Shown here: in pieces, positions 1-64,000 of the stretch
How positions within the stretch are numbered: position 1 is the first letter of the stretch
How the letters are laid out: the number at the start of each line of letters is the position of its first letter
From: Aminobacter carboxidus
Lineage (GTDB): Bacteria > Pseudomonadota > Alphaproteobacteria > Rhizobiales > Rhizobiaceae
Direction: 5' to 3'
NCBI RefSeq assembly: GCF_014863355.1
Contig: NZ_JACZEP010000001.1
Coordinates: forward strand, 620,001 to 684,000
Length of the DNA stretch: 64,000 nucleotides
Translations under genes and position numbers: made by a program
The notes under the pieces: model-generated
Told to the model about the DNA's origin: nothing
Databases searched by the model: none
What the model saw: the letters and a program-made list of their open reading frames with translations, nothing else

Positions 1-63
1 GCCGGGCACGCGGTGACCTACTGGCAGCAGACGCCCGACCGGCGCTGGGAGCGCAAGGCCTGA
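1..63 (+). CDS. holC: DNA polymerase III chi subunit, C-terminal end only
   Basis: Only the last 20 codons and the TGA are in the window, in frame 1. The tail contains HAVTYWQQTPDRRWERKA, which resembles the C-terminus of alphaproteobacterial HolC. In that family HolC links the clamp-loader complex to SSB. The 5' part lies outside the window, so no domain can be checked and the call rests on the tail alone. Confidence 0.5.
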   Translation, partial: AGHAVTYWQQTPDRRWERKA

Positions 64-430
64 CCCGTTGCGCAACGGAACGACGCTGCGCACCGAAACG
101 GCCGCCGCGCCCTGCCAAGCCTGTTGGGTCGACCGCAGGCTATGCCAGGGGCGCGTCGGCGGTGACGTCGATGACGCGCAATTGCGGCGCGACTTTCCCC
201 ATGTGGCTGCGGTCGGCGCAGTCTTCGAGTTTGGCAGGACCTTCGGCCTCGACATGCCGCTGGAACGGGAAGTTGCCGGCAATGGCCGGCCCGGCCTTTC
301 CGGCATGGCGCAAAAGCCGTAGTAGGGGAGCGTCGTCCGTCAAGGGCGGTTGCTGTTTCCGGCCCGACTTCCAGGCGACATAGACTTCCAAGCGGCACAG
401 ACTTCCAAGCGACATAGAGTTTCGAGCGTC
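64..430. other. Gap between holC and the next plus-strand gene, with a short tandem repeat
   Basis: This 367-bp stretch holds a possible minus-strand small gene (listed separately). Its right end, about 366-421, carries a short tandem repeat built on the unit acttccaagcg followed by acatag or gcacag, in three imperfect copies directly before the start of the next gene. I see no clear promoter or terminator. Confidence 0.5.
140..415 (-). CDS. Possible small hypothetical protein
   Basis: This is a 91-residue reading frame opposite the gap after holC. Reading positions roughly 140-330 on the minus strand, about four fifths of third codon positions are G or C, as in real genes here, and the product has an ordinary composition ending in LRVIDVTADAPLA. 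The first 15 or so codons fall in a short tandem repeat, so the true start is uncertain and may lie further in. I do not recognise a family. It may equally be a decayed fragment. Confidence 0.3.
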   Translation of the reverse strand: MSLGSLCRLEVYVAWKSGRKQQPPLTDDAPLLRLLRHAGKAGPAIAGNFPFQRHVEAEGPAKLEDCADRSHMGKVAPQLRVIDVTADAPLA

Positions 431-1081
431 ATGCGGTTCCTGTTTCTGATCATCCTGCTTGCCGGCACCGGTCTCGGTATCCTCTACCCCTGGGCGGCGA
501 CCAATTTTGCCGGTCGCGAGATCGGCACCTACCGCGCCTATGACCGGTCAGGCGGCTATCGCCCGGTCGAGGTCGCGCTGGCGTCGAGCGATGCGCCGGT
601 GCGCGTGCTGGTGGATCTGACCACGCTGGCGCCGCCGCAGGTCAATCCGGCAAGTGCCGTGCTGACCATCACCGCCTCGACGCGCGGCCAGACCGTGCTG
701 GCCGAGGCGCTGAATTTCTACGACACCACCCCGCGCGAGCGCAGCCCGCAGCTGCCCGACCCGGTGTTCCGCGACGATGCCGGGCTGATCCGCGAAGTCC
801 AGCCGGGAAGCTATCGCTTCGTCATCGAGCAGGGCGATGCCGACAACATCCAGATCCAGCGCGTCGATCTCATATTGCGTTCGGGCGGCCTCGAGGTCGA
901 CGAGCGCGCCCAGCCGATCGGGTTGTCGCTGCTGGCCGTTGGCTTCGTCGGCCTGGTGCTGTCTTTGCGCCGCAAAAAGGACAGCCGGCCCGACAATCCA
1001 AATTCCCAGGCGCCCAATTCGCAGCAGCCAAATTCTCGGCAGCCTGCGCCGCGCTGGGGCAGGGACGCCGACAAGTCATGA
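431..1081 (+). CDS. Hypothetical membrane-anchored protein (216 aa)
   Basis: Starting at ATG 431 gives an N-terminal hydrophobic segment (FLFLIILLAGTGLGILY, about residues 3-20), an extracytoplasmic-looking beta-rich middle, and a second hydrophobic stretch (LSLLAVGFVGLVLSL, about residues 163-178) followed by a basic, Asn/Gln/Pro-rich tail. It therefore looks like a two-TM protein with a periplasmic domain. An in-frame upstream extension to 350 would run through repeat sequence and is rejected. Its TGA overlaps the rlmJ ATG by 4 bp, so the two are probably translationally coupled. No function is assigned. Confidence 0.75.
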   Translation: MRFLFLIILLAGTGLGILYPWAATNFAGREIGTYRAYDRSGGYRPVEVALASSDAPVRVLVDLTTLAPPQVNPASAVLTITASTRGQTVLAEALNFYDTTPRERSPQLPDPVFRDDAGLIREVQPGSYRFVIEQGDADNIQIQRVDLILRSGGLEVDERAQPIGLSLLAVGFVGLVLSLRRKKDSRPDNPNSQAPNSQQPNSRQPAPRWGRDADKS

Positions 1082-1938
1082 ACTATCGCCACGCCTATCA
1101 TGCCGGGAATTTTGCCGACGTGGTCAAGCACGCCGTGCTCGCCCGGCTGGTCGAATATCTCAAGCGCAAGGACAAGGCGTTTCGCGTCATCGACACCCAT
1201 GCCGGCATCGGGCTCTACGACCTCGGATCGGCAGAGGCCGAAAAGACAGGCGAGTGGCATGACGGCATCGGCCGCCTGATCGAGGCCCAATTGCCTGTCG
1301 ATGCCGCGGCATTGCTGGCGCCCTATCTCGACGCCGTCAGGGCGGTCAATGCCGAGGGCCGGATCGAGCGCTATCCCGGCTCGCCTGTCATCGCGCGGCA
1401 TCTCATGCGCAAGCAGGACCGCCTCTCGGCGATCGAACTGCACCCCGAGGACGCAAGGACGCTGGCCCAGCAGTTCGAAGGCGACTTCCAGACCCGGGTC
1501 ACCGAACTCGACGGCTGGCTGGCGCTGGGCGCGCATCTGCCGCCCAAGGAAAAGCGCGGGCTGGTGCTCGTCGATCCGCCCTTCGAGATCGGCGGCGAGT
1601 TCGACCGGCTGGTCGACGGGCTGAAGAAGGCGCACCGGCGCTGGCCGGGCGGCATCTTCGCCTTGTGGTATCCGGTCAAGGACCGCAAGGCGGTGGCGGC
1701 GTTCCGCACAGCGCTCGCCGACGCTGCCATCCCCAAGATCATGGACATCGAATTCTACATCCGCCAGCCCTCGGCCGAGCCCAGGCTCGACGGCACCGGC
1801 ATGGTGGTGGTCAACCCGCCCTACCAGCTGGAGGCCGAGCTTAAGACCATGCTGCCGGCGCTCGGCAAGCTGCTGGCCGAAGGGCCTGGCGCGCGCTGGT
1901 CGGTCGAGTGGCTTGCAGGTGAAGCCGCGGCTGCTTGA
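1078..1938 (+). CDS. rlmJ: 23S rRNA (adenine(2030)-N6)-methyltransferase RlmJ
   Basis: The 286-residue product begins MNYRHAYHAGNFADVVKH, the signature N-terminus of RlmJ (YhiR), and has DTHAGIGLYDL (SAM site, about residues 40-50) and VLVDPPFE, the DPPF/Y catalytic motif of N6-adenine methyltransferases, at about residues 162-169. Length matches the family (about 280). RlmJ methylates A2030 of 23S rRNA. The start overlaps the stop of the preceding membrane protein by 4 bp. Confidence 0.95.
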   Translation: MNYRHAYHAGNFADVVKHAVLARLVEYLKRKDKAFRVIDTHAGIGLYDLGSAEAEKTGEWHDGIGRLIEAQLPVDAAALLAPYLDAVRAVNAEGRIERYPGSPVIARHLMRKQDRLSAIELHPEDARTLAQQFEGDFQTRVTELDGWLALGAHLPPKEKRGLVLVDPPFEIGGEFDRLVDGLKKAHRRWPGGIFALWYPVKDRKAVAAFRTALADAAIPKIMDIEFYIRQPSAEPRLDGTGMVVVNPPYQLEAELKTMLPALGKLLAEGPGARWSVEWLAGEAAAA

Positions 1939-1991
1939 CCGCAAGGCGGCGAAACCGCAAACTGCGCGACACAAGCCTTGGAGTGGGAACC

Positions 1992-2435
1992 ATGAGTCGC
2001 GTCGCCAGCACCATCTTTGCCGCCATGATCGGCCTCGGAGCGGCCCTGTCGGGCGCGGGCTCTGCGCAGGCAGCCGACCTTTCGGTCGGCGCCGACTATT
2101 CCGATCCGGGCATCTGCGGCAATGCGGCGGTGCTCAACCGCATCACCAGCCGCTTCAGCTACCAGGTTCGCCACGTGCCGAACCTTCCGCAGGTCGCCAT
2201 CACCGATTTCCAGCGCATCCATGAACACCGCTACGAGCCGGCCGATGAGAGCCATCCGATCGGCCGCCGTTATTGCGGCGCGACCGTGGTTCTTTCTGAC
2301 GGCGCCGACCGCGACATCTGGTACCTGATCGAGGAAGGCATGGGCTTTGCCTCGATCGGCGACAATGTCGAGTTCTGCGTCTCGGGCTTCGACCGCTGGT
2401 ATGTCTATAACGGCCGCTGCCGCGTCCTGCGCTGA
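1992..2435 (+). CDS. Hypothetical secreted protein (147 aa)
   Basis: ATG 1992 opens a protein with a clear Sec signal peptide (MSRVASTIFAAMIGLGAALS...AQA, cleavage near residue 26) and a mature domain of about 120 residues with three to four cysteines (GICGN, RYCGA, EFCVSG, GRCRV) that could form disulfides in the periplasm. An upstream in-frame extension to 1935 adds only a basic stretch and is rejected. It sits 16 bp ahead of the RNase T2 gene. I do not recognise the family. Confidence 0.8.
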   Translation: MSRVASTIFAAMIGLGAALSGAGSAQAADLSVGADYSDPGICGNAAVLNRITSRFSYQVRHVPNLPQVAITDFQRIHEHRYEPADESHPIGRRYCGATVVLSDGADRDIWYLIEEGMGFASIGDNVEFCVSGFDRWYVYNGRCRVLR

Positions 2436-2451
2436 GGCCGGCTCGGCTGAC

Positions 2452-3165
2452 ATGATCCGCAACGTCCTGAGGGTCGCGCTGACAAGTGCGGCCTTTGCCT
2501 TGTTGGCCGCCTGTGCGCCGGCCGAGCAGTCGCAGCCCTCCGACAAGACATCGACCGAAACCAAGCAGGCGGCCGCGGTCGTCCCGCGCGGCGAGGGCTT
2601 CGACTTCTACGTCCTGGCTCTGTCGTGGTCGCCGAGCTATTGCGAGGCCGAGGGCGAGCAGGCCAATGGCCAGCAATGCCGCGCCGGCCGCCCCTATGGC
2701 TTCGTCGTGCATGGGCTGTGGCCGCAATATGAGCGCGGCTTTCCCGAGAGCTGCCCGACCGGCAACAGCGACGTTTCGAGCGACAGGCTGCGCAGCCTCT
2801 ACGACCTGATACCCTCGGCCGGCCTGATCCGCCACCAGTGGCGCAAGCACGGCAGCTGCAGCGGGCTCGGCCAGGACGACTATTTCAAGGTGCTGCGGGC
2901 GGCCCGCGAGAAGATCGAAATTCCAAAGGAATTCAAGAGCCTGGAGAGCTATCGCACGCTGTCGCCCGATCAGGCCGAGCGTGCCTTCCTGCAGTCCAAT
3001 CCTCAGATGTCGGCCGCTTCGGTCGCGGTGACCTGCGACCGGCGCTTACTGCGCGAGGTGCGCATCTGCATGGGCAAGGATCTCGCTTTCCGCGCCTGTC
3101 CCGAGATCGACCGCCGCAGCTGCCGCCTCGACAGGGTGGTGATGCCGCCGGTGCGTGCCCGCTGA
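2452..3165 (+). CDS. Ribonuclease T2 family lipoprotein
   Basis: Both active-site blocks of the T2 family are present: CAS I as FVVHGLWPQY (about residues 82-91) and CAS II as IRHQWRKHGSC (about residues 125-135), each supplying a catalytic histidine. From ATG 2452 the N-terminus is a lipoprotein signal with lipobox LAAC at Cys21, so the enzyme is probably membrane-anchored in the periplasm. Several cysteines could pair. T2 enzymes cut single-stranded RNA without strong base preference and the likely role is scavenging of external RNA. It follows the secreted protein at 1992 closely. Confidence 0.9.
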   Translation: MIRNVLRVALTSAAFALLAACAPAEQSQPSDKTSTETKQAAAVVPRGEGFDFYVLALSWSPSYCEAEGEQANGQQCRAGRPYGFVVHGLWPQYERGFPESCPTGNSDVSSDRLRSLYDLIPSAGLIRHQWRKHGSCSGLGQDDYFKVLRAAREKIEIPKEFKSLESYRTLSPDQAERAFLQSNPQMSAASVAVTCDRRLLREVRICMGKDLAFRACPEIDRRSCRLDRVVMPPVRAR

Positions 3166-3296
3166 TTTTGCCAGCGGCGTGCTCTGCCGGCCGCCTGAAT
3201 CTGCCGCCCGATGGTTCTGTTGGCCACTGATTCTACCGGCACCGTGTTGCCGCGGCAGCGCGTGCTGCTATGGTCGCCGGCGCAAAGGGGACCTCC

Positions 3297-3896
3297 ATGC
3301 CGAAACTCTTCTATTCTCCCGCTTCGCCCTACAGCGGCAAGGTCCGCATGGCGGCCGCTTACGTTGGCATCGCGGTCGAATCCGTCACCGTCGAAACCGG
3401 GCCGCAGCCGGCGCTTTTGACCGACGTCAATCCGCTCGGCAAGATCCCGGTCTGGATCACCGACGACGGGCAGAGCATCTATGACAGCCGCGTCATCACC
3501 CAGTATCTGAACCGGCTTTCCGGCAACAAGCTGTTCCCGCGCAATGCCGAAAAGCGCCTCGATGCCGAACGTCTGGAGGCACTGGCCGACGGCATCTGCG
3601 ATTGCCTCTTGGCGATCGTCTACGAACGCCGCGCTCGTCCCGAGGAGATCGTCCACCAGCCCTGGATCGACAAGCAGTGGACCAAGGCGACGCGCGCGCT
3701 CGACCTGCTCAACGCCAACCCGCCGAAGCTGCCCAAGGCGATCAGCGCAGGCCAGATCGCGCTCAGGGCGGCGATCGGCTATCTCGACCTGCGCTTTGCC
3801 GGCAAGTGGGAGAAGGGTCGCCCGCGCCTCAAGCGCTGGGCCGCCCGCTTCGACGAGAAGTTCCCGGAGCTCAAGGCGATCATCCCGCAAGGCTGA
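3297..3896 (+). CDS. Glutathione S-transferase family protein
   Basis: From ATG 3297 the 199-residue product starts MPKLFYSPASPYSGKVRMAA, a thioredoxin-fold GST N-terminus with the S-P-Y-S position where GSTs carry their catalytic Ser/Cys. NPLGKIPVW gives the cis-proline and the SRVITQYLN region binds the gamma-glutamyl group. The remainder is an all-helical C-terminal domain. The substrate is unknown. An alternative start at 3270 would add nine residues. Confidence 0.88.
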   Translation: MPKLFYSPASPYSGKVRMAAAYVGIAVESVTVETGPQPALLTDVNPLGKIPVWITDDGQSIYDSRVITQYLNRLSGNKLFPRNAEKRLDAERLEALADGICDCLLAIVYERRARPEEIVHQPWIDKQWTKATRALDLLNANPPKLPKAISAGQIALRAAIGYLDLRFAGKWEKGRPRLKRWAARFDEKFPELKAIIPQG

Positions 3897-3942
3897 CGTG
3901 CCGCCGGGTCGGCTTCCGGTCGCCTCTGCTCGGGCCTGGCGC

Positions 3943-4818
3943 TCAGGCCTGGTTGGACAGCTTCAGCCAGCTCTCGGGCAGGATGTCGGGATTGCTGGCG
4001 GACGGATCGGCAAACCACGACGCCGGCCCGATGACGATCTTGTCGGGCGCCGGGTTGAGCCAGGCGCCCCACCAGGAAAAGCTGGAATTGGCGATGATGT
4101 GATGGCGGCAGGCGCTCATCAGGCGCATGTCCTCATAGTCGGCGTCGCGGCCATTATGGCCCATCACCCGTTTCTCCACCGGGAAGGAGAGGTTGTCGCG
4201 GGCCCAACCGGGATCGTCGGAGAAGACGTAGATGACGGGCTCTTGCGGCATCTTCGAGGCCATCAGATCGACGGCCTTTGCGTAATATTGCTGCGAGCAG
4301 GCGGCAAACAGCGCCTGGTTTTCCGGCAAAAGATAGTCGCCGCGCCGGACATGCAGCGAGATCGCCGGACAGGCGGCGATGTCGGCGAGGTGCCTGGCGT
4401 TTTCGGCGCTGGGCGGCGTGACGATGCGCAGATCGTTGCGGATCGTGTCGATGCAGTCGGCGAAATAGCGCTCAGACTGCCAGTAGCCGTCGAGCCAGAG
4501 ATTGCTGCGCGGGGTGAGCATCGTCGCGTCGAAACCGAGGCCGTTCTCCTTGACGCGATGCGGGAACCGCCCCGATGCGTGCCAGAGATAATAACGCAGC
4601 CGCTCCTGCCTCCGCCGCGGCGGCAGCGTGCCGGCGGTCACGGCCGGACCGATGTTGAAATGGCCGAGCCGGAAGGTGACCGAAGCCGACGCCTCGAACC
4701 ACCTGGTGTCGAGCAGCAGCGCGCTCTGGCTGCGCAGCGCCATGGCACGTCCCATGGCGAACTGGAACATCTGGTTGCCCAGGCCGGCATAGATCGTGCT
4801 GACGATGTGCCGTGTCAT
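3943..4818 (-). CDS. Alpha-1,2-fucosyltransferase family (GT11) glycosyltransferase
   Basis: The product (291 aa from ATG 4818) has the GT11 N-terminal motif YAGLGNQMFQFAMGRAMAL (about residues 9-27) and the HxRRGDY motif (LHVRRGDYLL, about residues 147-156) used to bind GDP-fucose. The end of the frame contains SSFSWWGAWL, also typical of the family. It probably adds fucose to a surface polysaccharide or LPS. The upstream in-frame sequence to 5178 crosses a repeat element and is not coding. An FkbM methyltransferase lies beyond that element. Confidence 0.88.
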   Translation of the reverse strand: MTRHIVSTIYAGLGNQMFQFAMGRAMALRSQSALLLDTRWFEASASVTFRLGHFNIGPAVTAGTLPPRRRQERLRYYLWHASGRFPHRVKENGLGFDATMLTPRSNLWLDGYWQSERYFADCIDTIRNDLRIVTPPSAENARHLADIAACPAISLHVRRGDYLLPENQALFAACSQQYYAKAVDLMASKMPQEPVIYVFSDDPGWARDNLSFPVEKRVMGHNGRDADYEDMRLMSACRHHIIANSSFSWWGAWLNPAPDKIVIGPASWFADPSASNPDILPESWLKLSNQA

Positions 4819-5717
4819 GTGTATTGGCCGATGCAAATCATGCCGCTTAGTGCCAGCGGCGGCAGCGGAAATCAAATTCGAAGCGGCTGCGACGGAGCTG
4901 CGCTCCTGTTCCGCCCTAGGATGACGAAGGGGTGGGGGCGTCGCCGCCGATTGCCGAGCGCCGTCTCCCCACTTCGTCGCCGAGCGATGTCTCTCGACTT
5001 CGTCATCCTCGGGCTTGACCCTAGGATCCATGCCGTGAGGGTGAGGAATGCGGAGAGGGCAGAAGAAAGAGCACTTGTTTGCTCGCCTGAACACAGTTGC
5101 CATGCCGTGAGGGTGAGGAGCGTGATGCGGGTGAAGAAAGAGCAGGCCTGAACCGCCTGTGCGCTGCCGCAAGGTCACGGCATGGATCCCAGGGTCTCCG
5201 CGTCGCTGCGCTCCTGCTCCGCCCTAGGATGACGAAGCGAAGAGGCCGCTCGCGGCAACCGGCTCACCACCTAAGCCCGCGACGATGCCCCCGCCCTTCG
5301 TCATCCTAGGGCGAAGCAGGAGCGAAGCTCCGTCGCGGCGACCCTAGGATCCATGCCGTGAAGGTGAGGAATGCGGAGAGGGCAGAAGAAGGATCAACTG
5401 TTTGCTCGCTTGAACACAGTTGCCATGCCGTGAGGGCGAGGAAATGTGGGACGGTGCAGAAAGAGGCCGCGTTCTTGACCGCTTGAGCCCGGCTGCAAGG
5501 TCACGGCATGGATCCCAGGGTCTCCGCGACGGAGCTGCGCTCCTGCTCCGCCCTAGGATGACGAAGGACGGGGGGCGTCCGTGTCGGCCAAATGACGGTT
5601 CGGACAATCCGCAAGCGCGGGAAGGGGGCCACCGACCAGCTTCTGCACAGCCGTCTCGCCGCCGCCGTATCCAACCGGCAAGGTCTCGTCTAATGGGCGA
5701 TCGAGGCAGGCGTTGTA
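4819..5717. repeat. Non-coding gap holding three arms of a palindromic, MITE-like repeat
   Basis: This 899-bp stretch has no convincing gene. It contains a full element at 5296-5566, a second copy with a degraded left arm at about 4998-5236, and a lone right arm at about 4886-4937. All three end in ccctaggatgacgaag or its complement. The copies also share a direct-repeat core of about 100 bp (5018-5120 and 5341-5443). Long reading frames crossing the region are artefacts of its high GC. Confidence 0.8.
5296..5566. mobile_element. MITE-like element with about 66-bp terminal inverted repeats
   Basis: The left arm (5296-5361, starting cttcgtcatcctaggg) matches the reverse complement of the right arm (5501-5566, ending ccctaggatgacgaag) with only a few mismatches over 66 bp. 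About 140 bp of core lies between them with no open frame. The same arms recur at 4998-5236 and 4886-4937. Such short palindromic, non-coding, multi-copy elements are common between rhizobial genes. No target-site duplication was identified. Confidence 0.65.
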
Positions 5718-6479
5718 ATGTCGCCGGCCAGCACAGGGGCAACAATGTTCCGACAGTTACTCGGCCAGTTTGGTGTTCTCGAAAGGCCCCGCGAGCCGCT
5801 GGTGCTGCTGCGCGAAGGTTTGTGCGCGCGCCTCGGGCTGAAGACGGCGATCCATGTCGGGGCCCATTATGGCGAGGAGCGTGAGGCTTATGAGGCGCTC
5901 GGGCTGACCGATGTGTTGTGGGTCGAAGCCTCGACAGGCGTCTACAGGGAACTCCTCGAGCGCCTGGCAAAGCCTAGCGGACACGGAACGCGCCATGTCG
6001 CGGTGAATTCGTTTGCCTCCGACAAGGCAGGCGACGAGGTCGTGCTGCGCCAGTTCAGCAATGAGGGGGCGTCGAGCTCGATCTTTGCGGCGACGGATCT
6101 GTTTCGGCAGACATGGCCGGAGGTCGGCGAAACCGGCGGCTCGGAAGAGGTCGGCACCGACACGCTCGACCACATCGCCATGGTCAACGGCTTTGACAAC
6201 GCCGACCTGGTGGCTGCCGACGTGCAGGGTGCGGAACTGATGGTGCTGAAGGGCGCAACCGGCCTGCTGGCGCAAGCCAAGGCGGTGATCGTCGAAGTGT
6301 CCCTACAGCGCTTCTATGACGGCGGCGTGCTGCAGCCGGAGCTACGTCAGTTCCTCAGGCAGCATGGCTTCATCGAAGTCCGGCGGCCGCCCAACCATGG
6401 CGACCAGCTGTTCCTGCGCAAGAGCCTGTTCGGCCCCATCCGCCGCTTCAGCGACAGCATCAGGGAGCGTCGCGGCTAG
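5718..6479 (+). CDS. FkbM family methyltransferase
   Basis: The product has AIHVGAHYGEE (about residues 44-54), the glycine-rich SAM motif of FkbM-type methyltransferases, then VLWVEAS, and further on DLVAADVQGAELMVLKGA, matching the family D-V-Q/E-G-x-E-x-x-V-L-x-G block. FkbM enzymes O-methylate sugars or other small groups, and next to a fucosyltransferase the likely role is surface-glycan modification. The start could be ATG 5718 (253 aa) or ATG 5745 (244 aa); the latter has AGGGG just upstream. A strong terminator follows. Confidence 0.85.
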   Translation: MSPASTGATMFRQLLGQFGVLERPREPLVLLREGLCARLGLKTAIHVGAHYGEEREAYEALGLTDVLWVEASTGVYRELLERLAKPSGHGTRHVAVNSFASDKAGDEVVLRQFSNEGASSSIFAATDLFRQTWPEVGETGGSEEVGTDTLDHIAMVNGFDNADLVAADVQGAELMVLKGATGLLAQAKAVIVEVSLQRFYDGGVLQPELRQFLRQHGFIEVRRPPNHGDQLFLRKSLFGPIRRFSDSIRERRG

Positions 6480-6514
6480 AGGAAACGACGCCCCGCCGGG
6501 AAAAAAAGACTACA

Positions 6515-6542
6515 AAAAAGCCGGGCGCGAGCCCGGCTTTTT
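6515..6542. terminator. Bidirectional intrinsic terminator
   Basis: A perfect 12-bp stem (aaaaagccgggc) closes a GCGA loop, with A and T tracts on either side. It serves the FkbM gene from the left and the convergent porin gene from the right. Confidence 0.92.
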
Positions 6543-6564
6543 CGTGTGTGCTGATCCCCAGGGA

Positions 6565-7224
6565 TCAGAACTTCATACCGACGCCGAACTGGATGCGGTG
6601 ATCCTTGTTCGAGATCTCGGTGTTGCCTGCGCCGAGGGCGAAGGTGTCGGTGCCGAGGTCGGTGTAGCGGTACTCGACGCGGCCGAAGACCTGTTCGGTG
6701 AGCTTGACGTCGGTGCCGACGCCGGCAGTCCAGCCGAGCATGGTGTTCTTGTCTTCGATGCCGCCCTGCGTTGCCTTGACCTGTGCGCCAGCGCCACCAG
6801 CGGTAGCGTAGAGCAGGATGTCAGGGGTCACGACATAGCCGAGACGGGCGCGCAGCGAGCCTTCGAAGCCGTTCTTGACCGAGGTGCCGGCGTTGTCGCC
6901 TTCGACACCGCTGTAGCCGAGGTCGCCTTCAGCGCCGAGGACGAAGTTTTCCATCTGGTAGTTGTAACCAGCGAAAGCGCCGCCGAGGAAGCCGCTGGTG
7001 CTGATCTTGTTGCCGGCAGCGTCAGCTTCGCCGCTGAAGCCGTAGCCGAGCGTCACACCGGCATAGGGGCCGGACCAGGTGTTGACCGGCGGCTGTTCCA
7101 TCGGCGCGGCAGGTGCCGGCGGCTCTTCCATGACGACGTCGGCAGCGAACGAAGGCATCGAAGCCAGCGCGACCAGGCCGAACGCCGCTGCAAGCGGACG
7201 AGCGTGCTTGAGAATGGCAGTCAT
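6565..7224 (-). CDS. Outer-membrane beta-barrel protein, Omp25/31-like
   Basis: The 219-residue product has a signal peptide (MTAILKHARPLAAAFG...SFAA, cleavage after about residue 27) and a short Pro-rich linker (EEPPAPAAPMEQPP). The following eight-strand barrel pattern includes WSGPYAGVTLGYGFSG, GGAFAGYNYQ, FGRVEYRYTDLG and a C-terminal strand ending GVGMKF with the terminal Phe required by the BAM machinery. This matches rhizobial and brucellar Omp25/Omp31 and RopB-type proteins. The RBS aaggag is 8 nt before the ATG. The upstream leader carries a stem-loop (see 7269-7310). Confidence 0.9.
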   Translation of the reverse strand: MTAILKHARPLAAAFGLVALASMPSFAADVVMEEPPAPAAPMEQPPVNTWSGPYAGVTLGYGFSGEADAAGNKISTSGFLGGAFAGYNYQMENFVLGAEGDLGYSGVEGDNAGTSVKNGFEGSLRARLGYVVTPDILLYATAGGAGAQVKATQGGIEDKNTMLGWTAGVGTDVKLTEQVFGRVEYRYTDLGTDTFALGAGNTEISNKDHRIQFGVGMKF

Positions 7225-7641
7225 TGTTTTACTCCTTAAGCCAACTACACACTGGCTCTTTTTTAACTGGCGCCCCTAGCCCGTCCGGGGGGAGAAACGG
7301 GCTGGGCGCCGAACAGTTCCGAATGTCGTGTCGAAATGCGGCTGAACCGAACCTGAAGTTGGGTGATTGCCCGGCGCAAATGAGGCTGAAGCGTGACGTT
7401 GCATGCGTGCAACAGCCGTGTCAGGAGCTTTGCCAGCCATTTGCCTGAAGCCGCTTGGTACAAGGGGTTGGGCGTTCTATATCTCGCATGCCGGCCTGCT
7501 TCGCCGGCAGGTTTTCGGGCGGTATCGTTGGCATTCGCCACATTGCCGCCAGATCGATGAACGGCTTTTTACAGAGGTTACCAAGAGGTAGCCGAAGCCT
7601 GGCTTTGCGGAAGCTGGCGGATAGCAGGAGAGGACGACTGG
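7225..7641. other. Divergent intergenic region between porin and SDR genes, with a 5'-leader stem-loop
   Basis: No gene is supported here. At 7269-7310 the arms ggcgcc and agcccgt are repeated in inverted order around a GA-rich loop, about 45 nt upstream of the porin ATG and therefore probably within its mRNA leader. The SDR gene start at 7642 is preceded by an aggag-type site (around 7627). Confidence 0.5.
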
Positions 7642-8406
7642 ATGGCTGACATGGCAGGCAACGTGCTGGTGACGGGTGGGGCCAAGCGCATCGGCCGCGC
7701 CATCGTCGAAGACCTTGCCGCGCATGGCTTTGGCGTTGCCATCCATTGCAACCATGCGCGCAAGGCCGCCGACGATCTCGCCGCCACCATCAATGCCGGC
7801 GGCGGCAGGGCCGTCGTCGTCGAGGCCGACCTCGCCGACATGGCTGATGTGGACGGCCTTGTCGCCGATGCCACAGCCAGGCTCGGGCCGATCTCGCTGC
7901 TGGTCAACAATGCGTCGGCCTTCGAAGTCGATTCGGTCACCGATTTCGGCTGGGAGGTGTGGGACAGGCATTTCGCCCTGCATGTGAAGACGCCGGCACT
8001 GCTGGCCAAGAATTTCGCCGCGGCACTGCCCGAGGGCGCCGAAGGCCTGATCGTCAACATGATCGACCAGCGCGTGCTCAAGCCGACGCCGCAATATTTC
8101 TCCTATTCGCTGTCGAAGGCGGCGATGTGGGCGGCGACAAGGACGATGGCGCAGGCGCTGGCGCCTAGGATTCGCGTCAATGCCATCGGACCCGGCCCGA
8201 CGCTGCCGAGCTCGCGCCAGGATGCCGCCGCCTTTGCAGCCCAGCTCGACGGGCTGATCCTCAAGCACGGGCCGGCGCTGGCCGAATTCGGCGCGACGAT
8301 CCGCTATCTCTGGCAGTCGCGGTCGGTGACCGGCCAGATGATCGCGCTGGACGGCGGACAGCATCTTGCCTGGCAGACGCCCGACGTGACAGGCATTGTG
8401 GAATGA
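7642..8406 (+). CDS. SDR family oxidoreductase, pteridine-reductase-like
   Basis: A classical short-chain dehydrogenase fold of 254 residues: nucleotide motif [12 protein letters not shown] (about residues 9-20), LVNNAS, and the catalytic pair YSLSK (about residues 153-157). The T-G-x3-R-x-G form of the cofactor loop and an Asp before the catalytic Tyr (NMIDQRV) are features of PTR1/FolM-type pteridine reductases rather than fatty-acid or sugar SDRs. Reduction of dihydro- or tetrahydropterins is therefore possible but inferred. It overlaps uvrC by 4 bp and heads a row of genes with pgsA and moaDE. Confidence 0.85.
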
Positions 8407-10484
8407 GTCCACGCCATTCCGATACCGGCACCGGCCTCCGCAAGGGCGGCAAGGCTGCCGAAGACATGCCCGACGCCGAACTCGATGACGACGAGGCGGC
8501 GGAAGAGATCGTCGTCTCGGCCGGTCCGGACCTGCCTTTCACCGCCATAGACTGGACCGCGCATGCCGGCGACGCCGACGGCATGGTCGGCGCCGAGGTG
8601 ATCCAGACGCTGGTCAAGCGGCTGCCCAATGCGCCCGGTGTCTACCGCATGATGAATGCCGCCGGCGACGTGCTGTATGTCGGCAAGGCGCGCAGCCTCA
8701 AGAAGCGCGTCACCAACTATGCGCAGGGGCGCTTCCACACCAACCGCATCGGCAAGATGGTGCGCGAGACGGCGACGATGGAGTTCGTCGTCACCCGCAC
8801 CGAGATCGAGGCGCTGCTGCTCGAAGCAAACCTGATCAAGCGCCTCAGGCCGCGCTTCAACGTCTTGATGCGCGACGACAAGTCGTTCCCCTACATCATG
8901 CTGACCAGCGACCACACCGCGCCCGGCATCTACAAGCATCGCGGCGCGCGCTCACGCAAGGGCGGCGACTATTTCGGGCCGTTCGCCTCGGCGCAGGCGG
9001 TCGGCCGCACCATCAACTCGCTGCAGCGCGCCTTCCTGCTGCGCAGCTGTACCGACTCGTTCTTCGACAACCGCACCCGGCCGTGCCTGCTGTTCCAGAT
9101 AAAGCGTTGTGCGGCCCCTTGCACCGGCGAGATTTCGCGCGAGGGTTATGACGAGCTGGTGCAGGAGGCCAAGGACTTCCTCTCCGGCCGCAGCCAGAAG
9201 GTGAAGACCGAGATTTCGGGCCAGATGCAGCAGGCGGCCGAGGATCTCGATTTCGAGCGCGCCGCCGTCTATCGCGACCGCCTGGCGGCGCTGTCGCATG
9301 TGCAGAGCCATCAGGGCATCAACCCGCAGACCATCGACGAGGCCGATGTCTTCGCCATCCATCAGGAGGGCGGGCAGACCGGCATCCAGGTGTTCTTCTT
9401 CCGCACCGGCCAGAACTGGGGTAACCGCGCCTATTTCCCCAAGGCCGACCCGTCGCTGGAAGCAGCCGAAGTGCTCGGCTCGTTCCTGGCCCAGTTCTAT
9501 GACGACAAGCCGTCGCCGCGGGCGATCCTTCTGTCGCATGCCGTCGAGGAGCAGCAACTGCTCGCCGAAGCACTTTCCACCCGCGCCGGCCACAAGGTGG
9601 CGATCTCGGTGCCGCAGCGCGGCGAGAAGAAGGACATCGTCGACCACGCCGTGCAGAACGCCCGCGAGGCGCTCGGCCGCAGGCTGGCGGAAACGTCGAC
9701 CCAGGCGCGGCTGCTCGAAGGCTTTGCCCAGACCTTCGGGCTGGACAAGCCGCCGGTGCGCATCGAGGTCTACGACAACTCGCACATCATGGGCACCAAT
9801 GCCGTCGGCGGCATGGTGGTCGCCGGCCCCGAAGGCTTCGTCAAGAACCAGTACCGCAAGTTCAACATCCGCTCGACCGACATCACCCCCGGCGACGACT
9901 TCGGCATGATGCGCGAAGTGATGACGCGCCGCTTTTCGCGCCTGCTCAAGGAGCATGGCGGCGACCAGCCGGTGGAAGCGGCCGCCATGGATCAGGATGC
10001 GGATATCGAGGATGCAGGGGCGTTTCCGGCATGGCCCGACGTCATCCTGATCGACGGCGGCCAGGGCCAGATGACGGCGGTGCGCGCCATGCTGGCCGAG
10101 CTCGGCATCGAGGACCGCGTCATTGCCATCGGCGTCGCCAAGGGCCAGGACCGCGAGGCGGGCCGCGAGCGTTTCTTCGTCAGGGGCAAGGATTCGTTCT
10201 CGCTGCCGGTGCGCGACCCCGTGCTCTATTTCGTCCAGCGCCTGCGCGACGAGGCGCACCGCTTCGCCATCGGTTCGCACCGGGCACGGCGCAAGAAGGA
10301 GATGGTCAAGAACCCGCTCGACGAGATCGGCGGCATCGGGCCGAGTCGCAAGCGCGCGCTGCTTCTGGCCTTCGGCACCGCAAAGGCGGTGAGCCGGGCG
10401 GCTGTCGACGACCTGATGGCCGTCGAGGGCATCTCGGAATCGATCGCGCGCCTTGTTTACAACCATTTTCACGATAATGGGTGA
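8403..10484 (+). CDS. uvrC: Excinuclease ABC subunit C
   Basis: UvrC makes the dual incisions of nucleotide-excision repair. The protein (693 aa) shows the GIY-YIG nuclease (GVYRM...[14 protein letters not shown], about residues 79-101), a UVR motif ([18 protein letters not shown], about residues 279-296) that contacts UvrB, the RNase H-like half with [12 protein letters not shown] and LIDGGQGQM, and a C-terminal helix-hairpin-helix ([16 protein letters not shown]). An acidic extension of about 60 residues precedes the GIY-YIG domain, as in other rhizobial UvrC proteins. It starts inside the stop of the SDR gene (ATGA). Confidence 0.97.
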
Positions 10485-10588
10485 TCATGAGAATTGTCGT
10501 CCGGCGTCCGCTCGGGCTATCGATAGACAGTTGACCCCCACGCCCCCGTTCTGATTTCACTACGGCAGACGAAAGAGCATAAGAGACC

Positions 10589-11185
10589 ATGGCCCAGCGC
10601 GCATTCAATCTGCCCAACATGCTGACCTACGCGCGCATCGTGGCCGTGCCGCTGGTCGTATTGTGCTTCTTCCTCGAGGGCACGTTGAAGTCGAGCGACT
10701 TCGCCCGCTGGAGCGCGCTCGTCATCTTCATCGCCGCCAGCGTCACCGACTATCTCGACGGCTACCTGGCGCGCGCCTGGAAGCAGACCTCGAATATCGG
10801 CCGCATGCTCGATCCGATCGCCGACAAGCTGCTTGTCGCCACCTGCCTGCTGTTGCTTGCCGCCGATACCGACCATCGCGGCGGCATCGCCGGCTGGTCG
10901 CTATGGGCGGCGATCATCATCCTGTGCCGCGAGATCCTGGTCTCGGGCCTGCGTGAATATCTCGCCGCGCTGAAGGTCAGCGTGCCGGTGACCCAGCTTG
11001 CCAAGTGGAAGACGGCGATCCAGATGGTGGCCATCGCCTTCCTGCTCGCCGGCCCGGCCGGCGACAAGGTCTTCCCGCTGACCACCCAGGTCGGCCTCGT
11101 GCTGTTGTGGATCGCAGCCCTGGTGACGCTCTATACCGGCTACGACTATTTCCGCGCCGGCCTGAAGCACATCATGGACGAGTGA
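10589..11185 (+). CDS. pgsA: CDP-diacylglycerol--glycerol-3-phosphate 3-phosphatidyltransferase
   Basis: This is the committed enzyme of phosphatidylglycerol synthesis in the inner membrane. The 198-residue product has the CDP-alcohol phosphatidyltransferase motif D-x2-DG-x2-AR-x8-G-x3-D-x3-D, seen as DYLDGYLARAW followed by GRMLDPIAD (about residues 54-79), plus four to five hydrophobic helices. It is followed after 4 bp by moaD, an arrangement common in rhizobia. Confidence 0.95.
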   Translation: MAQRAFNLPNMLTYARIVAVPLVVLCFFLEGTLKSSDFARWSALVIFIAASVTDYLDGYLARAWKQTSNIGRMLDPIADKLLVATCLLLLAADTDHRGGIAGWSLWAAIIILCREILVSGLREYLAALKVSVPVTQLAKWKTAIQMVAIAFLLAGPAGDKVFPLTTQVGLVLLWIAALVTLYTGYDYFRAGLKHIMDE

Positions 11186-11189
11186 GACC

Positions 11190-11444
11190 ATGACCAAGCT
11201 CATCTATTTCGCCTGGGTGCGCGAGCGGATCGGCAAGGCCGAGGAAGAGGTCGAGCTGCCCGCCGACGTCAAGACGGTGCGGGAGCTTTTGCTGTGGCTC
11301 AAGTCGCGCGGCGAGGAATTCGAAAGCGCCCTGCAGCACCCCGAGGTGATCCGGGTTGCGATCAACCAGGAGCATGTCGATCACCGCGAGCCGATCGGCG
11401 GCGCGCGTGAGATCGCGCTGTTTCCGCCGATGACGGGCGGCTGA
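11190..11444 (+). CDS. moaD: Molybdopterin synthase small subunit MoaD
   Basis: An 84-residue beta-grasp protein ending FPPMTGG; the C-terminal Gly-Gly is the site of adenylation and thiocarboxylation that carries sulfur for molybdopterin. It lies 4 bp after pgsA and 5 bp before moaE, its partner in the molybdopterin synthase complex. Confidence 0.95.
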   Translation: MTKLIYFAWVRERIGKAEEEVELPADVKTVRELLLWLKSRGEEFESALQHPEVIRVAINQEHVDHREPIGGAREIALFPPMTGG

Positions 11445-11449
11445 AACAG

Positions 11450-11917
11450 ATGGCCGTCGTGCCGATGGTGCGCATCCAGGCGACCGATTTCGACGTTGCC
11501 GCCGAGATCGCGCTGTTGACGCAGGGCAGAGCGGATGTCGGTGCGGTCGTCACCTTCACCGGTCTCTGCCGTGACGAGGCCGGCAGCCTGGCCGCGCTTG
11601 AACTCGAACATTATCCCGGCATGGCCGAAGCCGAGATCACGCGCATCGCCAACGAGGCGCTGGCGCGCTGGCCGCTGGCCGGCATCACCGCCATCCACCG
11701 CTTCGGCAAGATCAGGCCGGGCGAAAACATCGTGCTGGTCGTCGCTGCCTCCAGGCACCGGCAGGCCGCCTTCGAGGCGGCAAGCTTCCTGATGGACTAT
11801 CTCAAGTCGCGCGCCCCGTTCTGGAAGAAGGAACACCTGATCGACGGCAGCGAGGGCAGCTGGGTCGACGCCAAGGAAAGCGACGACGCCGCCGCTGCCC
11901 GCTGGGCGAAGTCCTGA
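11450..11917 (+). CDS. moaE: Molybdopterin synthase catalytic subunit MoaE
   Basis: MoaE converts precursor Z (cPMP) to molybdopterin using MoaD thiocarboxylate. Recognisable blocks are GAVVTFTGLCRDE (about residues 31-43), LELEHYPGMAE, HRFGKIRPGENIVLV and the C-terminal APFWKKEHL with the catalytic lysines. Length 155 matches the family. A molybdopterin-dependent oxidoreductase gene lies at 19.4 kb. Confidence 0.95.
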   Translation: MAVVPMVRIQATDFDVAAEIALLTQGRADVGAVVTFTGLCRDEAGSLAALELEHYPGMAEAEITRIANEALARWPLAGITAIHRFGKIRPGENIVLVVAASRHRQAAFEAASFLMDYLKSRAPFWKKEHLIDGSEGSWVDAKESDDAAAARWAKS

Positions 11918-12091
11918 TTGATAGCGGCCGCGATTGCTCACGGCGGCCATCGAGCCACCGTATTCCTTTGTCGTTTTGGCATTCGTGGTTTTGGCGTAGT
12001 TTTGGCGCTGATGCCCCGCGGCTTCGCGGCTTCGGGAACAGACGGACGGCGCCGCGCGCGCCTTGGCAACAACTGAAACGGGGAGGCTGCC

Positions 12092-12859
12092 TTGCTCGGC
12101 AAGCTCGCGGAATTTCTGATGTTCGGCTTCATGCCGCTGGTCGTCGGCATGCTCGCGGTTCCTGCCGTGGCAACGGCTGACGAGACCCTGGTCACCGGCG
12201 AGGTGCTCTATCGCGAGCGCATCGCCCTGCCTGCGAATGCGGTGCTTTCGGTGCAGCTTGCCGATGTCTCGCTCGCCGACGCGCCGGCCCGGATTCTCGG
12301 CGAGCAGAAGATCGATCCGGCAGGCCAGGTGCCGATCAGGTTTGCCATCCCCTTCGATCCCACCGCGATCAAGACCAACATGACCTACGCCTTGCAGGCC
12401 CGCATCAGCGTCGATGACCAGCTCTGGTTCATCAATGACGTCAGCCATACGCTCGATCCGCTGACGGCGGGACCACAGACGATCCAGGTCAAGATGGTCC
12501 GCCAGTCCGCCGCCACCGCGGAGGTCACGATTTTCGACCGCGACTGGGTGGCCGAGGACATCGACGGCGCGGCCGCGCATGACAAGGCCAAGCCGACGCT
12601 GCGCATCGGCACGGACGGCAAGGTGTCGGGTCGCGGCGGCTGCAACGGCTTCTTCGGCAGCGCCAAGGTCGACGGCGACAAGGTGGCCTTTGGCCAGATG
12701 GGCTCGACCGAGATGGCCTGCGAGCAGGCGGTGATGGACCAGGAGCACAGGTTCCACCAGGCGCTCGAGCGCGCTGCCAGCTTCAGGATCGTTGAGGGCA
12801 AGCTTGTGCTGGCCGACAGGGACGGCAAGGACATATTGCGTTTCGCCGCGGCAAGCTGA
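12092..12859 (+). CDS. YbaY-like plus META-domain secreted protein
   Basis: A signal-like N-terminus (to about residue 28, ending VATAD) is followed by a YbaY-type beta domain (LVTGEVLYRERIALPANAVLSVQL..., about residues 32-135) and a META (DUF306) domain containing GRGGCNGFFGSAKV and the MACEQ block (about residues 150-255). YbaY/META fusions are usually periplasmic or lipid-anchored envelope proteins linked to stress. I see no lipobox cysteine. The initiating codon at 12092 is TTG, preceded by a GGGGAGG ribosome site. A terminator follows. Confidence 0.82.
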   Translation: MLGKLAEFLMFGFMPLVVGMLAVPAVATADETLVTGEVLYRERIALPANAVLSVQLADVSLADAPARILGEQKIDPAGQVPIRFAIPFDPTAIKTNMTYALQARISVDDQLWFINDVSHTLDPLTAGPQTIQVKMVRQSAATAEVTIFDRDWVAEDIDGAAAHDKAKPTLRIGTDGKVSGRGGCNGFFGSAKVDGDKVAFGQMGSTEMACEQAVMDQEHRFHQALERAASFRIVEGKLVLADRDGKDILRFAAAS

Positions 12860-12940
12860 TTGAATCAGTTTCGCCTGAAATGCCGCCAAGTCATTGAAAT
12901 GTCTGGCGGGCAGGCAAGGCCAGCGGCAGAGAACCAAAGA

Positions 12941-12970
12941 AAAAGCCGGGGCGCTCGCACCCCGGCTTTT
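12941..12970. terminator. Bidirectional intrinsic terminator
   Basis: An 11-bp perfect stem (aaaagccgggg) with an 8-nt loop and a T tract lies between the convergent META-domain gene and ndk. Confidence 0.9.
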
Positions 12971-13014
12971 CGATTCTGGATCAGCGACTTGTCAGCCGCT
13001 GTTCGACGGCTGGA

Positions 13015-13437
13015 TCAGCCGACGATTTCGGTGCCCGAGAACCAGTAGGCGATCTCTTCAGCGGCGGTCTCGGGAGCGTCCGAGCCGTGCACCGAGTTTT
13101 CGCCGATCGACAGGGCATGGACCTTGCGGATGGTGCCTTCGGCAGCGTTTGCCGGATTGGTGGCGCCCATCACTTCGCGGTTCTTGGCAATGGCGTTTTC
13201 GCCTTCGAGGACCTGGACGATCGTCGGAGCCGACGACATGAACTCGACCAGCTCGCCGAAGAAGGGGCGTTCCTTGTGGACGGCGTAGAAGCCTTCGGCC
13301 TCGCGACGGCTCATCCAGACGCGCTTCGAAGCGACGACGCGCAGGCCGGCGTCTTCGAGCATCTTGGTGATGGCGCCGGTCAGGTTGCGGCGGGTTGCGT
13401 CCGGCTTGATCATCGAAAATGTGCGTTCGATCGCCAT
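13015..13437 (-). CDS. ndk: Nucleoside-diphosphate kinase
   Basis: NDK transfers the gamma phosphate between NTPs and NDPs. The 140-residue product starts [14 protein letters not shown] and carries the active-site block with the phosphohistidine in [15 protein letters not shown] (His near residue 117). The family [14 protein letters not shown] motif is seen as [22 protein letters not shown] precedes the ATG. The gene is monocistronic with a terminator on its 3' side. Confidence 0.97.
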
Positions 13438-13511
13438 GTCTGGTCCTTGTGATCTCTGGGATTTGCAGTGTGGCGGGGTCTATACAGGCCGCCCGCCGCA
13501 TTGCCAAGGGG

Positions 13512-14204
13512 CTAGGCCGCCGCAGCCACGCGGGCAGCAAGGCCGCCATGCAGGGCAAGGCAGTGGCCAAACCAGGCAGCGACCGGGTCGGCGTCGTCGA
13601 GCAATCGGTAGGGCATGGCGATGCGTGCCCATTGCAGCGCGCCGAACACGATGTAGTCGGCAAACAGCGGACCGTCGCCGCCGACAAAGGGCTGGTAGGC
13701 AAGCATGCTGCGCAGCGGCTCGAGCGATGCCCTGAAGCTGGCGAGCCCGGCATCGCGCCCTGCCGTCACCTCTTCGAGCGTCTTGCCGAAACGCTGCTCC
13801 CGGCTGCCGCGGAAATAGGCGGCATTGGCCTCGTCCTGCATGGCGTGAAGGGCGGTCAGCGCGGCAGCACCGATATAGGGATGGATCGTCAGCTGCGACC
13901 AGCGCTCGACGAAGCGGGCATGGGCCTCGCCGCCGGCGCCGGCAAACAGCGACGGACGATCCGGATAGGCATGTTCGAGATAGAGCGCGATGGCGAAGGA
14001 ATCGGCGACCACATGATCGCCGTCGCGGATGACAGGCACGGTTTTGGAAATGCCGCCTTCGACCGTTGCGACGTCGAGAAACCGCGTCGGCACGGTGCGG
14101 TATTCGAGCCCCTTATGCGCCAGCGCCATCGCCACCTTCCAGCAATGCGGGCTGAACGGGCGCGTCATATCGCTGCCGACGAGGTCGTAGAGGAGAATGG
14201 TCAT
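13512..14204 (-). CDS. Glutathione S-transferase family protein
   Basis: A 230-residue protein with a GST N-terminal domain (RPFSPHCWKVAMALAHKGLEY, with S-P-H-C-W at the active-site turn; TVPVIRD with the cis-proline; DSFAIALYLEHAYP) and an all-helical C-terminal domain. The CW-K-V pattern is typical of a rhizobial beta-etherase-like subgroup. The physiological substrate is not evident. It is divergent from the DinB-family gene. Confidence 0.88.
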   Translation of the reverse strand: MTILLYDLVGSDMTRPFSPHCWKVAMALAHKGLEYRTVPTRFLDVATVEGGISKTVPVIRDGDHVVADSFAIALYLEHAYPDRPSLFAGAGGEAHARFVERWSQLTIHPYIGAAALTALHAMQDEANAAYFRGSREQRFGKTLEEVTAGRDAGLASFRASLEPLRSMLAYQPFVGGDGPLFADYIVFGALQWARIAMPYRLLDDADPVAAWFGHCLALHGGLAARVAAAA

Positions 14205-14266
14205 TGGCGGCTGTTCCCGATGGGCTGTAGTAAGAATACGATTTTCGAAGCACTCAGGGATATCTG

Positions 14267-14779
14267 ATGAAACAGCATTTCATGATGTTGGCCGCTTACA
14301 ATCAATGGGCCAACGAGCGCATCTATGACGCAGCAGCCGAGCTCGAAACGCAAGACTATGAGCGCGACACCGGCGCCGTCTTCAAGTCGATGAAGGGAAC
14401 GCTCAATCATCTGCTGGTCGGCGACCGTGTCTGGCTGAAGCGCTTCACCGGCGAGGGCGATGCGCCATCTCAGCTCGATGCGATCATCCATGCCGACTTC
14501 ACCAGATTGCGCGCCGCGCGCCAGGCCGAGGACAGGCGCATTGTCGAGTGGATCGGCTCGCTCGCCGACAAGGCGTTCGCCGGTCGCTTCACCTACATGA
14601 CCATCACCGACATGCGCACCATCTCGCAGCGGCTGGCGCCGGCCCTGATGCATCTTTTCAACCACCAGACGCATCATCGCGGCCAGGCGCACATGATCCT
14701 GACAGTTCTCGGGCGCCCATCCGTAGCTCTCGACCTGATCTATTTCCAGCGCACCGAAGACGGCAGGGCATTCGCTTGA
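14267..14779 (+). CDS. DinB/YfiT-family metalloprotein
   Basis: A four-helix DinB-fold protein of 170 residues. The three metal-binding histidines fit LNHLLVGDRVW (about residue 48) and HLFNHQTHHRGQAH (about residues 128-141). DinB/YfiT proteins are often thiol-dependent transferases or isomerases; this one begins MKQHFMMLAAYNQWAN like many one-domain members. No neighbour points to a substrate. A perfect 16-bp palindrome starts a few bases after its stop. Confidence 0.88.
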   Translation: MKQHFMMLAAYNQWANERIYDAAAELETQDYERDTGAVFKSMKGTLNHLLVGDRVWLKRFTGEGDAPSQLDAIIHADFTRLRAARQAEDRRIVEWIGSLADKAFAGRFTYMTITDMRTISQRLAPALMHLFNHQTHHRGQAHMILTVLGRPSVALDLIYFQRTEDGRAFA

Positions 14780-14985
14780 AGTTGCATAAAATTTTATGCT
14801 TCCAGAAAACACAATTAAAAGGATTCGATCGTCTACTGCTGCATGTAATGCAATTCTAGGTGGTCAGTAAAAAAGTTGAAGATGTCTGGAGGGAAGGTGA
14901 AACTTATTGCCACGTGATTGCGTTACTTCGCCAGCAGCCAGTCTCGAGGCTGGGTGCTGTGATAGGCAACCACAGGGAGACATCC
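14780..14985. promoter_or_regulatory. AT-rich intergenic region with palindromes GCATAAAATTTTATGC and GCATGTAATGC
   Basis: A perfect 16-bp palindrome lies at 14784-14799 and a related shorter dyad, gcat-gta-atgc, at 14841-14851. The AT content of 14784-14870 stands out from the surrounding DNA. Both could be operator sites for the secreted glycine-rich protein gene that follows; the first could instead act as a terminator for the DinB gene, though it lacks a GC stem. Confidence 0.45.
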
Positions 14986-15588
14986 ATGACTAGTATATCG
15001 AAGGCAATAGCCAAGACACTGGCGGGTGGTATCGTTTTTGCGGCGCTCTGCGCGCCAGCCAGCGCCCTGGACATCGGCGACCGCAGCAAGGGGCTCGGCG
15101 TCTCTGTCGACATTGGTAACAGCAATTCAAGTGGACTTGGCCTCGACGTCGGCGCAACCGTCGGTGGATCGGGCGGCGTCAATGCCGACGTCAACGCGGA
15201 TGTCGGCGGCAGCAAGGGCCTGGCTGACGCCAAGGCCAACGCGTCGGTCGGCGGCAGCAGCGGCCTGACCGCTAATGTCGGCGCCAATGTCGCCGGCACC
15301 CAGGGCCTCGCCGACGTCAAGGCCAATGTCGGCCTCGGCGGCAACACGCTCGCCGATATCGGCGTCAACATCGGCGGACCCGGCATTGCCGGTCCTGGCG
15401 GTCCCGGTGGACCTGGTGGTCCTGGTGGCCCTGGCGGCCCCGGCATCAACCCAGGCGTCATCGGCGGCATGTCGCAAGCCCAGGTCGCTGCCTATGTGAA
15501 GCGCTGCAAGATGGTGCTGTCCAACCCGATGGCATTCGAGAGCGACCTGCGCGAACTGTGCAAGCTGCTGCGCACCGCCAGCCGCTGA
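14986..15588 (+). CDS. Secreted glycine-rich repeat protein with a collagen-like GPG tract
   Basis: From ATG 14986 (gggaga site upstream) the 200-residue product has a signal peptide (to about residue 27, SALA). Then come four imperfect repeats of about 18 residues built on A-D/N-V-G-G-S-x-G-L-x-A-D/N-V-x-A-N (about residues 45-125), six Gly-Pro-Gly units (about residues 132-153), and a compact C-terminal domain with two cysteines (KRCKMVL and LRELCKLL). The repeat part resembles beta-roll or adhesin-like stalks and the tail looks like a folded anchor. Function unknown; an extracellular or envelope role is inferred. An in-frame extension to 14860 lacks a signal peptide and is rejected. Confidence 0.78.
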   Translation: MTSISKAIAKTLAGGIVFAALCAPASALDIGDRSKGLGVSVDIGNSNSSGLGLDVGATVGGSGGVNADVNADVGGSKGLADAKANASVGGSSGLTANVGANVAGTQGLADVKANVGLGGNTLADIGVNIGGPGIAGPGGPGGPGGPGGPGGPGINPGVIGGMSQAQVAAYVKRCKMVLSNPMAFESDLRELCKLLRTASR

Positions 15589-15624
15589 CGTCAGGCAAAG
15601 CTGACATCAGGCAGAGAATTTCGG

Positions 15625-15650
15625 ACGGCCCGCGATCTGCGGGCCGTTTC
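15625..15650 (+). terminator. Intrinsic terminator after the glycine-rich protein gene
   Basis: A 9-bp GC-rich perfect stem (acggcccgc) with a 5-nt loop followed by TTTC; the T tract is short. Confidence 0.65.
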
Positions 15651-15923
15651 GATTCCAGCCGGCAGCCGGCCCGGTACGTGTGATGACTTGGTACGTGTGA
15701 CGACCCGGTACGTCTGACGCCCCGGTTCTTGTCATTGTCATGGCCCGATTGTTGTCTGCCCCGGTCTTTGTCATGAGCTGTCTGGATCATCGGATAGGTG
15801 CGTCTGGGCAGCGTGACTTGCCTTGTCTTCGATCATGATATCGGCCAGACGAGGCAGTGACTCTGCCCGCTCCGGGCGCCGGTCGCCTTTTTGCAGGCCA
15901 TCTCTTTTTCAGGATCAGCCACC
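15651..15923. repeat. 17-bp tandem repeat array upstream of the MFS gene
   Basis: Three clear units of 17 bp (15671-15687, 15688-15704, 15705-15721) share ggtacgtgtga-gac. Two or three more diverged units with ccggttcttgtca or ccggtctttgtca follow to about 15776. No reading frame is supported in the gap. The array lies between the terminator and the transporter start. Confidence 0.65.
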
Positions 15924-17192
15924 GTGCGCGCATTTGGCGACAAGACCGGCCAGGCCATCGTGCTGTTGCTCATTGCCGGTTCCGGCATGGTGGCGATCGC
16001 CCGGGGCATGAGCCTGACCTTCCTGGCCATCCGCCTGCAGGGCGATTTCGGCCTGAGCCCGGCTTGGATCGGCGTGCTGATCGGCACCGGGCCGTTGCTC
16101 GGCGCTGCCATAAGCCCGTTTGCCGGCACCATTTCGGATCGCATCGGCCGCCGCGTGGTGCTGGTCACAGCACTTCTGTTTGCCGGGCTTGGGCTCGTCG
16201 GCCTCGGCCTGGCGCAGTCGGTCGCGGCCTTTGCGCTGGCGCATATCGTGTCGTCGGTCTCGGCTGCGGTCTACGAGCCGGTGTCGCGGGCGCTGATGAG
16301 CGATGCGGCGCCTGAGAAACTGCGGCTCAAGATGTTTTCGTGGCGCTACCTCGTCATCAATGCCGGCTGGGCCGTCGGGCCGATGATCGGCCTGGCCATC
16401 GGCGCCAATTCGCCCTTGCCCTTCGTCATTGCCGGCATGGTGCATTTCGTCTTTGCCGCGGCGATCTTCGCCGTCGTGCCGGCAGCGCTGGCCGAACCCG
16501 CCGGACAGGGCAATGTGCAACAGGCGCCCGGGCTGCGTCGGCTCGGTGCCGCTTTGCGCGACCGCCGCCTGCTGTTTTATGTCGGCGGCGGCACGCTGTT
16601 GATGGCGGTCTATGGCCAGTGGTCGGTGACGCTGTCGCAATATCTGACAACCAATGTCGCAGACGGCATGAAGATCTTCGCCTGGCTGGTCACCACCAAC
16701 GCCGCCGTGGTGGTGCTGGCCACGGCACCGGCGCGTATGGTGATCGAGAGAATCGGGCCGTTGCGGGCGATGGTGCTGGGCTGCCTTTTGTTCCTCGGCG
16801 GCGAACTCGGCTTTGCCGTCTCCACCGACGCCGCCATGCTGATCGGCTTCATGGTGCTGTTCACCATCGGCGAGGTGCTGGTCGTGCCGGCCGAATATGT
16901 GCTTGTCGACAGGATCTCCAATGACGGCAATCGCGGCGCCTATTTCGGCGCGCATTCGCTGAGTTCGGTCGGCAATTTCATCGGCCCGCTGTTTGGCGGC
17001 CTGGCGCTGGGCGCCTTTGGCGGGCAGGGCATGTTCATGCTGTTTGCCATGCTGGCCGCCGGAAGTGCTGTGCTGTTTGCCATCGGCCACGCCGCGCCGC
17101 CGCCTGCAACGTCAGACGGCGCGGCGATCGATGCGACAGGCGAGATCGCAGGCGAAGCGCTGCACCGCAGCCACAGGCCGGCCTTCGCCTGA
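15924..17192 (+). CDS. Major facilitator superfamily transporter
   Basis: A 12-TM protein of 422 residues from GTG 15924 (a TTG start at 15891 would add 11). The MFS loop 2-3 motif is seen as GTISDRIGRRVVLVTALL (about residues 69-86). The subfamily resembles MdtH/YceL-type drug exporters (proton antiporters), including RALMSDAAPEKLR in the central region. The substrate is unknown. The gene stands alone between the tandem array and the ABC-F gene. Confidence 0.86.
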   Translation: MRAFGDKTGQAIVLLLIAGSGMVAIARGMSLTFLAIRLQGDFGLSPAWIGVLIGTGPLLGAAISPFAGTISDRIGRRVVLVTALLFAGLGLVGLGLAQSVAAFALAHIVSSVSAAVYEPVSRALMSDAAPEKLRLKMFSWRYLVINAGWAVGPMIGLAIGANSPLPFVIAGMVHFVFAAAIFAVVPAALAEPAGQGNVQQAPGLRRLGAALRDRRLLFYVGGGTLLMAVYGQWSVTLSQYLTTNVADGMKIFAWLVTTNAAVVVLATAPARMVIERIGPLRAMVLGCLLFLGGELGFAVSTDAAMLIGFMVLFTIGEVLVVPAEYVLVDRISNDGNRGAYFGAHSLSSVGNFIGPLFGGLALGAFGGQGMFMLFAMLAAGSAVLFAIGHAAPPPATSDGAAIDATGEIAGEALHRSHRPAFA

Positions 17193-17286
17193 TCGCCAGG
17201 CAACGGCCCTTTCCATCATGCGTCCGCGCTAATGGCTGCGGCGCGCTCTTGCCATTGCCGCAACTCTCGGCCAAAACCGCCACGCC

Positions 17287-19164
17287 ATGCTCATCATCAA
17301 TGACCTTTCCCTCCGCATCGCCGGACGCCTGCTTCTCGACCACGCGTCGCTGACCCTGCCTGCCGGCACCAAGGCCGGCCTTGTCGGCCGCAACGGCACC
17401 GGCAAGACCACGCTGTTCAAGGCGATAACCGGCGACTTCAGCTCGGAAACCGGCAGCATCAGCCTGCCCAAGAACACGCGTATCGGCCAGGTCGCGCAGG
17501 AAGCGCCCGGCACCGAGGAGCCGCTGATCGACATCGTGCTCAAGGCCGATGTCGAGCGCAGCGCACTGCTCGCCGAGGAGCAGACCGCCACCGACCCGCA
17601 CCGCATTGCCGAGATTCACATCCGCCTTGCCGACATCGACGCCCATTCGGCCGAGTCCCGCGCCGCCACCATCCTCGCCGGTCTCGGTTTCGACGACGAG
17701 GCGCAGAAGCGGCCGGCGTCGTCATTCTCGGGCGGCTGGCGCATGCGCGTGGCGCTTGCCGCCGTGCTGTTTTCCGAGCCCGACCTGCTGCTGCTCGACG
17801 AGCCGACCAACTATCTCGATCTCGAAGGCACGTTGTGGCTCGAGAACTATGTCTCGAAATATCCGCACACCGTGCTCTTGATCAGCCACGACCGCGACCT
17901 GCTCAACCGCGCCGTCAATTCGATCGTCCATCTCGACCAGAAGAAGATGACCTTCTGGCGCGGCGGCTACGACCAGTTCGAGCGCCAGATCGCCGAGCAG
18001 CGCGAGCTGCAGGAAAAGGGCCGCGTCAAGCAGGAGGCGGCACGCAAGCACCTGCAGTCCTTCGTCGACCGCTTCCGTGCCAAGGCGTCCAAGGCACGCC
18101 AGGCGCAGTCGCGCATCAAGGCGCTGGAGAAGATGAAGCCGATCGCCGCGCTGATCGAGGACAATGTGCGCCCGTTCAGCTTCCCCGAGCCGGTCAAGAC
18201 CGTGGCCTCGCCGATCGTCGCGCTCGACCGCGTCAGCGTCGGCTACCAGGCCGACAAGCCGATCCTCAAGAAGATGACCTTGCGCATCGACGCCGACGAC
18301 CGCATCGCCCTGCTCGGCGCCAACGGCAACGGCAAGTCGACCTTCGCCAAGCTTCTGGCTGGCCGGCTCAAGGCCGAGACCGGCTCGGTGACGATCGCGC
18401 CCGGGCTCAAGGTGGCGATCTTCGCCCAGCACCAGCTCGACGATCTCCGGCCCGAGGAAAACGCCTATGAGCATGTCCGCCGGCTGATGCCGGAGGCGCC
18501 TGAATCGAAGGTCAGGGCGCGTGTCGCCCAGTTCGGCCTGCCGACCGAAAAGATGAACACCGCCGCCAAGGACCTGTCCGGTGGCGAGAAGGCGCGGCTG
18601 CTGATGGGGCTGTCGGCCTTTGACGGGCCGAACCTGTTCATCCTCGACGAGCCGACCAACCACCTCGACATCGACAGCCGCGAGGCGTTGATCATGGCGC
18701 TCAACGAGTTCCCGGGCGCCGTCATCCTGATTTCCCACGATCGCCACCTGCTGGAGGCGACGGCCGACCGGCTGTGGCTGGTCAAGGACGGCTCGGTCAA
18801 TCCTTATGACGGCGATCTCGAGGACTACAAGACGCTGGTGACAGGCGTGTCGGGCGACCGGCGCAAGGAGCGCGAGGCCGACAAGGCGTCGAAGGCCGAC
18901 AGGCGCCGCGAGGCCGCGGCGCGGCGCGCCGCGATGGAGCCGCTGGCCAAGGAGATCCGCGCCACCGAGGCGCTGATGGACCGCATCCGCAAGCGCATCG
19001 ACGGCATCGAGGACCAGCTTGCCGATCCCAAGCTGTATGAAAAGGACCCGACGACGGCGACGCAGCTGGCCAAGGAGCGGTCGCAGCTCGGAGCCCAGCT
19101 CGCCCAGAACGAGGAAAAGTGGCTGACCATGTCGGCCGAATATGAGGAAGGCGTCGCCGAGTAG
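17287..19164 (+). CDS. ABC-F family ATPase (YheS/Uup-like)
   Basis: Two ABC ATPase domains without membrane segments: Walker A GRNGTGKTT and GANGNGKST, signatures FSGGWRMRVALA and LSGGEKARLL, Walker B LLLLDEPTNYLD and LFILDEPTNHLD. The charged linker of the ABC-F family lies between them, and a C-terminal coiled coil rich in Lys, Arg and Glu occupies about residues 530-620. ABC-F proteins act on the ribosomal E site. The GGWRMR signature and length of 625 fit the YheS/Uup branch rather than EttA. Confidence 0.92.
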   Translation: MLIINDLSLRIAGRLLLDHASLTLPAGTKAGLVGRNGTGKTTLFKAITGDFSSETGSISLPKNTRIGQVAQEAPGTEEPLIDIVLKADVERSALLAEEQTATDPHRIAEIHIRLADIDAHSAESRAATILAGLGFDDEAQKRPASSFSGGWRMRVALAAVLFSEPDLLLLDEPTNYLDLEGTLWLENYVSKYPHTVLLISHDRDLLNRAVNSIVHLDQKKMTFWRGGYDQFERQIAEQRELQEKGRVKQEAARKHLQSFVDRFRAKASKARQAQSRIKALEKMKPIAALIEDNVRPFSFPEPVKTVASPIVALDRVSVGYQADKPILKKMTLRIDADDRIALLGANGNGKSTFAKLLAGRLKAETGSVTIAPGLKVAIFAQHQLDDLRPEENAYEHVRRLMPEAPESKVRARVAQFGLPTEKMNTAAKDLSGGEKARLLMGLSAFDGPNLFILDEPTNHLDIDSREALIMALNEFPGAVILISHDRHLLEATADRLWLVKDGSVNPYDGDLEDYKTLVTGVSGDRRKEREADKASKADRRREAAARRAAMEPLAKEIRATEALMDRIRKRIDGIEDQLADPKLYEKDPTTATQLAKERSQLGAQLAQNEEKWLTMSAEYEEGVAE

Positions 19165-19392
19165 GGCATTCCACCCTCCCACCTGTTGAGGTTCGGACCG
19201 AAGGTCCGGGGAGGGGAGGGTCTGACCGAAGGTTCGGGGGTGGCGGTGACCGGTGGCCGAGACTGCCGCCCACCCCGCCTTACTCGCCTTGCTTCGCAAT
19301 GCTCGCTCGGCGACCCTCCCCACGTGGGGAGGGTCATGCAGCGGTCCACACTGGCCCTACACGGCAAGCCGACATCAGGGTAAAAGGGCGCC
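19165..19392. repeat. Palindrome-rich intergenic sequence
   Basis: The end of this gap holds a perfect 22-bp palindrome at 19313-19334 (9-bp arms ACCCTCCCC around ACGT). The same ccctccc/ggagggt words appear near 19171 and 19210, suggesting a folded intergenic repeat. No gene is supported. Confidence 0.55.
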
Positions 19393-21498
19393 ATGAACCA
19401 GCACGCCAAGATCAGGATCGGCCATTCGGCCTGCCCGCATGACTGCCCCTCGACCTGCGCGCTGGAGGTCGAGCTGCTCGACGACAAGCGCATCGGGCGT
19501 GTGCATGGCGCCAAGTCCAACAGCTATACGGCAGGCGTCATCTGCGCCAAGGTCGCCCGTTATGCCGACCGCGTCCACCATCCCGACCGGCTGCTGAAGC
19601 CGCTGGTCCGCGCGGGCGCCAAGGGCGACGGCAACTGGAAGGAAGCCAGCTGGGAGGCAGCACTCGACCTCGTCGCGGAAAAATTCATCGCGGCGGAGGA
19701 GCGTTACGGCTCGGAGACCGTCTGGCCCTATTTCTACGCCGGCACGATGGGGCTGGTGCAGCGCGACGGCATCGAGAGGCTGCGCCACGCCAAGAAATAT
19801 TCCGGCTTCTTCGGCTCGATCTGCACCAATCTGGCCTGGACCGGCTATGTCATGGGCACAGGTGCGCTGCGCGGCACCGATCCGCGCGAGATCGGCAAGT
19901 CGGACTGCGTCGTCATCTGGGGCACCAATGCGGTGGTTACCCAGGTCAATGTGATGACCCATGCGATCAAGGCGCGCAAGGAACGCGGCGCCAAGATCGT
20001 CGTCATCGACATCTACGAGACAGCGACGCTGAAGCAGGCCGACATGGGGCTGGTGCTGAAGCCCGGCACCGACGCCGCGCTCGCCTGCGCGGTCATGCAT
20101 GTGCTGTTCCGCGACGGCATGGCCGACCGCGCCTATCTCGAAAAATACACCGACGATCCCAGGGGCCTCGAAGCGCATCTCGCCGACAAGACGCCGGAAT
20201 GGGCGGCCGCAATCACCGGTCTGTCGGTCGAGGAGATCGAAGCCTTTGCCCGGCTCGTCGGCACCACCAAAAAGACCTTCTTCCGCCTGGGCTACGGCTT
20301 CTCGCGCCAGCGCAACGGCTCGGTCAACATGCATGCGGCGCTGTCGATCCCGGCGGTGACGGGCGCCTGGCAATATGAGGGCGGCGGCGCCTTCCATTCC
20401 AATTCGGGCATCTTCAAGCTCAATGGCGAGCTGCTCGAAGGCACCAGGTTCCGCGACCCCAGCATCCGTTACCTCGACCATTCGCGCATCGGCCCGGTGT
20501 TGACCAATGCCGAGGACGCGCTCTACGGCGGCCCGCCTGTCACCGCGATGCTGATCCAGAACACCAATCCGGCCAATGTCGCGCCCGAGCAGCGGCTGGT
20601 GGTCAAGGGGTTTCTGCGCGACGACCTGTTCACCGCCGTGCACGAGCAGTTCATGACCGACACGGCCAGGCTCGCCGACGTCGTCCTGCCGGCGACGATG
20701 TTCCTCGAGCATGACGACATCTACAAGGGCGGCGGCAACCAGCACATCACGCTGGGGCCGAAGCTGATCGACCCGCCGGAAGGGCCGCGCACCAACCACT
20801 ATGTCATCGAGGAACTGGGCAAGCGGCTTGGCGTGTCTGATATGCCGGGCTTCGGCATGACCGAACGCCAGCATATCGACGTCATGCTGGAGAAGAAGGG
20901 CCTCGGCAATTTCGACAGCTTCAAGGACCAGAAATGGGCCGACATGCAGCCGGAATTCGACAGCGCGCATTTCCTCAAGGGTTTTGGCCATCCCGACGGC
21001 AAGTTCCGCTTCAAGCCGCAATGGAATGGCGGTGCCGCACCCAACAAGCCGCCGCGCAGCATGGGCATCTTCGGCCCGGTCGCGCAGCTGCCCGAATTCC
21101 CCGATCATGTCGACCTGATCGAGGTGGCGGATGCGGCCCATCCGTTCCGCCTGGCGACGTCGCCGGCGCGCAACTTCCTCAACTCGACCTTCGCCGAGAC
21201 GCCGGTGTCGCGCGAGAAGGAGGGCCGGCCCGAACTGTTGATCCATTCCGAGGACGCGGCAGAACTCGGGATAGCGACAGGCGACCGGGTCGAGATCGGC
21301 AATATGCGCGGCGAGGTCGTGCTGCATGCCCGCCTGTTCGACAAGATCAAGCGCGGCGTCGTCATCGCCGAAGGCATCTGGCCGAACTCCGACCATGAGC
21401 GCGGCGAGGGTATCAACGTGCTGACCGGCGCCGACGCCCCCGCACCTTATGGCGGTGCTGCCGTGCATGACAACAAGGTCTGGGTAAGGGCGGCGTAG
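19393..21498 (+). CDS. Molybdopterin-dependent oxidoreductase, DMSO-reductase family
   Basis: A 701-residue enzyme with an N-terminal iron-sulfur motif (SACPHDCPSTCALEV, then GVICAK: C-x3-C-x3-C-x(n)-C, about residues 14-50), the molybdopterin domain (FGSICTNLAW, VVIWGTNAVV, GGAFHSNSG) and a C-terminal dinucleotide-binding domain (ELLIHSEDAAELGIATGDRVEI). There is no Tat signal, so it is probably cytoplasmic. The donor and substrate are unknown. No partner subunit is encoded nearby, so a small redox protein must act in trans. Confidence 0.92.
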   Translation: MNQHAKIRIGHSACPHDCPSTCALEVELLDDKRIGRVHGAKSNSYTAGVICAKVARYADRVHHPDRLLKPLVRAGAKGDGNWKEASWEAALDLVAEKFIAAEERYGSETVWPYFYAGTMGLVQRDGIERLRHAKKYSGFFGSICTNLAWTGYVMGTGALRGTDPREIGKSDCVVIWGTNAVVTQVNVMTHAIKARKERGAKIVVIDIYETATLKQADMGLVLKPGTDAALACAVMHVLFRDGMADRAYLEKYTDDPRGLEAHLADKTPEWAAAITGLSVEEIEAFARLVGTTKKTFFRLGYGFSRQRNGSVNMHAALSIPAVTGAWQYEGGGAFHSNSGIFKLNGELLEGTRFRDPSIRYLDHSRIGPVLTNAEDALYGGPPVTAMLIQNTNPANVAPEQRLVVKGFLRDDLFTAVHEQFMTDTARLADVVLPATMFLEHDDIYKGGGNQHITLGPKLIDPPEGPRTNHYVIEELGKRLGVSDMPGFGMTERQHIDVMLEKKGLGNFDSFKDQKWADMQPEFDSAHFLKGFGHPDGKFRFKPQWNGGAAPNKPPRSMGIFGPVAQLPEFPDHVDLIEVADAAHPFRLATSPARNFLNSTFAETPVSREKEGRPELLIHSEDAAELGIATGDRVEIGNMRGEVVLHARLFDKIKRGVVIAEGIWPNSDHERGEGINVLTGADAPAPYGGAAVHDNKVWVRAA

Positions 21499-22013
21499 GC
21501 TCTTGAAGCCACAGCCGCATTGAAGCCGGTTGGGTGATGGCGCGGAATTGGCTGCTCGCTTGTCGGGGAGCAGAGTCACCCCGCCGGAGTCGGTCAGATA
21601 CACCGGCTCGTGCCGCTGCTTGACCGACATTGAGAAAGCGCCTGGCAGATTGCGCCATCTTTCGCTGACGCCTTGCAGTTTACCGGTCGAGACATCGGTA
21701 ACCGAACGGCGCAACATGAAAGCGGCCATTCTGCAGCCGACCGATTGCGTCCGTTCGATGACAGGAGACGAAGACGACCACAGCGGCCCATGTAGGTCCC
21801 TGTCATCTTGAATCATATCTGTCGCAGGTTTCGGGATTTTTGCGACAGATTACGGACAGATTACAGCTTGGCTGGCTGAAAGCCGAAACCATCAATCTCA
21901 GCCCTTACGTTTAGTTAAGTACGAATCCATTCGATAAAATTTTAGTCTTAATGCCGCGCGGGTACGCCATTAGTGGTCGACACCATAAAAATCCCTACGC
22001 GCGGAGACTTCAC
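21499..22013. other. 515-bp gap without a supported gene
   Basis: The left half contains short frames on both strands without coding bias. One segment (about 21697-21730, gccattctgcagcc context) shares the word gaacgRcgcaacRtgaaagcggc with 25693-25715, so both may derive from a dispersed rhizobial intergenic sequence. The right half (21830-21960) is AT-rich and probably holds the promoter of the esterase gene. I see nothing else. Confidence 0.5.
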
Positions 22014-22940
22014 ATGCGACGCTGTTTTCTGAATGCCCTGCTGATAGCTGTCATCGCCGGCTTCAGCGTCCTTGGTGGTGCGACGCTCACATACGCCCAG
22101 TCGACTCCAAAAGCTCAGTTGGGAGAGGGGCGCGCATACGAGATCATCGATAGCGAAGTGTGGGATGTGCCCGATCCGGTTTCCGGTCGCGCCTACCAGG
22201 TCTTCGTCGCCTTGCCGCCGTCCTATGCGAAGGAACCACAGCGGCGCTACCCCGTGCTTTACGTCACCGATGCTGACTACGCTTTCCCGATCATCCGGCA
22301 GATCGGCCGCCGTCTGAACGTCGAAGGGCCCCGGATCGAGGAGTTCATTCTTGTCGGTTTGTCTTATGGAAAGGGTGAGGATGGCAAGGTCAGCCGTCAG
22401 CGCGACTACACCCCTACGTCGAACGGTCCGAGGAGCGCACCAGCTGGTGCGATCCATGGGCAGGGACGGGCCTATCAGCGATATCTGGGTGATCAGGTGA
22501 AACCATTTATCGCCGGCCGCTATCGGACCGATTCCGCCAGATCGCTCTTCCTTGGCCACTCCTACGGCGCTTTGCTTGGCGCACAGATACTGTTCACCGA
22601 ACCTGGCCTGTTTAGCGGCTATATCCTGGGTAGCCCCTCTCTATGGTACGACAAGCGCCACACCTTGAAGCTCGAAACGGCTTACGCCACGCAGAACAAG
22701 GACCTGCCGGCCAAGGTCTATCTTTATGTCGGCGCCTATGAGGCGCAGCGCAAAGGCGACCGGCGCTACAACCAGACGGTAGATATGGTCGCCGACAACC
22801 GGGCTTTGGAAGCAGCGTTGCAGAGCCGAAAGTATCCGAACCTGCAATTGAAGTCGGCGGTCCTGGACGACGAGGATCACCTCACCGTCGCGCCGCGTGG
22901 CTTCACGCGGGGCTTGGAGTACCTTCTGAGACTGCGCTGA
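22014..22940 (+). CDS. Secreted alpha/beta-hydrolase, esterase-D-like (Fes/IroE type)
   Basis: From ATG 22014 the protein has a signal peptide (to about residue 29, TYAQ) and an alpha/beta-hydrolase domain. The nucleophile elbow is FLGHSYGALLG (GxSxG, Ser near residue 184) and the catalytic His lies in LDDEDHLTVAP. The YQVFVALPPSYAKEPQRRYPVLYVTDADYAF opening is typical of the putative esterase family that includes siderophore and S-formylglutathione esterases. No siderophore genes are nearby, so the substrate is open. Codon use is somewhat less GC3-rich than in flanking core genes. Confidence 0.86.
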   Translation: MRRCFLNALLIAVIAGFSVLGGATLTYAQSTPKAQLGEGRAYEIIDSEVWDVPDPVSGRAYQVFVALPPSYAKEPQRRYPVLYVTDADYAFPIIRQIGRRLNVEGPRIEEFILVGLSYGKGEDGKVSRQRDYTPTSNGPRSAPAGAIHGQGRAYQRYLGDQVKPFIAGRYRTDSARSLFLGHSYGALLGAQILFTEPGLFSGYILGSPSLWYDKRHTLKLETAYATQNKDLPAKVYLYVGAYEAQRKGDRRYNQTVDMVADNRALEAALQSRKYPNLQLKSAVLDDEDHLTVAPRGFTRGLEYLLRLR

Positions 22941-23225
22941 CAAATCGCATCGAAAACTGGAACGCAGCTGTCGCACTGAGTTTTGCGAGCACACCAGCCG
23001 CGCCGGATTTTCAGTGGAATTTCCGTCGCAAAGGTCGGGTGCAAAGGTCGGTCCTGCGCGACCGACCTTTGCGATGCCGAATGGCCGCTTCATCAGGCTG
23101 AAAACGGTTAGGGCGCTTTCCACCCCGCACCTGTCAGCTCCAATATCTCGGCAGCGCCAGATAGCGGCGGCGGCGGCCGAGGCGGGCGCGCATTTCCTCT
23201 GTGTCGGCTCTGGGAGCCGGTTTGC

Positions 23226-23549
23226 CTATTCCAACGGCCACACTTCGACGACGCCATGCGCAACGGCACAGGGAACGCCCGAGATCTTCTTTACCGCTTC
23301 CGCCATATCCGCAGCCTCGATGATGGCGAAGCCGGCAACCGGCAAGGCCGACGACATGAACGGGCCATCCCGCGTCTCCGGACCCGTCGCTTCGGGATTG
23401 CGCACCTGCACAGGCGCACCAGCGATTCCGATCAATGCGCCCTCCGCGCGCAGCCTTGCATCCTGCGCGTGGGCGGCGTCGCGGACGGGTTGTGAGGTCC
23501 GGTCATATCCGGCCTGGTCGCCATATCCGATGGTGAGGAACTTGGGCAT
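23226..23549 (-). CDS. YciI/DGPF-domain protein
   Basis: A 107-residue protein of the YCII-related fold: MPKFLTIGYGDQAGYDRT at the start, ETRDGPFMSSALPVAGFAIIEAADMAEAV with the D-G-P-F motif that names the group, and VEVWPL at the end (family: E-V-R-P). These proteins are small ferredoxin-like enzymes or sensors of unknown substrate and are often encoded next to sigma factors or HxlR regulators. A decayed HxlR-like sequence lies immediately upstream. Confidence 0.85.
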   Translation of the reverse strand: MPKFLTIGYGDQAGYDRTSQPVRDAAHAQDARLRAEGALIGIAGAPVQVRNPEATGPETRDGPFMSSALPVAGFAIIEAADMAEAVKKISGVPCAVAHGVVEVWPLE

Positions 23550-23563
23550 TATGCAACCTCCTT

Positions 23564-23835
23564 TCAGGTCCTGGTGATGTCGCGCGGTCTGTTGTCGCCG
23601 TCATCGGCCGCCTGCAACCGTGCCAACACTGACGGGCCGCGATCGGGGTTCGAAACGCCGAAATGTCGTTCCCGAACCCAGCCATGAAGGCCCCGGGCAA
23701 AGCCGGCCCGCCTTTTGCGCACGCCGCCGAGAGGACGTCGGTCCCCAAACATCACGTCGCGCAAGACGGTGATGTCGGAGCGACGCCGGGCATTTGCGTT
23801 GCCAGGTTGATCGACAGAGCGATGGTCCAAACTGG
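23564..23835 (-). pseudogene. Decayed HxlR-family regulator
   Basis: One minus-strand frame encodes ITVLRDVMFGDRR, which matches the conserved recognition segment of HxlR winged-helix regulators. A neighbouring frame contributes SINLATQMPGV just upstream, as in the segment before that motif in intact members. The rest is broken by frame changes and no full domain remains. It lies upstream of the yciI-like gene in the same orientation, and a perfect palindrome (23840-23870) sits where its operator would be. The family call is my reading of the motif only. Confidence 0.4.
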
Positions 23836-23839
23836 CTCG

Positions 23840-23870
23840 CCAATCCAGTTGCACTTTGCAACTGGATTGG
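23840..23870. promoter_or_regulatory. Perfect 14-bp inverted repeat, probable regulator binding site
   Basis: Arms CCAATCCAGTTGCA and its exact complement surround a CTT spacer. The inner part TTGCA-x3-TGCAA is the type of dyad bound by HxlR-like and MarR-like dimers. It lies at the 5' side of the decayed HxlR sequence and 3' of the oxidoreductase gene. Confidence 0.5.
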
Positions 23871-23943
23871 GCTTACGCTTTCCGATTGCATATTGCAAGC
23901 GGAGCGATGCAGGCTGGCCAACGAGCCTCCAACTGTGACGGGC

Positions 23944-24852
23944 CTAGACAGAGCTACCTTGAACAGGTCGCCGCTGATGCGGCGAGGTGCTGCGCAACAC
24001 TTTTGTGACCGCGCAGTGTTCTTCCGCCCCATAACCCGCGTCCACCGCGCGCTGGAAAACCCCGGTCGCAAAGGTCGGAAAATCGGCGCCGATCTCGAGG
24101 TTGTCGGATACTTCGACGAGACGCGCGATATCTGCGCGCACGGACCCGATGGTGCTCTCAGGCTCGCTGAAGCTGCCGGTGGCGATGACCCGGCCCATGC
24201 GACGCATGTCGTCTGCGAAGAACGGTGCCGAGCCCGCCATCAACTCTCCGAACCGAGCAGGATCGAGCCCTTCGGCTTCACAGATGGCTGCGCCGTGACT
24301 GAAGCCGATCCAATGGGCGGCGTAATAGGCCAGGGCAGCGCCGAACAGCGCCTTGGCATGGCCCACATCGGGGCCCACATGCACCAGGCTGCCGGCCAAC
24401 GCCTGAAGAAGGGGGCTGGCCGAGGCAAAGGTCGTCTCAGGGCCCGCAATCAGAATGGCGGCATCAGATCCTCCGATCTGGCTCGGCCACGCGGAAATTG
24501 CGCCGTCAAGATATTCCGCACCGCGCTGTGCTGTCCACGCCGCCATGGCTCGGGCTTCCCTTGATGTGCCGGAGGCCAGTTGCACGACAAGCCGCCCGCC
24601 GACGATCCCGGCCAAAGCTTTGTCTTCGAGAATGCTGCGCGTCGCTGCATAGTCCGACAGGCACATGACTAGGACCGGGCTGGCGGCGACCGCTTCGGCG
24701 GCGGTCAGCGCGACCTTGGCCCCTCTGTCTCTCAGATCATCGGCCTTTGCCGAGGTCCGGTTCCAGACCACGGTCGTCTTGCCGGCGGAAAGGAACGCGC
24801 GCGCCAATGCGGTGCCCATCGCACCCAGGCCGATTACCGTGACGTCACCCAT
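23944..24852 (-). CDS. NAD(P)-dependent oxidoreductase, imine-reductase-like (6PGDH/beta-hydroxyacid fold)
   Basis: The start is set at ATG 24852 because AGGAG lies 6 nt upstream. This gives 302 residues beginning MGDVTVIGLGAMGTALARAF, a Rossmann G-x-G-x-M-G motif, followed by VVWNRTSAKADDL, a form typical of NADPH-dependent imine reductases and 3-hydroxyisobutyrate dehydrogenase relatives. The second domain is all-helical (GHAKALFGAALAYY, where beta-hydroxyacid dehydrogenases have the catalytic Lys). The natural substrate is unknown. It diverges from a TetR regulator across a palindromic operator. Confidence 0.85.
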   Translation of the reverse strand: MGDVTVIGLGAMGTALARAFLSAGKTTVVWNRTSAKADDLRDRGAKVALTAAEAVAASPVLVMCLSDYAATRSILEDKALAGIVGGRLVVQLASGTSREARAMAAWTAQRGAEYLDGAISAWPSQIGGSDAAILIAGPETTFASASPLLQALAGSLVHVGPDVGHAKALFGAALAYYAAHWIGFSHGAAICEAEGLDPARFGELMAGSAPFFADDMRRMGRVIATGSFSEPESTIGSVRADIARLVEVSDNLEIGADFPTFATGVFQRAVDAGYGAEEHCAVTKVLRSTSPHQRRPVQGSSV

Positions 24853-24878
24853 GTCCATCTCCTGCTTGACTGCGAACA

Positions 24879-24905
24879 TACAAAGTGTAACCTACAAATT
24901 GTAGG
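24879..24905. promoter_or_regulatory. Dual operator between the imine-reductase-like gene and the TetR gene
   Basis: A dyad with 7-bp arms cctacaa around a single A lies at 24891-24905, and a second related dyad, taca-aag-tgta, at 24879-24889. Both sit in the 74-bp divergent promoter region. This spacing and symmetry fit two TetR dimers repressing both genes. Confidence 0.65.
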
Positions 24906-24926
24906 TGTCAAGCAGAGGAGAAAATC

Positions 24927-25496
24927 GTGAAGCTGCCGAGAGATGGCCGTCGCAGCCAACTCCTTGATACGGCCCTCCAGATCGTTCGGGAGCAGGGCGC
25001 CGATGAACTCACCTTGGGCACGCTCGCCCTGCGAGCCGATGTCAGCCGGCCCGTCGTCTACGACCATTTTTCAACGCGCGCGGGCCTCCTGCTCGCCTTG
25101 TTTCAGCGGCTGGAGGACAATTACGTCAGACAGCTTCGCCAGGAGCTGAGCGCAATGCCGGGCGAGCTTGCCGCCGTGGCCGACGCCATTGCCGCGGCTT
25201 ATTTCAGCTGCCTGTCGAACATGGGCCAGGAAGGGCCTGCCATCTTTGCGGCACTTCAGGGCAGCCCTGATATAGCGCTCCAGCAGTCACGCATGCTGGG
25301 GGAATACGTGACCATCGTCGCCCTGGCGCTGCAACCCTTCTCTCCTGTTTCCGGCGAGAAGCTTCGTCTGTTGTGCACTGGCCTGTTGGGCGCGGCGGAG
25401 GCCATCGCGCGCGAACTGCAGGCAGGCAAGGTAACAGACGCCGAAGCCAGGACGGTGTTCTCGAAGCTGATCGTCGGCAGCCTGCGCAGCGCCTGA
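24927..25496 (+). CDS. TetR/AcrR-family transcriptional regulator
   Basis: The N-terminal HTH is visible as RRSQLLDTALQIVREQGAD followed by LTLGTLALRADVSRPVVYDHF (about residues 8-48). The C-terminal part is the all-helical ligand and dimer domain, giving the usual total of 189 residues. It is divergent from the imine-reductase-like gene with a palindromic operator between them, so it is probably an autoregulated repressor of that enzyme. Confidence 0.92.
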   Translation: MKLPRDGRRSQLLDTALQIVREQGADELTLGTLALRADVSRPVVYDHFSTRAGLLLALFQRLEDNYVRQLRQELSAMPGELAAVADAIAAAYFSCLSNMGQEGPAIFAALQGSPDIALQQSRMLGEYVTIVALALQPFSPVSGEKLRLLCTGLLGAAEAIARELQAGKVTDAEARTVFSKLIVGSLRSA

Positions 25497-25798
25497 CCAG
25501 CGGACCGGCGGCGAACCTGGATCGAACAGGAAGGTGGCAACGGCGGTGTGGCGTTCGATCTGCGCGAAAGGTGAGCCTTGTCAGCTCGTCGCCTACGACA
25601 TGGCCAATATCGACCTGTCGGAAGCGTGATGCAGATCACGCCGAGTTTCGACGACGCCTCGGCATTTATCGGTCGAGCCGATCGCGAGCCGAACGACGCA
25701 ACGTGAAAGCGGCAATAGCGCAGCCAGCTTTCTCGCCAATCCAATACGAACTGCGCTTGCCCGGAAGCGGACATTCGATCGGACGACGATGCCACACA
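25497..25798. other. Gap without a supported gene, with a short dispersed repeat
   Basis: Short frames on both strands show no coding bias. The word gccgaacgacgcaacgtgaaagcggc near 25690-25715 recurs in slightly changed form near 21697, and gcggacattcgatcgg near 25767 resembles intergenic words frequent in rhizobia. It may mark the edge of the accessory segment that follows. Confidence 0.4.
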
Positions 25799-27436
25799 CT
25801 ACGCCGCCGAAGGCGTCGGCAACACAGCCGCGATTGCCATTCGCAGCCTGTCATCTTCCTTGCTCTGAATGGCGCGCGTGACCCAGGCGGTGAACTCGTT
25901 GACGCTGCCAGCGCGCAACCGCGCGGCGAGTGCCAGCAGCGGTTTCTTGCGGTCGTAGATCGCGAGCAGTGCTGGTAGGTCGTCGTCGGCTATTGCGTCG
26001 GCTATTTTCTTTTCGATCCCGGCGGCGATTGCGGCGACGTCGAGCGCGCCCGTTTGTGTGGCGTAGCTGGTTGCGAGGTCGCCGATCGACTTGTCGGCCG
26101 AGAAGTCGATCCGCTTCAACATCTGATCGATGCGCCGGCGGCAGTATCCGAGTACCACTTCATTAACGTTCTTCGGCGCCATGGCGTCAGCGAACACTGC
26201 CGCCTTCACCTCGGCTAGCTTCGTCTCCAACTCAGCGCCGCTGAAATCATTCTTCGCCAGAATGATTTGCGACACAGCGGGCAACAGCAGCAGATTCTCG
26301 ATCTCAGCGACGGGTAGCACCGACACGCCGATGCCGGCGAGATATGCCCGTTCGTCCGCGTCGCGCCCGTCCGCATCGACCAGGCCAGCGCAGGTGATAC
26401 GGGTGAAGGCCGCGTTACGCCGCATCGTAGCGACTGAGTGAATGACGTTCTCGCATCCGCCTCGCGGGATAATCGTCCAGCCCGGATAACAGGCGCGGTA
26501 GAAGGCGATGTCGAGGCTGCCCTGCTGCTCGCCCTCAACGAAAAGCACTGGCTTTCGGCTACCGAGAATTAGCGTGACCAGTTCTTCGCTGAAACCTTCC
26601 GCCTCCGGCACGTCCTCGATCGTCCAGCCCATCGCCGGGGAGTAGTTCCGTACAACGTACTTTCTGCCTGCCCGTGACGCCGCAAACTCCAGGTCGTGCG
26701 TTATCAGAAGAAACGCGCAGTCTGGTCGCGCCGCCTCCAACTCGTCCCACAACCGACCTAGAATTGAGCGATGAACGTGGATTTCAGGCTCGTCCATGAT
26801 CAAGACAGAACCGGCATCGGCAACCAAAACCTGTCCAATCATGTAGAAGACGGCCTTTTCGCCATCGCTCATCTGTGTGATGCTGTACGGCGTGCTCGTC
26901 GCACCTGACCCATCAAGGGCTGTTACTGTGATATCGTCGGCTGTCGTCGCGAGACAACGCGTTGGCAGCACTCGGTGGAAGATCGCTGTTAATTTGCGCA
27001 GTACGGTCTCACGGCCAACCACTGGCATTCCGGCTGCCGCCGCGTCGTTTACTGCTACCCCGACGTTTGCTTGTTCTGCAAAAAGCACCTGGGTCAGCGG
27101 TCCAGCGTCATCGAGGATAAATCTGGGCTGAGCTTGACCCCATCGGGTATTCTCACGCGCCTGTCGTACGCTGCCGTAATTCCTCACTGGATCGACGATT
27201 CCGTATCGCAATTGACTGCGTGCTGCTTGTTCCCCGACCTTCGCGATAGCTGGATCAAGCGCAAGCATACGTTGCGCGGAAATACGGTGAGCGGCTTCAT
27301 CAGCCTGCAGTTCACATTCCATTGCCAGGCGCGTCTTCCCACTGCCGTTCGCGCCGACAATGATCGTCGACATACCGGCACGCAGTTCGACGGGTATGCT
27401 CGCACCGGACAATTGAAGATCAATAGGAAGTGGCAA
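25799..27436 (-). CDS. Fused AAA ATPase and DUF4435 (TOPRIM-like) protein, PARIS-like defence candidate
   Basis: The 545-residue protein has an ABC/SMC-like AAA ATPase in the first 290 residues: Walker A VGANGSGKTRLA (about residues 27-38), signature MSDGEKAVFYMIG, Walker B SVLIMDEPEIHVH, and H-loop LLITHDLEFA. From about residue 290 a DUF4435/OLD-TOPRIM-type region follows with VLFVEGEQQGSLD (acidic residue), CAGLVDADGRD (D-x-D) and VAEIENLLLLP. In PARIS phage defence an AAA15 ATPase (AriA) holds a DUF4435 effector (AriB), and single-chain fusions are known. The start is TTG 27436 with AAGGA 7 nt upstream. It lies in accessory DNA; a defence role is inferred. Confidence 0.75.
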   Translation of the reverse strand: MPLPIDLQLSGASIPVELRAGMSTIIVGANGSGKTRLAMECELQADEAAHRISAQRMLALDPAIAKVGEQAARSQLRYGIVDPVRNYGSVRQARENTRWGQAQPRFILDDAGPLTQVLFAEQANVGVAVNDAAAAGMPVVGRETVLRKLTAIFHRVLPTRCLATTADDITVTALDGSGATSTPYSITQMSDGEKAVFYMIGQVLVADAGSVLIMDEPEIHVHRSILGRLWDELEAARPDCAFLLITHDLEFAASRAGRKYVVRNYSPAMGWTIEDVPEAEGFSEELVTLILGSRKPVLFVEGEQQGSLDIAFYRACYPGWTIIPRGGCENVIHSVATMRRNAAFTRITCAGLVDADGRDADERAYLAGIGVSVLPVAEIENLLLLPAVSQIILAKNDFSGAELETKLAEVKAAVFADAMAPKNVNEVVLGYCRRRIDQMLKRIDFSADKSIGDLATSYATQTGALDVAAIAAGIEKKIADAIADDDLPALLAIYDRKKPLLALAARLRAGSVNEFTAWVTRAIQSKEDDRLRMAIAAVLPTPSAA

Positions 27437-27659
27437 GTTGAAATCCTTGAATAATGAGGGTTTTGCAGGGTATCGAACCCGACAATAATGATCTAGATCT
27501 CAGTACCTGAAATTACCCATTGTCAGTTCCTTGATCAATGTTGCTGCGCTGGTTTTCCTGCCTTCTTGGAGTTTATCAATGATTGCACGTCGGCAACGAC
27601 AGCTATCGCAAAAAATAGATTTCCAGATGGGGACTGTCAGCATCCCACCCCCGCACCGG

Positions 27660-28226
27660 TCATCTCAGATTATGGCTTCGCGTGCTAGGCGTGAGCCCAG
27701 TGAATGGTCGCGTGAAGGGGATGCCGTTGAATGTGTGCGTGCAGCAGGAACATGACGGCTCCATCTGCTCGACCGACAGTGTGGGATCGACTTTCGCAAG
27801 GCGATTGTCATCGTCGACATACAAGCCGCTGTAATAGGAGTTCTGGCCCATCAACACCTGAGGTCGCTGCTCCGCCTCGGTGCGGGCGACGAGCCAGAAG
27901 ATCGGTTCCTCGTCATCGAGCCGTGACACAGCCTCGCTGTGCACCTGCGTCCAGTCCTTGCCGACGCGTGACAGCAGGAAACGGAACAGCGGCGTGTAGT
28001 CCCGCCCACGCCGTTTTCCAGCATGCATGGAGCCTCGACCCTCCAGCCTTTCGTTGCCGAGGCTTTCGTCCCCCAGGCTCTCATCGTCCAGGCTCTCTTG
28101 GCCCAAGCTCGTATTGCGTCGTGGCGACCATCGATGCTCGCCACCAAAGTCGTGGCGGACATTGTGCGTGCGTGTGTTGACGCGACGAAACAGTGGCTCT
28201 TTGCCTGGTGTTCGAGATCGGCTCAT
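27660..28226 (-). CDS. Conserved hypothetical protein with an internal E-S-L tandem repeat
   Basis: About 188 residues from ATG 28226 (ATG 28268 would add 14). It starts MSRSRTPGKEPLFRRVNTRT and contains a low-complexity stretch of four five-residue units (SLGQE, SLDDE, SLGDE, SLGNE; DNA repeat about 28050-28110). The folded part has DYTPLFRFLLSRVGKDW and EPIFWLVAR, and a cysteine cluster CSCCTHTFNG lies near the end. I recall similar uncharacterised proteins in Rhizobiales but no function. It lies 223 bp upstream of the ATPase-DUF4435 gene on the same strand, so cotranscription is possible. Confidence 0.6.
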   Translation of the reverse strand: MSRSRTPGKEPLFRRVNTRTHNVRHDFGGEHRWSPRRNTSLGQESLDDESLGDESLGNERLEGRGSMHAGKRRGRDYTPLFRFLLSRVGKDWTQVHSEAVSRLDDEEPIFWLVARTEAEQRPQVLMGQNSYYSGLYVDDDNRLAKVDPTLSVEQMEPSCSCCTHTFNGIPFTRPFTGLTPSTRSHNLR

Positions 28227-28317
28227 TGCTGGAATTGACCATATCGAACGTCGTCTTTCCACCCGCACCGAAACGGGCTGCGCGCCGGATGACGCGCAGC
28301 CCTTTCTCCCTGACCGC

Positions 28318-29043
28318 TCAGGCGGCCAGCGCGGCAGCCGTGTCGCGCAGCACGTCGGCGAGCGGCACCAGACCCTTCATCGCGCCGCTGCCCTTGGCCG
28401 TGACGTCGCCGTCCTCGATCGCCACCGCGAAGCGGAAGGCCGGGTCGGCCTCGATGCGGTTGCGCAGCGCCAGGATGCGCGGGTAGTCGGCCGGGTTCAC
28501 CGCCTTGTGGAAGTCGGTCCAGCGGGCCACGCCTGAAAACACCGCATCCGCCAGCGTCGGGTGATCGCCGAGCAGATAGTCGCTGTCGCCGATCATCGCC
28601 TCGAACTGGGCGTGGCGGGTGGCGACGAAGTCGCGGCCGAACTTGCGCAGCGTCTCACGCTCCGCTTCGCTGGCGTCTTCGGCTTCGAGCGCCACCCAGA
28701 GCGGGCCGAAGGCGCCGGTGAAGGCGGTGTTCAGGAAGGCGATCATCTGGTGCATCCTGTCGGCCTCCGGCGTATCAGGCACAAAGCTGATGCGGCGCTC
28801 GGGGTCGCGTGCTTCGAGCCAGAGCGCGATTGCCATGGTCTCGGTCAAAACGCGGCCGTCTGATGTGACCAGCACCGGCGTTTCGACCCGGCCGTTGAAG
28901 CGCTTGTAGGCTTCGCTGCGCATCTCGCCCAGCATGTCGACGCGGGTCAGCCGGTAGGGCTGGCCGAGCCATTCGAAGGCGGCGACGAGGCCGGCCGACG
29001 AGCCGAGCGGGAAGCCGGAGGTGAGGATCGGGGTGGTTGTCAT
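28318..29043 (-). CDS. Glutathione S-transferase family protein
   Basis: From ATG 29043 the 241-residue product shows a GST N-terminal domain (LTSGFPLGSSAGLVAAFEWL, then VETPVLVTSDGRVLTETMAIALWLEAR with cis-Pro and the Glu-Thr that bind glutathione) and a helical C-terminal domain. It is divergent from a LysR regulator with a 97-bp gap, the usual arrangement of a LysR and its target, so it is likely activated by that regulator. Confidence 0.88.
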   Translation of the reverse strand: MTTTPILTSGFPLGSSAGLVAAFEWLGQPYRLTRVDMLGEMRSEAYKRFNGRVETPVLVTSDGRVLTETMAIALWLEARDPERRISFVPDTPEADRMHQMIAFLNTAFTGAFGPLWVALEAEDASEAERETLRKFGRDFVATRHAQFEAMIGDSDYLLGDHPTLADAVFSGVARWTDFHKAVNPADYPRILALRNRIEADPAFRFAVAIEDGDVTAKGSGAMKGLVPLADVLRDTAAALAA

Positions 29044-29140
29044 GTCAGCTCTCCATTGTTGATGACCCCGATGTATCGATGTGGACTTTGATCCTGTAGT
29101 CGGGCAATTTGAAACCAAATGTCCACAAACGTAGACTTTG
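29044..29140. promoter_or_regulatory. Divergent promoter region of the GST and LysR genes with repeated LysR-type sites
   Basis: The word t(g/a)gactttgat occurs twice in direct order (about 29079-29089 and 29132-29142), and gtggac / gtccac form widely spaced inverted arms (29078-29083, 29121-29126). The symmetry fits binding of a LysR tetramer. Confidence 0.45.
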
Positions 29141-30037
29141 ATGCTGAACCTCAACGATCTCCATTTCTTCGCCGCAGCGGTCGACCATGGCGGCTTTGCC
29201 GCCGCCGCCCGGCGGCTCGGCTGTCCCAAATCGACGGTCAGCAAGCGGGTGGCAGCACTGGAAGCGTCGCTCGGCGCGTTGCTGATCCACCGCAGCTCGC
29301 GCAGCTTCACGCTGACCGACGTCGGCCGCGACGTCTATGACCATGCCCGGGCTGCGGTCATCGAGGCCGAGGCGGTGGAGGCGGTGGTGCAGCGGCGGCT
29401 GGCCGAGCCGAGCGGCATCGTGCGCATCACCACCTCGGTTCCCAATGCGCAGTTCCGGCTGGCGCATCGATTGCCCGTGCTGGCGCGCCGTTATCCCAAG
29501 CTTTTGATCCAGCTGCATGTCACCGACCGTTTCGTCGACCTGGTGCAGGACGGCTTCGACATCGCGCTGCGCAGCCATTTCGCGCCACTGCCCGATTCCG
29601 ACCTCGTGCAAAGGCGGATGAACGAGGATGCGATCACGCTGGTGGCGGCACCGTCCTATCTCACCTGCTATGGCGCGCCTGAAACGCCGGAGGCGCTCGC
29701 CTCTCATGACGGACTGATGAGCTCGATGACGGCAAAGAGCTGGCGGCTGCGAGATGGCCAAGGCCGCCTCGTCGAAATGGCGCCGCGGCAGCGCTTCCAT
29801 GCCGATGAGTCAGTGCCTTTGCTGATCGCTGCCGAATCCGGCCTCGGCATCGTCTGCCTGCCCGAGCTGATCTCGGCCAGTTCAGTGGCGCAGGGCAGGC
29901 TGGTGCGGGTTCTGCCCGACTGGACCGCCGGGCGGGTGACCACGACCATCCTGACGCCGCACAAGCGCGGACAGCTGCCGGCGGTGCGCGCGGTGATCGA
30001 CTTCCTGCTCGAAAAGGATGCCCAGCCGGCAAGCTAG
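29141..30037 (+). CDS. LysR-family transcriptional regulator
   Basis: A 298-residue LysR protein from ATG 29141. The HTH is clear (LNDLHFFAAAVDHGGFAAAARRL followed by CPKSTVSKRVAALEASLG), and the substrate-binding half has FDIALRSHFAPLPDSDL and SGLGIVCLPEL. The arrangement next to the divergent GST points to that gene as target, with a small electrophile or similar as inducer. The initiating residue could also be the adjacent TTG at 29138. Confidence 0.92.
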   Translation: MLNLNDLHFFAAAVDHGGFAAAARRLGCPKSTVSKRVAALEASLGALLIHRSSRSFTLTDVGRDVYDHARAAVIEAEAVEAVVQRRLAEPSGIVRITTSVPNAQFRLAHRLPVLARRYPKLLIQLHVTDRFVDLVQDGFDIALRSHFAPLPDSDLVQRRMNEDAITLVAAPSYLTCYGAPETPEALASHDGLMSSMTAKSWRLRDGQGRLVEMAPRQRFHADESVPLLIAAESGLGIVCLPELISASSVAQGRLVRVLPDWTAGRVTTTILTPHKRGQLPAVRAVIDFLLEKDAQPAS

Positions 30038-30342
30038 GCGTCGCCTGCGCGGGGCGTGGCGCTAGGAAAGACGCAATCACGCACATGACGAGGGCTTGCT
30101 GGTCGGCCGTGAAGAAACAACCAGAGGGGCGCACAAGCCACCACGGCAGTCCGAACCCGTCGCGTGACGCCACCTCGGCCAATGGAAAAGCGCCATGATC
30201 CGCTGAGATTATGCATGGTCACGGCGGAGGCGGGGTGCGCGTCCTGATGCTCGTAGCATCCTTTGCTCGTAGCATCCTTTGCTCGGTCTTCTCCGAGTCC
30301 AAGGCATAACCGAGCCGAGGCGGGGATTGAGGTCAAGGTATC
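30038..30342. repeat. Gap with a 16-bp tandem duplication
   Basis: No gene is supported. The unit gctcgtagcatccttt occurs twice in tandem (30249-30264, 30265-30280) plus a partial third copy. GC content falls to the right, marking the start of a lower-GC accessory stretch. Confidence 0.5.
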
Positions 30343-30930
30343 TCAGCTGCCAATACGAGCGAACCACGCAATCAAGTTAATCGTAATGTAGATTGCTGCC
30401 AGTAGGCCCAACAGTAGCCATACTGCAAACACGGCGTTCATAGGCTTGCTAAAAATGCGAGCGGGACCAATTGCGATTTCCTTCGGGTTGCTGTTTTCAG
30501 CACGGACGCTAAGCACGTCAGGACCATTGGCTCCAATTGTCAGCAGATTCACGGTCAATTGCTCTTGAGGTGCCAAGCTCTCAAAACCAAGTACTAAACG
30601 ACCGTCAGGGTTTTTCTCACGCGAATACTGGCGCTGCGGCCAAATTGCTAGGCTATCCGGCTCAAAATTGATCGTCACTTCCACTTTCTTTGCCGGCACT
30701 CTTCCGGAGTTTGTAAATAGGATTGCGGCGCTGTGAACCAAAGTTGCAGGAGCGGGAGCGGCGCCCGCCGATTGGTTTTTAACTTTGTGCGCAAATCCAT
30801 GCTGCACTCCCCACCGAACTTTCGCCTTTCCTTGGACCAACCAAAAGATAAACGCAGCCAGCATCGTAAGGCCGAATGACACGAACTGAGTATTGTATGT
30901 TGCCCAGGCAATTTGAAACAAATCACTCAC
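30343..30930 (-). CDS. Hypothetical protein with terminal membrane helices
   Basis: A 195-residue protein with a hydrophobic helix near each end (FVSFGLTMLAAFIFWLVQG, about residues 16-34; FAVWLLLGLLAAIYITINLI, about residues 168-187) and a beta-rich domain between them (HSAAILFTNSGRVPAKKVEVTINFEP). Codon usage is more AT-rich than in core genes, indicating transfer. It has no recognised family and stands alone, near a toxin-antitoxin pair. Confidence 0.65.
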   Translation of the reverse strand: MSDLFQIAWATYNTQFVSFGLTMLAAFIFWLVQGKAKVRWGVQHGFAHKVKNQSAGAAPAPATLVHSAAILFTNSGRVPAKKVEVTINFEPDSLAIWPQRQYSREKNPDGRLVLGFESLAPQEQLTVNLLTIGANGPDVLSVRAENSNPKEIAIGPARIFSKPMNAVFAVWLLLGLLAAIYITINLIAWFARIGS

Positions 30931-31089
30931 CGCATGCGCCTCTTACTATCGCTGAATCTGTCGTATTAGACGTTGCGCCTCGTGGAGGCTCTGGCAACTG
31001 AGCTTGCGCCACTAGACCAGGTGTCCCCAAAGAAATGACGTAGGCGTAATCGACACCCCGCAGTACTTCTTTCACTAGCGCTGAAACGA

Positions 31090-31114
31090 AAACCCCGGCT
31101 TAGCGCCGGGGTTT
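31090..31114. terminator. Intrinsic terminator 3' of the toxin-antitoxin pair
   Basis: A 10-bp perfect stem (aaaccccggc) with a 5-nt loop and flanking A/T runs lies just past the antitoxin stop codon, reading on the minus strand. Confidence 0.85.
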
Positions 31115-31136
31115 CATTGCACGCGATTGGATCATG

Positions 31137-31487
31137 TTACCCATACATGGCGACGGGCGAGTGGACAGTCACCCGCCCTTTCTCTGAAGAGTTTTTGGAT
31201 AGGTGAATATCTACATCGTATCCAAGTAAGATCAGGAAATTGACCAGCCGATCAACACTAAAGCCAGCCAGCCGGCCTCGGGTGATGTTCGACACTTTAG
31301 CCTGATCGGTTTGCAAAATTTGGGCAACCTGCGTCTGCGTTAAGCCACGAGATTCCACCAGATGGGTGATTTCGCGGGCTATCGCATTTTTCATGCGGTC
31401 CTTTGCATCGAGTTCGATATCCAGGTCCGCAAATACATCACCGCTGCTTTGTTCGATGAGTATCTCATTATCCCGGATGTCTGACAT
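31137..31487 (-). CDS. XRE-family antitoxin of a HigBA-like pair
   Basis: The 116-residue product carries a Cro/C1-type HTH (HLVESRGLTQTQVAQILQTD followed by QAKVSNITRGRLAGFSVDRLVNFLILLGYDVDI, about residues 42-95), the layout of HigA-like antitoxins that pair with phage Gp49-type toxins. It overlaps the upstream toxin gene by 20 bp. DNA binding by the HTH probably represses the pair. Confidence 0.85.
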   Translation of the reverse strand: MSDIRDNEILIEQSSGDVFADLDIELDAKDRMKNAIAREITHLVESRGLTQTQVAQILQTDQAKVSNITRGRLAGFSVDRLVNFLILLGYDVDIHLSKNSSEKGRVTVHSPVAMYG

Positions 31488-31857
31488 TTTTCATCTCCGC
31501 TTCTTTCTTTTTAAGCTCTCTCTCATGGTGCTTCTCCGCCACTTTCAGGCGTTGCCTAACCAACGCAATTTCCTGCCGCGGAGTTGCAATTCCTTTCTTC
31601 GATTTCTTTTGGAATGCGTGTAGGATATAGACGGCTTCTTGAAATCGAACGGTGTAAACCGTGCGATATGTGCCACCCTCGCCATTCGCGATAACTTCGA
31701 GAACGCCCGCTCCGCTAAATCCAACTAGCGGAACGACATTAATTGCTTTACCGCCCAATTGTGCGGTCTCTAATGCAAATCCAACCTCTTGGCGCACTTC
31801 CTTCGGGAAGTCTCTTACAGTCTCACGGCTTGAGCCGATCCAGAAAACCGTCTTCAC
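31468..31857 (-). CDS. Phage Gp49/HigB-like type II toxin
   Basis: A 129-residue RelE-superfamily protein: VFWIGSSRETVRDFPKEVRQEVGFALETAQLGG (N-terminal helices), VLEVIANGEGGTYRTVYTVRF (beta core with the catalytic-region Arg) and ILHAFQKKSKKGIATPRQEI, the K-K-x-K-x-T-P block typical of Gp49 toxins that cut mRNA on the ribosome. Toxin first and antitoxin second is the HigBA order. A Lys/Glu-rich tail follows. Confidence 0.87.
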   Translation of the reverse strand: MKTVFWIGSSRETVRDFPKEVRQEVGFALETAQLGGKAINVVPLVGFSGAGVLEVIANGEGGTYRTVYTVRFQEAVYILHAFQKKSKKGIATPRQEIALVRQRLKVAEKHHERELKKKEAEMKNVRHPG

Positions 31858-32039
31858 AGCGTCCCCGCTTATGTTTGGTCATTTATTTTTGCTCCCCCGC
31901 GAAAAATTCCAAATTCCCCTCAACTATGTAGATCAAAATATGCCTAAACTGGCATGATGTCAATGAGGCGCGGGGGAAGCGAAAGCAGTTACCATCGTTC
32001 CTCTTTCGTTCTTGGCTCTTTCGATAGGACAGTGTTCCT

Positions 32040-32296
32040 ATGAAGGCATCAAGCAAAGACGCCATTGCGAGCATGAGTGCAATGTACATCGTCCAGAGTT
32101 ACCAGCCGGGTAAGCGCGGCGCGGAGCGGACCACTCCAGTTGTCGCGCGCGATGTGGTTCACGCTAAGCGGCTCGCGGAAAGACTCGCCAGCAGAAGCAC
32201 CTGGTCGTTGCTTTCGTACGAGAGGGCGATGCAGTTAATGGAGACTTCGAAGATCCGAAGTTGATCGCCACATATGCGAAATTTCCGAAGAAATGA
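32040..32296 (+). pseudogene. Small conserved hypothetical gene with a frameshift
   Basis: The first frame (ATG 32040, or internal ATG 32073/32079) encodes MYIVQSYQPGKRGAERT and VVHAKRLAERLAS. After about position 32190 the reading continues in another frame as KHLVVAFVREGDAVNGD and DFEDPKLIATYAKFPKK to the TGA at 32294-32296. Joined, the two halves give a normal small rhizobial protein of the V-Q-S-Y-x-x-G-K-R-G type, so a one-base deletion near 32188-32192 has split the gene. A sequencing error cannot be excluded. Confidence 0.6.
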
Positions 32297-33015
32297 ACGA
32301 AATGCGACGTGTCTCGGAGCGGGCGGAGGCACGAACTGACGATTAGTCACCAGATCAAGCCGCGCTTTGCTTCGCGAAACGAGGAAACTGTATCCGGCTT
32401 TATCGAAGCGGCCGGCGCAGTCGCACCGCTATACTCCACCATCGTCATCAAGCACAAAGTGGCGGAGATATCTAAATAGATGGCTTTGCTACACCGTGGG
32501 GATTGGCGGGTGATGGTTGATCATCAGTCGTCGCTTGTCTTAATCCGCCTCGCTTGCCATCCACGGCGTTCATGATCTCCGTACAAGCGACACTGATGAA
32601 GATGTCGCTCAAGCCCTCAATGCGGGGAGGGATGCCAAGATTTCCGCTTCGCTTGCAATTTCCTCGGGGCTTCCTCGACGGGTAGCAACAGGTCTGGAAG
32701 TCTACAGTTCAGGACTAGCCTCAACGAAGCGAAGGCCTTGTCAGTGAAGCAGTTCTTGCCAGCCTCGAAGTTATGAACCGCCGTCGTGCTCTGCTGGCCT
32801 AGCCGCGAGCCGTTCCAGCGTCCATTTCAGTGCCTTGCGACGGTCCGCGTTTCTTTATCCGGGGCCATGCCGCCGCGGCTCGATCATTCTCGTCTGTCGC
32901 GCCCCCGCCCGTCTCGACCTATCTACTTGTTTTTACGCAATTCCCCAGGGAAAACCGCTTCACACTGTTCCCGCAATTGCTTTAGCTTGTGGCAAGCAGA
33001 TCCCGAGGGGAGGCC
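32297..33015. other. 719-bp gap of decayed accessory DNA
   Basis: No intact gene is supported. One plus-strand frame at about 32340-32480 (ending VIKHKVAEISK then TAG at 32478-32480) has protein-like composition but no start. A decayed XRE-type regulator lies at about 32640-32875 on the minus strand (listed separately). The last 100 bp precede the CDF exporter. Confidence 0.5.
32640..32875 (-). pseudogene. Decayed XRE-family HTH regulator fragment
   Basis: Reading the minus strand, one frame gives RKALKWTLERLAAR (first HTH helices). After a frame change near 32785 another gives QQSTTAVHNFEAGKN and DKAFASLRLVLN. Together they match the L-x-W-T-L-E-x-L-A...T-T-V-x-N-F-E-x-G-K pattern of XRE regulators. 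The frame change and loss of the ends make it non-functional. Confidence 0.45.
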
Positions 33016-33912
33016 ATGATGAGCGGCGACCATGATCACGGCGACATGAAGAACACGCCTGAGACACGGCTGTGGATGGCCTTGGGCCTGACCAGCGCCT
33101 TCATGGTGGCCGAGGTGATCGGCGGTTTCGTCACCGGCAGCCTGGCGCTGATATCGGATGCCACGCACATGCTGACCGACGCCATGGCGCTGGCGATCGC
33201 GCTGGTGGCGATCAAGGTCGGCCGCCGCCCGGCCGACCTGCTGCGCACCTATGGTTACGCCCGCTTCGAGATCCTGGCTGCGGCCTTCAACGCGCTGCTT
33301 TTGCTCGCCGTCGCCTTCTACATTCTCTACGAGGCCTATGTCAGGCTGTTCCAGCCGCAGGACATCGCCTCGCTCGGCATGCTCGGCATCGCCGTCATCG
33401 GGCTTCTGGTCAATCTGACGTCGATGCGGCTGTTGGCCGGCCACAAGGATGGCAGCCTCAACGTCAAGGGCGCCTATCTCGAGGTCTGGGCCGACATGCT
33501 CGGTTCGATCGGCGTGATCGCCGGTGCTGCCCTGATCTGGCTGACCGGCTGGTCATGGGTCGATTCCGTCGTTGCCGTCGGCATCGGCTTCATGGTCTTC
33601 CCGCGCACCTGGGTGCTGCTCAAGGAGTGCATCAACATCCTGCTCGAAGGCGTGCCGCCTGATATGGAGCTGGCCGAGGTCGAGCTGGCGATATCAACAG
33701 TGCCTGGCGTGGCCTCGGTGCACGATCTGCATCTGTGGGCGATCACCCAGAGCAAGGCGTCGCTGACCGCGCATGTGGTGCTGGAGGAGGGCGCCGATGC
33801 CGAGACGGTGCGCCGGGCGGTGGAGGTGCGGCTGCAGGAAAAGTTCGACCTGCACCACACCACATTGCAGATGGAGCGGGTCAGCTGCGCGCCGCTGGAG
33901 CGCATCCACTGA
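33016..33912 (+). CDS. Cation diffusion facilitator (CzcD/ZitB-like metal exporter)
   Basis: A six-TM CDF protein of 298 residues from ATG 33016 (strong gaggggagg site upstream). It has a short His-rich N-terminus (DHDHGDMK), the metal-site motifs ISDATHMLTDAMAL (H-x3-D in TM2) and VWADMLGSIGV (TM5), and a C-terminal cytoplasmic domain with HDLHLWAI. CDF proteins export Zn, Co or Cd by proton antiport. There is no adjacent regulator, only decayed DNA upstream. Confidence 0.92.
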   Translation: MMSGDHDHGDMKNTPETRLWMALGLTSAFMVAEVIGGFVTGSLALISDATHMLTDAMALAIALVAIKVGRRPADLLRTYGYARFEILAAAFNALLLLAVAFYILYEAYVRLFQPQDIASLGMLGIAVIGLLVNLTSMRLLAGHKDGSLNVKGAYLEVWADMLGSIGVIAGAALIWLTGWSWVDSVVAVGIGFMVFPRTWVLLKECINILLEGVPPDMELAEVELAISTVPGVASVHDLHLWAITQSKASLTAHVVLEEGADAETVRRAVEVRLQEKFDLHHTTLQMERVSCAPLERIH

Positions 33913-34024
33913 CAGTGCCTGCGTCAACATGTCAGCAATCTGTCCCATTATCTCTAACAGCCGGAGTGCCTATGTCTTGCCGGCCCGATGAGTCTTCGGT
34001 GCGCAACTGTAGCGGAGAGCATCG

Positions 34025-34591
34025 ATGGGCGACTTCAGGAACAAATACAGCGGCAAGGACCGTAACAGGGGCGGCAAGGACGGCCTGCTCGGCGCCGTTC
34101 TTGGCGAGGTCGGCAAGAGGTTTGGCGACAAGGCCTCAGGCGGCCATCGCGGCGCCGCGAGTTCCGGCGGGCACGGGACGGCGGGCAATGTATCGGGGGC
34201 CTTCGGGCGCGACGGGCGCGCGGCGGCGGTGAAAGCAGCGCCCCGCTCGCGAATGCCCGGCTTCGGCAGCACGGCAGCGCTGGTCGTGCTGGTGGTGTGG
34301 ACGCTGCTCGCCTGGGGCGGCTACAGCCTCGTCGACGGCGTGCTTGCCTGGACGTCGAGCAATGCCGGCGCCCTGGTGCAGACCGGTCGGGATGCCGCGG
34401 CTGCGACCGGCATCGGCTCGGAAGTCGTCGGTGTGGTCGGCAGCGCCGAAACGTCGGGCATGCTCGGCGGATTTTTCGCGCTCGTCGGTGCCGTGCTCAA
34501 GCCGCTGGTTGTTGTGGTCTGGCTGGTCGGCGCGGTGTTGATCATGGCGGCGCCCAGGCTGGTGTCTCTGCTCACGCGCAAATTCCGCTAG
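34025..34591 (+). CDS. Hypothetical membrane protein (188 aa)
   Basis: The N-terminal third is basic and Gly/Ser-rich (KYSGKDRNRGGKDGLLGAVL). Two hydrophobic helices follow (AALVVLVVWTLLAWGGYSLV, about residues 84-103; LKPLVVVVWLVGAVLIMAAP, about residues 159-178). The protein is probably inner-membrane with a cytoplasmic basic N-terminus. I do not recognise a family. It is followed by a short GC-rich tandem repeat. Confidence 0.65.
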   Translation: MGDFRNKYSGKDRNRGGKDGLLGAVLGEVGKRFGDKASGGHRGAASSGGHGTAGNVSGAFGRDGRAAAVKAAPRSRMPGFGSTAALVVLVVWTLLAWGGYSLVDGVLAWTSSNAGALVQTGRDAAAATGIGSEVVGVVGSAETSGMLGGFFALVGAVLKPLVVVVWLVGAVLIMAAPRLVSLLTRKFR

Positions 34592-34619
34592 GCGGCCGGC
34601 GCGCCTGTCCCGGCAAGAC

Positions 34620-34695
34620 GTGCGCGCCCCCCAAGACGCGCCCAGAAGACGCGCCCGGAAGACAGGCGCCCCAAGACGCACCCCATGGCAGGCGC
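34620..34695. repeat. Imperfect 13-14-bp tandem repeat
   Basis: Units built on gcgccc(c/a)(c/g)aagac occur about five times in a row between the membrane-protein gene and the tautomerase gene. A further direct repeat (gccatcaggggtgct, twice) occupies 34748-34777 and overlaps the tautomerase stop codon. Confidence 0.5.
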
Positions 34696-34766
34696 GCGCC
34701 CCAAGGCCTGAAATGGCGCCGTGCGTTATGGCGCCATCACGGATGCGGCCATCAGGGGTGCTGCCA

Positions 34767-35159
34767 TCAGGGGTGCTGGTAACGGAACTCCTGGGTCTTG
34801 CCGCCATAACCATAGGCGGCCGCGCGCACGTCGTGCACGTGGATGTAGCTCTCCTCGTGGATGTCGCCGAGAATTGCGGTAAAGCCTGCGAACACCGCCG
34901 CGATGTAGCGCTTCTTCTCGTCCTTGGTGTTGGTCTCGTCGGTGACCTTGATCTCCAGCGCAAAGCTCGACTTGCCGTGGCTCTGCAATGACTTTCCGGC
35001 GATGATCCAGTCGCGCGGGTCGATGTAGCTGATAGCGATGGCCGTCACCTCGGGCTTCTTGCCGAGGATGGCGCTGGTGTGTTCGGCGAGCATCGCCGCC
35101 ACCTGGTCGGTCAGCGTGTCGCTGCGCTGGGCTGATATCTTGACGGTGAGGATAGGCAT
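34767..35159 (-). CDS. Tautomerase-family protein (4-oxalocrotonate-tautomerase-like)
   Basis: The mature protein would start with Pro (MPILTVKISAQRSDTLTDQV), and the N-terminal proline is the catalytic base of the tautomerase superfamily. At 130 residues it has the two beta-alpha-beta units of the longer members. The only neighbour in the same orientation is a MarR regulator upstream, and shared tagttgcata sites suggest control by it. The substrate is unknown. Confidence 0.85.
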   Translation of the reverse strand: MPILTVKISAQRSDTLTDQVAAMLAEHTSAILGKKPEVTAIAISYIDPRDWIIAGKSLQSHGKSSFALEIKVTDETNTKDEKKRYIAAVFAGFTAILGDIHEESYIHVHDVRAAAYGYGGKTQEFRYQHP

Positions 35160-35180
35160 TGTCGGTCTCCAGTGGTTAGC

Positions 35181-35190
35181 TATGCAACTA
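35181..35190. promoter_or_regulatory. Putative MarR half-site upstream of the tautomerase gene
   Basis: tatgcaacta is the exact complement of tagttgcata found in the palindrome upstream of the marR gene at 35656-35671, placing one copy before each gene. Confidence 0.45.
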
Positions 35191-35219
35191 TTGTGAGTGG
35201 CTTGTGTGTCTTGACCGGC

Positions 35220-35636
35220 TCATTCCAGCTTTGCGGCGATCGCCTTGGCCTGCTCGACAAAACCGGCAAAGACCTGGTCGCCGAAAAGGCCTGACAGGCG
35301 TTGGGTGACCGCAGCACTGGCCGCGTTCAGCGCATCCTTGATTTCGAGCGCCGCCGCCGTCGGCGTGATCAGGGATTCGCGCTTGTCGCCGGTGGATTTG
35401 GTCCTGACGATCAGGCCCCTGGCTTCCAGCCCGTCGAGGCCGCGTGTCGCGGTCGCCCGGGCGATCTTCAGTTCGTCGGCCAGTTCGCTCTGCAAAAGGC
35501 CCGGCCGCGCCAGCACCGCCCTGAGCATGAAGCCTTGCGGCGGCGTCAGGTCGAACGGCGCAAACGCCGCCGTCCAGACGCGGTCGAGCTGGCGCGCAAG
35601 GGCTGTGGTGTTGAAGTAGATGCAACGGTCGAACAT
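35220..35636 (-). CDS. MarR-family transcriptional regulator
   Basis: A 138-residue winged-helix regulator: LTPPQGFMLRAVLARPGLLQSELADELKIARATATRGLDGLEARGLIVR (about residues 29-77, including recognition helix and wing), then TGDKRES in the wing tip. It precedes the tautomerase gene on the same strand, and tagttgcata sites lie before both genes, so autorepression and repression of the tautomerase are likely. Inducers of MarR proteins are usually phenolic or other small anions. Confidence 0.9.
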   Translation of the reverse strand: MFDRCIYFNTTALARQLDRVWTAAFAPFDLTPPQGFMLRAVLARPGLLQSELADELKIARATATRGLDGLEARGLIVRTKSTGDKRESLITPTAAALEIKDALNAASAAVTQRLSGLFGDQVFAGFVEQAKAIAAKLE

Positions 35637-35654
35637 GACGCCAACATAGGCATT

Positions 35655-35672
35655 AGTAGTTGCATATGCAAT
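35655..35672. promoter_or_regulatory. Palindromic MarR operator upstream of the regulator gene
   Basis: ttgcatatgcaa (35660-35671) is a perfect 12-bp palindrome within agttgcatatgcaatt, about 20 bp upstream of the marR start codon. Confidence 0.6.
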
Positions 35673-35840
35673 TATTATTTTGTCGCTGTCTGAAAAATCG
35701 CGGCCGGGCGGGGTGACGGGCTTCGACCGGCGGCCGGAAAGGACACGACCGGGCAGGGGCGTGGCAGGCGGATATCGTTGCGGGATGGTCGAATGCGGCG
35801 GGCGGCTTGCCTCGGCGGTCTCTGCCGCGAGGTTGGGCCC

Positions 35841-36368
35841 TCAGGCCAGCTCTCTTGGCCTGAGGCAATGCGTCAGGCGCGCCATGCCGGGGCGCAGTTC
35901 GTCCCAGTCGCCTTCGAATTCGAAGCGGGCCAGTGCGCCGCTGGGGAGTTTCTCTTCCAGCGACTGGACCGCATCGCTGCTCGAAGCGGGGCCGGCCAGC
36001 TGGGCGGCGAAGATCTCAAGCCCCGGATTGTGGCCGATGACCAGCAACGCGCCGGTCTCGTCGGGCGCAGCCCTGGTCAGCGCGAACAGGTCGTTTGCCA
36101 GGGCGCCATAGATGCTGTCGTGCAGCGCGGTTTTCGGCAGCGGCGCCGGCCAGAGTGCCGAAGCCAGCTGCCAGGTCTGGCGCGTGCGCATGGCAGGCGA
36201 GATATAGACCAGCTCGGGCAGCCAGCCGCGCCTGGCGATTTCCGCGCCCATGCGCGGCGCAGCCTCGAGGCCACGCGGCGAAAGCGGCCGGTCGAAATCG
36301 GCAAGCGCCGCATCGTCCCAGCTCGACTTGGCATGGCGCAGCAGAAGCAGGTGCCTGATTATTGCCAT
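35841..36368 (-). CDS. sixA: SixA-type histidine phosphatase
   Basis: A compact phosphatase of 175 residues with the RHG core LLLLRHAKSSW (about residues 7-17, catalytic His) and the second catalytic His in VIGHNPGLE (about residues 112-120). SixA dephosphorylates phosphohistidine on HPt domains or NPr; this branch may have other substrates. It starts 14 nt after purN on the same strand and is probably cotranscribed with purM-purN. Confidence 0.88.
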   Translation of the reverse strand: MAIIRHLLLLRHAKSSWDDAALADFDRPLSPRGLEAAPRMGAEIARRGWLPELVYISPAMRTRQTWQLASALWPAPLPKTALHDSIYGALANDLFALTRAAPDETGALLVIGHNPGLEIFAAQLAGPASSSDAVQSLEEKLPSGALARFEFEGDWDELRPGMARLTHCLRPRELA

Positions 36369-36382
36369 GCAGGTCTTTCGGC

Positions 36383-37090
36383 TCAGGGCGTGATGCGGGC
36401 GAGCTGCTCGAGATCGATCTCGTCGCGTGCCGGGTTAGGGGCGGCGATCTCGTCGGTGCCGATGCTGTCGGCGAAGCCGGAATAGGCCGTGCGGCTGCCT
36501 TCCATGCGCACCTTGCCTTCGGCGAAGAGCCTGAGGGCGAGCGGATAGAGCCGATGCTCGGCCTTGAGCACGCGGGCCGACAGTGTCGGCTCGTCGTCGT
36601 CGATCAGCACCGGCACGGCGGCCTGGGCGATGATGGGGCCGTCATCCATCTCGGGCGTGACGAAATGCACGGTGCAGCCATGCACGCGGATGCCGGCGTC
36701 GAGCGCGCGCTGGTGGGTGTCGAGCCCCCTGAACGACGGCAGCAGTGCCGGATGGATGTTGATCATCCGGCCCTGCCACTTCTCGACGAAGCCGGTGGTC
36801 AGCAGACGCATGTAGCCGGCTAGCGCCACGATCTCGGCGCCGAACGTGTCGAGTGCCGTGGCAATCGCCTCGTCATGCGCTTCCTTGCTGGCATGGTCGG
36901 CGCGTGTCACCACCTTGGTGGCTATGCCACGGCTGGCGGCGATGCCGAGGCCGGGCGCGTTGGCCTTGTCGGAGATGACGCCGACGATCTCGGCGGGGAA
37001 TGCCGGGTCGGCGGCGGCGTCGATCAGCGCGGCCATGTTGGAGCCGCGGCCGGAAATCAGGATGACGGTGCGTTTGCGCTGCAGGCTCAT
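36383..37090 (-). CDS. purN: Phosphoribosylglycinamide formyltransferase PurN
   Basis: PurN transfers formyl from 10-formyl-THF to GAR in purine synthesis. The 235-residue protein has [14 protein letters not shown] (phosphate loop), [20 protein letters not shown] with the catalytic His/Asp region, and [15 protein letters not shown]. It overlaps purM by 4 bp. The C-terminal tail after about residue 205 is longer than in E. coli PurN, as in other rhizobia. Confidence 0.96.
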
Positions 37091-38151
37091 AGGGCGAGCG
37101 ACCCGCGATAGATGACGCCGGTGTCGCGGCGCGGCACGATGCGGCCGATCGGCGTGACGGTCTCGCCGGCCTCCTGCAGCACGGCGGCGACCTGTGCTGC
37201 CTGTCCGGCGGCAACCACCGCGATCATGCCGATGCCGCAGTTGAAGGTGCGCATCATTTCTTCAGGCGAGACACCGCCTGTGGCAGCCAGCCACGAGAAC
37301 ACGCGCGGTGCCTCGATCGCCGACAGGTCGAGCTCGGCCGAGAATTCCTTGGGCAGCACCCTGGGGATGTTTTCGGGGAAACCGCCGCCGGTGATGTGGG
37401 CCAGCGCCTTGATGCCGTTGGTCTCGCGGATCGCCTTGAGCAGCGACTTGACGTAGATGCGCGTCGGTTCGAGCAGCGCTTCGGCCAGCGTCGGGCCATC
37501 GGCGAAGGGGGCGCGGTCGCTCCACTTCAGGCCGGAGACCTCGACGATGCGGCGGACCAGCGAATAGCCGTTGGAATGTACGCCCGAGGATGCCAGGCCG
37601 AGCAGCACGTCGCCCTCGACGACGTCGTCGGTCGGCAAAAGCCGGCCACGTTCGGCGGCACCGACGGCAAAGCCGGCGAGATCGTAGTCGTTGCCATGAT
37701 ACATGCCGGGCATTTCGGCGGTTTCGCCGCCGATCAGCGCGCAGCCGGCCTGGCGGCAGCCTTCGGCGATGCCGGAGACGATGTCGGCGCCCTGGTTGGG
37801 ATCGAGCTTGCCGGTGGCGAAATAGTCGAGGAACAAGAGCGGCTCGGCGCCCTGGACGACGATGTCGTTGACGCACATGGCGACGAGGTCGACGCCGATC
37901 GTGTCGTGCTTGCCGGCATCGATGGCGATCTTGAGCTTGGTGCCGACACCGTCATTGGCCGCGACCAGGATCGGATCGTTGAAACCGGCGGCCTTGAGGT
38001 CGAACAGGCCGCCGAAGCCGCCGATCTCGCCATCCGCGCCCGGCCGGCGCGTCGAGCGCACCAGCGGCTTGATCTTCTCGACCATCAGATTGCCGGCGTC
38101 GATGTCGACGCCCGCCTGCGCATAGGTGAGACCGTTCTTGCCTTCGCTCAT
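37087..38151 (-). CDS. purM: Phosphoribosylformylglycinamidine cyclo-ligase PurM
   Basis: PurM closes the imidazole ring of AIR using ATP. Recognisable blocks are [65 protein letters not shown] and [16 protein letters not shown] 38151 gives 354 residues with AGGA seven nt upstream; a TTG two codons further out is less likely. It heads a purM-purN-sixA operon. Confidence 0.97.
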
Positions 38152-38405
38152 CGCCAATTCCTGATGTCGTGCGCTTTTGGGGCGCTATTCGCATGAACGG
38201 CCCGTTCCCGCAAGCGAGAGAGCCGGATTGCCGCCGAAACGGCCGCCAAAGCGGTGGACAGGGCTGCCCGGACCGCTACGCGCATCACGGCCACTCCCTT
38301 GCGCAGCCGCCCACTCCCTTGCGATGTCGTGAAGTCTCGCCCATTTATCGACTAAAGACAAAATGTCGGGAAAAGACAAAGCGTAATGGCAACGGCCGGG
38401 GCGGA

Positions 38406-38972
38406 ATGCTTATCGTGACGATTCCGAACATGATCACGATCATGCGGCTGATCCTCGTGCCGTGCGTGATCTACGCCATGTTGGCGGGGGAGTGGGACTG
38501 GGCCTTTGCCGGTTTCGTCATTGCCGGCGTTTCGGACGGCGTCGACGGCTTCATCGCCCGCCACTTCAACCAGCGCTCGGAACTCGGCGCCTATCTCGAC
38601 CCGATGGCCGACAAGCTGTTGCTGGTCAGCGTCTTCGTCGTGCTCGGCATCATGGGGCATCTGCCGCTGTGGCTGGTGGTGCTGGCGGTGTCGCGCGACG
38701 CCTTGATCGTCGGCGCGGTGCTTTTGTCGACCATCATGGCGCATCCGGTGAAGGTGCGCCCGCTGATGGTGTCGAAGGTCAACACCGCCGTCCAGATCGT
38801 GCTGGCGGCCGTCGTGCTGGCCGAACTTGCCTTCAGCTTTGCGCTCGGCCCGGTCCGGCCGGCGTTGATAACCATTTCCGGCCTCTTGACCGTCGCTTCC
38901 GCGGCAGCCTATCTCGTGGCCTGGCTGAGGCACATGAGCGGTTATGGCGAAGGCGAAACTCCCAACCGATAA
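38406..38972 (+). CDS. CDP-alcohol phosphatidyltransferase family protein
   Basis: A second CDP-alcohol phosphatidyltransferase (188 aa from ATG 38406), with DGVDGFIARHF followed by ELGAYLDPMADK (the D-x2-DG-x2-AR-x8-G-x3-D-x3-D motif, about residues 38-64) and five to six TM helices. It is distinct from PgsA at 10.6 kb and may be a cardiolipin-synthase-like or other phospholipid head-group enzyme. It overlaps the downstream permease gene by 29 bp. The gene order CDP-alcohol transferase, AI-2E permease, hdaA is typical of rhizobia. Confidence 0.88.
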   Translation: MLIVTIPNMITIMRLILVPCVIYAMLAGEWDWAFAGFVIAGVSDGVDGFIARHFNQRSELGAYLDPMADKLLLVSVFVVLGIMGHLPLWLVVLAVSRDALIVGAVLLSTIMAHPVKVRPLMVSKVNTAVQIVLAAVVLAELAFSFALGPVRPALITISGLLTVASAAAYLVAWLRHMSGYGEGETPNR

Positions 38973-40188
38973 CGAAGCGGCCGAAGAAGCTGCTGCGGCG
39001 GCATTCCGCAAGCAGATCCGCTTCTGGTTGATCACAGCCGTCCTGTTTTCGGTATTCCTTTATCTGTTCAGCGACATCCTGCTGCCTTTCGTCGCCGGCA
39101 TGGCGCTTGCCTATTTCCTCGACCCGGTCGCCGACCGGCTGCAGAAGCTCGGCCTGTCCAGGCTGATGGCAACCGTCGTCATCCTGGTCTGCTTCCTGGT
39201 GCTTCTGGTTCTCGGCCTTGTCATCATCATTCCGGTGCTGGCCTCGCAGATGGCCGACTTCGCCGCCAAGGTGCCGGGTTATCTCGAACGCCTGCAGCAG
39301 CTGATCACCGACTTCAATCCGCAATGGCTCGAACAGCGTTTCGGCGTCGATGCCGAAGGCTTGCGCGAGGGGCTGAACTCGCTGATCAAGTCGGGCTTCG
39401 GCTTCGTCACCACCATCTTCCAGGGCATCTGGAGCTCGGGCGTCGCGCTGTTTTCGATCGCCAGCCTGTTCGTGGTCACCCCGGTCGTCGCCTTCTACAT
39501 GCTGCTCGACTGGGACCGCATGGTCGCGGTCGTCGACAGCTGGATCCCGCGCGATCACGTCGTCACCGTCAGGCAGATCGCCCGCGACATCAACACGGCG
39601 ATCGCCGGCTTCGTCCGCGGGCAGGGCACTTTGTGCCTGATCCTCGGCATCTTCTATGCCGCCGGCCTGACCCTGACCGGGCTGAATTTCGGCGTGCTGA
39701 TCGGCCTGTTTGCCGGCCTGGTCAGCTTCATTCCCTATGTCGGCTCGCTGCTTGGCCTGGTGCTGTCGATCGGCGTCGCCTTCGTCCAGTTCTGGCCGGA
39801 CTGGACCATGGTCGCGGCGGTGGCGGCGGTGTTCTTCATCGGCCAGTTCATCGAGGGCAACATCCTGCAGCCGCGCCTCGTCGGCAAGAGCGTCGGCCTG
39901 CATCCGGTCTGGCTGATGTTCGCGCTCGTCGCCTTCGGCGCGATGTTCGGTTTCGTCGGCCTTCTGGTGGCGGTGCCGTCGGCGGCGGCCGTTGCCGTGC
40001 TGGTCCGCTTTGCCATCGGCCGCTACCTCGATTCCCCGCTCTATCATGGCCATGCCCTGGAGCCTGTCGAGGCCCGAATGCCGAGCACTGCAAAGATTGA
40101 GGCCGGTAAGCCGAGCAGCGCAAAAGTCGAGGCGAGCGGCGCAAAAGTCCAGGCGCGCAAGCCGAGCGGCGAGAAACCGGAAAAATGA
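38944..40188 (+). CDS. AI-2E family (PerM-like) permease
   Basis: A polytopic membrane protein of 414 residues with about eight TM helices. The conserved block FIPYVGSLLGLVLSIGVAFVQF and the GNILQPRLVGKSVGLHPVW motif identify the PerM/YtnA (AI-2E exporter) superfamily, whose members export small molecules or act as sodium/proton antiporters. The last 40 residues form a Lys/Ser/Ala-rich tail with three imperfect copies of P-S-x-A-K-V/I-E-A. It overlaps its neighbours on both sides (29 bp and 4 bp). Confidence 0.9.
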   Translation: MAKAKLPTDNEAAEEAAAAAFRKQIRFWLITAVLFSVFLYLFSDILLPFVAGMALAYFLDPVADRLQKLGLSRLMATVVILVCFLVLLVLGLVIIIPVLASQMADFAAKVPGYLERLQQLITDFNPQWLEQRFGVDAEGLREGLNSLIKSGFGFVTTIFQGIWSSGVALFSIASLFVVTPVVAFYMLLDWDRMVAVVDSWIPRDHVVTVRQIARDINTAIAGFVRGQGTLCLILGIFYAAGLTLTGLNFGVLIGLFAGLVSFIPYVGSLLGLVLSIGVAFVQFWPDWTMVAAVAAVFFIGQFIEGNILQPRLVGKSVGLHPVWLMFALVAFGAMFGFVGLLVAVPSAAAVAVLVRFAIGRYLDSPLYHGHALEPVEARMPSTAKIEAGKPSSAKVEASGAKVQARKPSGEKPEK

Positions 40189-40892
40189 CCGTGTCGCGCG
40201 AGCCGATCAAACCGCGCCAGCTGCCGCTGGATCTCGGCCATTCCCCGGGGTTTTCGCGCGACGACCTCGTCGTATCAGCAGCCAACGCCCAGGCCGTTTC
40301 GCTGATCGACCGCTGGCCCGAATGGCCCGCACCTGTCGTGCTGCTTGCCGGGCCTGCCGGATCTGGCAAGTCGCATCTTGCGGCGATCTGGCGCGACCAT
40401 GCCGAGGCACTTCAGCTCGAAGTCTCGGACATTTCAGCTCATCTCGGCGAGGTTGGTGCGGCATCAGTGCTGATCGACGATGCCGACCAGGGCAGGATCG
40501 ACCAGGACGGGCTTTTTCACCTCATCAACACCGTTCGCGGCTCAGGCGCGCAGCTGCTGCTCACAGCGCGCAGCTTTCCCGCGGCCTGGGCTGTGACGTT
40601 GCCTGATCTCGCTTCGCGGCTGAAGGCTGCGGCAACCGTCGAGATCGACGAGCCCGACGACCTGTTGCTGGCCGGCGTCATCACCAAGCTGTTCGCCGAC
40701 CGCCAGGTCGAGGTCGAGCCGCATGTCGTGCAGTTCCTGGTCCGCCGCATCGAGCGCTCGCTGTCGACGGCCATTCGCGTCGTCGAGCGCCTCGACCGTG
40801 CCGCGCTTGAACAGAAGAGCCGCATTACCCGGGCGCTTGCCGCCGAGACCATCGGTGCGCTCGACGCAGGGCAGGGCGAGTTCGAACTCTAA
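40185..40892 (+). CDS. hdaA: DnaA regulatory inactivator HdaA
   Basis: HdaA stimulates ATP hydrolysis by DnaA at the sliding clamp (RIDA) and so prevents re-initiation. The 235-residue product has the clamp-binding motif QLPLDL (about residues 12-17), Walker A AGPAGSGKSHLAAIW (about residues 55-69), VLIDDAD as Walker B, and the DnaA-like AAA core. In rhizobia ppk usually follows hdaA; here an unrelated minus-strand gene follows, which suggests a rearrangement. Confidence 0.93.
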   Translation: MTVSREPIKPRQLPLDLGHSPGFSRDDLVVSAANAQAVSLIDRWPEWPAPVVLLAGPAGSGKSHLAAIWRDHAEALQLEVSDISAHLGEVGAASVLIDDADQGRIDQDGLFHLINTVRGSGAQLLLTARSFPAAWAVTLPDLASRLKAAATVEIDEPDDLLLAGVITKLFADRQVEVEPHVVQFLVRRIERSLSTAIRVVERLDRAALEQKSRITRALAAETIGALDAGQGEFEL

Positions 40893-40901
40893 CCCCGACC
40901 T

Positions 40902-41186
40902 CTAACCTCGGGCCAGGCGCGAATAGAGTGCCTTGGCCGCAAGCAGCACTGCAAGGATCGTGGCGTTGGAGACAAGCCCGACGAGCACGGCGGTCGTTGT
41001 GTCGACCGTTGCGCTCGCGCCGATGCTGAACGGGATCAGCACGGCGACGAAGACGATGCCAAGTGCGATCGGGATCCAGCGATTGAGCGCCTGCGCGGTG
41101 TTGGCAGCGGTCAACACAAGCGCAATCAGCATGCCAATCCGGAACGGGTCGGTCAGCTGGGCAAGATAGATGTCGAGATAAGGCAT
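40902..41186 (-). CDS. Small hypothetical membrane protein
   Basis: A 94-residue protein with a GGGGAGG ribosome site and ATG at 41186. Three hydrophobic helices are evident (FRIGMLIALVLTAANTAQAL, WIPIALGIVFVAVLIPFSIG, AVLVGLVSNATILAVLLAAK). I do not recognise a family. It lies between hdaA and a LuxR-type regulator on the opposite strand from hdaA. Confidence 0.7.
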   Translation of the reverse strand: MPYLDIYLAQLTDPFRIGMLIALVLTAANTAQALNRWIPIALGIVFVAVLIPFSIGASATVDTTTAVLVGLVSNATILAVLLAAKALYSRLARG

Positions 41187-41247
41187 TGTCGTTCCTCCCC
41201 AATCCAGTTGCGCAGGTCGCATGCGAACTGTCGAGTAAGCCTATGGT

Positions 41248-42348
41248 CTAGCTGCCCGGCCGCGGCAGCGTCACCCCGAGCAGCAGCCGAACCAGCGACG
41301 ATTGCTTGGAAACGCCCGACTTGGCGAAGATCGAGCGCAGATGCGAGCGCACGGTTTCCCGGGCGATGCCGAAATCCTGGCTGATGGCATCGATGGTGCG
41401 GCCGTCAGCAAGCGCCGACGCAATGCGCGCTTCGCTCGGCGTCAGGTCGAACAGCGCCTGCAGTACCTTCGCTGGCGGTGCACCCGGTCCGGGCAGCGGC
41501 ATGATGACCAGGATGCTGTTCATGCGGCTGAACACGTCGTTGGCCGAGCCGCGCACCGGCAACAGATGCGCCACGCCTGACGGCTTGCCGTCGTCGCCCT
41601 TGATCGGGAACGACTGGACGATGCCGCGCCGGGTGCCGACGGCGAGTGCGGCAAGTGCCTGATCGAGCAGCGCATCGGCTTTCCTGTCGGTGATCTGGGC
41701 GCGGGCCGTGCCGTCCTGCACCATGTCGGGGATCAGCCTGTCCATCAGCTGGTTGCAGGCGAGCAACTGGCCGCGTCCGCCCAGCACCGCCGCCGGCAGG
41801 CCAAGCGCCTCCAGCGCATCGGCGCCTGCGCGCGCCTTTTCCAGGCCGATCCGTGCGCCGACCATGGCCGCGCGCGCAATATGCGGCCGCAGCCGGTCGA
41901 GCGCCTCGACATAGGACCGTTCGAACGGCCCGCGTGCGGTTGCGCGCTCGAGGTTGAACGACAGCACGTCGCCGGTCGGGATCGGGATATGGGTGCCGGC
42001 AGCCCAACCCATGCCCCGTGGCCGGAGGAAGTCGCGGTAGATCGGCTCGCTCTCCAGCTCGTCTTGGCTGAAGACATCGAGATCGGTGATGAAGCCGGGA
42101 TAGGCAAGCGCCTCGGCGCGCGCGGCGCGGCCGTTCACCGTCATCCAGCCTTCGTGCATGAAGGCTTCGACATGGGAGGCGACGGCGTCCGAGGCGACAT
42201 AGGCGGAAGCACCACGGCTGATGGTGAACAGATAGCCGCCCATGCCGTCGACCGCCTTGGCGAGGCCGTCAAGCAATGCGGGCCATTTCTCCGGCACGAA
42301 GGATGCTTCGTAGATCTGATCGATGAATTGTTCGGATAGCTCCGCCAA
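41248..42348 (-). CDS. LuxR-type HTH transcriptional regulator
   Basis: A 366-residue protein with a long N-terminal sensory region (PAS/GAF-like in pattern, about residues 1-280) and a C-terminal LuxR HTH (LTPSEARIASALADGRTIDA, then ISQDFGIARETVRSHLRSIFAKSGVSKQSSLVRLL, about residues 301-357). Similar 350-380-residue regulators are abundant in Mesorhizobium; their ligands are unknown. The 295-bp gap upstream holds an AT-rich stretch (about 42455-42530) but no gene. Confidence 0.85.
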   Translation of the reverse strand: MAELSEQFIDQIYEASFVPEKWPALLDGLAKAVDGMGGYLFTISRGASAYVASDAVASHVEAFMHEGWMTVNGRAARAEALAYPGFITDLDVFSQDELESEPIYRDFLRPRGMGWAAGTHIPIPTGDVLSFNLERATARGPFERSYVEALDRLRPHIARAAMVGARIGLEKARAGADALEALGLPAAVLGGRGQLLACNQLMDRLIPDMVQDGTARAQITDRKADALLDQALAALAVGTRRGIVQSFPIKGDDGKPSGVAHLLPVRGSANDVFSRMNSILVIMPLPGPGAPPAKVLQALFDLTPSEARIASALADGRTIDAISQDFGIARETVRSHLRSIFAKSGVSKQSSLVRLLLGVTLPRPGS

Positions 42349-42643
42349 TCGTTGCCACTCCCACCCTGGCCCGCGACCGGATTTTCAAAGTCATTCGCCC
42401 GTGGCGACAAGCCGGCGAGCGGATCCGCCAGGCCCAAGCTTGGTGGAACGTATCGCTGTAATTTAGCTTTTGTTGACCATGCTTGAAAGAACGATAGCAC
42501 TACACTTTGATTCATCAAATGCTGGCTGCCGCGCACAAACGTCGCAACGGCGTATTCCCAGGTGATCTTTCCACAATCTATGCCGGAGGCAGTGAAATCA
42601 GACGGATGTAGGAGCGCCGTGGCCGCTGCCCGCACCGGCGGGC

Positions 42644-44458
42644 TCAGCGATCCGCTGATTCGGCGACGAGGTGGCCGCCGCCGACATCGGCGAGCACGAG
42701 TTTCTTCGGCGCGTCGCCAAGCTTGCGCACCGGGCTCGGGATTTCGCGGTCCATGCGCGCAAAGCGTGTTCGGCGCCGGACAGGATCGGGAACCGGTACC
42801 GCCTCGATCAGCCGTCTGGTGTAGGGATGGCGAGGATTGGAGAAGATCTGGTCGCGCGTGCCCATCTCGACGATCTGGCCGAGATACATGACGGCGACGC
42901 GATCGGAGATGTTCTCCACCACCGCCATGTCATGCGAGATGAACAGGTAGGCGACGCCGAATTCGCGCTGCAGTTCCTTCAGCAATTGCAGCACGCGCGC
43001 CTGCACCGAAACGTCGAGCGCCGACACGCTCTCGTCGGCGATTATCAGCTTGGGCCTGAGCGCCAGGGCGCGGGCGATGCAGATGCGCTGGCGCTGGCCG
43101 CCGGAAAACTCATGCGGGTAGCGCTCCATCTGGTCGGCCGACAGGCCGACGCGTTCGAACAAGGCGGCGACCCGCTCGGTTCGCTCGCGCGGCGTACCGA
43201 TGTTGTGGATCAGCAGCGGTTCAGCGACCAGATCGCCGACGCGCATGCGTGGGTCGAGCGAAGCGTAGGGGTCCTGGAAGATCATCTGGACGTCACGGCG
43301 CACCGCCTTGCGCTCGTCGCGACCCAGCCCAGACAGGTTGCGCCCGCCGATCGCAAGCTCACCGCTGTAAGGCACCAGCCCGGCCAGGGCCTTGGCCGTC
43401 GTCGACTTGCCGCAGCCGGATTCGCCGACCAGCGACAGTGTTTCGTTGGGCGCGATGGAAAAGCTGACGCCCTCGACGGCATGCACCCGGCGATTGACCC
43501 GGCCGAAGAAGCCGCCATGCAGGTCGAAGCGCACGTGCAGATCTTGCGCCACCGCGACCGCGGCCGGTTTTGCGTCCTCGGTCGTTTCGCTCGAGCCCTG
43601 GCGCGCAGCACCAGTGCCCATGCGCGGCACCGCCGCCAGAAGCTCGCGTGTGTAGTCGACCGCGGGCCGCTCGAAGATGTCGGCGACCTTGCCTTGCTCG
43701 ACCATGCGCCCGTTGCGCATGATGATGACGCGGTCGGCCATTTCAGCGACCACGCCCATGTCGTGGGTGATGAGGATGACGCTGGTGCCGTGCTGGCGCT
43801 GCAGGTCGCGCAGCAATTCGAGCACTTCGCCCTGCACCGTGACGTCGAGGGCCGTGGTCGGCTCGTCGGCGATCAGAACGTCCGGCTTCAGGGCCAGCGC
43901 CATGGCGATCATGACGCGCTGGCGCATGCCGCCGGACAGTTCGTGCGGATATTGCTTCAGCCGGCTCTCGGCCTCGGGAATGCGCACGGCCGTCAGCGCC
44001 TCGATGGCGAGCTGACGCGATTGCACGCGCGAAACACCGGTATGGGCCTCGATCGCTTCGATCAGTTGGCGCCCGATGGAGAGCACCGGATTGAGTGAGG
44101 TCATCGGTTCCTGGAAGATCATGGCGATGCGATTGCCACGGATGCGGCGCATGCGGCGTTCGTCGAGATCAATGAGGTCGGTGTCGCCGAGCCTGATCGA
44201 GCCAGCGGAGATCCTTGCCGCCGGCTGCGGCAGCAGCGCCATGATTGCCAGCGACGTCATCGACTTGCCCGAACCGGATTCACCGGCGATGCACAACGTC
44301 TCGCCACGTCCCAGCGCAAAGGAAAGGTCGGAGACCACTGCGCGCTCGCCGTCTTCGCCGCGCACGGAGATCGTCAGTCCGGCAACGTCGAGCACCGGCT
44401 TGTCCGACATCGGGGCAGGGGCCCCGACGTCGCGTTTGGCATCCGTCGCAGTGGTCAT
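42644..44458 (-). CDS. Double ATPase subunit of a Dpp/Opp-type ABC transporter
   Basis: Two ABC ATPase domains in tandem (604 aa): Walker A GESGSGKSMTS and GESGCGKSTTA, signatures LSGGMRQRVMIAM and FSGGQRQRICIAR, Walker B VLIADEPTTALD and IIADESVSALD. This is a DppD-DppF fusion as in GsiA/YejF. The start is ATG 44458, which overlaps the formamidase stop by 4 bp. It is the last gene of the amiC1 operon and powers import through the two permeases at 47.1-48.9 kb. Confidence 0.94.
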   Translation of the reverse strand: MTTATDAKRDVGAPAPMSDKPVLDVAGLTISVRGEDGERAVVSDLSFALGRGETLCIAGESGSGKSMTSLAIMALLPQPAARISAGSIRLGDTDLIDLDERRMRRIRGNRIAMIFQEPMTSLNPVLSIGRQLIEAIEAHTGVSRVQSRQLAIEALTAVRIPEAESRLKQYPHELSGGMRQRVMIAMALALKPDVLIADEPTTALDVTVQGEVLELLRDLQRQHGTSVILITHDMGVVAEMADRVIIMRNGRMVEQGKVADIFERPAVDYTRELLAAVPRMGTGAARQGSSETTEDAKPAAVAVAQDLHVRFDLHGGFFGRVNRRVHAVEGVSFSIAPNETLSLVGESGCGKSTTAKALAGLVPYSGELAIGGRNLSGLGRDERKAVRRDVQMIFQDPYASLDPRMRVGDLVAEPLLIHNIGTPRERTERVAALFERVGLSADQMERYPHEFSGGQRQRICIARALALRPKLIIADESVSALDVSVQARVLQLLKELQREFGVAYLFISHDMAVVENISDRVAVMYLGQIVEMGTRDQIFSNPRHPYTRRLIEAVPVPDPVRRRTRFARMDREIPSPVRKLGDAPKKLVLADVGGGHLVAESADR

Positions 44459-45399
44459 TCGAACACGCAACGCGGGAAGTAGAACGACACCACCCAGTTC
44501 GGCATGTCGACGATCTCTGAGATGCGGAGATCGCCGCACACCGACACCAGCATGTAGGCGTCGACGGGGTCCATCTGGTAACGCGCCGACAGCAGGTCGA
44601 CCATCTGGGCGACGGCTTCTTTGGCACCGGTCATCAGGTCGGGGCCGATGCCCGTCGTCACCTCATAACCCTTGGCGTCGAGATGCCGCGTCACCGGCCC
44701 CGGCGTGGTGAAGCGCGGCGTCTTCAGCCTGGCATCCTTGACCAGGTCGAGGGTCAGCACGACGTTCATCGGGCTTTCGATCGCCGTGCCGCAGACCTCG
44801 CCGTCGCCCTGGGCGGCATGCGTGTCGCCGACGGAGAACAGCGCGCCGGCAACTTCCACCGGCAAGTAGAGCACCGTGCCGGCCGCGAGGTCGCGGATGT
44901 CGAGATTGCCACCGACGCGTCGTGGCGGCACCACGCTGTGGTGCCCCATTTCCGCCGGCGCGTTGCCGATGGTGCCAGCGAAAGGTTTGAGCGGCACGCG
45001 GCCGTTCTTGCCGAACAAGGCCGGCTCGAGCGAGGTCGCGTCATATTTCCAGATGTTCAGCGCCGGCTCCTTGAAGTCGTCGGCGAGCAGGCCGAAGCCC
45101 GGGATGTTGGCCGTCCAGCCGAAGCCGGACGGTTTGAACGCCTCGATGGTCACCTTGAGCGCGTCACCTGCTTCAGCGCCTTCGACATAGATCGGACCCG
45201 TCACCGGGTTGATCTGGTCGAAGTCGAGCTTGGCGATGTCGCCGACGGTGCTGTTGGCCTTGAGCTGGCCGCCCGATGAATCCAGACATTCGAACTCGAT
45301 CGTCGAGCCGGGCGCCACCCGTTCGGCTGGGGCAAATGAATTGTCCCAGCCGAAGTGATGATGGCGTCCGTGGATGGTGTAGTTGCAGTTATTGCACAT
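44455..45399 (-). CDS. fmdA: Acetamidase/formamidase family protein
   Basis: A 314-residue amidohydrolase of the FmdA/AmdA family, zinc-dependent in the enzymes studied. It shows FGWDNSFAPAERVAPGST, AGDALKVTIE, GHHSVVPPRRVGGNLDIRD and LFSVGDTHAAQGDGEVCGTAIE, the family core with metal-binding His and Asp. Members split formamide or acetamide into ammonia and acid. It starts inside the end of the binding-protein gene (11-bp overlap) and overlaps the ATPase gene by 4 bp, so import and hydrolysis are coupled in one operon. Confidence 0.92.
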   Translation of the reverse strand: MCNNCNYTIHGRHHHFGWDNSFAPAERVAPGSTIEFECLDSSGGQLKANSTVGDIAKLDFDQINPVTGPIYVEGAEAGDALKVTIEAFKPSGFGWTANIPGFGLLADDFKEPALNIWKYDATSLEPALFGKNGRVPLKPFAGTIGNAPAEMGHHSVVPPRRVGGNLDIRDLAAGTVLYLPVEVAGALFSVGDTHAAQGDGEVCGTAIESPMNVVLTLDLVKDARLKTPRFTTPGPVTRHLDAKGYEVTTGIGPDLMTGAKEAVAQMVDLLSARYQMDPVDAYMLVSVCGDLRISEIVDMPNWVVSFYFPRCVFE

Positions 45400-47032
45400 C
45401 GTTCACATACACATAGTCGTAGTTGATCGGGATATGGACCGGGTCGACATAGAGCTTGTCGTCGCCGCCCATGCGTGGCGACTTCATGGTGAAGCGCTGC
45501 TCGTTGAACACCGGTGCCCAAGGCGCGTCGGCCATGATCTTGGCGTAGATGTCGCTCCACAATTTGGCGCGTTCCTCGGCCTTGGCAGGATCGACGATCG
45601 AGTCGGCTGCCGCCGCCTTTTCGTCGAGCTCCTTGTTGCAGTACCACGACCAGTTCCAGCCGCCCTGCACGGCACCGCCACAGCCGAGGATCGGGCCGTA
45701 GAAGTTGGACGGATCGGGGAAGTCGGCGATCCAGGCCATGCCGCCGGACCAGATCATTGGCGCGCCATCCTTTTCGCCGCCGGCGGCAATGACGTTTGCC
45801 TGGGCGAGCGACTGGATCGAGGCCTTGATGCCGATCGCCGCGAGGTCCTGCTGGATCGCCTGGGCGATGCGCGGGTTGGGATCGGTGTTCATGACGAACA
45901 GTTCGGTCTCGAAGCCCTCGGGATGGCCGGCTTCGCCGAGCAGCGCCTTGGCTTTCTCGACATCGAAGGCATAGCCGGTAAAGGCCTTGTCATAGCCGGG
46001 CATCGATGGCGGCAGCGGCTGGTTGGCCGGCACGGCGCGGTTGTTGATCAGCTTGACGATGCGGTCCTTGTTGATCGCCATGTTGACGGCCTGGCGCACC
46101 TTGACGTTGTCGAACGGCGCCATGGTCGTGTTCATGGTGACATAGCCGGTCTGCAGCTGGCCGCCTTCGACGACGCGCGCCTTCTGCTCGGGATCGGCCA
46201 TCACTTCCTGGAACTTCGCCGGGGGAATGCCGTCGCCCGGCACGTCGACCTCGCCGTTCTGCAGGCGCAGCAGGGCCACGATCGGCTCCTGGCCGATCTC
46301 GAAGGTGATCTTGTCGATGTAGGGTAGGCCCTTGTTCCAGTAGTCGGCGTTGCGCTCGAAGACGAGGCGCTGGCCGAGCGTCCATTCGGCCATCTTGTAG
46401 GCGCCGGTGCCGACTGGATGCTTGCCGAAATCGGCGCCGTATTTCTCGACCTCTTCTTTCGGCACGACATGACTGAAGTTGATCGCCATGACATGCAGGA
46501 AGGTGGCGTCGGGCCGCGACAGCTCGATCTTGACGGTCGAAGGGTCGACGACTGATACCCCCGAAAGGCTCTCCGATTTGCCGCCGGCGACGTCTTCATA
46601 GCCGTTGATCGAGGCGAAGAAGCCGGCGCCCGGGCTTTGGGTCTTGGGATTGGTGACACGGTCGAGCGAATATTTGACGTCGTCTGCCGTCATCTCGCGG
46701 CCATTGTGGAACTTCACTCCCTTGCGCAGCTTGAAGGTGAAGGTCTTGCCGTCAGGCGAAATCTCGTAGCTTTCGGCGAGTTCGGGACGCAGCTTGGTCG
46801 TGCCCGGCTCGTAGTCCATCAACCCGTCGAACAGGCTCTTGATCATCGACCAGTTCTGCCAGTCGTAGCCGATCGCCGGATCGAGGGTGGCGACATCGTC
46901 CTTGTAGGTGATGGTAATGGCGCCGCCCTGCTTGGCTTTCTGGTCGAGCGTTTCCTGCGCTGCGGCCGAAGCCATGCCGAGCGCCAGCATAAGCGCTGAC
47001 GCGGCGACGGTCGTTGTGAGCCAATGTTTCAT
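45389..47032 (-). CDS. Periplasmic substrate-binding protein, Dpp/Opp family (SBP_bac_5)
   Basis: From ATG 47032 the 547-residue protein has a signal peptide (to about residue 25, SAAAQE) and the family-5 binding-protein core: LRPELAESYEISPDGKTFTF, LRKGVKFHNGREMTADDVKYSLDR, and VRQAVNMAINKDRIV. The ligand of this branch can be a peptide, nickel complex, opine or other small molecule; the formamidase neighbour suggests an amide-bearing substrate. A longer frame reaching 47683 overlaps the permease and is spurious. Confidence 0.93.
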   Translation of the reverse strand: MKHWLTTTVAASALMLALGMASAAAQETLDQKAKQGGAITITYKDDVATLDPAIGYDWQNWSMIKSLFDGLMDYEPGTTKLRPELAESYEISPDGKTFTFKLRKGVKFHNGREMTADDVKYSLDRVTNPKTQSPGAGFFASINGYEDVAGGKSESLSGVSVVDPSTVKIELSRPDATFLHVMAINFSHVVPKEEVEKYGADFGKHPVGTGAYKMAEWTLGQRLVFERNADYWNKGLPYIDKITFEIGQEPIVALLRLQNGEVDVPGDGIPPAKFQEVMADPEQKARVVEGGQLQTGYVTMNTTMAPFDNVKVRQAVNMAINKDRIVKLINNRAVPANQPLPPSMPGYDKAFTGYAFDVEKAKALLGEAGHPEGFETELFVMNTDPNPRIAQAIQQDLAAIGIKASIQSLAQANVIAAGGEKDGAPMIWSGGMAWIADFPDPSNFYGPILGCGGAVQGGWNWSWYCNKELDEKAAAADSIVDPAKAEERAKLWSDIYAKIMADAPWAPVFNEQRFTMKSPRMGGDDKLYVDPVHIPINYDYVYVNDVQ

Positions 47033-47082
47033 GTGAGGTTCCCTTCTCTTTTTGGTTTGCAGTCTTTTGATCTGGCTTTGGA

Positions 47083-48003
47083 TCAGCGCAGCTTGATGCG
47101 CGGATCGATGAATGGGGCGACGATGTCGGCGAGCAAATTGCCCAGCACGATGGCGCAGGCGGAGACCAGCGTGACGCCCATGATGATCGGGATGTCGACG
47201 CGCTGGATCGCCTGCCAGGCAAGCTGGCCGATGCCTGGCCAGCCGAACACGCTTTCGACCACCACGATGCCGCCCATGAACAGGCCTATGTCGATGCCGA
47301 TCATGGCAACGACCGGCAGGATGGCGTTGGGCAATGCGTGGCCAAACAGGACGGCGCGCTGGGCAAGACCCTTGGCACGGGCCGTGCGGACATAGTCCTG
47401 GCGCAGCACGTCGATCATCGACGAGCGCATCATGCGTGAGTACCAGCCGGCGCCGAGGATGCCGAGCGTCAGCGACGGCAGCACCATGTGCCGCCATGTG
47501 CCGTAGCCACCGATCGGAAACCAGCCGAGCTTGACGGCAAAGACGTAGAGCAACAGCAGGCCGACGACGAATTGCGGTGCCGAAACGCCGATGAAGGAGC
47601 CGACCATAAGCGCCTGGTCGGTGGCGGTGCCGCGCTTGACCGCAGCGATAAGGCCCATGCTCAAGCCGATAACCAGTTCGCACAGGATCGCGCCGACCAT
47701 GAGCAGCAGGCTGGCCGGCAGGCGCGAGACGATCAGCTCGCTGACCTCCGAGCGCTGGATGTAGGAGCGCCCGAGATCGCCGCTGAGCAGGTTGGTGAGA
47801 TAGCGCCAGTACTGCACGATGAAGGGCTGGTCGAGCCCGAGCTGCTGGCGGATGCTTTCGACGGTTTGCGGCGTCGCGCTGCGGCCGGCGATCTGGCGCA
47901 CCGGATCAGCGGGCAAAAGGTAGAGCAGGGCGAAGGTGATCAGCGATACGCCGAGCAGGATCAGCGCTGCCTGGATCAGTCGGCGGGCGAGGTAGGCGAT
48001 CAT
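47083..48003 (-). CDS. ABC transporter permease, DppB-like
   Basis: A 306-residue inner-membrane permease with six TM helices. The N-terminal segment (MIAYLARRLIQAALILLGVS) and LLPADPVRQIAG are typical of DppB/OppB. The EAA loop is seen as YVRTARAKGLAQRAVLFGHALPNA (about residues 201-224). It overlaps the partner permease by 4 bp (ATGA). Confidence 0.94.
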   Translation of the reverse strand: MIAYLARRLIQAALILLGVSLITFALLYLLPADPVRQIAGRSATPQTVESIRQQLGLDQPFIVQYWRYLTNLLSGDLGRSYIQRSEVSELIVSRLPASLLLMVGAILCELVIGLSMGLIAAVKRGTATDQALMVGSFIGVSAPQFVVGLLLLYVFAVKLGWFPIGGYGTWRHMVLPSLTLGILGAGWYSRMMRSSMIDVLRQDYVRTARAKGLAQRAVLFGHALPNAILPVVAMIGIDIGLFMGGIVVVESVFGWPGIGQLAWQAIQRVDIPIIMGVTLVSACAIVLGNLLADIVAPFIDPRIKLR

Positions 48004-48905
48004 GCCCGGCCCCTTTGCGTCGGGTCGAGAATGTCACGCAGCGCGTCGCCGACAAGGTTGAAGGCGAGCGCCAGCGCAAGGATCGCAGCACCTGGGAAGA
48101 ACACCAGCCAGGGAGCCGCCTGGAAGTAGGTCTGGTTCTCGAAGATGATGTTGCCCCATGATGCCGTCGGCGGCTGCACGCCGATGCCGAGATAGGAAAG
48201 CGTGGCTTCCAGCAGCACCGTGGTCGAGATGCCGAGCGTGCCCCAGACGATGATCGTCGGCAGCAGATGCGGCAGGATGTGGCGGAACAGGATGCGCCCC
48301 GTGCTCGCCCCGATGGTGCGCTCGGCGTCGATGAATTCGCGTTCGGCAAGCGAGCTCGTCTCGGTGAAGATGATACGGGCTGTCTGCACCCAGTTGACCA
48401 GTGCGATCACCATGGCGACGATCCACAGGCTGGGCTGGAACACGGCAGCAAGGCAAATGGCGAGCAGCAACGCCGGAAACGCCATCATCAGGTCGGTGAA
48501 GCGCATCAGCGCAGCCCCGATGTAGCCGCGGAAGTAGCCGGCCGTGATGCCGACAAGTGTACCGATCAAAAGTGCCGCGCCGTTGGCGACGATGCCGATG
48601 ATCAGCGAGGTGCGTGCGCCGTGGAGGATGCGGGTCAAAAGGTCCCGGCCGAGCAGGTCGGTACCGAGCCAGAAAGTGGCGCTGGGCGGCAGCGGCGCAC
48701 CCTCGAGCGTCAGGCCGTCGAACAGCTGTTCGTTGGGATCGTAGCCGGTAAGATATGGAGCAAGCAGCGCGCCGGCGACGGTGACGGCGATGATCACCAG
48801 ACCGGTCAGTGCCAGTGGCCGCTTGGCGAGGCGGCTCCAGACTCCGGCGCGCGGCCTTGCCGGTGGCGCGATGGCGGGGATCTCAGGCGCGATGGGACTG
48901 GTCAA
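48000..48905 (-). CDS. ABC transporter permease, DppC-like
   Basis: A 301-residue permease. The start is a TTG at 48905 with a strong AGGAGG six nt upstream, inside the end of the ANTAR gene (23-bp overlap). Features are YLTGYDPNEQLFDGLTLEGA, WLGTDLLGRDLLTRILHGARTSL, and the EAA loop EFIDAERTIGASTGRILFRHILPH (about residues 182-206). It pairs with DppB. Confidence 0.93.
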   Translation of the reverse strand: MTSPIAPEIPAIAPPARPRAGVWSRLAKRPLALTGLVIIAVTVAGALLAPYLTGYDPNEQLFDGLTLEGAPLPPSATFWLGTDLLGRDLLTRILHGARTSLIIGIVANGAALLIGTLVGITAGYFRGYIGAALMRFTDLMMAFPALLLAICLAAVFQPSLWIVAMVIALVNWVQTARIIFTETSSLAEREFIDAERTIGASTGRILFRHILPHLLPTIIVWGTLGISTTVLLEATLSYLGIGVQPPTASWGNIIFENQTYFQAAPWLVFFPGAAILALALAFNLVGDALRDILDPTQRGRA

Positions 48906-49488
48906 CGCCGCCCTCCTTTTCGGTCATGGCGACGACACGCCGGGCTGCCTCTTCGAGGCTGACCTGCCAGTTCATGGCGAGCGAGCGCAATTGCGCGTAG
49001 GCGCGTTCGTCGTCGAAGCCCTGGCCAGACAGGGCAGTGACCGCGCGCACGATCGTCTGGCGTTCGGCGACGCGCGATTGCAGAGCCGCGACCTCGTCGG
49101 CCAGCCGACGGCGGGCGGCAAAGCTCTGGCGGGCGATGAGCAGGGCGCTGTAGACCCCGGCATTGCCGACCGGCTTCAACAGTTGCGCGTCGGCCTTGTG
49201 CGACAAGGCCCACTCGATGCGGCCCGGCGCTTCCGAGCCGATCAGTGCGATCGTCGGCATGGGTGCTGCACCGCGCGGCCAGGGAAACTGCTGGTCGAAG
49301 CCGAGGTCGACGTCGAAGAACACGAAATCAGCCGCCAGTGCCTCGGCCGGCAATTCGGGCCAGCAATCGACCACCTGGAGGCCGATGGCCGCGAGCTGCC
49401 GCGCGATCGCGCTGACGGTGGCATGGGGGCGATGCAGCACGAATGCCCTGGCGCCGCCGAGATTGGGGATGTGCGAGACACGGCTCAT
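48883..49488 (-). CDS. amiR: ANTAR-domain antiterminator, AmiR-like
   Basis: A 201-residue protein with an N-terminal pseudo-receiver (VVDCWPELPAEALAADFVFFDVD, about residues 39-62, and ALIGSEAP), a coiled coil (LADEVAALQSRVAERQTIV) and a C-terminal ANTAR domain (FDDERAYAQLRSLAMNWQVSLEEAARRVV, about residues 157-186). AmiR of Pseudomonas binds leader RNA and stops a terminator forming. Here it overlaps the AmiC-like gene by 4 bp, and a terminator stands in the leader of its own operon (50603-50645). Symbol by analogy. Confidence 0.86.
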   Translation of the reverse strand: MSRVSHIPNLGGARAFVLHRPHATVSAIARQLAAIGLQVVDCWPELPAEALAADFVFFDVDLGFDQQFPWPRGAAPMPTIALIGSEAPGRIEWALSHKADAQLLKPVGNAGVYSALLIARQSFAARRRLADEVAALQSRVAERQTIVRAVTALSGQGFDDERAYAQLRSLAMNWQVSLEEAARRVVAMTEKEGGVDQSHRA

Positions 49489-50591
49489 GACACGACCTTG
49501 AGTCGTTGGCGGCCGAAGGTTTTTGTACGGTCGTAGCGCGAAAGATACGGGTCCGGAGCAACGCGTTCGATGTGGCTCACGCGCTCGAAGCCGAGCCCTG
49601 ATATCCGGCCGATCTCGACCGGCAGGGTCGCGTGCTGGGTCCGCGGGTCGACGGCGATGTTGCCGAATGGCGTCGCGAAGCTGGCCCCGGCAAAGGCGGT
49701 GGACAGTTCGGCGAAGCCTGCCCCGGGATTGGCCGATAGCACCTTTGCCAGCACCATGACCGAGGCATAGGCCGAAGCCTCGAAGGAGGAAGCCGGTGTA
49801 TCTGATGTGGCGCTGCTGCCGTCACGGAAATAGGGCCCGACGGACAGGTGCCCTCGGCCGGCTTCGCCGATCGCCGGCAGCTCGGCCTCGGTCAGGTTGC
49901 ACGACAGGATCGGGCAGCGCTCGGATCCGAAATGCGGATCGGTGCGCGCCAGTTCGGAATAGGCGGCGAAGAAGGCGTAAGAAGAGGTGCCGATCAGATT
50001 GTTGAGGACAAAGGACGGTTTGGTTACCCTGATCTCGTCGATCAGCCTGGAGACGTCGGTCTCGCCGATCGGCAAGTAGCGCTCGCCCAGCGCCTTGCCG
50101 CCGGCGTCGGCGATCAGGTCGCGGGCGACGCGATTGGTCTCCCAGCCCCAGATGTAATTGGAGCCGAGCAGGAAGCCGTCAGCGCCGAAGCGCGGCACGA
50201 CATGCGCAAGCAACGGCACCAGGTGCTGGTTCGGGCACGCATGCATGTAGACGACATGCTCGTTTGCCTCGAAGCCTTCGTAGGGGCACGCATACCAGAG
50301 CGCCGCGCCGGCCTTTTCGAGGACGGGAATGACTTCCTTGCGGCTCCAAGAGGTGACGGCGCCGACGACGTGACGCGCTTTGCTCTGCCGCAGGATCTCT
50401 TCGCAGAGCGGGGCATAGCGGTCGATGTTGCCGCCGGGGTCGCGTTCGATGGCGACGAGCTCGATGCCGCGTGTGGGATCGGCGTTGATGTCTGATATGG
50501 CGTGCATCGTGCCGGCGTGACACGCGTTGGCGACGAGCCCATAGCTGCCCGAGCGCGAATACAGCACGCCGATTTCGATGCGCGACTTCAA
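49485..50591 (-). CDS. amiC: AmiC-like cytoplasmic amide sensor (Peripla_BP_6 family)
   Basis: The product (368 aa) is a type-1 periplasmic-binding-protein fold without a signal peptide, as in AmiC: it starts MKSRIEIGVLYSRSGSYG from TTG 50591, which has GGGAGGA just upstream. Further blocks are RDPGGNIDRYAPLCEEILRQ, VVGAVTSWSRKEVIPVLEK, LLGSNYIWGWETNRVARDLI and SYAFFAAY. AmiC binds amides and releases AmiR. A 24-residue in-frame extension runs into the leader terminator and is rejected. It is the first gene of the seven-gene operon. Symbol by analogy. Confidence 0.88.
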   Translation of the reverse strand: MKSRIEIGVLYSRSGSYGLVANACHAGTMHAISDINADPTRGIELVAIERDPGGNIDRYAPLCEEILRQSKARHVVGAVTSWSRKEVIPVLEKAGAALWYACPYEGFEANEHVVYMHACPNQHLVPLLAHVVPRFGADGFLLGSNYIWGWETNRVARDLIADAGGKALGERYLPIGETDVSRLIDEIRVTKPSFVLNNLIGTSSYAFFAAYSELARTDPHFGSERCPILSCNLTEAELPAIGEAGRGHLSVGPYFRDGSSATSDTPASSFEASAYASVMVLAKVLSANPGAGFAELSTAFAGASFATPFGNIAVDPRTQHATLPVEIGRISGLGFERVSHIERVAPDPYLSRYDRTKTFGRQRLKVVS

Positions 50592-50720
50592 TAAATCCTC
50601 CCAAAAACAAAAATGCCCCGCAGCCACCGCCAAGAGGCGAGGCATACGAGGCATGTTTGCCACCCGGCAGTCGGGGCCGGTATTTCGTTTTAGCGTAGCT
50701 TGTCGCGCCTGCCAGTCAAG
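50592..50720 (-). promoter_or_regulatory. Promoter and attenuator leader of the amiC1 operon (leader 1)
   Basis: On the minus strand there is a -35 TTGACT (50714-50719), a 16-bp spacer and a -10 TACGCT (50692-50697). A hairpin with 5-bp stem ccggc and 7-nt loop follows (50664-50680), then two direct copies of ATGCCTCG (50638-50655), either of which can pair with GGGGCAT before a T-rich run. The layout promoter, hairpin, terminator, first gene fits ANTAR control. Confidence 0.65.
50603..50645 (-). terminator. Leader terminator ahead of amiC1
   Basis: ATGCCTC (50639-50645) pairs with GGGGCAT (50613-50619, with a G-U pair) around an inner CGCC/GGCG hairpin. TTTTTGTTTTT follows, and the GGGAGGA ribosome site begins directly after. 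Its position before the first gene makes it an attenuator. Confidence 0.72.
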
Positions 50721-50759
50721 GGGGGCCGATGCGAATGCATGGATCGGTCCGGTGCCGGG

Positions 50760-51377
50760 TCAGACCTGGTGGCCGACGAGGGCGACGCCAAGGCCGATGA
50801 GGATCGAGCCGCAGGCTTTGGGCACGATCCAGCCGGCGTCGCCGGATGCGACGCGGGCAAGAGTGACCGAAGCGATGCCGACGGCGGCGACGTCGGCTAT
50901 CGAGAAGACCAGATTGACGAACATGCCAAGCAGCAGGAACTGCAGCCACAACGGGAAAGCTGCAGCGGGATCGACGAATTGCGGCAGGAAGGTCAGGAAG
51001 AACAGGGCGGTCTTCGGATTGAGGATCTCGACGATGACGCTGTCGCGCAAGGTTTGGGAAGCAGGGCTGGCGGCCTTGCTTGTCGACTTGCCCCAGCCCA
51101 TGAACATGGAGAGCCCGAGCCAGACGAGATAGGCGGCGCCGGCAAGCTTGATCGCCGCAAAGAGCATCGGTGCCTGCTCGATCAACGAAGTCAGGCCGAT
51201 GGCGGCGGCGAGGATATGGACATAGCAGCCGATATGGACGCCAAAAGCTGCCATCAGCCCGGCCCTGCGGCCGAGCGCTACGGTCTGCGCGGTCATGTAG
51301 AGGATTGCCGGCCCAGGCATGCAGGCAAAGGCCAGCGTTGCGGCGGCGAAGGGAATCCACAGTTGCAGCGATGGCAT
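50760..51377 (-). CDS. LysE/RhtB-family amino-acid exporter
   Basis: A 205-residue protein with five to six TM helices. The family start PFAAATLAFACMPGPAILYMT (about residues 9-29) and the block ALGRRAGLMAAFGVHIGCYVHILAAAIGL are characteristic, as is NPKTALFFLTFLPQFVDP. Members export amino acids or derivatives. It lies 41 bp beyond the promoter of the amiC1 operon, in the same orientation but upstream of it, and is probably a separate unit. Confidence 0.9.
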   Translation of the reverse strand: MPSLQLWIPFAAATLAFACMPGPAILYMTAQTVALGRRAGLMAAFGVHIGCYVHILAAAIGLTSLIEQAPMLFAAIKLAGAAYLVWLGLSMFMGWGKSTSKAASPASQTLRDSVIVEILNPKTALFFLTFLPQFVDPAAAFPLWLQFLLLGMFVNLVFSIADVAAVGIASVTLARVASGDAGWIVPKACGSILIGLGVALVGHQV

Positions 51378-51545
51378 GTCTGGCTCCTCCCGGATGATGC
51401 GATCGCGGAGAGGAGTAGGCCCGTCACTGACGTGAAAACATACGACAGATGCCGTATTTGGAACGCGCTGGGTGTTGGCTAATTTGTTGATGGTTAAGCA
51501 GATATTTACTCGAGGGTTGCCCGCGGCGACGCCGGTGCGCGGCTG

Positions 51546-52205
51546 TCACGCCGTGGGCAATCCCAAGCGCACCGCATAGGCGGTCAGTTCGGCGGCACTG
51601 TGGAGATTGAGCTTGCCCATCAGGTTTTCCCGGTGCTTGCGCGCCGTCAGCGGGCTGATGCCGAGCCGCTCGGCGATCTCGCGCGCCGTAAGCCCCTGCG
51701 CCACCAAGGCAAGGATTTCGCGTTCGCGCCGCGTCAGCGGCACCGGCGAAAGGATATCGGCTGCAGCCGACGGCCTGCTGTTTCGGCTCGGCTCGCTGAT
51801 CGCGAAGCGTACGGTTCGGGCGAGGTAGGTTCCGCCTTTCCTGACCGCCTCGATCGCCTCACCAAGTTCCTCGGGGTCACCGTCCTTGGTCAGGTAACCG
51901 CTGGCGCCCGCCTCGAGCGCCGCGCGCACCGTCCTCGGCTCGATATTGGCGGTCAGGACCACGATCTTGAGTCGGGGCACAAGCTCCCTGATGTCGGAGA
52001 TGAACTGGATCCCGGCAACGCCCGGCATGCCGAGGTCGAGGATCAAAAGGTCGGCGCGTGTCTTCGCTACCTGCGCCAGCAAAGCTTCGCCGTCAGCCGC
52101 CTCGGCTACCACCGACATGTTGTCCATCGTCGAGATGAGCATTTTCAGCCCTTCGCGCACCAGCGCGTGGTCGTCCGCGATGATGAAGGTGAGAGGGCGG
52201 TTCAT
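51546..52205 (-). CDS. NarL/FixJ-type response regulator
   Basis: A receiver domain (FIIADDHALVREGLKMLIS; phospho-Asp in LLILDLGMPGVAG, about residue 55) is followed by a LuxR-type HTH (LTRREREILALVAQGLTARE then IAERLGISPLTARKHRENLMGKL, about residues 150-195). The total is 219 residues from ATG 52205; an upstream ATG at 52220 would add five. It is divergent from a hybrid kinase, which is its likely partner. Confidence 0.92.
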   Translation of the reverse strand: MNRPLTFIIADDHALVREGLKMLISTMDNMSVVAEAADGEALLAQVAKTRADLLILDLGMPGVAGIQFISDIRELVPRLKIVVLTANIEPRTVRAALEAGASGYLTKDGDPEELGEAIEAVRKGGTYLARTVRFAISEPSRNSRPSAAADILSPVPLTRREREILALVAQGLTAREIAERLGISPLTARKHRENLMGKLNLHSAAELTAYAVRLGLPTA

Positions 52206-52336
52206 ATGGTCACCATTCATGGTCAAGCGGTGCAAGTTGGTAGAACGCCAACTTATGGGAAATAAATTGCCGGTAGATCAACTGTCCCTGATGAGGACAG
52301 CTTGTGCGATCTTCATCCGGCACTTGGGGGACTCAG

Positions 52337-54103
52337 ATGCAGGAAGACAAGATACGCCAGGCTCTCGTTGAGCTTCTCTACCGCAATTCGTATGGCGTGG
52401 TCATCTCCAACATCGTTGTTTCCCTCGCCGCCGTCTACGTGCTGAGCAATGGCGTTTCCACGGCCTGGTTGGCCGGCTGGCTTGCTGCGCTGTACACGCT
52501 GACGGCGGTGCGTGTTCTCGCGTCCCGCCGGTTCTTCAGCCGTCCGCACGATTCGGTGTCCATCATGCGATGGGCGTGGCTCGCGGCGGTCTTGTCCTGG
52601 GTTTCGGGACTGTTGTGGGGGATATTCGGCTGGGTCGGTTTCCTGCCCGAAACACCGCTTCTGCTATCTTTCACCATTGTGGTGCTGACAGGTCTCGTTT
52701 GCGGCACCGTGCCTTCATTTTCGGCCTTTCCACCGGCGCTTGTCGGCTCGATCCTCGCGACGGTTCTGCCGGTCGCCGCGCGCGTCATCACCAGCGGCAG
52801 CGCGATTTCGACCGGCTTCCTTTTTCTGCTCGCCTCGCTTGTCGCGATCAACTTCTACTACTGCCGCATCACCTATCGCATGCTGCGCGAGACGATCAGC
52901 CTGCGCCTGGAGAACGAAAGGCTTGTCGAGCACCTGCAGGAAGAGCGCGACCGCGCACAGAACGCCGATCGCGCCAAAACCCGCTTCCTGGCCGCCGCGA
53001 GCCACGACCTGCGCCAGCCGATCCATGCGCTCAGCCTGCTGGTGTCGACGATTGCCGTGCTGGCGAAACGCGGCAACGTGCCGGCAGAACAGGCGCGTGG
53101 TCTCGCCGGCCGGGCCAAATCGATCATCGGCAATCTCAGTGGTCTGTTGAACGCGCTCCTAGACATCTCCAAACTCGATGCCGGCATTGTCACCGTCGCC
53201 CGTGAAACGGTCGGACTGCGCGAACTCTTCCGCGACTTCCGTGAGGAGTTCAGCGCCGAGGCAAAGCAGCGTGGCTTGAAATGGCGGGTGGTCGACAGCG
53301 ATCTTAAGGTTGAAAGCGACCCGATGATGCTGAAGCGCGTGCTCAACAATCTGCTGACCAATGCCTTTCGCTACACGAAGGAGGGCGGTGTCGTGCTCGG
53401 CTGCCGCAAGCGTGGCAATCACGTCGAGATCCAGGTCTGGGACACGGGGCCCGGCATTCCAGCCGACCAGCAGACGGCGATCTTCGAGGAGTTTGTGCAA
53501 TTGCAGAACCCGGCGCGGGATCGCACTCAAGGCCTCGGCCTGGGGCTCGCCATCGTTCGCCGCACCGCCGAGTTGTTGAAGCACCCGCTAAAGCTGAAAT
53601 CCTCGCCCGGGCGCGGGTCGATGTTTTCGATCACGGTTCCCGAAGTCCACGCGGCGAGGGCGCCGATCCTCCAGCGCGAGACGGTTGGCGAGGCCATCAC
53701 TGGTGGCATCATGGTGGTCGAAGATGAGAACGACATCCTCGAGGCAATGGAGCAACTGCTCACGATCGAAGGGCATCGTGTCTATGCGGGACGATCGGCA
53801 GCGGAGGCTCAGGCTGAACACGCAGCGGCTGCGATGCGCGGCGAAGCGCCGGTCGACCTGATCATCTCCGACTATCGCCTGGCGAATGGCGCAACCGGCC
53901 TGGAAGCGATCCGGACATTGTGTGCCTATCTCGGTCACGCCGTGCCGTCGATCATCATCACCGGCGACACCTCGCCGTCGCGGCTGAAGGAGGTGAACAC
54001 CAGCGGCAGCCGCATACTGCACAAGCCGATCTCGGAAGCCGAGCTCAGGCAGGCGATCCAGGCGGCATGGGCTGGGGGCAGGGCGATGACGGCGGGCGAG
54101 TGA
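52337..54103 (+). CDS. Hybrid sensor histidine kinase with C-terminal receiver
   Basis: From ATG 52337 (GGGGGA upstream) the 588-residue protein has an N-terminal membrane domain of about five helices (residues 25-190), a coiled coil, and HisKA with the phospho-His in AAASHDLRQPIHAL (about residue 223). HATPase boxes are NNLLTNAFRYT, VWDTGPGIP and GLGLGLAIVRR. The C-terminal receiver has VVEDENDILEAMEQLL and LIISDYRL (phospho-Asp). It is divergent from the NarL-type regulator and convergent with the NCS1 permease gene, so the pair may sense a substrate of the hydantoinase pathway; that is inference from position only. Confidence 0.92.
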   Translation: MQEDKIRQALVELLYRNSYGVVISNIVVSLAAVYVLSNGVSTAWLAGWLAALYTLTAVRVLASRRFFSRPHDSVSIMRWAWLAAVLSWVSGLLWGIFGWVGFLPETPLLLSFTIVVLTGLVCGTVPSFSAFPPALVGSILATVLPVAARVITSGSAISTGFLFLLASLVAINFYYCRITYRMLRETISLRLENERLVEHLQEERDRAQNADRAKTRFLAAASHDLRQPIHALSLLVSTIAVLAKRGNVPAEQARGLAGRAKSIIGNLSGLLNALLDISKLDAGIVTVARETVGLRELFRDFREEFSAEAKQRGLKWRVVDSDLKVESDPMMLKRVLNNLLTNAFRYTKEGGVVLGCRKRGNHVEIQVWDTGPGIPADQQTAIFEEFVQLQNPARDRTQGLGLGLAIVRRTAELLKHPLKLKSSPGRGSMFSITVPEVHAARAPILQRETVGEAITGGIMVVEDENDILEAMEQLLTIEGHRVYAGRSAAEAQAEHAAAAMRGEAPVDLIISDYRLANGATGLEAIRTLCAYLGHAVPSIIITGDTSPSRLKEVNTSGSRILHKPISEAELRQAIQAAWAGGRAMTAGE

Positions 54104-54210
54104 GATTGTCAGGCTGAGAGGCGCGGTTTGACTCGCGCCAAAGGGAAACAAATCCGGGCGCCATCGGCTCTCGATGGTGGTTTTCGAGAACGCGACCGCG
54201 CCCGGCAGGC

Positions 54211-55548
54211 TCAGGAGGCAATGGCGACAGTTCTGACCCGCGACGACAGCGCCCAGAACAAAAGGAAGCTGCTGGTGACGGTTGCTGGCGCCGAGAGCAG
54301 TTCGAGATGCGGAATGGCGAGCAGTATGATGCCGATCGCGACCGCGCCGAACCAGGCGACCATTCCGGGCGCGTAGTAGGCCGGAAAATCGTCGTCATCC
54401 CGCGCACTTTCCTCGCCGCTGCCGTCATGCTGTCCGCACAATATGTAGGCCAGCGCCACGCCGACCCAGGCGACGACGAAGATGCCCTGATAGGCGAGTG
54501 CGACGAGCAGATACTGGAAGATATTGGCGAGCATCACGAAATAGACGATGATGCCGACGATGATCGCCCAGACATATTTCGGCATCTCCAGCTTGAACAC
54601 CAGCCGGAAGAACGCCTGCATGTTGACTGTCGACAGGTAGAAATTGGTGGTGTTGATGCGCGTCTGGCTGATCCAGACGAACAGCAGCCCGAGCGCGCCC
54701 ATCATCACGATCAGCGCCTTGACGACCGACACCTCCGAGGTTGCGCCCTCGAGCGGGATCGTCTGCACCAGGAAGATGCCGACCAGGCCGTTGACGAAAT
54801 AGGTCAGCGTGTAGAAGGGCAGGCCGAAATTGAACACGGCGTGGTAGGTCTCGTCCTCCTTCTTGCCGAAGCGGGCGAAGTCGAAGGTGCACATCATCAT
54901 CCACCAGACGCCCATGAAGGCGATGAAGACGTTGATCCAGCCATAGGGCGGGGCGCCGCCTTCCGGCGTCATGGTCAGCCAGGCGTTGGAATAGCCGTAA
55001 TGCGAGATGGCATAGATCACGGTGCCCATCAGGCCGACGAGATAGAGCGGCAAAAGATAGCCGTTGAACTTGTCGAGCCAGTGCTGGACGCTGCCGAGGA
55101 TCAGCGGCACGCTGTAGATGCAGACGATCAGGGCAGCGACTGCGAAGGTCAGGCCTTCGAAATAGTAGGTCGCAGCCATGGCGATGACCGAGCCTTCGAA
55201 CACGGCGTAATAGATGCTGCTGACCGCATAGATGAAGGTGGCGATCGCCGATCCGTAGCGGCCGAACAAAAGCCTGGAGAACAGCGACACCGACAGGCCG
55301 GTCCTGATCGCGTATCTGGTGATGACCGCATTGATCGCCGAGTACGAAATGACCGTCAGTATCAGGCCAATAATCGTGTTGGCGGTACCATAAATCTCGG
55401 CGAGCGTAGCCGAGATGATGAGAAAGAACATGGCGCTGCAGATCGCCCAAAACGCCATAGTGAGGTTCATCTTCGGCATGCGTCCACTGGGTGGGACAGG
55501 CCGTTGCGAATAGTCTAATTCCCCTGCGACATCGAGACTTCCAGACAT
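54211..55548 (-). CDS. NCS1-family nucleobase/hydantoin-type permease
   Basis: A 445-residue protein with 12 TM helices. It belongs to the cytosine/purine/allantoin/hydantoin (NCS1) symporter family: RMPKMNLTMAFWAICSAMFF at the start, SYSAINAVITRYAIRTGLSVSLFSRLLFG in TM2-3, and YGWINVFIAFMGVWWMMMCTFDFARF in the middle. As the third gene of the hyu operon it probably imports the substrate of HyuAB. A 110-bp gap with a small hairpin separates it from hyuB. Confidence 0.88.
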   Translation of the reverse strand: MSGSLDVAGELDYSQRPVPPSGRMPKMNLTMAFWAICSAMFFLIISATLAEIYGTANTIIGLILTVISYSAINAVITRYAIRTGLSVSLFSRLLFGRYGSAIATFIYAVSSIYYAVFEGSVIAMAATYYFEGLTFAVAALIVCIYSVPLILGSVQHWLDKFNGYLLPLYLVGLMGTVIYAISHYGYSNAWLTMTPEGGAPPYGWINVFIAFMGVWWMMMCTFDFARFGKKEDETYHAVFNFGLPFYTLTYFVNGLVGIFLVQTIPLEGATSEVSVVKALIVMMGALGLLFVWISQTRINTTNFYLSTVNMQAFFRLVFKLEMPKYVWAIIVGIIVYFVMLANIFQYLLVALAYQGIFVVAWVGVALAYILCGQHDGSGEESARDDDDFPAYYAPGMVAWFGAVAIGIILLAIPHLELLSAPATVTSSFLLFWALSSRVRTVAIAS

Positions 55549-55617
55549 GGTTCATCTCCAGATTTTTTGATTATTGCCAGACTTCTGCTTCTGATCGTGC
55601 AAATCCCGTTGGCGAAG

Positions 55618-55652
55618 AAGGCAGCAAGCCCGTGACATGAGCCTGCTGCCTT
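55618..55652 (-). other. Intercistronic hairpin between hyuB and the NCS1 gene
   Basis: A 9-bp stem (aaggcagca, partner tgctgcctt) with a 17-nt loop just after the hyuB stop. It lacks a T tract, so it is more likely a processing or stability element than a terminator. Confidence 0.4.
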
Positions 55653-55658
55653 CCCTGA

Positions 55659-57668
55659 TCAGGCGACCTTGAGGGTCGCGTTGGCGGCTTGGCCCGAGGC
55701 AGTCCAGTACGGAACCGTCCGGCGCTTCAGCATCTCGCGGAACTCAGCGGTGGTCTTGGGAAGCAGCTCGCCCGAACCCCAGTCGACGATCACGCCGTAC
55801 TGCCGGATCAGATCGAGCATGTTGAGTTTCTTGTCGCGATAAAGCGCCGCGATCTTCTCGGCATCCTCGTTCAGCCATTCCTTGCGGTGGCTGGCGATGC
55901 GCGCCCTTTCCGCGAGCGTGGCGTTCTCGTCGATCTTGTACTCGTCGAGATCAGTGTCGACCACATGGACGACGACGCCATAGTCTTTCTTGGCCCGCTC
56001 CACCGAAACGTAGCCTTCGACCACGTCACTGAGCACGCTATTGATGTCGCGCTTGAGCGGATCGCCGAGACCACCTCCGCCGGCCGAGGGGCGCTGGACC
56101 GTGTCGCCCTGCTGGAGCGGCACGCCGGAGAACAGCGACCCAAGATAGCGCTCCGTTTCCTGACCGGGATTGACCCACACACCATGCGGGATGGAGGGCA
56201 ATCCGCCCCACAGGCCCCAGGTGATCGAGCGTTCGCGGTCGCAGCAGTAAGACACCACGGTGCGCTCACAGGCGTAAAGCGTGCCGCCCTTCTGGACGCC
56301 GAGGCCGCCGCGAAACTCGCCAGGGCCACCGGAATCGGTCATCAACTCGTGGCAGGTAGTCAGCACCGGCGACAGGCGCTCCTGGCCTTCGAAGGGCTGC
56401 GTTCCGAGCTGGACGCCGAACACCGGACCGGTGGCAGCCCAGCCGTCACGGCCGTTTCGCGCACCCCAGCCGCCGACCATCCAGTCGTACCACATGAAGT
56501 ACGGCTTGCCTTCGTGGCGCGTGTCGCGGCCGCCGATCAACAGATAGTCGAGGTTGAAAGTGCAGGCCATGGCGCGCTCCGGCAGAACCTCTGCCCAAAG
56601 CTCGAACACCGCGTTCATGATCTTTTCGAACGGACCCGATGCGAAACCGGCGACCGGGGTCGGCCATTCGGCATTGACGACCGAACCCAACGGACCGGCG
56701 TCGACAGTCACCACGCGGTAAAAGCCGGAGTTCATCGGAATATCAGGTGACTGCATTTTCGTTCCGGCAACAACTGCCGCGAACGCGCCGCCATAGCAGC
56801 AATTCAGGAACGAACCGACGGACTTGGGATGCGATCCGGTCAGGTCATAATGGACGCGGTCGCCATCGATGGTCATCTTGACCTTGATGGGGACAAGGCC
56901 TTCGCCCAGGTCAGGGTCGACGTCGATGTAGTCGATGGTCTCCCAGGTGCCGTCAGGCAAATCGGAGATGCGCTGGCGCGTCATGTCCTCGACGTAGTCC
57001 TGAACCTCGTTGAACGACTTCTTGATCGTGTCGACACCATACTTGTCGCACAGGCGCTGGATCTCGCGCTCCGCCAGCCGGCAGGCTTCGGCCTGTGCCT
57101 GGAGGTCGCCGATGATGTCGCTTGGCGCGCGCGTATTGTGGGCGATCAGCTCGGCCACGTCGGAAAGATACGTGCCCTTGCTATAGACCCTGACCGGTGT
57201 GATGCGCAGGCCTTCGGCCATGTGATCGAGCGCATTCACGTTGAAGGAACCGGGCACGGCACCGCCGACATCCGCCCAATGGCCGTTGGCCTGGGCGTAG
57301 CCAAGCAGTTCACCCTTATAGAACATCGGCGCAAACAGGCGGGTGTCGTTGAAGTGGGTGCCGCCCTGGTAGACGTCGTTGATGACGAAGACATCGCCCG
57401 GATGAACGTCGTTGCCGAACTTCTTGATCACCGCCTTGGCGGTGAGGTGAAGCGTTCCAACGTGAGCGGCGATATCGCCGCTGCCTTGCATGATGGTGTC
57501 CCCGGTCGGGTCGCACAATGCCGAGGAGAAGTCGCGGGAGTAGATGACGAACGAGTAGCAGGTGCGCAGGATCTGCTCCGCCATCTGGTCGACGATGTTG
57601 ACATAGGCGTTCTTCAGAACTTCAAAGGTAACTGGATCGAGCGTACGGCGATCTTTTTTCGGTGCCAT
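55659..57668 (-). CDS. hyuB: Hydantoinase/oxoprolinase B subunit
   Basis: A 669-residue protein of the HyuB family from ATG 57668 (GGAG 7 nt upstream). It has LDPVTFEVLKNAYVNIVDQMAEQ at the start, YSRDFSSALCD, GDIAAHVGTLHLT, DVFVINDVYQGGTHFNDTRLF, and a central TGSHPKSVGSFLNCCYGG, all conserved in HyuB/5-oxoprolinase proteins. With HyuA it forms an ATP-dependent hydrolase of hydantoins, 5-oxoproline or similar five-membered cyclic amides. It lies 43 bp after hyuA. Confidence 0.93.
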   Translation of the reverse strand: MAPKKDRRTLDPVTFEVLKNAYVNIVDQMAEQILRTCYSFVIYSRDFSSALCDPTGDTIMQGSGDIAAHVGTLHLTAKAVIKKFGNDVHPGDVFVINDVYQGGTHFNDTRLFAPMFYKGELLGYAQANGHWADVGGAVPGSFNVNALDHMAEGLRITPVRVYSKGTYLSDVAELIAHNTRAPSDIIGDLQAQAEACRLAEREIQRLCDKYGVDTIKKSFNEVQDYVEDMTRQRISDLPDGTWETIDYIDVDPDLGEGLVPIKVKMTIDGDRVHYDLTGSHPKSVGSFLNCCYGGAFAAVVAGTKMQSPDIPMNSGFYRVVTVDAGPLGSVVNAEWPTPVAGFASGPFEKIMNAVFELWAEVLPERAMACTFNLDYLLIGGRDTRHEGKPYFMWYDWMVGGWGARNGRDGWAATGPVFGVQLGTQPFEGQERLSPVLTTCHELMTDSGGPGEFRGGLGVQKGGTLYACERTVVSYCCDRERSITWGLWGGLPSIPHGVWVNPGQETERYLGSLFSGVPLQQGDTVQRPSAGGGGLGDPLKRDINSVLSDVVEGYVSVERAKKDYGVVVHVVDTDLDEYKIDENATLAERARIASHRKEWLNEDAEKIAALYRDKKLNMLDLIRQYGVIVDWGSGELLPKTTAEFREMLKRRTVPYWTASGQAANATLKVA

Positions 57669-57711
57669 TTCCAATCTCCAATTCAAATTTGTGTGGCGAT
57701 AGGTGCGTCGT

Positions 57712-59772
57712 TCAGGACTGCTGCGGGACGTGCATCCTGATGATCAGGTACTCGTCCACTTCGGCCTTGATCCCGGGCGGCACCACGATGGTGGAGTCGA
57801 GCTGGTCGATGATCGCGGGACCAACGACCACCGCGCCTGCATGCAGGGTCGAGCGGTCGTAGATCGGCGTCTTGATGCGCTCGGGCGCTTCGTCGAACCG
57901 CACCATGCGCTCGCCAACCGGAGCCGGCAGCGGGGCCTTGCGCAGTTCGTGCTTGGCGAGCTCTGCCTTGCGGTTGAGGCCGGTGGCCTTGACCTGGATG
58001 CGGCACACTTCAACCGGGGCATCGGGCCGGGAGTAGTTGTGCTCGCGGCCATGCTCCTCGTGGAACTGCTTGACCGCCTCGTCGAGGTTGGTGATGTCGG
58101 CGCTGACCGGGATCGACATGGACCGCCACTGGCCGAGGTAACGCATGTCGATGTAGCGCTGGAACAGCATCTGCTCAGGCGAGATGTCTTCGCTCAACAG
58201 GCGGTCGTGCCCGTCTTCTTCGAGGACGCGGAAGGCGTCGTTGAGCTCGGCCATGTCGATGGCGCTGACCGTGTCGGTGTACATCTGCGTGATGTCGTGG
58301 GTGATGTCGACAAGCAGGCAGCCCATGGCCGAGGTGACGCCCGGATTTGGCGGGATCAGGACGACGGGGATGTACAGGTCCCTGGCCAGTGCGACGCCGT
58401 GCAACGCGCCGGCGCCGCCGAAGGCGACCAGGGCGAAATCGCGTGGATCGTAGCCCTTGCGCAGGGATACCAGGCGAACGGCATCCGCCATGTTGGCGTT
58501 CGCGACCTTGAGGATCGAAAGTGCTGCCTGCTCCGTGTCCATGCCGAAAGGTTCGGCGATGACGCGATTGATGGCACCTTCGGCAAGCTTGACGTCAAGT
58601 TCGACCTTGCCGCCGGCGAGCTTAGTTCCCAGGCGGCCGAGATAGACGTTGGCGTCGCAGTTGGTCGGCTCTGTTCCGCCCTGGTTGTAACAGACCGGTC
58701 CCGGCGTCGAGCCAGCGGATTGTGGTCCGTTGCGAAGCGCGCCAGCCGCGTCGCGCCAGGCGAGCGAGCCGCCGCCGGCGCCGATGGTCAGGACCTCGAT
58801 GCTTGGGAAGCGGATCGGATAGCCGTATTCGACATGCCAGTCGTTGGTGACGTGGAGGTGGCCGTCGGAGCAGAGGCTGATGTCCGTGCTCGTGCCGCCC
58901 ATGTCGAGACTGATGGAGTTCTTGTATCCGGCCAGTTCGGAGATGAAGCGGCTGGCGATTGCGCCGGCGGCGATACCGGAAGCGGCAAGGCGTGCCGCGA
59001 ATTTCGTCGCGCCCTTGGCGGTCATCACGCCGCCGCCGGAGTGGAGCAGCAGCACATCGCCGGCATAACCGCCTTGCTGCATGCGGCCTTCGAGCTCGGC
59101 ACCGTATAGTCCCGCAACCGGCCCAAGGACGGTGTTTGCGACAGTGGTGTTGAAGCGCTCATGCTCGAAGATCTCAGGCATGATGTCGCTCGACAGCGAA
59201 ATCGAAACGCCGGGCAGTTCCTCGAGCAGGATGTCGCGCATCCGCTGCTCGTTCTCGGGATTGACGAAGGAATTGACGAAGCAGATGGCAACGTTGTTGA
59301 CCTTGCGCTTCCTGATGACGCGGGCGAGTTCGCGCGCCTCGGTTTCGTTGACGCCTTCGATGACCTTGCCGGAGTAGTCGATGCGCTCGGTGACCACCAG
59401 CCGGTCACGGCGCGGCAGGTAGGGAGGAGCCATTTCCTTGTAAGTGTCCCAGAGGTCGTCACGCGTGCCACGCCGGATTTCGATGACGTCGCGAAAGCCC
59501 TTGGTCGTCACCATGATGGCGGGCGGGAAGCGGCGGGTGATCAGCGCGTTCGTTGCCAGCGTCGTGCCGTGCGAGAACAGGATGATGTCGCGAAGGGCGA
59601 CGCCGCCCGCTTCGATGCCCTTGAGCACGCCGTCGATCGGATCCGGTGTCGTCGGCGTCTTGGCGACGTGTATCTTGCCGGAAGCCTCGTTCAGGATGCA
59701 TACATCGGTAAATGTGCCGCCAACATCGCAGGCCACACGCACCGCTGTGCCAAACGTCTCTACTTTATTCAC
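57712..59772 (-). CDS. hyuA: Hydantoinase/oxoprolinase A subunit
   Basis: The start is GTG 59772 with GAGGAGGAA five nt upstream, giving 686 residues. The N-terminus VRVACDVGGTFTDVCIL (about residues 10-26) is the actin-like phosphate-1 loop of HyuA, followed by FSHGTTLATNALITR, LLLHSGGGVMTAKGA, SLDMGGTSTDISL, IGAGGGSLAWRD and GGAGALHGVALAR. ATP-dependent ring opening of N-substituted hydantoins or 5-oxoproline is the family reaction; which substrate applies here is open. A longer frame to 60093 runs through the leader and is not coding. Confidence 0.93.
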   Translation of the reverse strand: MNKVETFGTAVRVACDVGGTFTDVCILNEASGKIHVAKTPTTPDPIDGVLKGIEAGGVALRDIILFSHGTTLATNALITRRFPPAIMVTTKGFRDVIEIRRGTRDDLWDTYKEMAPPYLPRRDRLVVTERIDYSGKVIEGVNETEARELARVIRKRKVNNVAICFVNSFVNPENEQRMRDILLEELPGVSISLSSDIMPEIFEHERFNTTVANTVLGPVAGLYGAELEGRMQQGGYAGDVLLLHSGGGVMTAKGATKFAARLAASGIAAGAIASRFISELAGYKNSISLDMGGTSTDISLCSDGHLHVTNDWHVEYGYPIRFPSIEVLTIGAGGGSLAWRDAAGALRNGPQSAGSTPGPVCYNQGGTEPTNCDANVYLGRLGTKLAGGKVELDVKLAEGAINRVIAEPFGMDTEQAALSILKVANANMADAVRLVSLRKGYDPRDFALVAFGGAGALHGVALARDLYIPVVLIPPNPGVTSAMGCLLVDITHDITQMYTDTVSAIDMAELNDAFRVLEEDGHDRLLSEDISPEQMLFQRYIDMRYLGQWRSMSIPVSADITNLDEAVKQFHEEHGREHNYSRPDAPVEVCRIQVKATGLNRKAELAKHELRKAPLPAPVGERMVRFDEAPERIKTPIYDRSTLHAGAVVVGPAIIDQLDSTIVVPPGIKAEVDEYLIIRMHVPQQS

Positions 59773-59984
59773 GTCAAGTTCCTCCTCAGGCTGATGTTTG
59801 CTCGAAGTTCCCACCACGCGGATTGTTTTGACAAAGCTCCGCATGTCCGAGTTCCCAAGGGAATCCCGGTGATTTTTGTTTGAGAGCGACTTGCGTTGCT
59901 CCAAGCGGCAATGGGTATTGTCAGCGTCGTTGCTGCCTGCGGAGCCGAAGAAAAGTCGGACGCAGCGCACTGGTGATGAAACGC

Positions 59985-60022
59985 AAAAAGGCTCCGGCGG
60001 AGGTACCCGCGGGAGCCTTTTT
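59985..60022 (-). terminator. Leader terminator ahead of the hyu operon
   Basis: The stem aaaaaggctcc / ggagccttttt continues through one C-C mismatch into GCGG/CCGC and closes a hexaloop GUACCU. On the minus strand it ends in CCTTTTTGCG. It is about 210 nt upstream of hyuA and downstream of the promoter, so it would stop hyu transcription unless prevented. Confidence 0.8.
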
Positions 60023-60093
60023 GCTCTGTTCTCAGCCCGCAGCGTCGCAGGCCTGATGTCGATGATCATCCGAGAGTTCAGGATTTCTGTCAA
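59985..60093 (-). promoter_or_regulatory. Promoter and attenuator leader of the hyu operon (leader 2)
   Basis: On the minus strand there is a perfect -35 TTGACA (60088-60093), 17-bp spacer and -10 GATGAT (60065-60070). A hairpin with hexaloop GACGCU follows (60033-60055; seven pairs including G-U). Then GAGC-AAAAAG-GCUC (60015-60028) can form a second small hairpin that uses the 5' strand of the terminator at 59985-60022. The two folds are mutually exclusive, as in ANTAR-controlled leaders. Confidence 0.7.
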
Positions 60094-60249
60094 CTGGCAA
60101 TTCGCGCGATGCGTCCAATGCCAGGGAATGTCTTGGATTTAGGCGGTTTGCCGGCTCCGCTGGAGTTGTTCGACAACGCACTTTGCAGTGGATCTCATAG
60201 TCGCATTGCCGTGTCGAAGACGAATGCTGCCTGCCGACGCGCTCGCGAG

Positions 60250-60355
60250 TTGACGGACTACCTCGCTTCAGGCACAACTTACGTAAGGACAGCGATGTCC
60301 CTAACGGTCGAGCAAAGGCGCTTGCTGCGGTTTCCCCGCGCTGGGCGCTTTTTTT
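60250..60355 (+). promoter_or_regulatory. Promoter and attenuator leader of amiC2-amiR2 (leader 3)
   Basis: -35 TTGACG (60250-60255) with CACAAC 17 bp downstream is a weak promoter candidate. A hairpin GGAC-AGCGAU-GUCC (60287-60300) follows, whose hexaloop has A at position 1 and G at position 4, the consensus I recall for ANTAR target RNAs. A second hairpin, AGCAA-AGGCGC-UUGCU (60311-60326), would compete with the terminator at 60314-60355. Confidence 0.62.
60314..60355 (+). terminator. Leader terminator ahead of amiC2
   Basis: AAAGGCGC pairs with GCGCTTT (one bulge) around an inner GCGG/CCGC hairpin and is followed by seven T. It is 40 nt upstream of the amiC2 start, as expected for an attenuator. 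Confidence 0.72.
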
Positions 60356-60398
60356 GTGTCGAGTTCGCGGATGAACAATCTGACGGAGTTGGCAATTG

Positions 60399-61556
60399 AT
60401 GGCGACAAGAACCGAAGAGCCGATCAAGGTCGGCGTATTGTTCTCCCAGACCGGCGTCACTTCGGTGATGGAGCGCAGCATGCTGAATGCCACGCTGTTT
60501 GCGATCCACGAGGTCAATGTATCAGGCGGCATCAACGGACGTGAACTCGTCGCCGTCCATTACGATCCGGCTTCCGACGCGGTTGCCTACAATCGCCTGG
60601 CAAATCGGTTGCTGGTCGAGGACGGCGTCAGGATTATCTTCGGCTGCTATATGTCGAGCACGCGCAAGGCCGTGCTGAAGGCGGTCGAGCACCGCAATGG
60701 GCTACTCTGCTACCCCGCCCAGTATGAGGGCTTCGAATACTCGCGCAATGCCATCTACTGCGGCGCCGCCCCGAACCAGAACAGCGTTCAGCTGGGCGAA
60801 CACCTCCTCAACCATGTCGGCAAGCGCTTCTACATGGTCGGCTCCGACTACATTTGGCCGCGCGAGTCCGACCGCATCATGAACGAGATGGTGCTGAAGC
60901 ATGGTGGGGAGGTGGTCGGCCGGGGCTACCTCAAGCTCGACGCCAGGCGGGCTGCCTACAAGCCGCTGATATCAGACATCAAGCGCAAGCAGCCGGACGT
61001 GATCTTCTGCAATTTCGTCGGCGAAAGCATCGTCCATTTCTACCAGGCCTTCGCCGAAGCCGGCCTCGATGCCAGGTCGATGCCGATCGCCAGCCTAACC
61101 ACCAGCGAGTCCGACATCCAGGCGATGGGCATCGACGTGGGCGCCGGGCACATGACGTCAGCCACCTATTTCCAGTCTGTCGGGGGCCTGCAAAACGAAC
61201 GCTGTGTCGAGCGCTACAAAAAGAAGTTCGGCGACGATGCCGTGACGAATATGTGCTGGGAAGCCGCCTATTTCCAGGTCCACGTGGTGGCGAATGCGCT
61301 GCGCAAAGCCAGGACCGACGATGTCGAGGCGTTGCGGCCAGCCATTCTCGGTTCGGAGTTCGATGCACCCCAAGGGCGCATCCGCATCGACCCCGACAAC
61401 GCGCACACCTATGTGTGGCCGCGGGTCGCACGGGCGCGCGAGGACGGGCAGTTCGAGATCCTGTCTAAATCGGCAACGGCGATCAGGCCCGATCCCTATC
61501 TCGCCAGCTACAACCCCGAGGAATGGGGGGAGCGCCTGGCCATGCATTCTTTATGA
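60399..61556 (+). CDS. Second AmiC-like cytoplasmic ligand sensor
   Basis: A binding-protein-fold sensor of 385 residues without a signal peptide, starting MATRTEEPIKVGVLFSQTGV from ATG 60399; a TTG one codon upstream has slightly better spacing to GGAG. Blocks shared with the protein at 49.5 kb are LLCYPAQYEGFEYS (urea/amide-binding type), NHVGKRFYMVGSDYIWPRESD and ITTSESDIQ-like ASLTTSESDIQAMGI. It is followed 86 bp later by a second ANTAR protein and is the likely sensor of an intermediate or substrate of the adjacent hyu operon. Confidence 0.87.
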   Translation: MATRTEEPIKVGVLFSQTGVTSVMERSMLNATLFAIHEVNVSGGINGRELVAVHYDPASDAVAYNRLANRLLVEDGVRIIFGCYMSSTRKAVLKAVEHRNGLLCYPAQYEGFEYSRNAIYCGAAPNQNSVQLGEHLLNHVGKRFYMVGSDYIWPRESDRIMNEMVLKHGGEVVGRGYLKLDARRAAYKPLISDIKRKQPDVIFCNFVGESIVHFYQAFAEAGLDARSMPIASLTTSESDIQAMGIDVGAGHMTSATYFQSVGGLQNERCVERYKKKFGDDAVTNMCWEAAYFQVHVVANALRKARTDDVEALRPAILGSEFDAPQGRIRIDPDNAHTYVWPRVARAREDGQFEILSKSATAIRPDPYLASYNPEEWGERLAMHSL

Positions 61557-61642
61557 CCCCGTGCCGAGGGGCATGGGAACAAGAAACCGAACGACACCAA
61601 AGGCAGGCGTTGCAACCGACGACATTGCCGTAATGAGGAACA

Positions 61643-62299
61643 ATGGTATCACGTAGCCCCCACGTGGCGCCGCATGACGGATCAGCGCCGATCCAGATCA
61701 AGGACATACGGTCGCTGCGTGTGCTGTTGCTGCAGCCCAAGAGCAGCGAGGGCGAGGAGCTTTGGCAGCACCTCAACCGCATCGGCTGCCAGGTCCAGAC
61801 CAACTGGCCGCCGCCAGCCGAAATTCCCGCCAATATCGACGTGGTGTTCGCCTTCATCCGCCCGCTGGTCGAAGGCGGCATCACCTGGAACTGGAACGCC
61901 GACGATCCGCCGGCCGTGCTGATCGCCATCGTCGACTACGAGAACCCGATCATTGTCGAGAAGGTGCTGCGCCTGCGGGCCCAGGCGGTGATCGGCCTGC
62001 CGCTGCGGACATTCGGAATCCTGGCGAACATACTTTTGAGCGTCAATAATCACCGGCGCGAGGAGCGGCTGCGCATCCGTGTCGAGCGGCTTTCGGCAAA
62101 ACTCAAGGCACATCGCGACATCGACAAGGCCAAGGAAATTCTGATGTCTACCAACAAGGTGTCGGAGCAGGTAGCTTACGAAACTTTGCGCGAGCAGGCG
62201 ATGAACAAGCGAACCACGATCGAGGCGATTGCGCTCGCGATCATCAACGCCAGCGACGTGCTCAAGCTGCCGATGAGTGAGCCTGCAGACGTTGCGTAG
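61643..62299 (+). CDS. Second ANTAR-domain antiterminator (AmiR-like)
   Basis: A 218-residue protein with a degenerate receiver (LRVLLLQPKSSEGEELWQHL, VVFAFIRPLVEGG), a coiled coil (RREERLRIRVERLSAKLKAH) and a C-terminal ANTAR domain (KAKEILMSTNKVSEQVAYETLREQAMNKRTTIEAIA, about residues 162-197). It is 32 per cent longer at the N-terminus of the receiver than needed and has no obvious phospho-Asp, as in AmiR. The ATG is only two nt from GAGGAA. It forms a unit with the sensor at 60.4 kb and lies between two homologous leaders (2 and 4). Confidence 0.86.
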   Translation: MVSRSPHVAPHDGSAPIQIKDIRSLRVLLLQPKSSEGEELWQHLNRIGCQVQTNWPPPAEIPANIDVVFAFIRPLVEGGITWNWNADDPPAVLIAIVDYENPIIVEKVLRLRAQAVIGLPLRTFGILANILLSVNNHRREERLRIRVERLSAKLKAHRDIDKAKEILMSTNKVSEQVAYETLREQAMNKRTTIEAIALAIINASDVLKLPMSEPADVA

Positions 62300-62389
62300 G
62301 CCGCAGGTGATGCAGTCCTCGGGTCCACCGAGTAGACGCCATCCGGCCCGACCTCAAGCGTGTGAACGGCGGCGATTGGCAACTTGTCA

Positions 62390-62498
62390 TTGACAGAATG
62401 CCCTAAATCTCACACGCTCTCATCCATCGGCCCCGCATCGAAGCGGGCCGTTAGCAGAGCAAAAAAGCTCCCGCGGGTTACTCCGCCGGGAGCTTTTT
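62390..62498 (+). promoter_or_regulatory. Promoter and attenuator leader upstream of the XRE-cupin gene (leader 4)
   Basis: -35 TTGACA (62390-62395), 17-bp spacer and CACGCT (62413-62418). Then comes a GC-rich hairpin with hexaloop AUCGAA (62428-62450), with A at position 1 and G at 4. GAGC-AAAAAA-GCUC (62457-62470) follows and would compete with the terminator at 62461-62498. It aligns with leader 2 over its whole length. It could also be the terminator of amiR2, but its own promoter argues otherwise. Confidence 0.65.
62461..62498 (+). terminator. Leader terminator upstream of the XRE-cupin gene
   Basis: GCTCCC/GGGAGC plus GCGG/CCGC with one bulged C close a hexaloop GUUACU; five T follow. 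It may also end transcription from amiR2. Confidence 0.8.
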
Positions 62499-62657
62499 GC
62501 GTTTCGGACTTGAACGCGGCCTGGGCCGTCCGTGGCGGGCTGTGTCAGGTCTCCCAAGACGCGATGAAGGCGTAGCTGGTCGCCAGAATTCTCGGTTCGG
62601 GCAGGTCGCGACCGGCCCGTAATTGCAACGAAGTTGGCATCGACGGAGGTGGCTTAA

Positions 62658-63341
62658 ATGAGAACGACCGGCCACGAGTGTGGCGTGCAATTGCGAGACA
62701 TGTCCGAAGACGCTGCGGCGTTGCGTCAGAACCCGCATGCTTTGCGCCAGATGGCGGGAAACCATCTCGAAATTGCGATCGGCCGGGAGGTGCGCGCGTG
62801 CCGGCACAAGCATGGTATGTCGATCATGGAACTCGCACGTGCCGCGGGCCTGTCGCTCGGCATGATGTCCAAAATCGAAAACGGCATCATCTCGGCGTCG
62901 CTTACCACGCTGCATCAACTGTCGCGCGCCTTGGCCGTGCCGCTGACCTCGCTGCTGAAGCGCCCGGTGGAGGTGCGAGAGGCCATGTTCGTGAAAGCTG
63001 GCGCAGGCATCCCGGTGGAGCGGTGCGGCACGCGCGTCAGCCAGCAAAACAAAATGCTGGGCTACATCATGTCGGCCCCCGGCAGCGTATCCGTCGAGCC
63101 CTGCCTCGTCACCCTCGCCGAAGAAGCTTGCCGGCCGGCCTTTCTCCAGCATGCCGGCATGAAGTTCATCTACATGCTGGAAGGCGAGATAGCCTACCGC
63201 CACGGCGCTGGGCTCTACGGCATGTCGCCAGGCGACAGCCTGTTCTTCGACGCAGCATCGCCGCATGGGCCGGATCAACTGCTGAAATTGCCCGTCCGTT
63301 TCCTGTCCGTTGCGTCGTGCCGACTGGGAGGTAAGGACTGA
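62658..63341 (+). CDS. XRE-family regulator with cupin domain
   Basis: A 227-residue protein with an XRE HTH (IGREVRACRHKHGMSIMELARAAGLSLGMMSKIENG, about residues 42-77) and a C-terminal cupin_2 domain (CLVTLAEEACRPAFLQHAGMKFIYMLEGEIAYRHG...MSPGDSLFFDA, about residues 152-198). Such regulators bind small ligands in the cupin and often control amino-acid or amine catabolism. The start is ATG 62658 with GGAGGTGG upstream. An attenuator leader precedes it, so antitermination may control its level. Confidence 0.88.
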   Translation: MRTTGHECGVQLRDMSEDAAALRQNPHALRQMAGNHLEIAIGREVRACRHKHGMSIMELARAAGLSLGMMSKIENGIISASLTTLHQLSRALAVPLTSLLKRPVEVREAMFVKAGAGIPVERCGTRVSQQNKMLGYIMSAPGSVSVEPCLVTLAEEACRPAFLQHAGMKFIYMLEGEIAYRHGAGLYGMSPGDSLFFDAASPHGPDQLLKLPVRFLSVASCRLGGKD

Positions 63342-63469
63342 TGTGGCCGCATGGCTGAGCGGTCAACTCTGTCGAAGGCGATTCGACGCGACCCATGACT
63401 TGTCGATGCCATTCTGCGGCTCGGCCGACCAAGACCGGCTGCGGATGACTTCGATGCTCAGGGGAAAAA

Positions 63470-63546
<77 letters not shown>

Positions 63547-63704
63547 AGATCACATTTCGACGCCGTGCCTAGTGGCTTCCGCTCGACATGGCAAGGGCAA
63601 AAAAGCGGAAACCGGCTTTCGCCTTGCAGCAATGGCGATTGCGAAGTAAATGACGGGCGCATCTGGACGTCCGCGCCTGCCGCGGACTCACGAATGAGGG
63701 AATT

Positions 63705-64000
63705 ATGTCCGCGCGAATTTTCAGCCCTGCCAAGACCGCCATGCAGTCGGGCAAAGCCAAGACCGGGCACTGGGTGCTCGAATTCGACGCTGAGAAGCCG
63801 AAGAAGATCGACCCGCTGATGGGCTACACCAGCTCCGGCGACATGAAGAGCCAGATCAGGCTGACCTTCGAGACCCGCGAAGAGGCTGTCGCCTACGCCG
63901 AAAAGGAAGGCATCGCCTTCCGTGTCCAGGAGCCCAAGGAAGCCAAGCGCCGGCAGATTTCCTACTCCGACAATTTCCGTTATGACCGCAGGACGCCCTG
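63705..64000 (+). CDS. NADH dehydrogenase-associated ETC complex I subunit (NDUFS4-like), 5' part
   Basis: The reading frame is open to the window edge (98 codons visible). It starts MSARIFSPAKTAMQSGKAKT with GAGGGAATT before the ATG and contains HWVLEFDAEKPKKIDPLMG and GYTSSGDMKSQIRLTFETRE followed by EAVAYAEKEGIAFRVQEP, the NDUFS4 (18-kDa) accessory-subunit family of alphaproteobacterial complex I. The C-terminus lies outside the window. Confidence 0.92.
   Translation, partial: MSARIFSPAKTAMQSGKAKTGHWVLEFDAEKPKKIDPLMGYTSSGDMKSQIRLTFETREEAVAYAEKEGIAFRVQEPKEAKRRQISYSDNFRYDRRTP

Follow-up and report, generated by a model that had tools for sequence, protein, structure and literature searches.

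Related antitermination systems

The AmiC/AmiR pair of Pseudomonas aeruginosa, with the amiE leader, resembles the locus presented here in having an AmiC-like sensor beside an AmiR antiterminator, a terminator in the leader and catabolic genes of the amide type. The EutV regulon of Enterococcus and the NasT regulon of Bradyrhizobium resemble it in that one ANTAR protein serves more than one attenuated leader (PMC3369931, PMC6759348). The RNA contacts of EutV include Lys149, Arg175 and Arg177; Lys149 contacts the G at position 4 of the loop (G4) (PMC8934654). Characterised ANTAR proteins need this base. Phylum-wide covariance searches for ANTAR RNAs in actinobacteria gave linkers of 2–25 nt, and A1/G4 was conserved in somewhat over 50% of the predicted RNAs, hence looser loops are already on record (PMC8164766).

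The present locus differs from each of these systems. In contrast with P. aeruginosa, AmiR2 appears to serve three leaders, and AmiR1 is divergent, with a P2 loop that lacks G4. Compared with the EutV and NasT regulons, the proposed targets include a hydantoinase unit and an XRE-cupin gene, and a second, apparently insulated ANTAR module lies alongside. Unlike the actinobacterial RNAs, one loop type here, together with an overlapping terminator, tracks one AmiR clade whose ANTAR domain is altered. The original prediction had set the locus against classical systems in which one AmiC/AmiR pair controls one leader; this contrast is outdated, given that ANTAR regulons with several leaders were proposed in 2012 (PMC3369931). 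Such regulons are already known, and the novelty is the AmiR1 leader class. Among the literature matches listed, with subscription papers mostly outside the scope, no account of the amiC1 leader class or of the present Aminobacter leaders was recognised.

Four attenuated leaders in one region

The window is the whole stretch of DNA that was analysed, 64,000 nucleotides from the soil bacterium Aminobacter carboxidus. As had been predicted, the amiC1, hyuA, amiC2 and XRE-cupin units each start with a promoter-like pair followed by a small hairpin and an intrinsic terminator. Both of the expected AmiC-AmiR pairs are also present, the sensors being recognised by Peripla_BP_5 and the antiterminators by AmiR_N and ANTAR, both above the Pfam cut-off in AmiR1 and AmiR2; amiR1 (48883–49488), however, falls outside the interval 50592–62657 in which the two pairs had been placed. 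AmiR2 matches AmiR from P. aeruginosa (PDB 1qo0) with an E value of 4e-21, and AmiR1 with one of 1.5e-8.

Folding of the leaders, which had been proposed as a check, showed that those of hyuA (z = -5.20), XRE (-4.26) and amiC1 (-3.28) are stable relative to 200 shuffled sequences, whereas that of amiC2 (-1.55) is unremarkable, so energy alone does not make it stand out. Rfam at gathering thresholds returned a single match in the whole window, a tRNA, and no ANTAR-target match. Between 48 and 64 kb, consensus promoters (3 found, mean of 3.8 in shuffles) and consensus terminators (11 found, mean of 11.1) were not above chance, and these counts were dropped as evidence for the leaders. When pairs of A1/G4 hexaloops ahead of a terminator were searched for, the window gave one match and 12 shuffled versions of it gave three in all. 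The leaders are judged to be real because they are conserved among relatives, and not by the consensus scans. ANTAR control suits the attenuated leaders of amiC1 and amiC2 well, and plausibly extends to those of hyuA and XRE.

The amiC1 operon and its leader

The first module is formed by the following features:

50692–50719, minus strand: promoter-like pair TTGACT ... TACGCT, with TTGAC at the same place in the 30 upstream regions of the best loci
50664–50680, minus strand: leader stem P1, CCGGC[7-nt loop]GCCGG, with four of five pairs changed on both sides among 30 sequences
50650–50661, minus strand: leader stem P2, GGC[AAACAU]GCC, with A1 and without G4
50603–50654, minus strand: intrinsic terminator, from the fold and an alignment of 29 sequences, its 5' arm taking in the 3' arm of P2
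49485–50591, minus strand: amiC1, AmiC-like sensor (Peripla_BP_5, 280 bits)
48883–49488, minus strand: amiR1, divergent AmiR (AmiR_N 42.3 bits, ANTAR 36.8 bits)
48000–48905, minus strand: oppC-type permease (family match, conserved order)
47083–48003, minus strand: oppB-type permease (family match, conserved order)
45389–47683, minus strand: SBP_bac_5 solute-binding protein; the listed frame overlaps oppB and the true start is probably further in
44455–45399, minus strand: FmdA acetamidase/formamidase (family match, conserved order)
42644–44539, minus strand: ABC ATPase with two ABC_tran stretches (family match, conserved order)

This leader was seen in all 30 of the best amiC1 loci inspected, the window's own included. 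Its P1 covaries in these 30 sequences and has a loop of 7 nt, instead of a hexaloop, in 21 of them. In P2 the hexaloop, the GGC and GCC arms, the C:G closing pair and A1 are invariant (30/30), and G4 is found in none, which departs from the canonical ANTAR target; P2 and the terminator are mutually exclusive, as the 3' arm of the former lies within the 5' arm of the latter. The long alignment comprises 29 sequences, L088 having been left out. An amiR1 reading frame is present in the 30 loci (a stricter pair finder links 29 of them, all except L087), and the order of the operon is kept in the nine uncut loci of the ten that were fetched.

The leaders of amiC2, hyuA and the XRE-cupin gene

The second module and the units around it comprise these features:

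60250–60278, plus strand: amiC2 promoter-like pair with a weak -10, read by eye
60287–60300, plus strand: amiC2 leader P1, GGAC[AGCGAU]GUCC (A1, G4)
60309–60324, plus strand: amiC2 leader P2, CGAGC[AAAGGC]GCUUG (A1, G4)
60314–60355, plus strand: amiC2 leader terminator, overlapping P2 (fold)
60399–61556, plus strand: amiC2, AmiC-like sensor (Peripla_BP_5, 463 bits)
61643–62299, plus strand: amiR2, AmiR antiterminator that keeps the G4-contacting lysine (AmiR_N 110.9 bits, ANTAR 51.1 bits)
60065–60093, minus strand: hyuA promoter-like pair TTGACA-17-GATGAT, kept in G000, G002, G003 and G004
60035–60052, minus strand: hyuA leader P1, loop GACGCU (G4, not A1)
60013–60026, minus strand: hyuA leader P2, GAGC[AAAAAG]GCUC (A1, not G4)
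59983–60024, minus strand: hyuA leader terminator (fold)
57712–59772, minus strand: hyuA, Hydantoinase_A with Hydant_A_N and Hydant_A_C
55659–57671, minus strand: hyuB (Hydantoinase_B, 505 bits)
54211–55548, minus strand: third gene of the hyu unit, without a family match, 94–98% identical beside hyuB in five genus genomes
62390–62418, plus strand: XRE promoter-like TTGACA, kept in four genomes, with a weak -10
62429–62449, plus strand: XRE leader P1, loop AUCGAA (A1, G4), ACCGAU in three relatives
62457–62470, plus strand: XRE leader P2, GAGC[AAAAAA]GCUC (A1, not G4)
62461–62498, plus strand: XRE leader terminator (fold), which may also end the amiC2-amiR2 transcript
62658–63341, plus strand: XRE-cupin regulator (HTH_3 and Cupin_2)

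The amiC2 leader of the window is a canonical ANTAR target, with two hexaloop stems, A1/G4 in both and a P2 that overlaps the terminator. Both hexaloops carry A1/G4 in G000, G002, G003 and G004, and the P1 loop has 7 nt in G001 and G005. The leader was found in seven of the eight AmiR2-type loci and not in the eighth, L060, which comes from a metagenome-assembled genome.

The other two leaders depart from this pattern: A4 in the P2 of both hyuA and XRE, together with G1 in the P1 of hyuA, means that two of the three proposed AmiR2 targets break the A1/G4 rule. The hyuA leader is present in five of the six amiR2-bearing genus genomes (the sixth, G002, lacks the segment with P2 and the terminator), and the XRE leader in all four of the six in which XRE comes after amiR2. 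The sister species G001 and G005 have these elements arranged as amiC2-amiR2-leader-hyuA-hyuB-third gene, and the leader immediately before hyuA is fully canonical, with the loops AACGUU and AAAGAA, both A1/G4. Both genomes also have, beyond these genes and on the same strand, an XRE-cupin relative (54% identical), which in G001 comes after a gene for a DRL-type oxidoreductase. In the clade of the window hyuA and XRE are split apart, and their closely similar leaders align without gaps. The pattern GAGCAAANNNGCTC has five sites in the genome, two of which are the hyuA and XRE leaders, and the reversed control pattern has two; the other three sites are L050 and L053, both within long reading frames, and L054, in which sequence and fold show no terminator. 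The third gene of the hyu unit gave no match in Pfam, NCBIfam or the PDB sequences, apart from one chance PDB match (E 0.12).

Distribution of the two modules

Two leader models, R1 from the amiC1 leaders and R2 from nine hyuA/XRE leaders, were used to follow these elements. In the window R1 scored 56.2 bits at amiC1 (next best 16.0), R2 scored 66.2 and 62.1 bits at hyuA and XRE (next best 15.3), and neither detected the sites of the other. R2 does not recover the amiC2 leader in the window, thus the three proposed AmiR2 leaders are not one tight family. Among ten genus genomes R2 matches its nine training leaders only, in the six that have amiC2 and in none of the four without it. R1 found the amiC1 leader in all 31 amiC1 genomes rescanned, 28 of which overlap the set of best loci, and in none of 15 without amiC1; three genomes outside its training set (G848, G851 and G924) scored 50–52 bits. 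The amiC1 leader of G011, at 25.4 bits, does not stand out from the weak additional matches found elsewhere.

One R1 target above the threshold was present in 28 of the 31 genomes and two in the other three. The second copy in G173 precedes an Opp-type ABC operon, in an 8-kb stretch without a relative of amiC or amiR, as a trans target would look. Among the ten genus genomes the two modules occur independently: the amiC1 leader and amiC2 are found together in G000, G002, G003 and G004; G006 has the leader but no amiC2 orthologue, G001 and G005 have amiC2 but not the leader, and G007 (81% complete), G008 and G009 have neither.

ANTAR residues and the fourth position of the P2 loop

Lysine at position 149 (EutV numbering) is present in 8/8 AmiR2 and in 0/30 AmiR1 proteins from the best loci, and the AmiR1 ANTAR domain has in addition lost one residue by deletion. 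AmiR1 also lacks Arg175 (28/30) and Arg177 (30/30), the last being absent from AmiR2 as well, and it keeps Arg142, Arg168 and a Tyr or Phe at 164 (30/30 each) and Met172 (29/30).

The P2 loops were compared in a table of 103 pairs, from which four of 107 rows with a truncated ANTAR part had been dropped and which does not contain L087; its loci, enriched in AmiR1, comprise up to 30 top-ranking loci from each search and 20 regions picked by hand. Applied to the 103 real leaders, the P2 finder gave a hit before amiC in 70, of which 65 have A1; applied to 412 shuffled leaders, it gave 29 hits, 7 of them with A1. It found no such P2 in 20 of the 30 K149 pairs and 13 of the 73 others. As the finder prefers A1, the count of A1 is biased; position 4 plays no part in the choice. 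In these sampled loci position 4 is G in 10/10 K149 pairs with a detectable P2, which derive from about two lineages, and in 1/52 of the AmiR1 clade, where position 5 is G in 35, A in 14 and U in 3. Eight related pairs have V or I at 149 and no deletion; G4 occurs in six of them, and in five of the eight P2 is uncertain and lacks A1. A simple correspondence of K149 with G4 is ruled out by these pairs, and loss of K149 alone does not predict loss of G4.

A quick tree with weak deep branches places AmiR1 in a clade apart from AmiR2 and contains one independent switch only; co-evolution therefore cannot be claimed on statistical grounds. The comparison suggests that the change in the AmiR1 domain is coupled to that in the P2 loop. 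Tentatively, and as something possible rather than probable, the AmiR1 clade may have rewritten the ANTAR code, reading A1-N-N-(C/U/A)4-(G/A)5-N6, perhaps with the purine shifted by one place, and AmiR1 and AmiR2 would then be a naturally orthogonal pair of ANTAR switches within one cell.

Two probably separate modules and other readings

We consider it likely that two AmiC-AmiR antitermination modules, separate from each other, occupy the region. AmiR2, of the canonical type, would serve the amiC2 leader of its own module and probably also those of hyuA (hydantoinase/oxoprolinase) and XRE-cupin; AmiR1, of the divergent clade, would act on the leader of its own amiC1-amiR1-oppCB-SBP-fmdA-ABC operon, through a P2 loop without G4. 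By analogy with Pseudomonas AmiC/AmiR, NasR and EutV, each AmiC would hold its AmiR when inducer is absent and transcripts would end in the leader; with ligand, AmiR would be released and bind the leader hairpins, with P2 stabilised and the terminator blocked. The genes and leaders, their conservation and distribution, the overlap of P2 with the terminator and the differences between the proteins are observed, whereas RNA binding, the ligands, the direction of control and the insulation of the modules are inferred.

The original prediction had joined sensors, antiterminators, transporters, hydrolases and a further regulator by RNA-level control. Attenuated leaders do suit ANTAR control, and the prediction is supported in part; a single network linking all four leaders is not supported, one of the reasons being that R1 has just one target above the threshold in most genomes (28/31). 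That both AmiR proteins act on every leader is brought to mind by the presence of four attenuated leaders in about 12 kb with two ANTAR regulators; it is improbable given that R1 and R2 do not cross-detect, that the P2 loops of the two AmiR types obey different rules, and that the amiC1 leader and amiC2 are distributed independently in the ten genus genomes. Similarly improbable is that another protein or a ligand reads the amiC1 leader and that AmiR1 no longer recognises RNA. The missing Lys149, Arg175 and Arg177 and the unusual P1 loops would agree with this, yet Arg177 is missing in AmiR2 too, AmiR1 keeps the four other positions, the leader occurs in 31/31 genomes with amiC1 against 0/15 without it, and the hexaloop, the C:G closing pair and A1 match the NasR SELEX motif (PMC7496416).

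More weight, while still unlikely, has the view that what stands before hyuA and XRE is an ordinary terminator, or a leader that has decayed, outside ANTAR control, with regulation at the two amiC leaders only. It draws on the absence of G4 from both P2 loops and of A1 from the hyuA P1, on the loss of P2 and terminator at hyuA in G002, and on the XRE terminator being also at the 3' end of amiC2-amiR2. On the other hand, the genes on either side of the hyuA terminator diverge, so on its strand it precedes hyuA alone; P1, linker and P2 of hyuA and XRE align without gaps and persist in genomes with differing flanks; and in G001 and G005 hyuA has a leader of the fully canonical kind. The reading of two modules, with hyuA and XRE as probable targets of AmiR2, is preferred.

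Significance

Searches for ANTAR targets have looked for dual hexaloops with A1/G4, a rule that a large alphaproteobacterial clade would escape. If AmiR1 reads another base, it would show by what route paralogous antiterminators that bind RNA come to be insulated from one another; AmiR1 and AmiR2 would be a ready pair for testing the residues that set specificity, and orthogonal amide-responsive RNA switches would be on offer. Two switches that appear to read differently built leaders, in one region of genes for nitrogen compounds, hint at how cross-talk between related RNA switches is avoided.

Leaders of the amide region

The original prediction, that attenuated leaders precede amiC1, hyuA, amiC2 and the XRE-cupin regulator gene (XRE), was borne out: all four could be located in the window of this draft genome (6.29 Mb) and are real sequence features, with conservation as their main support. 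P1 and P2 denote the first and second hairpin.

Features of the four leaders (window positions, strand)
50719-50692, minus: amiC1 promoter-like pair
50680-50664, minus: amiC1 leader P1
50661-50650, minus: amiC1 leader P2
50654-50603, minus: amiC1 leader terminator
50591, minus: amiC1 gene start
60093-60065, minus: hyuA promoter
60052-60035, minus: hyuA leader P1
60026-60013, minus: hyuA leader P2
60024-59983, minus: hyuA leader terminator
59772, minus: hyuA gene start
60250-60278, plus: amiC2 promoter
60287-60300, plus: amiC2 leader P1
60309-60324, plus: amiC2 leader P2
60314-60355, plus: amiC2 leader terminator
60399, plus: amiC2 gene start
62390-62418, plus: XRE promoter
62429-62449, plus: XRE leader P1
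62457-62470, plus: XRE leader P2
62461-62498, plus: XRE leader terminator
62658, plus: XRE gene start

In each leader the 5' arm of the terminator shares bases with P2, which is the layout of an ANTAR-controlled attenuator. Consensus scans of the region gave counts no higher than in shuffles, and a scan for a terminator with two canonical hexaloops (A at position 1 and G at position 4, A1/G4) found one site in the window versus three in 12 shuffles; with scans at chance level, single-sequence evidence is weak, and the case for the leaders rests on conservation.

The amiC1 leader class

Of 297 family genomes, 88 have relatives of amiC1, the sensor gene of the divergent pair, with E values of 1e-80 or less; the weaker ones may be non-orthologous. 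The 30 best loci are 54.9-100% identical and include that of the window. An amiR1 ORF is present in every one of them, although a later pair finder links only 29 (L087 excepted), and all share a common leader: TTGAC, a -10 element, usually AAATACCGGC-loop-GCCGG (P1), two bases, GGC[A.....]GCC (P2), terminator and start codon. In P1, four of the five pairs show changes on both sides, with a covariation score of 0.119 versus 0.060 in shuffled alignments (reached by 0 of 500 shuffles); the P2 stem letters never vary and are therefore no evidence on its pairing. The P1 loop has 7 nt in 21 leaders and G at the fourth place in 24, whereas the P2 loop has A1 in all 30 and C (23), U (4) or A (3) at position 4, never G.

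Five of the 10 genus genomes each contain a single strong site for a covariance model of this leader (R1), scoring 52-56 bits against 26.6 for the next best. With an E cut-off of 1e-5, the model matched 31 of 31 genomes with amiC1 (28 from the training set, three new) and none of 15 genomes without an amiC1 match at 1e-80. The operon order amiC1-amiR1-oppC-oppB-SBP-fmdA-ABC is kept in all nine uncut loci of the ten fetched, the tenth ending at a contig edge. Second R1 matches occur in G173, G227 and G047, weak in the last two; the one in G173, at 33.3 bits, has all the parts of a leader: a promoter, P1, a P2 with the loop AUCCCC and a terminator. It precedes an Opp-type ABC operon, with an amidohydrolase gene on its other side (L209:2200-2500), and no AmiC or AmiR relative was found on the 8-kb stretch around it.

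ANTAR residues and the P2 loop

In the EutV-RNA structure, Arg142, Lys149 and Glu160 hold G4 of P2, which stacks on Tyr164 (PMC8934654). For the equivalent lysine of NasR, even replacement by arginine is reported to weaken binding about tenfold (PMC7496416); by alignment of the printed chains this residue is K347. K149 is present in all eight AmiR2, in 13 of 14 other AmiR/NasT proteins of the genus and in the four PDB proteins compared. The 30 AmiR1 proteins have V (28), A (1) or T (1) there, and one residue is deleted after this position. Arg175 occurs in two of them and Arg177 in none (nor in the eight AmiR2); Arg142, Arg168 and Tyr or Phe at 164 are retained in 30/30, and Met172 in 29.

The relation between loop and protein was examined in 103 AmiC-AmiR pairs (107 minus four truncated), with a finder that seeks a terminator-linked hexaloop and is blind to position 4. 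P2 was located in 70 pairs; in shuffled leaders, it was found in 29 of 412, seven with A1. Pairs with K149 yielded a P2 in 10 of 30 cases, all ten with G4, and the remaining pairs in 60 of 73, seven with G4 (position 5 being G in 38 and A in 16). In a quick tree that excluded the ANTAR domain, the AmiR1 clade comprises 53 rows, 52 with P2, and on recounting G4 occurs once (L098). Lysine loss alone was ruled out as the rule for G4 loss, since G4 is found in six of eight pairs from another clade, which has V or I at 149 and no deletion, although A1 is missing from five of these eight P2 loops, which may be misassigned. To judge from these sequences, G4 loss follows the AmiR1 clade as a whole; with one independent contrast only, the result shows a difference between clades and does not demonstrate co-evolution.

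The probable AmiR2 leaders

AmiR2, of the canonical-type pair, has its nearest named relatives in Aminobacter species. Both amiC2-leader loops are A1/G4 in four genus genomes (G000, G002, G003, G004); P2 is also A1/G4 in G001, G005 and Mesorhizobium sp. Root552, with a 7-nt P1 loop in G001 and G005. These two genomes have the order amiC2, amiR2, leader, hyuA, hyuB and a third gene, with a fully canonical hyuA leader (loops AACGUU and AAAGAA) and, farther downstream on the same strand, a 54% identical XRE-cupin relative, placed in G001 after a DRL-type oxidoreductase gene. In the clade of the window, hyuA and amiC2 are transcribed divergently and XRE comes after amiR2, with separate leaders for hyuA and XRE. 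The two leaders align without gaps; in their P2 loops (AAAAAG in hyuA, AAAAAA in XRE) A replaces G4, and in the hyuA P1 loop G replaces A1. Before hyuA of G002 (L036:11330-11873) promoter and P1 are kept and exactly the P2-terminator segment is absent, a natural attenuator-loss allele, which suggests that this genome can do without the attenuator or that selection on it is relaxed.

A covariance model of the nine hyuA and XRE leaders (R2), searched at E up to 0.05 against the 10 genus genomes, own included, matched only hyuA and XRE leader sites in the six genomes with amiC2 and nothing in the four without it. It did not detect the amiC2 leader, and therefore the three leaders are not one tight sequence family.

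Other hairpins were observed in related loci. GGAAAC[AGUGGC]GUUUCC, an A1/G4 hexaloop, occurs in seven loci including L034 (upstream of amiC near 10408) and has no evident terminator; in three of these loci it was seen upstream of a further amiC. The element GGAAWAACTAATTCC occurs in five loci with another amiC, including L033 (upstream of amiC near 7554); a terminator-linked P2 was not found in these loci. An additional AmiC-AmiR pair in G005 (L031:1340-1500) has V149, and its P2 loop ahead of a terminator, AAGAGU, lacks G4. At L032:12430-12540 there is a canonical A1/G4 dual hexaloop with terminator; an ANTAR gene taken for nasT lies about 1.5 kb upstream of it. In a Hyphomicrobiaceae MAG (L060), no A1/G4-type P2 was found before amiC; before hyuA (4653-5307) there is a hexaloop hairpin, CGC[AAAGAU]GCG, which by eye sits inside a short stem resembling a terminator, an odd exclusion geometry.

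Relation to known systems and proposed mechanism

That one ANTAR protein can have several leaders, most of them upstream of nitrogen genes, was proposed in 2012 (PMC3369931), and a NasT regulon is described in Bradyrhizobium (PMC6759348); the AmiR2 part appears to be a further case of such multi-leader regulons. Actinobacterial ANTAR RNAs with looser loops have been described (PMC8164766). As far as literature searches show, the AmiR1 leader class is new in its clade-wide absence of G4 together with an altered ANTAR domain.

The genes, leaders and distribution of the two modules are observed; for the ligand, the binding and the direction of control at the leaders we infer from characterised systems. 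By this analogy, each AmiC, on a small amide-like ligand, would most likely free its AmiR, which in turn would most likely stabilise P2 so that the polymerase passes the terminator. AmiR2 would induce its own pair, the hydantoinase/oxoprolinase operon and a DNA-binding regulator, and AmiR1 would induce an Opp-type transporter and an enzyme of the acetamidase/formamidase family.
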